Assembly: GCA_026745465.1 (NCBI GenBank)
Contig: JACYXH010000317.1
Location: forward strand, 20,001-84,000
DNA length: 64,000 nt
Direction of reading: 5' to 3'
Origin: Lota lota
Taxonomy: Eukaryota; Chordata; Actinopteri; Gadiformes; Lotidae
The notes under the pieces were generated by a model. That model searched no databases. It was not told where the DNA came from and was given only the letters and a program-made list of their open reading frames with translations. The first letter of the stretch is position 1, and every line of letters starts with the position of its first letter. Shown in pieces: positions 1-64,000 of this stretch. The translations under genes and the position numbers were made by a program.

Positions 1-167
1 TGTTCAGACGGAAAGCCCCTTCTGATCTGCTTGACACTGTGGCGTTTCTCCAGGATCAGTGCAACCAAATGGCTCTAAGATGGTGCATCTGAAATGCATT
101 CTCTTCGGTTGCATCACCTTTGGAGGGTTAGGCTGATTTGCAGCAGCAGCCGCACTACTCCGTGCAG
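1..167 (+). other. possible exon end at the window edge
   Basis: The segment ends in a strong splice-donor context, CGTGCAG followed by GTGAGAGT at 168. One forward frame starting at base 3 is open for about 29 codons before TGA near 92, including the stretch SDLLDTVAFLQDQC, which looks protein-like rather than random. It could be the last coding residues of an upstream gene, a 5' untranslated exon of MOV10 copy 1, or chance. I do not recognise the protein. The window edge prevents a decision. Confidence 0.2.
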
Positions 168-544
168 GTGAGAGTAACACACGATTTTGAGGTATCTCAT
201 TAATTCAGAAAAACAACTTATTCTCTCGAGTGAATGCATTGCGCTTCCGTAATTAAACATGTGAATAAGTTAATCAAAAGTGTAAAACCACTGAGCAACT
301 GGGTTCGCGTTACACAGACCGTTACCGTCATTTAAAGCCTTTATTACCACTTTTCATGACTAAAAGATAAAAAGAAGGAAACTAGGACTGCGAGCAGTAA
401 CGAAAGGTATTCACAGCCCACTCACCGCCCATCCCAGCGACCGCCCTTTTCAACAAATCACGGGCACAGTCATGACTCCTAGACGCAACTATGTCTCCGG
501 CAGGGGCAAGTCTTTGTTGGGTCACTGGGTCTTTTTTTACTCCC

Positions 545-737
<193 letters not shown>

Positions 738-1316
738 GCTGCAGACCATAACCAAAACAAAACATAACAGGTTGGCAATGTGGCCCTTTTAGAAATCACG
801 ACAGGAAAGCATCAGAGACCCCAGATTCCCTTGAAAATCATGTGCAGGGCTAGGCCTACTCACCTATTGGATCAGCACCTGACGCATTGCGTTGTGCCAA
901 ATCATCAACCATGTCCGATAGGTGGAAGTTCCGGGCTCTGGTGCTCACGATAGATAGCATAGCCAGTCAGTCTCTCCTGCCCCATGCTGCTGGTCAGGTA
1001 GATGGCTATTCATTTTTGCTTTGAAAAGAATCTTGTTGGACTACAGCATAAGCATACGCATATTTCCCAGCAGCAATCATTGCATATCAGAATTTCATTT
1101 TTTTCTGGGGGTGAGGTTTAAATAATTCACCACAAATGATTTAATCAAAGTTTATGCAGTAGGCTATAGTTGAAGTTTTACATTACCACAAACTATCTTT
1201 AGTGATGTGTTGTGTTCTGATATACAATACAACCATGATGAGGATAAGTTGTCGGGTTTGTCATACCCTCCACAATTTGTAGCGTGAGCGGGGACCTGGA
1301 AGAGGCCATTCCCAAC

Positions 1317-1450
<134 letters not shown>

Positions 1451-2576
1451 CTCAGCACACATCATTACTAGAAAAACCTTTTCAGGGAGGCTGATATTAT
1501 CAATTGAACTGAACTAAATAGGGTCTATAAACGCCCCTGTCTTCTGAGACGTTATGCTTTCTACTTTAGCTGGTGAAAGAACCCTGGACAACAGTTCTGT
1601 CTCCTTGTCCCTCTCCTTGTGGGACATTGGAGACCGATGCAAATATGTTTGCAAATATATTTGCTAAATTAATTAAATATGGTATGGACAGGGTTTTAGA
1701 TGAGGAACAATCTTGGTTTATGGACAGATACTATATTATAAATATTACCAGATTAATATTAATTATGTTTGATTACAATTATCTCATTTTGACCCTTTTA
1801 ATCCGTTTTGTAATTTGTAAAAGGACAGGACAGTGGTTTGAAAAGAGCGGGAATGACACTCAGCATCGGTCCATAACAACTCTTCATATAAAAATGCAAA
1901 ATGTTCAGGTATTACTATTAACGGAATATAATTGAAGCTATGTCAATAAGCAGACTACCCAACAATCTTTCTAAGCGATGAAATGCCTGTCAAGAATATG
2001 CTATCATTTACACTATAGGTGATACTAGTTTCTTGTGTCAATTAACACATAATCAAGAAACAGTTGATATTTAGACTAACAACAATGTCCTTAACCACAA
2101 TGTGCTGTTCAATTTGGATGAAAAACTGGTGCAAACTAAGATGTGCAACCACATATTTGCACACACAGCTGAATGCAAATGGCAACAGGATGGAAACAGG
2201 ATGTACTTGTCTTTTATCTCTATTCTTTGAAACAACACATAAACAGAACTATCCTGTCTGTTATATGACGACTGTAATATCAATCATATTGTGGATGGAA
2301 TCCAGTTCTTAGTTGGATAACAATGAACCTCCAATCTGGGTATGAATGCATGCAAGAATAACAACATAATAATATTCAGCATACACCTTACAGAAAGTAC
2401 ACTTAATTTGCACCATCAACATGATTGATAACCTTATTGATAGGACCTATGTTAAGCAGCCTCACAGAGACCCTGATTGGGGATATATTAAACCACCAGC
2501 CTGACAACATTGACATTAAGTAGCCTTTTAATATTACTAATTTGGATACGTTGATTTTGAAGATGGATCCATTCCC

Positions 2577-2693
<117 letters not shown>

Positions 2694-3040
2694 GAGTTCA
2701 AGGTTTATGCCCCTCCTTTGGTTCAGATTAAGGCAATGTCTCCATCTTTTGCTTGTGTCTCACAATGTGTAACACACATTTTGTGTTTAAGGAGCCTTTG
2801 TGCAATTGGAAGGGACCATTGAGTGGAGACCCTGTAGCACTGGATGTCTTATCTAGTGTGGGAGGTGAAAGAATGCATCTGGTTGTGAGTTCAGGGAGTG
2901 TTCAAGGCTGCAGACATGCAAGAGAGGTGTAATTCTGCCAAAGCTTATTGCCTTGACTCCCTTTCAGGCCTGCTAGAAAAACAGTTGCATTTTCTTTTTT
3001 CTGATATTGCTAACGTAATTGTGTTTTCTTTGTGGTTTAG

Positions 3041-3091
3041 CTCAAGCTGGTGAAGAAGAAGGAATCAGGAATAGTGTCAGGCTTACATAAT
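3041..3091 (+). other. candidate small exon upstream of MOV10 copy 1
   Basis: A pyrimidine-rich stretch ending TTTAG precedes a 51-bp segment followed by a strong GTAAGT donor. One frame is open and reads LKLVKKKESGIVSGLHN. The lysine-rich text loosely recalls the end of exon 3 of MOV10 copy 2. However, the segment would leave phase 0, while the next recognisable exon (4604) needs phase 2, so it does not join directly. It may be a real upstream exon joined through an unseen exon, or chance. Confidence 0.25.
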
Positions 3092-3590
3092 GTAAGTGAA
3101 TGATGCTTCTTTCACAAAAATACTGGTCTGGTGATGAAACCATCGTAACCGCCTCCCCTGCCTTCACTGAATCATCTGTTACCAGTATGATTTGTCAAAA
3201 TGACTTCATTGTACAGATTCTACTGCAGAGCATTTAGCATGCATACACCCTCATCACAAATGTAAAAGATAGGAGTAGCACTTTGGTAGCATTATTTGGT
3301 AGCATTATATAGTTAACTTCTATAAGCTAACTTCCTCTGCGGGCTGCTCTACCACAAGTGTTACAACTCAAGTAACAAGTCTGTTTGGCCACATTCGTGG
3401 CAAGGGTGCATGCACAATAAATGCTCTTTGGCAGAATCGGTACAACAAAGTAATTTTGCCAAATTAAATTGGTGACAGACTAATTAGTAAAGCCAGGAGA
3501 GACGGTAACGAGGGTTTCATCACCAGACAGGTAATGACGATTGTAAAGATGTAAAGACAATGTCTTTATATCCAAATGTAATAACGTAAC

Positions 3591-3926
3591 TGTAGCAAAA
3601 GGTCCAAGCTACACGCCACCTAGGTGGCTCCCATACTCCACCTAGGTGACTTTCCTCGGGCTCCTCCAAACGAATGGACACAGGGTGGTGATGTTGAACC
3701 GGTTTATTGTAAAGGTTGCATAGGATGAGGCATGCAGCTGGTCCTCCATGCTGCCATGCCAGAGAGCTCTTTCTGAGTGTGTGTGGTGATGGCTGGTTTA
3801 ACCTGTGCACACTGATTGCTCAATGTGCAACAGGTGTGCAGCCTCACCCAGCTCCAGACTCCAATCAGTCTGACTCGGGCCAGGTGAGGCTGCTTAAACC
3901 AGCCATCATCCACACACACTCCCATA
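3591..3926 (-). mobile_element. solo LTR, about 334 bp (family A, copy 1)
   Basis: This is the reverse complement of the element at 7446-7779, sharing essentially its full length, including the CACCTAGGTGG motif pair, an AATAAACCGG polyadenylation-type signal and the GTTTAAGCAGCCTCACCTGG block. Read on the minus strand it starts TGGGAGTGTG and ends GCTACA, i.e. TG...CA termini as in LTRs. GTAAC occurs directly at 3586-3590 and again at 3927-3931, with two extra bases before the second copy, compatible with a 5-bp target duplication. No internal retrotransposon sequence accompanies it, so it is best read as a solo LTR. Confidence 0.75.
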
Positions 3927-4603
3927 GTAACGTAATTCTTTTACCTATAATATGAGATGTGCTCTGAAAATCATTTTATGTTGTCTAGTATGGAATGGCA
4001 TTTAAGTCCAAATTAAATAAATAGTGAAATACCAAATACATAAATATGGCTATGAAGTAAATAAATCTTAACTGTTTGATCAACCCCTCAAGAACAGTGG
4101 GGGGTTAGGGACAAATGTTTGGCAGGGAGGGGGATGAAAACAGAACGAGGTGAAACCATATAAAAAGTTTAGGAATCAATACATTCTCCTTCAGTCCTCC
4201 GCGTTTCATAGTTTAGGGCTGTCTTTCCCTATATCTTCATTCAGATGTTGTGTGAAACCGTGTTTCACAATATTCCTTTCTTTGGACATTGCTGGGGCTG
4301 GACAGCTGTTGAAAGTTGATGACATTGCCAACATCTTCTAATTCACAGAATATAATGGAATAATAATAATTTAAGTAAAAATTATATAATTGTTTTTTTA
4401 CAGTAACATCCTGTATAGTAGTTACATTTAAAATGTGTTATCAATATCAAAAATATATAATAAACATTCAATATAGACTATTCAACATTAACAGTAAATG
4501 ACACACAGACGCTGCTTCAGTAGTATTATAATTAGTTTCATTCATTGCTATGTGCTCTTGTATGCTGGTGGGAATTATAATGACTTTTTTCCAAATCCCT
4601 CAG

Positions 4604-7272
4604 GACTGATCATGGGATCTGCATCACCTCGGACAAGGCGAAAGTAAAAGGTCGAGGCATGTTTTTCGTAGTGCACAAGAAACAAGACGTACGTGGCACG
4701 CGTAAAACATAATTTATTCTAAATTCGGGGAAGAGGGCAGGGAAGACCTCAAAACACTTACAATGCCCTTTTGTCTTTTCATACACACACACACTGTGGA
4801 CCGTCTCACACGAGAGGAATATATGTTTTGAATTTTGATTCCATAACGCATCTGCACACAAAAGGCACAACACACTCACACTCGTCTCAGACTGTTATCA
4901 CGTAGGGGGAGTTCACAGGGGATCTAAGGGTTTCACATTTGCACCTCAAACAATTATTTTCATCATCTCCGTGAAAGTAGGTCTACATCTCTTGTCCAGC
5001 CTTTCCTGCCTGTTTGCGATAGATAGAATCATCTCCTTTTGCATCACGATCTCACAACGCTTTTTGTTTCACCATTTGAAGAGAGATTCAAAACACTAGT
5101 GTAAACAAGATTCTCATATTTCCGTTTCTCCTCGGACTGAAGGTGCTTCGGCTGCATGTGCAAAACACAAATGAGCACAGTGTGGATCTTAACGGGTACA
5201 CTGCAGTGCCGGAAACGGTCCTCAATCTCGAGGATGACCATGGAATCAGCACAGGAAAGCCATTTGAGATTGCATCAGGTATCAAGGTCAAAATGGCGCT
5301 GCAATCTGATTATATCTATACTTTCATGATAGTGGGTGATGATAGGGATATTATGATATGTCATTAAATATGAATGGAGTTTTGGTTTTTACATATCATG
5401 ATGATTTGAGGTGTATTAGGGAATTCCACATTTTCTTTCTAATTATTTACTGATTCACAAGATGATTGCATTCACAACTGCTTCTCTCCTATAGGAAAAA
5501 AGTGTGAAATCCGGTTGCGTTGTCGTTTTCCCCAGCCGGATGTGTTCTGTGCCATGCTGGTCTTCCAGTTCAACTCAAAATATAGTGCATTCGAAATTGA
5601 CTGTCCTGTAGAAGTCAGCTACAAAAGCAAGTTGGTGGTAGAGCTAGGCAAATACAAAAAGAAAAAGCCGTGCAGTAAAAACCACTCTCACAGGTACATG
5701 ACTAGGATCCTTTTGTTTTGAAAAACAACACATAAGCAAATGCCATATTTAGCCCTCATGTATGATATGAATGCATATACACTAACAGCACATAGAGGCT
5801 ACTACAGATGCAATGGGTTAATGGACACAAAGCATCTGTATTAGTCAAAATGTTAAAATTTCTCTAACTTGTACTTCTTCCTACTAGAACCGGTTTGAAG
5901 TCTGTGATTCCGTTAAAGACATACATATTACCTGCTGACATGAAAAGTGTCATAAGAAATCTCAATGATGGTGGCTCATCATCAGAGGAAAAGTAAGTTT
6001 ATAAAATATGTTTCAATTGAAATCAATGAAATCAACCATATATCGGTCAAGCATTAGTGACAAGGAAAGCCTAGGGGGTGCGTTTGGAATTTGTTATTTG
6101 ATCTTGTGTCATAATAATCTCTGTTTTAAAATTGAATTTATAGAAAAATGCTGTTACTCAACTGTTTTATTCATCGTAATTTTTTTAGGTCCTTGCTGGA
6201 AACAACGCTTGGAATGCAGGAGTATGCCAAGAGGTTTAACTTACTGCTGAATCTGGAGGAGTACGCATGCATGAAGAAATCCCTTAATGAGGATGAGGCA
6301 CAGCTAGACGTTAGGAAAAGGTGAGAACCCACCATTTATTTACCTACCAAATTCAACCGTGTGCATTTGTTGTAGTCATGTCACAAAACGAAAAAGAATT
6401 AAAACTCGAAAGGTTCCGAGTTCGATCCTTGACCAAGATCCCTCACTTCTACCTGCTTCTTAAAATAGCATGTTTCTGTGTTCATGTCATTCCTGTAAGT
6501 TGCTATGGAATGAAGCATCTGCTAAATGACTAAATATTAAATAGTAAAATAGAGATTTAGAGCAGAAACATACGTAATCTGCATTATTATTGTTGTCATG
6601 ACCTTTTTTATGAACTCACTTGCTTGTTATTAGGGTGTCTGAGTGAGAATTATATTTATGTTGAATCTATCTATGTCTATGTGTCACCATCAGCCGCCTT
6701 ACCCTGCGTATCCAGCACAGGGCGGTGGAGCTGGCGAGTACAAATGGCTTGGAGAAGGTGCTGTTCCCGACTGCGACCAGCCACACGCCCAACCACACCA
6801 CACCGATGGAACTCAGGTCTGAGTCTCACAAATCAGACTTTATATGAAAAGTCCAAAAGTCCAAAATCGGACAGCAAACAAGCTTAATCTGGGCGAACGG
6901 ACCGACCTTTGCTTACAAAATTTGACCGATCATGTTGCTCCAGGTTGTAACAGCGAAAACACAAACTCGGCCAGCAATTGCAAATGTTTCCCGGTGGGAA
7001 GATAAGCTAACACATCCTATATCAACAAGCTAACCGTAGTGAGACGGGCAAGGGTAAGGTAGCAGGCAGGTAGTCAGGCAGTTAAGGGCCTGGCAATGGG
7101 CAGGCAGGCAGGCAGGAAGGCAGTTAAGGGCCTGGCAATGGGCAGGCAGGCAGGCAGGCAGGCAGTTAAGGGCCTGGCAATGGGCGGGCAGGCAGGCAGG
7201 CAGGCAGTTAAGGGCCTGGCAATGGGCGGGCAGGCAGGCAGGCAGGCAGTTAAGGGCCTGGCAATGGGCGGG

Positions 7273-7321
<49 letters not shown>

Positions 7322-10300
7322 AATCCGGTGGACAGAGAGGTTGAGTAAACAACGAAGTAGCGCCGGCTGCTAGGAAAACCACGGCTGAAATAGAGAGTGT
7401 TGATTGGGGATTGCTGGCAGGTTGGGGATTGCCGGCAGGTGTGTGTGGGAGTGTGTGTGGAGGGTGGCTGGTTTAAGCAGCCTCACCTGGCCCGAGTCAG
7501 ACTGATTGGACTCTGGGGCTGGGTGAGGCTGCACACCTGTTGCACATTGAGCAATCAGTGTGCACAGGTTAAACCAGCCACCACCACACACACTCGAGGA
7601 GAGCTCTCCGGCATGGCAGCATGGAGCACCATCTGCATGTCTCATTCCATTCAACCTTAACAATAAACCGGTTTTCAACATCACCACCCTGTGTTCATTG
7701 GTTTGGAGGAGCCCGAGGAAAGTCACCTAGGTGGAGTATGGGAGCCACCTAGGTGGCGTGTAGTATGGACATTGCTACAGTGTGTAAACAGAAAGGCACG
7801 TGGAGAAGTGGCAGCCAGCGACCGCTAGGTGATGGAAGTGGACGGCTTGACAGTAAATGGCGTGACAGTACCCCCCCCCCTCTAAGGACGCCTCCAGGCG
7901 GACGCCCAGCGCTGGACGGGCATTGACGATGGAAGTCCCGGATAAGCGAGGCGTCCAAGATGCGACTCCGAGGAACCCAGGAACGCTTGTACGGACCGTA
8001 GCCCTCCCAGTTCACAAGATACTGGTGTCCCCGGCCGCAACGACGCACGTCCAGGAGGCGGCGGACCGTCCACGCTGGGTGGTTATCAATGAGCCTGGGC
8101 GGAGCCGGAGCAGGGGGGGACAGCGTGGACATGGGCTTGACCCTGAGAGACATGAAAGGTAGGGTGCACACGAAGGGACGAAGGGAATCTTAGACGGACG
8201 GCACAGGGGTTGACGATGGACTCGATTTCAAAGGGGCCGATGAAAAGGGGAGAGAGTTTCTGGGTGACCCCCTTCAAGGGAAGGGGGTCTGAAGCCAAAC
8301 CCTTTGCCCGGGGGAGTACTGTGGGGCCGGTAGACTGTGCTTGTTTGCTTGCCACTGGGAGCGGGAGGATGCACGGAGCAGCGCAATGCTTCCAGGTGCG
8401 CTGACTCCGGCGCAGGCTGGCCTGAATGGAGGAAACAGTAATCTCCGCCTCCAAGGCAGGGAACAGGGGCGGCTGGTACCCCAACGAGCACATGAAAGGG
8501 GACAGACCAGTGGACGCATTCACGAGGGTGTTGTGAATGTATTCTACCCAGGGGAGTTGAGTGCTCCAGGAGGATGGGTTAGCATTTGTGACGCAGCGGA
8601 GCACGGCCTCCATCTCCTGGTTTGCCCGCTTCGACTGTCTGTCGGACTGGGGGTGGTATCCCGAGGAGAGACTGACTGTGGCGCCCAGGGCTGCACAGAA
8701 CACATGCCAGACCTAGGAGATGAACTGGGGGCCCCGGTCTGATATTATATCCACCGGGATGCCATGTAGGCGGAACACGTGGTGGACTATGAGGTCCGCA
8801 GTCTCCCTGGCTGAGGGAAGCGCTAGGATGTGGGCGGCATTGGAAAAACGGTTGACGGCCGTGAGGATGGTGGTATTTCCCTCGGATGGGGGGAGCCCGG
8901 TGACGAAGTCCAAGGCGATATGTGACCACGGGCGACTGGGGATAGGCAGGGGCCGGAGCAGGCAGGAACGGGGTCGGGTGGAGGACTTGTTGCGGACGCA
9001 GGTTGAGCACGCCGCGATAAACGAACAGACGCCCGCGTCCACGATAGGCGAGAAGGCCACTCAGCCACTGCGGAAACCTTGGCTGGGTCCATCCTCTTCT
9101 CCCCCTGACCAATGATGTACCCCAGGAAGGAGATGGAAGGGACATGGAATTTGCATTTCTTTGCCTTGACGTACAGCTTGTTCTCGAGCAGGCGCTGAAG
9201 AACCTGCCGTACATGAGACTTGTGCTCCTCCAGTGACTTCGAGAAAATCAGGATGTCGTCCAAGTACACAAACACGGTGTGGTTCAACATGTCCTGGAGG
9301 ACGTCGTTAACCAGGGCCTGGAAAACAGCGGGGGCATTGGTGAGTCCAAAGGGCATGACTAGAGGTACTCAAAGTGGCCCAGGGGGGTGTTGAAAGCGGT
9401 CTTCCACTCATCCCCCTCACGGATGCGGACCAGGTGGTAAGCGTTGCGTAGATCCAGTTTGGAGAATGCCGTGGCTCCGTGGAGGGGAACGAAGGCGGAG
9501 CTGATGAGGGGTAAGGGGTACTTGTTCTTGACAGTGATGTTGTTTAGGCCACGGTAGTCAATGCAAGGGCGGAGGGAGCGGTCCTTCTTGCTCACGGAAA
9601 AGAAACCCGCCCCTATCGGGGAGGACGACGGGCGGATGAGTCCAGCGGCAAGGGTTTCCAGGATGTACTCCTCCATGGACTCTCGTTCGGGACGGGAGAG
9701 ATTATAAAGGCGACTGCTTGGCAGGGGGGCTCCGGGAAGAAGGTCTATGGCACAGTCGTAAGGGCGGTGAGGAGGCAGAGATAGGGCGTGGGTCTTGCTG
9801 AAAACCTCCTCCAAGTCGTGGTACACCTCCAGTATGGAGGACAGGTCGGGGGGCGCAGACGTGTTCTTGGACTCCGAGACACGGGGAGATTGAGCGGAAC
9901 GCAGGCAATGGGAATGGCAAAACAGACTCCATGAGGTTACCCTACCGGACCCCCAGTTGATCTGGGGATTGTGAGTCTGGAACCACGGGTACCCCAGGAC
10001 TACCGGGGTAAATGGACAGTCTATCACGTGGAGGGATAGGGACTCGTGGTGATTCCCAGAAATCAATAATTTGACAGGGACCATCCGGCACTCCACACTG
10101 ACTTTTATTAGTGTCTTTTATTCTCCCCTCGGGCGCACGCGAGAGAGAGAGGCTTCGGAGAGCGCGTGCCCGATTTGGCCCATGGGACTCGCGCTCTCGG
10201 GTCCTCCAGGCATGAGACACGTTGTTGCAAAGTAAATAACTCGTGGCTGGCTCGATAAAAGGCTAAGACAAATGGATATCCATGGTTGGATTATTTCATA

Positions 10301-13300
10301 TGCTGAAACACATAAAAGACGTAGTTTCAAAGGTAACTCCACACCGGGCAGAGTTCTTAAAGAACAAGCGAGCTGAACAGAAGGAGGGAAGCCCTTGTGT
10401 AGAGTGGAGCAACCCACGTTTAAGAAGTGACACTAGATAGCGCCATTTACCATCTATAACTGGTTCAATGCACATTTAAAGCCAGACCCCCGGTCGTAAA
10501 AATTGAGGGCGCCACTATAGCGGGTACAACCTACGGTCACTCGGTCGTAGCTCAACAGTTATAGCGCCACCTATTATTTTTGGCAGGTACAACGTACGGT
10601 CAAGAGAAGATATGCAGTCAAGAACAGACCCAATGTTTATGGAGAGGGGCTTGCTCAAGATGTTCTCACATGATAACAGAAGGGAGGATAACATGCAGCT
10701 GGTAGATAGTTAAAGGCTACTATGGTATGCACAACGAAATGGAGTAGTTAAAACGAGCTGACCACGGCTATTGGGGCTCGGGCCCTGCCCATACTTTCCT
10801 CCGGACCATACCATGGGTATTAAATTTTTTCTCACAGAGGCAGGGGTTCGGCGACGGGCAGTAAGGTTAGAGAGAGAGGTTGAGTAAACAACGAACTAGC
10901 GCCGGCTGCTAGGAAAACCACGGCTGAAATAGAGAGTGTTGATTGGGGATTGCCGGCAGTTGAGTAAACAGAGAGGCACGTGGAGAAGTGGCAGCCGGCG
11001 CCCGCTAGGTGGTGGAAGTGGACGGCTTGACGGTAGACGGCGTGACAGCAAATAGATTTCACTTCGCTAGAATATCCATAACGAAACAGGAAACAAGGCG
11101 TAAGCCGGGAATAGCCTAAAACGGGCTCATACAGAGGCAGGCGCAGTCAGCTCGAAACAGATATTCTCACAGCGCATTTCACTTACTAGTAGATTTTAAA
11201 TCGTACCTACAGCACCTTTAATGATCATAGTTTTATTGATTATTAAAACAGCTTTTCACAGCTTTACTAATCAAGACCTTTTATTTTAAAGTCTGTTCGA
11301 CAAAACTCTGAACGAAGAGCAGTCCAAGGCTGTGCATCACATTGTCGCTGGATCCTCTAAACCAGCTCCTTACCTGGTGTTTGGACCACCTGGCACAGGT
11401 ACGCTGCAGCTGTGTGCCCGCCCATGTGAATCCTGAATCATATGTTCATCGTAATGATTGAGTAATATAGTAATTAATAATACATCAAAGTGTGATCTTT
11501 GCATGCGATGTGCGCAGGCAAAACAGTCACTTTGGTGGAAGCCATTAAGCAGGTCGAGAAGACCCAGGCTTCCAGCCACATCCTGGCCTGTGCCCACACC
11601 AACTCTGCCGCTGACCTGCTCTGTGCAAAGATTAGGAACCATAAAGTTTACCGCCTGTACGCCAAAAGCCAGGAAGGAAACATAAACCCAAAACACCCGG
11701 TAGGGCCTTTTCTTTATTCACACCTAATGTCCTTGAATTTAAATCAAAATGATATATTAAATTGCAATGCAAAGACATTGATGACTGTATGTATGTGTGT
11801 GTATGTGTGTGTGTGTGCGCGCGCAGTTCAAATGTAACTGGGGAGAGGACGGCATCTATTTCCCCAATAAAGAAGAGCTGAAGAAGCATAAAATCATGGT
11901 CACCACCCTTTTCACCGCTTCAAGGTACCTATACTACTCCACACAACAGCATATTTCATCCTTTGGGCCGGCTTCAGTAACAACAATCCTCTATAAGCCT
12001 TTTTAATAACATGAGATGATTGTTCTCCATAGGATTTATACGTGTTCTCTCTGTCTCTCCCTAGGCTGGTTACGGGAGGCATCACTCCAGGCTTTTACAC
12101 CCATATCTTTGTTGACGAGGCAGGACAACCGCCAGAGCCTGAAGGAGTCATCCCTTTGGCAGGTGGAAAACAAGCCAGGGTTTATCAGATACATGATGGA
12201 GTGTGTGTGTCGTTCTCTCCACACACAGTTATGCTACATTTTCTTAATGTTTTTGTTATGTGAAAAGGCCTACTGGACCCAGAGCGTGGCCAGGTGGTGT
12301 TGGCAGGAGACCCCAATCAGTCGTGCCCCTTCATCTCATCCCACCTAGCCAAGAAGCACGGACTGGGTGAGATCCCTCATTCTATTATTTTAAAAGGTTT
12401 CAATACAGGAGTATTTGTAAACATCAGTTTCAGTACATCTGTGACTCAGAACATTCGTTTCTGGACAGGTATGACTCAGAACATTGGTGTGACTCACACA
12501 TAGGTGTGTCTGTGTACATAAACAGTGTAACCCTGGTGTCTGCAGAGAGATCAAGTCTTGTTTCTTGCTTGAAGGCAGACTAAAATAAACTCAGTCGAGT
12601 TGTTTTATTTTAAATTCATTCATTCATTGTGCATCCAGAAGGGGAGTTTGCTAGGCAAGCATTTACTTTCCGTTAGCCACTTCCATTGACTTGCAGAGGT
12701 ACAGCCTTGCTCCTGTTCATGTGAGGGGAATACACTCCAACATATACACACATACTGTTAAGGATTTGAACTAGGACCCAAACGCAAGACACGGAGACCA
12801 GAAGGGAGCGGGTTGAGAAAGGGATTTATTAACAGAGTTCAGGCAAGGGCTAGGCAGGCGGGTAGACAAGCAGGCAGGGGTCGTTAGCAGGCGGGCGGCA
12901 GCGGGCAACGAGGACGTAGGCAGGCGGAGAGTCAAGCAGGCGGGGATCGGCAACGAGGAGGGTCAGCAAGCTGGAACTAGGAACTAGGAACGGGAACGAG
13001 GAACAGGAAGGGGAGCGGAACCCGAAACAGGAACAACAGGAGCGGGAGCAAGGGAGAAAACAGAGACTAAAAGGCGGGGACGAAGTTACCATGTGAGGTG
13101 AACAACGAACTAGCCCTGGCTTTGTGAGAAGCCAGTGCTTAAGTACTGTGGGGGGTGATTGGTGATGAGCTGCAGGTGTGGGTAGACAGAGGGAGTGCAC
13201 GTGGTTAATTGACGACGGGAGGTAAACAAAAGCACTTGGTGTAATCGAGGCTGGGTGCCACTAGATGGCGGGGTTTGACAGAAACGGGCGAGGGTGTGAC

Positions 13301-16300
13301 ACATACACATGCTGAGTTCAAATACATTTTGACTCTGCACACGCCTTTGTGACCACTGTCGTGGATAAAACACAACACGTTAACAAACTAAGAGAGGTCG
13401 AGAAAGCCGCAGTTTGAAAGATAAAGACTTTATTATCACTTGCACACAAGTAACTACAAAACCAGAGTTGATTCGCAAAGAACGCCTAGGCTTCAGGTTA
13501 TATTCCCAACATGTGTGGATTCCTCTTACATGCACTGGCCAATCACAACACCCTATGCATCGGGCCGAGAAATTGGGCACCTCCCGTGTCCCCCACCGCA
13601 GTTCCCCGTTAACTGAACATACACATATCCAACCTTCTCTGGATTTTCAGTAAATGACTACGTAAAGAATTGATATCCTGATTGAAATCCACTTGTCACC
13701 TTATTAATTAAACTGATATAAAACAAACATAATACACCACATGTGCTTATGAGAGGAAACCATCTCTGGCTTGAGGTAGTTTGGATGTGTGACAAACACA
13801 ATCCTGAATAAAGTAGCGACGTATAATCAAAGAAAACCAATCCCTATACCACATACTGTATATGGGTTAACCTAAAGATGTGACATGCATGAGCACAATG
13901 ACAATCACTTCTACTCAGACAATAAGCATGCATTCAAACAATTTACAACAACACCACTGAATGTGATTGTGGAATACATTCATAAAGCAGGCAGTGTTTG
14001 ACTTTGACTGTAGTATTCACCAGTTAACCTTAACGTCAGTATACGTGAAGTAAGAGAAAGAATGCAGGGGGCTTCTTCTATTTTCTTAGTGGTCCTCATA
14101 GAGCCCTCCCTGTCTCTTCCTCAGGATGACGTGAGCCAGGTATAGTGATGTTGACAGCTATTTAGGGGCCAACTTGGAATCAGCTGAGTAACCGGGGTTC
14201 ATCTCAGGGGCGACAGAATGTCCCTGGGAATGTAGGCCTTCGCTGACTGTGCTTTTTCCAAACTTATTTCCTTTATTTGGGCCAGATAATGGCTTCCTTT
14301 AAGCATATGGTAAATTCATTCAAACGGCAATGTTTAACTTTGACTGTGACTTTAATTAGTAAGCCTTAACATGTAGAAAGAATGCAGTGGGCTCCCTTCT
14401 TCTTTATGGCCCTCATAAAGCCCTCCCCGTCTTTTGCTGTCAGGATGAGGTGAGCCAGATATAGCGGGTTTATAGTTTTAGGGATCCACTTGAAGTCTGC
14501 TAGGTAACCAGGGTTCATCTCAGAGGGCTGTCAGGAGGTGTGATGAGTGTCACGTGGATTTCCCTCGGAATGTGGTCCGTCAGTGACTCTGTGCTTTTTT
14601 CCACACTGATTTCAGTCGTGTAGGCAAGATATTGCTTACTTCCTTTAAACCTCAGTCAATTTCTCCCATACCATTTCTCCTTTTTGGTGGAATTTGTGAC
14701 CTTTTTATAAACAGAAATATTTACTATTATTATAATTATTATTAATTGGTAATTATCTTTTTCACTTCTCTAAACTGCTGGTTTAGATGTGTGTTAGTTG
14801 TTCATACTATTACTGATTAGACATGGAAATTCCAAACTGGTTGCAAGATTTTATTATTGAATACCTCAAACCTATCGGGTGTCTTGTCATTTAAAAAAAA
14901 AGCATTAAAACACTATGACCACACTAGTGAATGTAAGAAGGGAATAACGACAAGAAGGGACCAAGACGCTTCACGTCTTGGTCCTCTTACTCGTTGGTTG
15001 TGTCTTCCTCGACTTCCTCGTCCTCAGGTATTATGACTGTTTCAGCTCCTTGGGGTGACCTTTGAACCCCAGCAGCCACTCCACCCTGCGACCAGTGTCC
15101 TTGCTGAGCACCTCACAAGCGGATGCAGCAGGGCCTGAGTTGTATGGAGAAACCTTTTTTTCCCCGGGATTACGAGTGTTGACCTTGATCCCCAACCCGA
15201 GACACTCTTTACAGGTTTATCACTCAAAGTCACTTTCCGTTTCAGCACAGGTGTATCACTTAACATCCCTCTCTGTGCAGGTGTATCACTTAACATCCCT
15301 CTCTGTGCAGGTGTATCACTTAACATCCCTCTCTGTACAGGTGTATCACTTAACATCCCTCTCTGTGCAGGTGTATCACTTCACATCCCTCTCTGTGCAG
15401 GTGTATCACTTCACATCCCTCTCTGTGCAGGTGTATCACTTAACATCCCTCTCTGTGCAGGTGTATCACTTAACATCCCTCTCTGTGCAGGTGTATCACT
15501 TAACATCCCTCTCTGTACAGGTGTATCACTTAACATCCCTCTCTGTACAGGTGTATCACTTAACATCCCTCTCTGGGCAGGTGTATCACTTAACATCCCT
15601 CTCTGTACAGGTGTATCACTTAACATCCCTCTCTGTACAGGTGTATCACTTAACATCCCTCTCTGTACAGGTGTATCACTTAACATCCCTCTCTGTGCAG
15701 GTGTATCACTTAACATCCCTCGCTGTGCAGGTGTATCACTTAACATCCCTCTCTGTACAGGTGTATCACTTAACATCCCTCTCTGTGCAGGTGTATCACT
15801 TAACATCCCTCTCTGTACAGGTGTATCACTTAACATCCCTCTCTGTACAGGTGTATCACTTAACATCCCTCTCTGTACAGGTGTATCACTTAACATCCCT
15901 CTCTGTACATGTGTATCACTTAACATCCCTCTCTGTACAGGTGTATCACTTCACATCCCTCTCTGTGCAGGTGTATCACTGCTGAAGCGTCTGATGGAGT
16001 TGAATGTGTACAAAAAGGATGAGAAAAAGGGGTACAATGACCGATTCATCACCAAGCTGCCGAGGAGCTACAGGTGTGACGATGCCATTCCGAATACATC
16101 TACAACATATTTACATCTCGAGTGTAGTTTTAAATATCTCTGTTCGCCCAATGGCTACTGTTTTATACAGCCTTTTTTAAATGTTTCATTTTCTTTGCTC
16201 TGCTAAACGTCAGGTCTCATGGCAACTTTCTAATGATCTCAAACGATGTCTGCAACGAGGTGTGCGCTGGTCCGGACATCCGCAACTCCTTATGCGAATG

Positions 16301-17553
16301 GAAGCACCTTCCCAACAAGGTGAAGACTGCACACACACATGGAGCGCAGAATAACAGGCTGCTCTTTGTATGTCTTAAACGACATACAAATACATACAAA
16401 TGTCTTTGTAAGTCTTAAATTCACTGTTCTCTCCCTCTCGCTCATCTGCTCACAAGGGATTCCCGCTGATCTTCCATGAAGTCACTGGACGTATGCAACG
16501 TGAGGACAGCACCTCATTCTTCAATGCATACGAAGTGGACATTCTAATGCTGTACCTGAAAGAATTGTTGGTCGATGTCCCCCCAGGAGACATAGGCCTC
16601 ATTGCCCCATACAGGAAACAAGTAGGTACCAACTGTGCCTTACAGCAATGCACATCAAACTTGCCAACTCACTAGTTCTTCACAAGGATAAAGGCGACAC
16701 CATTCTATGGGTTTGTTTTTGCCATCGTCCCAATTGAAACAATCATGTTGGTGTCCCTCATAGGTGGAGAAGATCAACACAGCGGTTAAGATCACGTTCC
16801 GCAGATGCATGGCAGAGTTAAAGGTAAAACGTGGCGGTGGATTTTTCTTTTCTCCCCACTCCTCTGCCATATACCTTTCTACTTATTAAATACGTTGGTG
16901 GACTGTTTCCAATCCGTCATCGGCCGGCATCTTGATCTCAGGTTGGCACCGTGGAAGAGTTCCAGGGCGTGAGGAAGCGGGTGATTCTGCTGTCCACAGT
17001 GAGAAGCAGCAGCCGGGGCCACAGCTCGTTCCTTGCTGACCCCAAGGTGAGCGGACCCTCTGCTTTTCCACCCATCTTCCTCAATTCACTCACGGCAACG
17101 TTGTCTTCGCGTCGTTTCTGTGACTATTCTATTCTTTTCCTGTTTCTCCCCAGAGGTTCGACATGGCCATGACCCAAGCCCAATCCCTGGTAATAGTGGC
17201 GGGGAACTCACAAGCGCTGACAAACAACGACATCTGGCACAAGTGAGAAGAAGATAAAAACGTGTATCTGTGCAGATCAATGGAGCCCCAGTGTCAGCTC
17301 CTCCGTTTTGGGACTCAGTGACTCTGTGGCCTCCTGCTGGTTATTTTGTGTTGCTGTCCACCATGTGCCTGCTTCTGTTGTGCCCCTGGCTCCGCCCCTC
17401 ACCTGTACACCCTGCCATTGTCTGTTTCCCGCCCTTCTTCCTGCTCACCTGTTTGTCATTGTGCTAATCACTCAACCTATTTATGTCCTGTGTTTTCAGT
17501 GCCATGTTGTCTGATTGTTCTTCTGTTTGCTCTTAGCTTAACTAGTCAGTTCA

Positions 17554-17645
<92 letters not shown>

Positions 17646-17980
17646 TATTCCTGCTGTTTTTTGGATTTGCCTACGGTTTTGACCTTTGCCTGCCCCATTA
17701 CTGCTCCTGACCTGGATCTTTTCTTTGTTTGGATTTTTTGTGTTTTTGCATTCCTCCTGAGAAACAGGAGTTATTTTTTGTTATTAATTGAGCTGAAGCC
17801 TTGCCCTGCCTCAAATAAATATTTTGGACTTAACTGTTTTTGGGTTCGTATTTTGCACAATCCTGACACCTTAGAGGATTGTTAGACTGATGGTCATTTC
17901 TCTGCTCTCTCCGTAGGTTCATCGAGTACTGTAAAGAAAACGGAGGTTACACCAAGACCTTCCAAGGACTTGACATATAG
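4604..17980 (+). CDS. mov10: MOV10-family RNA helicase paralogue, divergent (copy 1)
   Basis: UPF1-like superfamily 1 helicase-related protein; family members act in cytoplasmic RNP granules with Argonaute and in retroelement and virus restriction. Exons by reading frame, splice sites and comparison with copy 2: 4604-4688, 5143-5278, 5495-5693, 5888-5992, 6189-6320, 6694-6816, 11292-11398, 11518-11699, 11827-11924, 12065-12162, 12268-12366, 15971-16073, 16214-16319, 16457-16621, 16764-16823, 16942-17046, 17154-17242, 17917-17980. All phases match, no internal stop, about 684 codons. Walker A GPPGTGKT and DEAG are intact. Motif III is GDPNQSCPF (GDPKQLGP in copy 2), motif V is [10 protein letters not shown] (VEEFQGQER), motif VI is [10 protein letters not shown] (RFNVAVTRAK): the motif VI arginine is lost. 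About 75 residues of the 1B region, matching copy 2 exon 9 and its flanks, are absent, and the protein stops soon after NGGYT. The 5' exons are not identified. ATP hydrolysis is probably impaired (inference); the intact frame argues against a simple pseudogene. Confidence 0.82.
6385..6540 (+). mobile_element. SINE-like element
   Basis: A B-box-like GAGTTCGATCC near 6418 is followed about 80 bp later by GAAGCATCTGCTAAATGAC, the characteristic tail of many teleost tRNA-derived SINEs (GTAAGT..GCTNTGGA..GCNTCTGCTAAATG). The A box is degraded. It lies in the intron between the sixth and fifth recognised exons of MOV10 copy 1, where the missing 1B exon would be expected. Confidence 0.6.
7066..7322 (+). 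repeat. LTR-internal minisatellite and (GGCA)n tract
   Basis: About five copies of a roughly 40-bp unit containing GTTAAGGGCCTGGCAATGGG plus GGCAGGCA runs are followed by a pure (GGCA)n tract to 7322. The array lies inside the 3' LTR of the gypsy element. The poly-Pro-Ala-Cys-Leu and Gly-Arg-Gln frames here are repeat translations. Confidence 0.9.
7446..7779 (+). mobile_element. solo LTR, 334 bp (family A, copy 2), nested
   Basis: Starts TGGGAGTGTG and ends GCTACA, flanked by the 5-bp direct duplication GTGTG at 7441-7445 and 7780-7784. It interrupts the 3' LTR of the gypsy element: the sibling 5' LTR near 10955-10970 runs straight through the same site (GCCGGCAGTTGAGTAAACAG), which proves insertion after the gypsy element was in place. 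It carries AATAAACCGG, a likely LTR polyadenylation signal. The inverted copy is at 3591-3926. Confidence 0.85.
7749..8171 (-). pseudogene. gypsy integrase C-terminal chromodomain remnant
   Basis: The minus-strand reading contains [20 protein letters not shown], then NWEGYG and SWVPRSRIL, the conserved core of chromodomains at the C-terminus of chromovirus-type integrases, which direct insertion by binding modified histones. It is in a different frame from the upstream integrase (8086-8703), so at least one frameshift separates them. The last part of the open frame runs into the 3' LTR and is not protein sequence. Confidence 0.8.
8086..9060 (-). pseudogene. gypsy integrase core, interrupted
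   Basis: Two minus-strand segments, 9060-8713 and 8703-8086, encode an integrase catalytic core: [16 protein letters not shown] (first Asp), [11 protein letters not shown] (second Asp) and [18 protein letters not shown] (Glu). An in-frame TAG after QFIS separates the halves. Upstream, only [10 protein letters not shown] remains of the zinc-binding region. Further downstream is a GPFEIES block typical of the integrase C-terminal domain. Confidence 0.85.
8823..10096 (-). pseudogene. gypsy protease/reverse transcriptase, frameshifted
   Basis: Two overlapping-edge frames make one reverse transcriptase. The first (10096-9359) has a [17 protein letters not shown] protease-end block, [20 protein letters not shown] and [15 protein letters not shown], and stops after HFEYL. 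The second (9356 on) begins [13 protein letters not shown] and carries the catalytic YLDD at 9252-9266 and SFLGYIIG. A small indel at about 9357-9361 creates the break. After WPS near 9070 the frame runs into integrase sequence out of frame, marking deletion of RNase H. Confidence 0.9.
10100..10850. other. unexplained internal part of the gypsy element
   Basis: Between the pol fragment and the 5' LTR, where gag should lie, no gag, capsid or zinc-knuckle frame is visible. The sequence includes two TACAACNTACGGTCA blocks (near 10525 and 10590), each linked to a TATAGCGCCA motif, hinting at a small internal duplication or another inserted element. I do not recognise it. Confidence 0.4.
12756..13301 (-). 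mobile_element. solo LTR, 546 bp (family B, copy 1)
   Basis: Flanked by the perfect 5-bp duplication CATAC (12751-12755 and 13302-13306). On the minus strand it begins TGTCACACCCTCG and ends TTAACA, with an AATAAA signal (TTTATT near 12825) about 70 bp before the end. It is related along its length to the element at 21513-22257: both contain GGCGGGGACGAAG, AGCCAGTGCTTAAGTACTGT and GGGTGTGACA. No internal retrotransposon genes are present. It lies antisense in the intron between the motif III exon and the next exon of MOV10 copy 1. Confidence 0.88.
13380..13975. other. intronic DNA, unrecognised
   Basis: AT-rich intronic sequence of MOV10 copy 1. TTTATTATCA near 13430 would be an AATAAA signal on the minus strand, and the 13340-13640 part may be a further LTR fragment, but I could not find matching ends or a target duplication. 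No gene seen. Confidence 0.35.
13980..14640 (-). repeat. diverged direct duplication with antisense coding-like segments
   Basis: Two copies of about 300 bp, offset by roughly 340 bp, share TTTGACTTTGACTGT-type starts, AGAAAGAATGCAG, ACCNGGGTTCATCTCAG and GTGAGCCAG. Read on the minus strand, both copies give related peptides: [17 protein letters not shown] in one and [17 protein letters not shown] in the other, then MNPGY. One copy continues [20 protein letters not shown] to a stop; the other has early stops. This looks like a duplicated, decayed exon of a gene I do not recognise, in antisense orientation within a MOV10 intron. Confidence 0.5.
14975..15205 (-). pseudogene. antisense coding-like fragment
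   Basis: On the minus strand an uninterrupted frame reads through [16 protein letters not shown] and [16 protein letters not shown] to a stop near 15030. The neighbouring frame continues [16 protein letters not shown] to a stop near 14990. Together they resemble a protein C-terminus broken by one frameshift. Amino-acid composition and codon use look coding. The family is not recognised; it may belong with the decayed copies at 13980-14640. Confidence 0.35.
15215..15970 (+). repeat. 30-bp minisatellite made of splice acceptors
   Basis: Twenty-four tandem 30-bp units (15251-15970) are preceded by a degenerate 36-bp unit (15215-15250). Each unit starts GTGTATCACT, continues with TAACATCCCT and ends CTCTCTGTGCAG or CTCTCTGTACAG, i.e. 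a polypyrimidine tract plus acceptor AG. The last unit's AG is the acceptor of the MOV10 copy 1 exon at 15971, which itself begins GTGTATCACT. Unit length is a multiple of three, and the exon's frame stays open through the array, giving repeated [10 protein letters not shown] or close variants. One unit (15901-15910) has ACATG instead of ACAGG and lacks the AG. The 307-codon frame 15062-15985 is a different frame through the same repeat. Confidence 0.95.
17290..17875 (+). mobile_element. LTR-like insertion with (TGCC)n tract
   Basis: The last intron of MOV10 copy 1 contains CT-rich sequence with a (TGCC)n run at about 17555-17644, an AATAAA at about 17814-17819 and an end near CAATCCTGACA (17874). 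This resembles the layout of the solo LTRs elsewhere in the window, but I could not find matching 5-bp flanks. The Cys-Leu-Pro-Ala frame is a repeat translation. Confidence 0.4.
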
Positions 17981-17999
17981 TGTCTCATGACCACCATTT

Positions 18000-18000
<1 letters not shown>

Positions 18001-18070
<70 letters not shown>
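18001..18070 (+). repeat. (AC)n microsatellite in the 3' UTR of copy 1
   Basis: Pure AC tract of 70 bp beginning 20 bases after the stop codon of MOV10 copy 1, so probably within its 3' untranslated region. Confidence 0.95.
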
Positions 18071-18072
<2 letters not shown>

Positions 18073-18289
18073 CTTCTCCACACAAAATGCTATTAAGGAA
18101 TCTCTCTCGCCTCTACATTTTATTTGGCATTGTTGCATCAGCTTTTTAGAGAAAATTATTTTCTGGCCATTAGGCCTTCACATTGTTCAGAGACTATTAT
18201 AATCATATAGGCCTATCTTGATACATAAAATACAATTTGACTTATTTGATTAATAGTGCAGACGAATGGATATATATAGGTTAGTATAT

Positions 18290-18294
18290 AGGTT

Positions 18295-18331
<37 letters not shown>
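18290..18331 (+). repeat. (TA)n tract
   Basis: Short AT dinucleotide tract, slightly interrupted. Confidence 0.9.
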
Positions 18332-18333
<2 letters not shown>

Positions 18334-18359
18334 GTGATAATGACCTATTTTGCAATTTT

Positions 18360-18720
18360 ACTCATGGCCTACACACAATAAAAAACGTTCAATATAAATC
18401 GACTCTTGTTTTGACATACTTGGCCGCATGAGAAAGGAAAACATAACTTTTAAACAAATTCGGGTCATATCTATCATCCGCTATGTGAATGTCATCTTTA
18501 CCATAATTGCACTCATAAATGCCCAATAATGTGTGTGTCTGTATATTAGTCAAAATTGACTAATTTCTAATTATACACAACGTCCTACACACAATTAAAA
18601 AAAATCTTGTTTGACATAAATGGACTTGTTTTGACATACTTGGCCACACGAGAAAGAGTGGGCATTCAGAAAGGAAAACGGAACCTTTACACGGATTCGG
18701 ATTCGAATTGTTGCCTGATT
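18360..18720 (+). repeat. local direct duplication upstream of MOV10 copy 2
   Basis: Blocks at about 18364-18470 and 18577-18700 share CTACACACAAT, CTTGTTTTGACATACTTGGC, GAGAAAG, AAAGGAAAAC and ATTCGG in the same order, separated by about 215 bp. The copies are diverged, and the second has an extra GAAAGAGTGGGCATTC stretch. Confidence 0.7.
18377..18382 (+). terminator. candidate polyadenylation signal of MOV10 copy 1
   Basis: AATAAA about 400 bp downstream of the copy 1 stop codon, the first such hexamer after it in a plausible position. Confidence 0.45.
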
Positions 18721-18797
18721 GTGGTTGAATCAGATCGGGGACGCGCATGTCCGTGAGCTGTCGGACACGCCCCCTCACTGGATTGTAAGTTTCGTTT
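18667..18797 (+). promoter_or_regulatory. possible promoter with IRF-like sites
   Basis: GAAAGGAAAAC (18668-18678) and, on the minus strand, AAACGAAACT (18788-18797) each contain the IRF core AANNGAAA. They lie about 145-275 bp upstream of the copy 2 start codon. MOV10 is interferon-inducible in several vertebrates, so interferon control is plausible, but the motif is short and no full ISRE is present. Confidence 0.3.
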
Positions 18798-18940
18798 ATT
18801 CCAAAGCTGGGCGATACGGCCTGTGTGTTTATTACCAACGAGACACCGCCTAAAAACCTAAAACCCTGGCGCCCAGATCACTGCCACTCAAGTGGTGTCT
18901 GCAGTTGTTGCGTTGAGAGCAGGTTTAGCGGGTCGTTACA

Positions 18941-33730
<14,790 letters not shown>

Positions 33731-35820
33731 TGAAAGGCCTGGGACGATTCATCCATTCATTGTTTTCTGGACCATTTCGGCAGACTATTGCTGGATGTTT
33801 AAGTTCACGGTGACGACTCCTCAATCAATCATTCTGGAAAAGGAATTTTACATTTTGGTTCAACTACAAGCTAAAACACGTTATGGGTTATGGTATATTG
33901 GTTTTAAATAGTAATCTGATAGAAAGTTCTACCTGGACATGGTGTGTCCTTCAATTGCTTGGTTGTCATTATTTTGTCAAAGAAAAAACTTTTGATCTTG
34001 GAATATTTTTCTAGTTCTTGTTTTACAGTACTCACATAAAAGATGAGTACTCAGGGAAAAATGTGCCTTAATGCTGTGCCTACTGTAATGTTTAATTTAA
34101 GTACATTTATAACAATGTGATAAAGAATGCATTTTCTTGATAGTCGCCGTTTCCATTCTGCATGAACATCTTTCATTTTCTACCACGGAGCTCAACATAT
34201 AGTTTCTTAATGGGGATGTGAAAGTGAAAAGTGCATCACTCGGTTATTTTGCATTTCAAAAATACTTTATTAGCGTACTTTCCTCATTTAGACACTGAAC
34301 GCGGGCCCCAGTCCGGTTTGTAAAACCATCATTAAGTCAGCGTCTTGTTTTGAGTGTTTGTGGCGGATACTCTGGGAAATGACAGATAGGAGGTCCCTTG
34401 ACCCATGCTTTCTGACTAGATCTTAAGAGACCACTTAAGCACTGGCGAGGTATTGGTAAAGCTGTTGCTTTTAACGGTTACTGGCAGAATAGATCCACTC
34501 TCACCATGTTAGGCCATTAAGTGTACATGCATTGGAGGTTGTTCTTGGACATATCACTGATGGATTGATTGATCACAAAGTACTTAAAGCTGTGATGCAT
34601 ATTAAGCATATGAAGACCATGTCATGATTCATTACATTGCTGCACTGAAGGATTTGAATGTTGAATCATGTTGAATAGTAAAAATAACTCTGTAGGTATA
34701 GAATAGCTCTGTTGGTCTTAAGGAATGTTTACATGTTCATCTATTTACAAAGCTGTCATTACAGTTCCAAAATGGCACATATATTAAATAACCTAAGCCA
34801 AAATTAATTCAGCTGTTTGCCATTTAGAGTAGCACTGTTTAAGGTTGGCGTTCTTGAGCTCTGATCAACAAAAACCTAAAGTATTTAATTGCAACTCTGC
34901 ATTTGTAATGTTGCCTAATACCTGTCTGTGACTATGGAAAGCAGAATAGAGCATGATTTCACTCATTAGGACTGCATAAGGTATCTATGAAATGGAGGTC
35001 AGACATATAGTGCCCACTGAGCATTGGCCAGTATTGCTTTATGTAGAGTATTGGTTTTGGACATTAAGCCCTATGTGTCTTAACAATTTGGTAGGAACCA
35101 AGTCAACCTGCCGTCTGAGCCCCATCGACACAGAAATGCTGCAGTTATTTTATATATAGACTAATATAATGCAACTAACCACTATGAAGTATTGTTAGTT
35201 AAAAATGTCATGTCATATTATAAGTGGTGTTGTATGGCAAATAGATGGAAACTAACCAAAGCAGGCGAGACATGGACACGAGATGGCAGATCAGCGTTGC
35301 GTGAAGCATGTGCTTTTAACAGGATGCTTCCCATTTACGTTGAATCTAAAGTAGTGTTTTATGTGAACGTGCTTTCCACGAGTAGTTGGCCCTTTGGAAA
35401 ACGCAAGCCCTTAGCCCCCTATCTGTAAACAATCAACACAGAAGCCGTTGGCCAGTTGAAAATATATGTCATGATTATACACATAAATAGAAAACATACA
35501 CTCATACACACAGGAGGAGGGGGCTGGCCCCTCACGTACACAGGCTGGTGTGTTTGTGAAGGAAAAAACACAGAAAGACGGTAAACGAGAAGAAAATGAG
35601 AGAGCAAAGGGAAATGGAGACAGTAAAAGGCTGATCTGTTACGGTTTTCAACAAGTGTGTCAGTCTCAATTTGCCGTGGCGTGTTATTGGTGTGTCCTTA
35701 TGGAAATACAGTCCACCAGAACCGTTGGTATAAAGGTTTCATCTTTCCGAAAGGTTGCACTTGTACCCCCCCTCCACTTTTAGGGCGGGGGGGTGGGAGG
35801 TAGTTAGGCTCCTCCCCGCT
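33731..35820. other. convergent intergenic region, two 3' UTRs
   Basis: MOV10 copy 2 (+) and the Rho gene (-) converge here. No coding sequence seen. On the minus strand TTTATT at 34266-34271 gives an AATAAA that could serve the Rho gene with a UTR of about 1.55 kb. A clear AATAAA for copy 2 was not found; ATTAAA occurs near 34783. Confidence 0.5.
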
Positions 35821-39828
<4,008 letters not shown>

Positions 39829-40110
39829 TCAACATCAATACACAAATTAAAAGATAACCGTTCTAGAGAATTGTTTTCCTTCTTTAAATATATATTTAAA
39901 AAAAAAGTATATGATATTATTCAGGTTACGGTTGATTTATCATCATCACGATTACATTGATAGAGAGAGAGCTTGGACAAGAGTGATAGAAGGACATGGT
40001 CCAGGTGCAGACAGATCCATGCTGGTCCCTGCCCCTGGGCTGGGAGTGGTAGCTGGAGAAATAAGCTGAACACCAAGTCCAGAGTCTGGAGAAATTTGGC
40101 TTTTCTACAT

Positions 40111-40266
<156 letters not shown>

Positions 40267-40662
40267 CACACATGACATCTCATAAGGAAACACATGAATA
40301 CCTCATCATGAGTTTGCAGAAATGTCCCCTTGGCCCAGGTTTGTTTTATTACGGAGAAGTCTGTTGTGGCATCGCTATACTGCACCCAGTCCTCCTTCAC
40401 ATTCACACACAATGTTGTTCAATGAAAAAAAAAAAAGTGTTTCAAGGGTGTATTTGTATCCTTGAATTCCCTACTTCAAGCGACTACAATTCTAGTATTA
40501 GTAGACCATTTTTCAAATATAACACAATCTCGAGCTAGTGTCAATGTACTTCACAAGCACACACACACACCCAACCGCTAAATCAGGCAAGGTTGCTCTC
40601 ATGGTTTCTGGAGGGAGTCACCTGTTCACTGCGATAGCTGGCGACAAATAGCCACAATTTAC

Positions 40663-42959
<2,297 letters not shown>

Positions 42960-43322
42960 TATCGCCTGTTCCATCTGTGAAAATAACATACAAGGGCGAT
43001 CCTCACGGCGTAGCTGTCAAAACGAGTTGTGGGGGAAACACCAAAATATATTAATGACTAAGTGTCTTGGAACCAGTGAAAAGGTGTTGGGAGCAGGTTT
43101 CCCTTTCATTTTGTTGTTTAAAAAATAATGTGATTTCAGCTGCACTTGTTACACATTGTTGTCCTTACCCTCTGACCTAACCACAGCACCAGATTGTAAG
43201 GTATAGGCCGACCTGAGACATGGGGAATTCCTACGGTCTTTTGTACTATTGAGACAATCTGCATCACGAAACAAATAAGACACACCTTCAACTCTCTAAA
43301 GTACCATGACTAAGGGTAGGAG

Positions 43323-43440
<118 letters not shown>

Positions 43441-43570
43441 AATCTCAGTGTCAAGATGGAACGATGGAAATGCAGATTCGATCCTCTTTTAAAGAAAGGA
43501 ATCAGATCAATAGATGAGACTTAAGATAATGTAAACTGATGTGAATTCCCTCAACGGAAGTACGCCTGTC

Positions 43571-43706
<136 letters not shown>

Positions 43707-43801
43707 GTGTGAACTGCTTGGTTGGCCCTCAGCTGTTCAAATGCAATGACATCATACATATAAAGTGGCTCTCCTCTTGTAGTGCGTCCAGACGAACGGG
43801 C

Positions 43802-43829
<28 letters not shown>
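43802..43829 (+). repeat. poly-G run
   Basis: Twenty-eight consecutive G residues; G-quadruplex capable and likely error-prone in sequencing. Confidence 0.9.
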
Positions 43830-43832
<3 letters not shown>

Positions 43833-44159
43833 AGGCAGGAGGACAATCTTGATTCATGCACATGTGATCGCCTCAGCCACTATGGGCACGTTATAATGTA
43901 GAAAAAAAAGAAGGCGTGGTCGAGTTGAGGCGCAGTGCAAAAATCACAAACACGTACGTATACTTTATGGTGCGGTAAAGCCCGAAGGTCTTGGGGCAGA
44001 TACACTGTTTTGGGCAGATGCTTTTTGGTTACGAGGCGTGAAGGTCTGATCGCTTGTCGTGGACAAGCCGAACAAGGAAGGGTGTGGTGGGGAGAGAAAG
44101 GAATGTCCCCGGGACAGGGGACTGTTTCACCCAATAGACAATGCATGACGTGATCACTA

Positions 44160-44960
44160 CTATAACACATTCACAATCGGCAAGGAATTCACGTACGGGC
44201 AATGTCGTTTCCTATCCTCGCGTCTCAAAGCGAAAGGTCGGTCGAAACATCCGAGGGTAGTCGTTCCAAAACTGGCCTAACAGGTTCACGTAGAGACTGT
44301 GTGTAGAAACAAGCAAACAAAAAAGGAACAGGCCACGTATGATTCCGCTTGAAGACACCGAGGTATCGAGACGACACCGAGGTTTAAACAGTGGGACATA
44401 TAGGACCGGTCACAAAAACGCCCAACGTTACTTGTTTGCTAGATTAATAATAATAAAAAAAAAAACGTTGACATTGTCGGAATGCAAGCGACACTCGGTC
44501 TGGGGGAGAACCCTGTGAATAGTTTGGGAACACTTTTCCACAAATCCAACAGCCATGTCCCGCAACTCGACCGATCACTGGGAATTCCGCGAAACACGCT
44601 ACAAGTTGAAAAACGCACAAATCTGTCCCGTCAAGCGACGCTTCGATCCCGTTTCGGCCAACACCTAGCTACTACTTGGATCCCCACAACTTTGTTAAAT
44701 AAACTGGAATGCAAGGCGACACCCCGGAAAGGTGATCGAAAACCAAGTTTGAGATCCTACCTTTATTGTATGTTTTCAGATTCCCGTGAACTCAGAGACT
44801 TCCACTCCTCCGCCGTAAGCCTCCTTATCGCAGCTCTAATCACGTTGTTGGAGCTAATACTAGCTGAGGCTGGAAGGGAAGGACACTGACTGGCAGGAAG
44901 AAGACCCGCCCATTCTCTGCGGGAACATTTGAGAGTCTTGAGCTGGCACGCCATTGGCTA
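44160..44960 (-). promoter_or_regulatory. possible Rho promoter / 5' UTR exon region
   Basis: CpG dinucleotides are clearly denser at about 44160-44760 than in the surrounding introns, as expected near a housekeeping promoter. The Rho coding start requires a non-coding exon upstream on the minus strand. No precise transcription start or donor could be fixed. Confidence 0.3.
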
Positions 44961-45249
44961 AGGGGAGGTTTCAACCGTTAGAAATGTCGAGGACCCTACC
45001 GTTAGAGACGAATGACGTCATTATAGAGCGAACCAACAACGTGGGTGGGCGAAATACTTTTTTCTGGGGTTTATATCTCAGTTCTTTGATTCTTTTTTTG
45101 GGGGGGAGGGGGATTTGAAGCAACATCTAAATGTGTGTAATTAATGATCTCTCATGGAAGATACTTCTCAAAATATATACCGACCAATGCCTTACCATTT
45201 TCATTTTGGCCACATGGTTATGAATGGGCAATAATCTGAGCACATGTAA

Positions 45250-45830
45250 GCACATCACATTATTTATTGGACTTTCTTATGCGTAACCAACACACGGTGA
45301 TTCACGTTTCGTGTACTGCGATCCACAAATATTTGGTAGTTGATCTTTGTGAAATAATATCCACACGGATATTTCACGATCCACAAAAACACTTTTTTTT
45401 TTTTACTTGTGTCTCATCCAAGTTGATCCACGGGGATATTTCGCGATCAGCAAATACACAATTTTCGCTTGTGTCATGTACAATTTAATCCACACTCACT
45501 TTTACACAATTGTGGATCGCATGGCTCTTAATTTTTGGCACTTAATTATCTTTGTGGATTTTTGTGCAACATGTGCCACTGCTGATCTGTAAAATGTGAA
45601 TGCGCAAGATTGTATTTGAAAATGCGCAACCCACAGAAGACGATTCACGTTGCGTGTACCGCGATCCACAAATATTTTGTACTAGTACTTTGCAATTACG
45701 ATCCACAAATACAAATTTTTAACTCACATTCAAAACAGATTATGACATATGAACTCCTCTAAACCCATTTGTGGATATCGTAGAGTTTTGTCCAATGTGT
45801 ACCGCAGCTGATCCATAAAAAAATAAAAAG
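45250..45830. repeat. cluster of GATCCACAAATA-type motifs in both orientations
   Basis: GATCCACAAATA or close variants recur at about 45320, 45380, 45424, 45669 and 45701; the reverse form TTGTGGAT occurs at about 45511, 45553 and 45770. TTCACGTT(T/G)CGTGTAC(T/C)GCGAT occurs twice (about 45301 and 45644). This is probably a decayed interspersed repeat with internal inverted structure; the family is not recognised. Confidence 0.55.
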
Positions 45831-45879
45831 GTATGTAAAATGGGGATGCATACACCTGTAGGTGGCAATATGCATATAA

Positions 45880-46293
45880 AAGGAGGTGAGTTAACTCACC
45901 GAGTTAACTGCCAAAACTCGCGAGCATTTGTGCACACAAATAATTATTGCAAGGACCATGACTGCCAAAAATCGCGAGCAAAAATGGCCTGGGGCGCACA
46001 CACAACTAACACATCAGTCGCACATTATTGTTGAGCCCTTTTGCTGCACTCGCACGCAGTATTTCTCTGCACTCAGCAATTCTATAGCCTGTGAGGAGAA
46101 AAGCATTAATTGGGCGTGCACATAGAGTGAAGCAGCACGAAGTAGTGATGGTGCGATCCCACTTATTTCCTTTCCGATCCGATACAAAGTAAAAACCAGG
46201 CTGGTATCACAGATACTAATACCAAAACCGATCGTTTTTGCATATTGTATTTCCTGTATCATTTTTACAACTTCTACAATCACAACAACGGAA
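45880..46293. other. boundary DNA before the satellite
   Basis: Contains the palindrome GTGAGTTAACTCAC (45886-45899), two direct copies of ACTGCCAAAA(C/A)TCGCGAGCA (about 45908 and 45960) and, at about 46140-46240, a segment of CGATCCGATAC / GATACTAATACC type seen in some hAT-like fish repeats. No gene. Confidence 0.4.
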
Positions 46294-49200
46294 TCTAACA
46301 GGGTAGCTGTGTTGTTAAACCTAACCGGGTAGCCGTGTTGTTAATCCTAACCGGGTAGCTGTGTTGTTAAACCTAACCGGGTAGCCGTGTTGTTAATCCT
46401 AACCGGGTAGCCGTGTTGTTAAACCTAACCGGGTACCTAACCGGGTAGCCGTGTTGTTAAACCTAATCATGTAGCCGTGTTGGTAAACCAAACCGGGTAG
46501 CTGTGTTGTTACACCTAACCGGGTAGCTGTGTTGTTAAACCTAACCGGGTAGCTGTGTTGTTAAACCTAACCGGGTACCTAACCGGGTAGCCGTGTTGTT
46601 AAACCTAATCATGTAGCCGTGTTGCTAAACCAAACCGGGTAGCTGTGTTGTTACACCTAACCGGGTAGCTGTGTTGTTAAACCTAACCGGGTAGCTGTGA
46701 TGTTAAACCTAACCGGGTAGCTGTGATGTTAAACCTAACCGGGTAGCTGTGTTGTTAAACCTAACCGCGTAGCTGTGTGGTTAAACCTAACCGGGCAGCT
46801 GTGTGGTTAATCCTAACCGTTTAGCTGTGTTGTTAAACCTGACCGGGTAGCTGTATTGTTAAACCTAATCGGGTAGCTGTGATGTTAAACCTAACCGGGT
46901 AGCTGTGTTGTTAAACCTAACCGGGTAGCTGTATTGTTAAACCTAACCGGGTAGCAGTGTTGCTAAACCTAACCGGGTAGCTGTGTTGTTAAACCTAACC
47001 GGGTACCTAACCGGGTAGTCGTGTTGTTAAACCTAACCGGGTAGCCGTGTTGCTAAACCAAACCGGGTATCTGTGTAGTTAAACCTAACCGGGTAGCTGT
47101 GTTGTTAAACCTAACCGGGTAGCTGTGTTGTTAAACCAAACCGGGTAGCTGTGATGTTAAACCTAACCGGGTAGTTGTGTTGTTTAACCTAACCGGGTAC
47201 CTAACCGGGTAGTCGTGTTGTTAAACCTAACCGGGTAGCCGTGTTGCTAAACCAAACCGGGTAGCTGTGTAGTTAAACCTAACCGGGTAGCTGTGTTGTT
47301 AAACCTAACCGCGTAGCTGTGTGGTTAAACCTAACCGGGCAGCTGTGTGGTTAATCCTAAACGTTTAGCTGTGTTGTTAAACCTGACCGGGTAGCTGTAT
47401 TGTTAAACCTAATGGGGTAGCTGTGATGTTAAACCTAACCGGGTAGCTGTGTTGTTAAACCTAACCGGGTAGCTGTATTGTTAAACCTAACCGGGTAGCA
47501 GTGTTGCTAAACCTAACCGGGTAGCTGTGTTGTTAAACCTAACCGGGTACCTAACCGGGTAGTCGTGTTGTTAAACCTAACCGGGTAGCCGTGTTGCTAA
47601 ACCAAACCTGGTAGCTGTGTAGTTAAACCTAACCGGGTAGCTGTGTTGTTAAACCTAACCGGGTAGCTGTGTTGTTAAACCTAACCAGGTAGCTGTGATG
47701 TTAAACCTAACCAGGTAGCTGTGTTGTTTAACCTAACCGGGTAGCTGTGTGGTTAAACCTAACCGGGCAGCTGTGTGGTTAATCCTAACCGTTTAGCTGT
47801 GTTGTTAAACCTAACCGGGTAGCTGTATTGTTAAACCTAACCGGGTAGCTGTGATGTTAAACCTAACCGGGTAGCTGTGATGTTAAACCTAACCGGGTAG
47901 CTGTGTTGTTAAACCTAACCGGGTAGCTGTGATGTTAAACCTAACCGGGTAGCTGTGTTGTTAAACCTAACCGGTTAGCTGTGTTGTAAAACCTAACCGG
48001 GTAGCCATGTTGCTAAACCAAACCGGGTAGCTGTTTTGTTAAACCTAACCGGGTACCTAACCGGGTAGCATTTTTGGTAAACCTAACCGGGTAGCCGTGT
48101 TGCTAAACCAAACCGGGTAGCTGTGTTGTTAAACCTAACCGGGTAGCAGTGTTGTTAAACCTAACCGGGTAGCTGTGTTGTTAAACCTAACCGGGTAGCT
48201 GTGTTGTTAAACCTAACCGGGTAGCTGTGTTGTTAAACCTAACCGGGTAGCTGTGTTGTTAAACCTAACCGGGTAGCTGTGTTGTTAAACCTAACCAGGT
48301 AGCCGTGTTGCTAAACCAAACCGGGTAGCTGTGTTGTTAAACCTAACCGGGTACCTAACCGGGTAGCCGTGTTGTTAAACCTAACCGGGTAGCCGTGTTG
48401 CTAAACCAAACCGGGTAGCCGTGTTGTTAAACCTAACCGGGTAGCCGTGTTGTTAAACCTAACCGGGTAGCCGTGTTGTTACACCTAAACAGGTAGCAGT
48501 GTTGTTAAATCTAACAGGGTAGCCGTGTTGTTTAACCTAACCGGGCAGCTGTGTTGGTAATGCTAACCGGGTAGCTGTGTTATTAAACATAACCGTGTAG
48601 CTGTGTTGTTAAACCTAACCGGGTAGCTGTGATGTTAAACCTAACCGGGTAGCTGTGTTGTTAAACCTAACCGGGTAGCTGTGTGGTTAAACCTAACCGG
48701 GCAGCTGTGTGGTTAATCCTAACCATTTAGCTGTGTTGTTAAACCTGACCGGGTAGCTGTATTGTTAAACCTAACCGGGTAGCTGTGATGTTAAACCTAA
48801 CCGGGTAGCTGTGTTGTTAAACCTAACTGGGTAGCTGTATTGTTAAACCTAACCGGGTAGCAGTGTTGCTAAACCTAAACAGGTAGCTGTGTTGTTAAAC
48901 CTAACCGGGTACCTAACCGGGTAGTCGTGTTGTTAAACCTAACCGGGTAGCCGTGTTGCTAAACAAAACCGGGTAGCTGTGTAGTTAATCCTAACCGTTT
49001 AGCTGTGTTGTTAAACCTGAACGGGTAGCTGTATTGTTAAACCTAACCGGGTAGCTGTGATGTTAAACCTAACCGGGTAGCTGTGTTGTTAAACCTAACC
49101 GGGTAGCTGTATTGTTAAACCTAACCGGGTAGCAGTGTTGCTAAACCTAAACGGGTAGCTGTGTTATTAAACATAACCGTGTAGCTGTGTTGTTAAACCT

Positions 49201-52200
49201 AACCGGGTAGCTGTGATGTTAAACCTAACCGGGTAGCTGTGTTGTTTAACCTAACCGGGTAGCTGTGTGGTTAAACCTAACCGGGCAGCTGTGTGGTTAA
49301 TCCTAACCGTTTAGCTGTGTTGTTAAACCTAATCGGGTAGCTGTGATGTTAAACCTAACCGGGTAGCTGTGTTGTTAAACCTAACCGGGTAGCTGTATTG
49401 TTAAACCTAACCGGGTAGCAGTGTTGCTAAACCTAACCGGGTAGCTGTGTTGTTAAACCTAACCGGGTACCTAACCGGGTAGTCGTGTTGTTAAACCTAA
49501 CCGGGTAGCCGTGTTGCTAAACCAAACGGGGTATCTGTGTAGTTAAACCTAACCGGGTAGCTGTGTTGTTAAACCTAACCGGGTAGCTGTGTTGTTAAAC
49601 CTAACCGGGTAGCTGTGATGTTAAACCTAACCGGGTAGCTGTGTTGTTTAACCTAACCGGGTACCTAACCGGGTAGTCGTGTTGTTAAACCTAACCGGGT
49701 AGCCGTGTTGCTAAACCAAACCGGGTAGCTGTGTATTTAAACCTAACCGGGTAGCTGTGTTGTTAAACCTAACCGCGTAGCTGTGTTGTTAAACCTGACC
49801 GGGTAGCTGTGTTGTTAAACCTAATCGGGTAGCTGTGATGTTAAACCTAACCGGGTAGCTGTGTTGTTAAACCTAACCGGGTAGCTGTATTGTTAAACCT
49901 AACCGGGTAGCAGTGTTGCTAAACCTAACCGGGTAGCTGTGTTGTTAAACCTAACCGGGTACCTAACCGGGTAGTCGTGTTGTTAAACCTAACTGGGTAG
50001 CCGTGTTGCTAAACCAAACCGGGTAGCCGTGTTGTTAAACCTAACCGGGTAGCCGTGTTGTTAAACCTAACCGGGTAGCCGTGTTGTTACACCTAAACAG
50101 GTAGCAGTGTTGTTAAATCTAACAGGGTAGCCGTGTTGTTTAACCTAACCGGGCAGCTGTGTTGGTAATGCTAACCGGGAAGCTGTGTTATTAAACATAA
50201 CCGTGTAGCTGTGTTGTTAAACCTAACCGGGTAGCTGTGATGTTAAACCTAACCGGGTAGCTCTGTTGTTAAACCTAACCGGGTAGCTGTGTGGTTAAAC
50301 CTAACCGGGCAGCTGTGTGGTTAATCCTAACCGTTTAGCTGTGTTGTTAAACCTGACCGGGTAGCTGTATTGTTAAACCTAACCGGGTAGCTGTGATGTT
50401 AAACCTAACCGGGTAGCTGTGTTGTTAAACCTAACCGGGTAGCTGTATTGTTAAACCTAACCGGGTAGCAGTGTTGCTAAACCTAAACGGGTAGCTGTGT
50501 TATTAAACATAACCGTGTAGCTGTGTTGTTAAACCTAACCGGGTAGCTGTGATGTTAAACCTAACCGGGTAGCTGTGTTGTTTAACCTAACCGCGTAGCT
50601 GTGTGGTTAATCCTAACCGTTTAGCTGTGTTGTTAAACCTAATCGGGTAGCAGTGATGTTAAACCTAACCGGGTAGCTGTGTTGTTAAACCTAACCGGGT
50701 AGCTGTATTGTTAAACCTAACCGGGTAGCAGTGTTGCTAAACCTAACCGGGTAGCTGTGTTGTTAAACCTAACCGGGTACCTAACCGGGTAGTCGTGTTG
50801 TTAAACCTAACCGGGTAGCCGTGTTGCTAAACCAAACGGGGTATCTGTGTAGTTAAACCTAACCGGGTAGCTGTGTTGTTAAACCTAACCGGGTAGCTGT
50901 GTTGTTAAACCTAACCGGGTAGCTGTGATGTTAAACCTAACCGGGTAGCTGTGTTGTTTAACCTAACCGGGTACCTAACCGGGTAGTCGTGTTGTTAAAC
51001 CTAACCGGGTAGCCGTGTTGCTAAACCAAACCGGGTAGCTGTGTAGTTAAACCTAACCGGGTAGCTGTGTAGTTAAACCTAACCGGTTAGCTGTGTTGTA
51101 AAACCTAACCGGGTAGCCGTGTTGCTAAACCAAACCGGGTAGCTGTTTTGTTAAACCTAACCGGGTACCTAACCGGGTAGCAGTGTTGTTAAACCTAACC
51201 GGGTAGCCGTGTTGCTAAACCAAACCGGGTAGCTGTGTTGTTAAACCTAACCGGGTAGCAGTGTTGTTAAACCTAACCGGGTAGCTGTGTTGTTAAACCT
51301 AACCGGGTAGCTGTGTTGTTAAACCTAACCGGGTAGCTGTGTTGTAAAACCTAACCGGTTAGCCGTGTTGCTAAACCAAACCGGGTAGCTGTTTTGTTAA
51401 ACCTAACCGGGTACCTAACCGGGTAGCAGTGTTGTTAAACCTAACCGGGTAGCCGTGTTGCTAAACCAAACCGGGTAGCTGTGTTGTTAAACCTAACCGG
51501 GTAGCAGTGTTGTTAACCTAACCGGGTAGCTGTGTTGTTAAACCTAACCGGGTAGCTGTGTTGTTAAACCTAACCGGGTAGCTGTATTGTTAAACTTAAC
51601 CGGGTATGCAGTGTTGCTTAAACCTAAACGGGTAGCTGTGTTATTTAACATAAACCGTGTAGCTGTGTTGTTAAACCTAACCGGGTAGCTGTGATGTTAA
51701 AACCTAACCGGGTACGTAGCTGTGTTGTTTAACCTAACCGCGTAGCTGTGTGGTTAATCCTAACCGTTAGCTGTGTTGTTAAACCTAATCGGGTAGCAGT
51801 GATGTTAAACCTAACCGGGTAGCTGTGTTGTTAAACCTAACGGGTAGCTGTATTGTTAAACCTAACCGGGTAGCAGTGTGCTAAACCTAACCGGGTAGCT
51901 GTGTCTTGTTAAACCTAACCGGGTACCTAACGGGTAGTCGTGTTGTTAAACCTAACCCGGGTAGCCGTGTTGCTAAACCAAACGGGGTATCTGTGTAGTT
52001 AAACCTAACCGGGTAGCTGTGTTGTTAAACCTAACCGGGTAGCTGTGTTGTTAAATCTAACGGGTAGCTGTGATGTTAAACCTAACCGGGTAGCTGTGTT
52101 GTTTAACCTAACGGGTACCTAACCGGGTAGTGGTGTTGTTAAACCTAACCGGGTAGCCGTGTTGCTAAACCAAACCGGGTAGCTGTGTAGTTAAACCTAA

Positions 52201-55200
52201 CCGGGTAGCTGTGTTGTTAAACCTAACCGCGTAGTTGTGTGGTTAAACCTAACCGGGCAGCTGTGGTGTTAATCCTAACCGTTTAGCTGTGTTGTTAAAC
52301 CTGACCGGGTAGCTGTATTGTTAAACATAATCGGGTACCTGTGATGTTAAACCTAACCGGGTAGCTGTGTTGTTAAACCTAACCGGGTAGCTGTATTGTT
52401 AAACCTAACTGGGTAGCAGTGTTGCTAAACCTAACCGGGTAGCTGTGTTGTTAAACCTAACCGGGTACCTAACCGGGTAGTCGTGTTGTTAAACCTAACC
52501 GGGTAGCCGTGTTGCTAAACCAAACCGGGTAGCTGTGTAGTTAAACCTAACCGGGTAGCTGTGTTGTTAAACCTAACCGGGTAGCTGTGTTGTAAAACCT
52601 AACCGGGTAGCTGTGTTGTTAAACCTAACCGGGTAGCTGTGTTGTTAAACCTAACCGGGTAGCTGTGTGGTTAAACCTAACCGGGTAGCTGTGTGGTTAA
52701 TCCTAACCGTGTAGCTGTGTGGTTAAACCTAACCGGGTAGCTGTGTTGTTTAACGTAACCGGGTAGCTGTGTTGTTAAACCTAACTGGGTAGCTGTGATG
52801 TTAAACCTAACCGGGTAGCTGTGTTGTTAAACCTAACCGGTTAGCTGTGTTGTAAAACCTAACCGGGTAGCCGTGTTGCTAAACCAAACCGGGTAGCTGT
52901 TTTGTTAAACCTAACCGGGTACCTAACCGGGTAGCAGTGTTGGTAAACCTAACCGGGTAGCTGTGTTGTTAAACCTAACCGGGTAGCTGTGTGGTTAAAC
53001 CTAACCGGGTAGCTGTGTGGTTAATCCTAACCGTGTAGCTGTGTGGTTAAACCTAACCGGGTAGCTGTGTTGTTTAACCTAACCGGGTAGCTGTGTTGTT
53101 AAACCTAACCGGGTAGCTGTGATGTTAAACCTAACCGGGTAGCTGTGTTGTTAAACCTAACCGGTTAGCTGTGTTGTAAAACCTAACCGGGTAGCCGTGT
53201 TGCTAAACCAAACCGGGTAGCTGTGTTGTTAAACCTAACCAGGTAGCAGTGTTGCTAAACCAAACCGGGTAGCTGTGTTGTTAAACCTAACCGGGTACCT
53301 AACCGGGTAGTCGTGTTGTTAAACCTAACTGGGTAGCCGTGTTGCTAAACCAAACTGGGTAGCCGTGTTGTTAAACCTAACCGGGTAGCCGTGTTGTTAA
53401 ACCTAACCGGGTAGCCGTGTTGTTACACCTAAACAGGTAGCAGTGTTGTTAAATCTAACAGGGTAGCCGTGTTGTTTAACCTAACCGGGCAGCTGTGTTG
53501 GTAATGCTAACCGGGTAGCTGTGTTATTAAACATAACCGTGTAGCTGTGTTGTTAAACCTAACCGGGTAGCTGTGATGTTAAACCTAACCGGGTAGCTGT
53601 GTTGTTAAACCTAACCGGGTAGCTGTGTGGTTAAACCTAACCGGGCAGCTGTGTGGTTAATCCTAACCGTTTAGCTGTGTTGTTAAACCTGACCGGGTAG
53701 CTGTATTGTTAAACCTAACCGGGTAGCTGTGATGTTAAACCTAACCGGGTAGCTGTGTTGTTAAACCTAACTGGGTAGCTGTATTGTTAAACCTAACCGG
53801 GTAGCAGTGTTGCTAAACCTAAACAGGTAGCTGTGTTGTTAAACCTAACCGGGTACCTAACCGGGTAGTCGTGTTGTTAAACCTAACCGGGTAGCCGTGT
53901 TGCTAAACCAAACCGGGTAGCTGTGTAGTTAATCCTAACCGTTTAGCTGTGTTGTTAAACCTAACCGGGTAGCTGTATTGTTAAACCTAACCGGGTAGCT
54001 GTGATGTTAAACCTAACCGGGTAGCTGTGTTGTTAAACCTAACCGGGTAGCTGTATTGTTAAACCTAACCGGGTAGCTGTATTGTTAAACCTAACCGGGT
54101 AGCTGTGATGTTAAACCTAACCGGGTAGCTGTGTTGTTAAACCTAACCGGGTAGCTGTATTGTTAAACCTAACCGGGTAGCAGTGTTGCTAAACCTAACC
54201 GGGTAGCTGTGTTGTTAAACCTAACCGGGTATCTGTGTAGTTAAACCTAACCGGGTAGCTTTGTTGTTAAACCTAACCGGGTAGCTGTGTTGTTAAACCT
54301 AACCGGGTAGCTGTGATGTTAAACCTAACCGGTTAGCTGTGTTGTTTAACCTAACCGGGTACCTAACCGGGTAGTCGTGTTGTTAAACCTAACCGGGTAG
54401 CCGTGTTGCTAAACCAAACCGGGTAGCTGTGTAGTTAAACCTAACCGGGTAGCTGTGTTGTTAAACCTAACCGCGTAGTTGTGTGGTTAAACCTAACCGG
54501 GCAGCTGTGTGGTTAATCCTAACCGTTTAGCTGTGTTGTTAAACCTGACTGAGTAGCTGTATTGTTAACCCTAATCGGGTAGCTGTGATGTTAAACCTAA
54601 CCGGGTAGCTGTGTTGTTAAACCTAAGCGGGTAGCTGTATTGTTAAACCTAACCGGGTAGCAGTGTTGCTAAACCTAACCGGGTAGCTGTGTTGTTAAAC
54701 CTAACCGGGTACCTAACCGGGTAGTCGTGTTGTTAAACCTAACCGGGTAGCCGTGTTGCTAAACCAAACCGGGTAGCTGTGTAGTTAAACCTAACCGGGT
54801 AGCTGTGTTGTTAAACGTAACCGGGTAGCTGTGTTGTTAAACCTAACCAGGTAGCTGTGATGTTAAACCTAACCAGGTAGCTGTGTTGTTTAACCTAACC
54901 GGGTAGCTGTGTGGTTAAACCTAACCGGGCAGCTGTGTGGTTAAACCTAACCGGGCAGCTGTGTTGTTAAACCTAACCGGGTAGCTGTATTGTTAAACCT
55001 AACCGGGTAGCTGTGATGTTAAACCTAACCGGGTAGCTGTGTTGTTAAACCTAACCGGGTAGCTGTGTTGTTAAACCTAACCGGGTAGCTGTGTTGTTAA
55101 ACCTAACCGGGTAGCTGTGTTGTTAAACCTAACCGGGTAGCTGTGTTGTTAAACCTAACCGGGTAGCTGTGTGGTTAAACCTAACCGGGTAGCTGTGTGG

Positions 55201-58200
55201 TTAATCCTAACCGTGTAGCTGTGTGGTTAAACCTAACCGGGTAGCTGTGTTGTTTAACCTAACCGGGTAGCTGTGTTGTTAAACCTAACCGGGTAGCTGT
55301 GTTGTTAAACCTAACCGGGTAGCTGTGTTGTTAAACCTAACCAGGTAGCTGTGATGTTAAACCTAACCAGGTAGCTGTGTTGTTTAACCTAACCGGCTAG
55401 CTGTGTGGTTAAACCTAACCGGGCAGCTGTGTGGTTAATCCTAACCGTTTAGCTGTGTTGTTAAACCTAACCGGGTAGCTGTGATATTAAACCTAACCGG
55501 GTAGCTGTGTTGTTAAACCTAACCGGGTAGCTGTGTTGTTTAACCTAACCGGGTAGCTGTATTGTTAAACCTAACCGGGTAGCAGTGTTGCTAAACCTAA
55601 CCGGGTAGCTGTGTTGTTAAACCTAACCGGGTACCTAACAGGGTAGTCGTGTTGTTAAACCTAACCGGGTAGCCGTGTTGCTAAACCAAACCGGGTATCT
55701 GTGTAGTTAAACCTAACCGGGTAGCTTTGTTGTTAAACCTAACCGGGTAGCTGTGTTATTAAACCTAACCGGGTAGCTGTGATGTTAAACCTAACCGGGT
55801 AGCTGTGTTGTTTAACCTAACCGGGTACCTAACCGGGTAGTGGTGTTATTAAACCTAACCGGGTAGCCGTGTTGCTAAACCAAACCGGGTAGCTGTGTAG
55901 TTAAACCTAACCGGGTAGCTGTGTTGTTAAACCTAACCGCGTAGTTGTGTGGTTAAACCTAACCGGGCAGCTGTGGTGTTAATCCTAACCGTTTAGCTGT
56001 GTTGTTAAACCTGACCGGGTAGCTGTATTGTTAAACATAATCGGGTACCTGTGATGTTAAACCTAACCGGGTAGCTGTGTTGTTAAACCTAACCGGGTAG
56101 CTGTATTGTTAAACCTAACCGGGTAGCAGTGTTGCTAAACCTAACCGGGTAGCTGTGTTGTTAAACCTAACCGGGTACCTAACCGGGTAGTCGTGTTGTT
56201 AAACCTAACCGGGTAGCCGTGTTGCTAAACCAAACCGGGTAGCTGTGTTGTTAAACCTAACCGGGTAGCTGTGTTGTTAAACCTAACCGGGTAGCTGTGT
56301 TGTTAAACCTAACCGGGTAGCTGTGTTGTTAAACCTAACCGGGTAGCTGTGTTGTTAAACCTAACCGGGTAGCTGTGTGGTTAAACCTAACCGGGTAGCT
56401 GTGTGGTTAATCCTAACCGTGTAGCTGTGTGGTTAAACCTAACCGGGTAGCTGTGTTGTTTAACGTAACCGGGTAGCTGTGTTGTTAAACCTAACTGGGT
56501 AGCTGTGATGTTAAACCTAACCGGGTAGCTGTGTTGTTAAACCTAACCGGTTAGCTGTGTTGTAAAACCTAACCGGGTAGCCGTGTTGCTAAACCAAACC
56601 GGGTAGCTGTTTTGTTAAACCTAACCGGGTACCTAACCGGGTAGCAGTGTTGGTAAACCTAACCGGGTAGCTGTGTTGTTAAACCTAACCGGGTAGCTGT
56701 GTGGTTAAACCTAACCGGGTAGCTGTGTGGTTAATCCTAACCGTGTAGCTGTGTGGTTAAACCTAACCGGGTAGCTGTGTTGTTTAACCTAACCGGGTAG
56801 CTGTGTTGTTAAACCTAACCGGGTAGCTGTGATGTTAAACCTAACCGGGTAGCTGTGTTGTTAAACCTAACCGGTTAGCTGTGTTGTAAAACCTAACCGG
56901 GTAGCCGTGTTGCTAAACCAAACCGGGTAGCTGTGTTGTTAAACCTAACCAGGTAGCAGTGTTGCTAAACCAAACCGGGTAGCTGTGTTGTTAAACCTAA
57001 CCGGGTACCTAACCGGGTAGTCGTGTTGTTAAACCTAACTGGGTAGCCGTGTTGCTAAACCAAACTGGGTAGCCGTGTTGTTAAACCTAACCGGGTAGCC
57101 GTGTTGTTAAACCTAACCGGGTAGCCGTGTTGTTACACCTAAACAGGTAGCAGTGTTGTTAAATCTAACAGGGTAGCCGTGTTGTTTAACCTAACCGGGC
57201 AGCTGTGTTGGTAATGCTAACCGGGTAGCTGTGTTATTAAACATAACCGTGTAGCTGTGTTGTTAAACCTAACCGGGTAGCTGTGATGTTAAACCTAACC
57301 GGGTAGCTGTGTTGTTAAACCTAACCGGGTAGCTGTGTGGTTAAACCTAACCGGGCAGCTGTGTGGTTAATCCTAACCGTTTAGCTGTGTTGTTAAACCT
57401 GACCGGGTAGCTGTATTGTTAAACCTAACCGGGTAGCTGTGATGTTAAACCTAACCGGGTAGCTGTGTTGTTAAACCTAACTGGGTAGCTGTATTGTTAA
57501 ACCTAACCGGGTAGCAGTGTTGCTAAACCTAAACAGGTAGCTGTGTTGTTAAACCTAACCGGGTACCTAACCGGGTAGTCGTGTTGTTAAACCTAACCGG
57601 GTAGCCGTGTTGCTAAACCAAACCGGGTAGCTGTGTAGTTAATCCTAACCGTTTAGCTGTGTTGTTAAACCTGACCGGGTAGCTGTATTGTTAAACCTAA
57701 CCGGGTAGCTGTGATGTTAAACCTAACCGGGTAGCTGTGTTGTTAAACCTAACCGGGTAGCTGTATTGTTAAACCTAACCGGGTAGCAGTGTTGCTAAAC
57801 CTAAACGGGTAGCTGTGTTGTTAAACCTAACCGGGTACCTAACCGGGTAGTCGTGTTGTTAAACCTAACCGGGTAGCCGTGTTGTAAAACCAAACCGGGT
57901 AGCTGTGTAGTTAAACCTAACCGGGTAGCTGTGTTGGTATACCTAACCGGATAGCTGTGTTGTTAAACCTAACCGGGTAGCTGTGATGTTAAACCTAACC
58001 GGGTAGCTGTGTTGTTTAACCTAACCGGGTAGCTGTGTGGTTAAACCTAACCGGGCAGCTGTGTGGTTAATCCTAACCGTTTAGCTGTGTTGTTAAACCT
58101 AATCGGGTAGCTGTGATGTTAAACCTAACCGGGTAGCTGTGTTGTTAAACCTAACCGGGTAGCTGTATTGTTAAACCTAACCGGGTAGCAGTGTTGCTAA

Positions 58201-61200
58201 ACCTAACCGGGTAGCTGTGTTGTTAAACCTAACCGGGTACCTAACCGGGTAGTCGTGTTGTTAAACCTAACCGGGTAGCCGTGTTGCTAAACCAAACCGG
58301 GTATCTGTGTAGTTAAACCTAACCGGGTAGCTTTGTTGTTAAACCTAACCGGGTAGCTGTGTTGTTAAACCTAACCGGGTAGCTGTGATGTTAAACCTAA
58401 CCGGGTAGCTGTGTTGTTTAACCTAACCGGGTACCTAACCGGGTAGTCGTGTTGTTAAACCTAACCGGGTAGCTGTGTTGTTAAACCTAACCAGGTAGCT
58501 GTGATGTTAAACCTAACCAGGTAGCTGTGTTGTTTAACCTAACCGGGTAGCTGTGTGGTTAAACCTAACCGGGCAGCTGTGTGGTTAATCCTAACCGTTT
58601 AGCTGTGTTGTTAAACCTAACCGGTTAGCTGTATTGTTAAACCTAACCGGGTAGCTGTGATGTTAAACCTAACCGGGTAGCTGTGATGTTAAACCTAACC
58701 GGGTAGCTGTGTTGTTAAACCTAACCGGGTAGCTGTGATGTTAAACCTAACCGGGTAGCTGTGTTGTTAAACCTAACCGGTTAGCTGTGTTGTAAAACCT
58801 AACCGGGTAGCCGTGTTGCTAATCCAAACCGGGTAGCTGTTTTGTTAAACCTAACCGGGTACCTAACCGGGTAGCAGTGTTGTTAAACCTAACCGGGTAG
58901 CCGTGTTGCTAAACCAAACTGGGTAGCTGTGTTGTTAAACCTAACCGGGTAGCAGTGTTGTTAAACCTAACCGGGTAGATGTGTTGTTAAACCTAACCGG
59001 GTAGCTGTGTTGTTAAACCTAACCGGGTAGCTGTGTTGTTAAACCTAACCGGGTAGCTGTGTTGTTAAACCTAACCGGGTAGCTGTGTTGTTAAACCTAA
59101 CCAGGTAGCCGTGTTGCTAAACCAAACCGGGTAGCTGTGTTGTTAAACCTAACCGGGTACCTAACCGGGTAGCCGTGTTGTTAAACCTAACCGGGTAGCC
59201 GTGTTGCTAAACCAAACCGGGTAGCCGTGTTGTTACACCTAACCAGGTAGCCGTGTTGTTAAATCTAACAGGGTAGCCGTGTTGTTTAACCTAACTGGGC
59301 AGCTGTGTTGGTAATGCTAACCGGGTAGCTGTGTTATTAAACATAACCGTGTAGCTGTGTTGTTAAACCTAACCGGGTAGCTGTGATGTTAAACCTAACC
59401 GGGTAGCTGTGTTGTTAAACCTAACCGGGTAGCTGTGTTGTTAAACCTAACTGGGTAGCTGTATTGTTAAACCTAACCGGGTAGCAGTGTTGCTAAACCT
59501 AAACAGGTAGCTGTGTTGTTAAACCTAACCGGGTACCTAACCGGGTAGTCGTGTTGTTAAACCTAACCGGGTAGCCGTGTTGCTAAACCAAACCGGGTAG
59601 CTGTGTAGTTAATCCTAACCGTTTAGCTGTGTTGTTAAACCTGACCGGGTAGCTGTATTGTTAAACCTAACCGGGTAGCTGTGATGTTAAACCTAACCGG
59701 ATAGCTGTGTTGTTAAACCTAACCGGGTAGCTGTATTGTTAAACCTAACCGGGTAGCAGTGTTGCTAAAACTAAACGGGTAGCTGTGTTATTAAACATAA
59801 CCGTGTAGCTGTGTTGTTAAACCTAACCGGGTAGCTGTGATGTTAAACCTAACCGGGTAGCTGTGTTGTTTAACCTAACCGGGTAGCTGTGTGGTTAAAC
59901 CTAACCGGGCAGCTGTGTGGTTAATCCTAACCGTTTAGCTGTGTTGTTAAACCTAATCGGGTAGCTGTGATGTTAAACCTAACCGGGTAGCTGTGTTGTT
60001 AAACCTAACCGGGTAGCTGTATTGTTAAACCTAACCGGGTAGCAGTGTTGCTAAACCTAACCGGGTAGCTGTGTTGTTAAACCTAACCGGGTACTTAACC
60101 GGGTAGTCGTGTTGTTAAACCTAACCAGGTAGCCGTGTTGCTAAACCAAACGGGGTATCTGTGTAGTTAAACCTAACCGGGTAGCTGTGTTGTTAAACCT
60201 AACCGGGTAGCTGTGTTGTTAAACCTAACCGGGTAGCTGGGATGTTAAACCTAACCGGGTAGCTGTGTTGTTTAACCTAACCGGGTACCTAACCGGGTAG
60301 TCGTGTTGTTAAACCTAACCGGGTAGCCGTGTTGCTAAACCAAACCGGGTAGCTGTGTAGTTAAACCTAACCGGGTAGCTGTGTTGTTAAACCTAACCGC
60401 GTAGCTGTGTTGTTAAACCTGACCGGGTAGCTGTGTTGTTAAACCTAATCGGGTAGCTGTGATGTTAAACCTAACCGGGTAGCTGTGTTGTTAAACCTAA
60501 CCGGGTAGCTGTATTGTTAAACCTAACCGGGTAGCAGTGTTGCTAAACCTAACCGGGTAGCTGTGTTGTAAACCTAACCGGGTACCTAACCGGGTAGCCG
60601 TGTTGTTAAACCTAACCGGGTAGCCGTGTTGCTAAACCAAACCGGGTAGCCGTGTTGTTAAACCTAACCGGGTAGCCGTGTTGTTAAACCTAACCGGGTA
60701 GCCGTGTTGTTACACCTAAACAGGTAGCAGTGTTGTTAAATCTAACAGGGTAGCCGTGTTGTTTAACCTAACCGGGCAGCTGTGTTGGTAATGCTAACCG
60801 GGAAGCTGTGTTATTAAACATAACCGTGTAGCTGTGTTGTTAAACCTAACCGGGTAGCTGTGATGTTAAACCTAACCGGGTAGCTCTGTTGTTAAACCTA
60901 ACCGGGTAGCTGTGTGGTTAAACCTAACCGGGCAGCTGTGTGGTTAATCCTAACCGTTTAGCTGTGTTGTTAAACCTGACCGGGTAGCTGTATTGTTAAA
61001 CCTAACCGGGTAGCTGTGATGTTAAACCTAACCGGGTAGCTGTGTTGTTAAACCTAACCGGGTAGCTGCATTGTTAAACCTAACCGGGTAGCAGTGTTGC
61101 TAAACCTAAACGGGTAGCTGTGTTGTTAAACCTAACCGGGTACCTAACCGGGTAGTCGTGTTGTTAAACCTAACCGGGTAGCCGTGTTGCTAAACCAAAC

Positions 61201-64000
61201 CGGGTAGCTGTGTTGTTAAACCTAACCGGGTAGCTGTGTTGTTAAACCTAACCGGGTAGCTGTGTTGTTAAACCTAACCAGGTAGCCGTGTTGCTAAACC
61301 AAACCGGGTAGCTGTGTTGTTAAACCTAACCGGGTAGCTGTGTTGTTAAACCTAACCAGGTAGCCGTGTTGCTAAACCAAACCGGGTAGCTGTGTTGTTA
61401 AACCTAACCGGGTACCTAACCGGGTAGCCGTGTTGTTAAACCTAACTGGGTAGCTGTGTTGCTAAACCAAACCGGGTAGCCGTGTTGTTACACCTAAACA
61501 GGTAGCAGTGTTGTTAAATCTAACAGGGTAGCCGTGTTGTTTAACCTAACTGGGCAGCTGTGTTGGTAATGCTAACCGGGTAGCTGTGTTATTAAACATA
61601 ACCGTGTAGCTGTGTTGTTAAACCTAAACGGGTAGCTGTGATGTTAAACCTAACCGGGTAGCTGTGTTGTTAAACCTAACCGGGTAGCTGTGTTGTTAAA
61701 CCTAACTGGGTAGCTGTATTGTTAAACCTAACCGGGTAGCAGTGTTGCTAAACCTAAACAGGTAGCTGTGTTGTTAAACCTAACCGGGTACCTAACCGGG
61801 TAGTCGTGTTGTTAAACCTAACCGGGTAGCCGTGTTGCTAAACCAAACCGGGTAGCTGTGTAGTTAATCCTAACCGTTTAGCTGTGTTGTTAAACCTGAC
61901 CGGGTAGCTGTATTGTTAAACCTAACCGGGTAGCTGTGATGTTAAACCTAACCGGATAGCTGTGTTGTTAAACCTAACCGGGTAGCTGTATTGTTAAACC
62001 TAACCGGGTAGCAGTGTTGCTAAAACTAAACGGGTTTGCTGTGTTATTAAACATAACCGTGTAGCTGTGTTGTTAAACCTAACCGGGTAGCTGTGATGTT
62101 AAACCTAACCGGGTAGCTGTGTTGACCTAACCGGGTAGCTGTGTGGTTAAACCTAACCGGGCAGCTGTGTGGTTAATCCTAACCGTTTAGCTGTGTTGTT
62201 AAACCTAATCGGGTAGCTGTGATGTTAAACCTAACCGGGTAGCTGTGTTGTTAAACCTAACCGGGTAGCTGTATTGTTAAACCTAACCGGGTAGCAGTGT
62301 TGCTAAACCTAACCGGGTAGCTGTGTTGTTAAACCTAACCGGGTACTTAACCGGGTAGTCGTGTTGTTAAACCTAACCGGGTAGCCGTGTTGCTAAACCA
62401 AACGGGGTATCTGTGTAGTTAAACCTAACCGGGTAGCTGTGTTGTTAAACCTAACCGGGTAGCTGTGTTGTTAAACCTAACCGGGTAGCTGGGATGTTAA
62501 ACCTAACCGGGTAGCTGTGTTGTTTAACCTAACCGGGTACCTAACCGGGTAGTCGTGTTGTTAAACCTAACCGGGTAGCCGTGTTGCTAAACCAAACCGG
62601 GTAGCTGTGTAGTTAAACCTAACCGGGTAGCTGTGTTGTTAAACCTAACCGCGTAGCTGTGTTGTTAAACCTGACCGGGGTAGCTGTGTGTTAAACCTAA
62701 TCGGGTAGCTGTGATGTTAAACCTAACCGGGTAGCTGTGTTGTTAAACCTAACCGGGTAGCTGTGTTGTTAAACCTAACCGGGTAGCAGTGTTGCTAAAC
62801 CTAACCGGGTAGCTGTGTTGTTAAACCTAACCGGGTACCTAACCGGGTAGTCGTGTGTAAACCTAACTGGGTAGCCGTGTTGCTAAACCAAACCGGGTAG
62901 CTGTGTTGTTAAACCTAACCGGGTAGCCGTGTTGTTAAACCTAACCGGGTAGCCGTGTTGTTACACCTAAACAGGTAGCAGTGTTGTAAATCTAACAGGG
63001 TAGCCGTGTTGTTAACCTAACCGGGCAGCTGTGTTGGTAATGCTAACCGGGAAGCTGTGTTATTAAAACATAACCGTGTAGCTGTGTTGTTAAACCTAAC
63101 CGGGTAGCTGTGATGTTAAACCTAACCGGGTAGCTCTGTTGTAACCTAACCGGGTAGCTGTGTGGTTAAACCTAACCGGGCAGCTGTGTGGTTAATCCTA
63201 ACCGTTTAGCTGTGTTGTTAAACCTGACCGGGTAGCTGTATTGTTAAACCTAACCGGGTAGCTGTGATGTTAAACCTAACCGGGTAGCTGTGTTGTTAAA
63301 CCTAACCGGGTAAGCTGCATTGTTAAACCTAACCGGGTAGCAGTGTTGCTAAACCTAAACGGGTTAGCTGTCTTGTTAAACCTAACCGGGTACCTACCGG
63401 GTAGTCGTGTTGTTAAACCTAACGCGGGTAGCCGTGTTGCTAAACCAAACCCGGGTAGCTGTGTTGTTAAACCGAACCGGGTAGCTGTGTTGTTAAACCT
63501 AACCGGGAAGCTGGTGTTGTTAAACCTAACCAGGTAGCAGTGTTGGCTAAACCAAACCGGGTAGCTGTGTTGTTAAACCTAACCGGGTACCTAACCGGGT
63601 AGTCGTGTTGTTAAACCTAACTGGGTAGCTGTGTTGCTAAACCAAACCGGGTAGCCGTGTTGTTACACCTAAACAGGTAGCAGTGTTGTTAAATCTAACA
63701 GGGTAGCCGTGTTGTTTAACCTAACTGGGCAGCTGTGTTGGTAATGCTAACCGGGTAGCTGTGTTATTAAACATAACCGTGTAGCTGTGTTGTTAAACCT
63801 AACCGGGTAGCTGTGATGTTAAACCTAACCGGGTAGCTGTGTTGTTAAACCTAACCGGGTAGCTGTGTTGTTAAACCTAACTGGGTAGCTGTATTGTTAA
63901 ACCTAACCGGGTAGCAGTGTTGCTAAACCTAAACAGGTAGCTGTGTTGTTAAACCTAACCGGGTACCTAACCGGGTAGTCGTGTTGTTAAACCTAACCGG
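46294..64000 (+). repeat. 26-bp satellite array with higher-order structure
   Basis: About 17.7 kb, some 680 units, continuing beyond the window. The unit is 26 bp: GGGTAGCTGTGTTG followed by TTAAACCTAACC. Common variants are AGCCGTG, AGTCGTG, AGCAGTG, GTGATG, GTATTG, GTGTGG and GCTAAACCAAACC. Shortened 12-bp units (GGGTACCTAACC) lack the central 14 bases and recur every few hundred bp, usually followed by the AGTCGTG then AGCCGTG/GCTAAACCAAACC variants. Larger repeats are visible: 52111-54070 recurs at 55821-57780 (offset 3,710 bp), and markers at 60091 and 60237 recur at 62343 and 62489 (offset 2,252 bp). All frames contain stops in the standard unit, so it is not coding. Confidence 0.98.

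Follow-up and report, generated by a model that had tools for sequence, protein, structure and literature searches.

A probable mirage-type minisatellite at an intron-exon boundary of a MOV10-like gene in Lota lota

A tandem array of 30-bp units in Lota lota repeats a segment that straddles an intron-exon boundary of a gadiform MOV10-B-like paralogue, with ~20 nt from the end of the intron joined to the first 10 nt of exon 12. This paralogue, copy 1, forms a tandem pair of MOV10-like genes with copy 2 in the window that we analyzed, a stretch of 64,000 nucleotides (C317:20001-84000 of the 575-Mb genome; positions below are those of the window, forward strand, unless a contig is given). Arrays of the same kind are present in copy 2 and at 2 of 260 sampled exon edges of the same genome. 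The copy 1 array displays boundary-spanning units, splice signals in many of the units, and homogenized inner units next to a divergent edge, as mirages do; it is a new, long case of this already known structure. We consider it likely that the array is a mirage-type minisatellite that is mostly treated as intron, with splicing directed for the most part to the exon-proximal acceptor at 15970.

The copy 1 gene and its array

The gene model of copy 1 (4604..17980) comprises 18 exons and is open as far as the stop codon, encoding 684 aa without the array; it starts at 4604, with 5' exons excluded. The exon preceding the array (12268..12366) encodes the motif III region, GDPNQSCP, and ends at the donor G|GTGAG. 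In its canonical form, exon 12 (15971..16073) measures 103 bp, and the usual MOV10 spacing is obtained with acceptor 15970; exon 13 follows at 16214..16319. Intron 11, which holds the array, is 3,604 nt long, and intron 12 only 140 nt. Two other features of the window were recorded. The region 7800-10800, in a long intron of copy 1, is GC-rich and has the look of a mobile element, and a 26-bp satellite with higher periods of 52 and 78 bp takes up the final 17.7 kb (46295-64000).

The array proper occupies 15251..15970. Each of its 24 tandem 30-bp units consists of the ten-nucleotide exon start GTGTATCACT, a branch-point-like TTAAC or TTCAC motif (present in 24/24 units), a pyrimidine tract and CAG, or CAT in a single case. 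TRF reported a period of 30 bp with 24.5 copies and a match of 97% over 15247-15980, and splitting at GTGTATCACT or GTTTATCACT to set the unit borders yielded a single 36-bp unit followed by 24 units, each exactly 30 bp long. The earlier note, which had described 24 such units with tract, CAG and ten exon bases, was thus borne out, as was its mention of one unit that has lost its AG: the unit at 15881..15910 ends in ACAT, while the other 23 keep CAG. The usual unit reads GTGTATCACT followed by T(A/C)ACATCCCTCTCTGT(A/G)CAG, with one further change in each of three units. Three unit types, at 11, 7 and 3 copies, account for 21 of the 24, and the rest are singletons of three further types; the order is irregular.

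At its upstream edge the array is preceded by a divergent 36-bp unit (15215..15250), GTTTATCACT...CAG, which carries an out-of-phase AG at 15245 and its final acceptor at 15250. The intron end before this unit, CTCTTTACAG (15205..15214), is identical to the intron end of the units at 9 of the last 10 nt (10 of the last 16), has a weak acceptor score of 0.6, and is perhaps the original copy of the acceptor. In a search of the genome, one assembly, all 11 DNA matches to the unit fell within C317:35236-35980, indicating a single locus. That only one assembly is available and that repeats are error-prone could point to an assembly artefact; the irregular succession of six different unit types, between intact flanking exons, makes such an origin extremely improbable.

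A duplication across the intron-exon boundary would have started the array, and unequal exchange or slippage, in a genome rich in minisatellites, would then have expanded and homogenized the units. By such a route, every added unit would automatically bring in a complete acceptor.

Reading frame, splice sites and expected splicing

The frame of exon 12 is open across the whole array including the 36-bp unit, as the earlier note had stated. The upstream stop lies at 15136, and the largest in-frame insert that the array could supply is 252 residues. The note's further claim that any upstream acceptor would add n x 10 residues in frame holds for 26 of the 27 AGs in 15214-15970 and fails for the edge unit's AG at 15245, which is out of phase and scores poorly (-2.4). 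The placement of the insert between helicase motifs III and IV was also right, for the Pfam match to AAA_12 begins at residue 455, which is the junction codon of exon 12, so that any insert would probably separate the two RecA-like domains. The same note had gone on to read the variable array as a series of splice isoforms, in which many acceptors would be used, whether in a regulated or a noisy manner, and alleles of different length would yield proteins with n x 10 additional residues. The start of AAA_12 at the insertion point would suit this reading, as would the 25 CAG|GT junctions of the array, which are all in one phase, so that any choice of acceptor, or of an internal donor and acceptor, among them keeps the frame. 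The insert itself argues against it: the array product is very hydrophobic (GRAVY 1.27 vs -0.35 for copy 1), and a protein search with the product alone returned 12 candidates, none with E <= 1. Among known protein repeats, a Pfam scan of the product gave two matches, both under the cut-off.

We considered the open frame as a sign of selection and rejected it. If the exon start and CAG are held fixed, some 74% of random 30-bp units are open, and with a factor of 1/3 for length the chance of an open, fitting unit is ~0.25; a 20 + 10 nt duplication would leave an open array at 13 of the 17 acceptors of copy 1. Nor could the unit variants serve as such a sign, since 5/5 kinds of change are non-synonymous but so are 62 of the 90 possible changes, which leaves the comparison with no power. 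Because other boundary arrays in the genome are not multiples of three in length, the in-frame property of the copy 1 array is probably luck, at about 1 in 4.

Splice-site strength was assessed with an acceptor matrix built from only 26 real sites of copies 1 and 2, the 27 real acceptors being scored leave-one-out. On this scale 23 of the 24 unit acceptors, the intact ones, scored 7.1-9.8, within the range of the real acceptors (-1.9 to 13.0), and two acceptor types rank in the top 1.9% and 3.3% of all AGs in the window, which again would suit a series of isoforms. The acceptor of the edge unit, 15250, lies upstream of all 24 units and has the top score of the array, 14.2, compared with 7.4 for the canonical 15970; by this 26-site matrix, strength alone would favor inclusion of the array, and nothing weighs more heavily against the use of 15970 than this score. 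Another strong acceptor-like site, scoring 13.8, was seen at 15028 in the same intron, ~190 bp before the array.

If splicing went to 15250 (or 15214), the whole array would become exonic and the protein would gain about 240-252 residues. The score of 15250 and the frame that is open throughout are in keeping with this outcome, which we nevertheless judge decidedly improbable. The exon would measure 823-859 nt, contrary to the preference of exon definition, and 111 of the 113 homologues with measurable spacing (among the best 120 of 773) have 56-62 residues at this place. A single-sequence AlphaFold2 run on the array product gave a repeated-strand model whose low confidence (mean pLDDT 60.7) led us to set it aside as structural evidence; so poor a model likewise speaks against an exonic array.

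With an upstream intron of 3.6 kb and a downstream intron of 140 nt, exon 12 belongs to the long/short class for which exon definition is expected, and acceptor 15970 is thereby favored. A transcriptome-wide study in human described exons with a long upstream and a short downstream intron as mimicking exon definition, with the 3' splice site nearest the donor being favored (PMC9225289); the same study found upstream 3' splice sites to be preferred overall, though less so under exon definition (PMC9225289). By this analogy, and in view of the sister arrays whose unit lengths are not multiples of three, exon-proximal splicing of exon 12 appears the likelier course. Exon definition would favor the acceptor nearest the exon 12 donor, 15970, and hence a normal protein, and leaky use of upstream acceptors may give rise to a minor ladder in steps of 30 nt, whose proteins would gain n x 10 hydrophobic residues at the start of the second RecA-like domain. 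Such leakage would leave the frame unharmed, as the unit happens to have a fitting length and phase.

The 25 CAG|GT junctions also make the array donor-like besides acceptor-like, a point absent from the earlier note. A recursive splice site is a 3' splice site with a strong donor directly after it, and the junctions might accordingly act as recursive sites, or parts of the array might be removed as new introns. CAG|GTGTAT has a donor score of 8.4, within the range of 26 real donors (-1.5 to 10.6, a small training set), and ranks in the top 2.4% of the GTs of the window. However, GTGTAT is without the G that is usual at position +5 of the donor consensus, and the minimum intron length exceeds the 30 nt of one unit, so that several units would have to be skipped. 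On balance we hold this possibility to be highly improbable, although repeats at human exon boundaries have been described as creating novel introns (PMC2812944).

Copy 1 among its homologues

Copy 1 was compared with the best 120 of 773 matching proteins, using a query that included two array units. The closest of these 120 is an unnamed protein product from Lota lota (474/529 residues identical, 29 gaps). Next come proteins from Gadus, Arctogadus and Boreogadus, of which two bear the name mov-10-B.1. None of the 120 contained the array insert, as judged from motif spacing in 113 and by reading the junction in seven. The distance from motif III to YRSH, measurable in 113, fell outside 56-62 residues in two, namely P0018 (74 residues) and P0017 (77 residues). 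Both are predicted fish MOV10 proteins with 16-19 additional residues, unrelated to the array, at the same exon junction; the additions may reflect either annotation that runs on into intron sequence or genuine splice variants. Short words of the array repeat occur in P0087 and P0092, elsewhere in the protein.

The homologues thus bear on the isoform series in two ways. The extra residues of P0017 and P0018 lend it some color, while the lack of the insert in all 120 (best 120 of 773) counts against it, as do the sister mirages in copy 2 and at locus L079, both of which break the frame. We therefore regard an isoform series as unlikely, and the statement that a VNTR here would also be a splice-isoform series found no support: the insert is missing from the listed homologues, the array-product search was empty, and the lengths of the sister arrays are not multiples of three.

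A different matter is whether copy 1 makes a working protein at all. It may be a pseudogene or hardly expressed, with the array as neutral debris, which we regard as somewhat unlikely. One motif of copy 1 has a form that is common only to the Lota protein among 114 matched homologues (of the best 120), and its motif V, EEFQGVRK, is again shared in the same form only by Lota among the best 120. In motif VI (17154-17242), copy 1 reads MAMTQAQ and the Lota protein MAMTRAQ; TR is found in 109/109 matched homologues, 11 of the 120 being unmatched, and the change to TQ would probably abolish helicase activity. The product of exon 13 is missing an LFY block that is present in 116 of the best 120 homologues (of 773) by a loose pattern, and the Lota protein is without most of exon 13. 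Furthermore, the MOV-10 beta-barrel domain was not detected by Pfam in copy 1, whose model begins at 4604; the domain is present in a pike protein and absent from the scanned Lota protein and one Gadus protein. Set against these points, all 18 exons are flanked by GT/AG sites and contain neither a stop nor a frameshift, and the MOV-10 Ig-like, helical and AAA_11/AAA_12 domains all score above the Pfam cut-offs. Conservation of helicase motifs III, V and VI does not extend to copy 1; copy 2 retains the usual helicase motifs. Judged from its sequence, copy 1 looks like a degenerate, decaying paralogue; it is a MOV10 paralogue by descent and probably does not work as a helicase.

Comparable arrays in the genome and in other animals

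An older mirage was found in copy 2 by repeat and sequence comparison at 26984..27181, where 76-bp units duplicate the acceptor of another exon (27182..27279). The 44 nt ending at the two AGs are identical, and the stretch past the upstream AG agrees with the start of the exon at 18/30 positions, compared with at most 14/30 among 26 other exon starts. Placements in the window that match at least as well made up a fraction of 0.015 for 20 nt, 6e-4 for 25, 4.3e-5 for 30 (~2 places), 0 for 32, 2e-4 for 35 and 2e-3 for 40; the length was chosen afterwards and the significance varies with the length taken. Splicing to the upstream acceptor, 27105, would add GR and then a stop, so a working copy 2 must use the exon-proximal acceptor.

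To gauge how often such arrays occur, we sought them across 260 edges of 130 exon matches, 90 of a kinase domain (30 + 60 of the remaining 111, out of 141) and 40 of 98 to Helicase_C. The sample was hand-picked, matches with stops were mostly skipped, and some matches are neighboring exons of one gene; match edges stand in for exon boundaries, and some of them are not true boundaries. An array was counted as spanning when it reached at least 8 nt into the match. Two of the 260 edges (95% interval 0.1-2.8%, a small sample) were spanned by a boundary repeat. The first, L079 (G000:C483:754058-755650, minus strand), is on the acceptor side of an exon that is presumably DYRK-like and has nine acceptors spaced 47 bp apart; the 14 nt with which the exon begins are repeated behind each of them. 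Its eight complete 47-bp units, in two types of 5 and 3, are not multiples of three and contain stops in all three frames, so that a working gene has to rely on the last acceptor. The second, L101 (G000:C409:1590796-1592247, minus strand), lies on the donor side of an exon that we take to be AKT-like, and consists of three copies of the last ~38 exon nt plus the donor at a spacing of 83 bp, likewise not a multiple of three. Each unit of L101 contains CCATCCAG|GT, and small exons could form.

Minisatellites with periods of at least 10 bp covered 7.6% of the sampled flanks, 1.1% of the sequence inside exon matches and 6.8% of the first 50 nt outside them. Given this load in the flanks and close to exons, boundary arrays are an expected by-product, with no excess. 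Dense tandem repeats have been described in cod and haddock (PMC5894186; PMC5241972). Two further candidates were set aside. L124 qualifies as spanning by the threshold, yet it proved to be a pyrimidine-rich tract that precedes an acceptor and has a period of 11 bp, rather than a copied boundary. L089, with two donor-like copies, extends into the match by only 6 nt and was left uncounted; it may be an old donor mirage. L046, L112, L118 and L134 are intronic minisatellites that start at or a few bases after a donor, without exon bases. L076, L080, L095, L105 and L144 were inspected and not counted, and L036, L070, L073, L075, L111, L128 and L136 were listed only.

The closest known counterparts are the lancelet mirages, described in Adh3, the globins BflGb6/9, troponin C and PGBD5 as AG/GT-bearing units in genes that give normal mRNAs (PMC3087553; PMC3902484). 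They share with the copy 1 array the boundary-spanning repeats, AG/GT in many units, homogenized units and edges excluded from the cluster (PMC3087553; PMC3902484). Their units number 6 or 3 of 150-160 bp in BflGb6 and measure 157 bp in BflGb9 and 10-72 bp in Adh3 (PMC3087553; PMC3902484), whereas the present array, in a fish, has 24 units of 30 bp and keeps the protein frame through a chance fit of length and phase. In human, internal tandem repeats at exon-intron boundaries, in genes of segmental duplications, have units of 30 bp on average and change splicing (PMC2812944). These resemble the copy 1 array in unit length and in their location in recent gene duplicates, but comprise 4 units on average and are backed by transcripts (PMC2812944), in contrast to the 24 units known here from DNA. 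NAGNAG tandem acceptors likewise offer an in-frame choice between neighboring acceptors (PMC3250501), at a spacing of 3 nt as opposed to 30 nt with a separate tract and branch-point-like motif in each unit. The lancelet and human cases supply counterpoints to the mirage reading of copy 1, in that normal splicing in lancelets concerns other genes and that boundary minisatellites in human alter splicing. We found no report of codfish boundary arrays of this kind in the openly licensed literature. Zhuo et al. 2007 reportedly described human introns derived from tandem arrays, in which direct repeats give both splice boundaries with much alternative splicing; such repeats yield introns, whereas the copy 1 array sits at an existing acceptor.

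With its 23 near-identical intact acceptors and its edge copies, the array represents a natural experiment in spliceosomal choice among equal 3' splice sites. Recurrence within one small sample suggests that the minisatellite-rich codfish genome may contain numerous loci of this type, both in-frame and frame-breaking, in which case the rule of 3' splice-site choice could be read from ordinary long-read cDNA; the copy 1 case would in addition illustrate, for a vertebrate, how new introns or coding repeats arise from repeats at exon boundaries. A bolder proposal, that codfish genomes harbor hundreds to thousands of mirages and that the copy 1 array has turned coding, its polymorphic repeat being read as graded n x 10-residue helicase isoforms, is speculative and quite improbable. 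As a side observation from the 98 Helicase_C matches, four of them, on C402, C490, C549 and C640, score the same, as if a helicase gene had multiplied recently or haplotypes had been kept apart.
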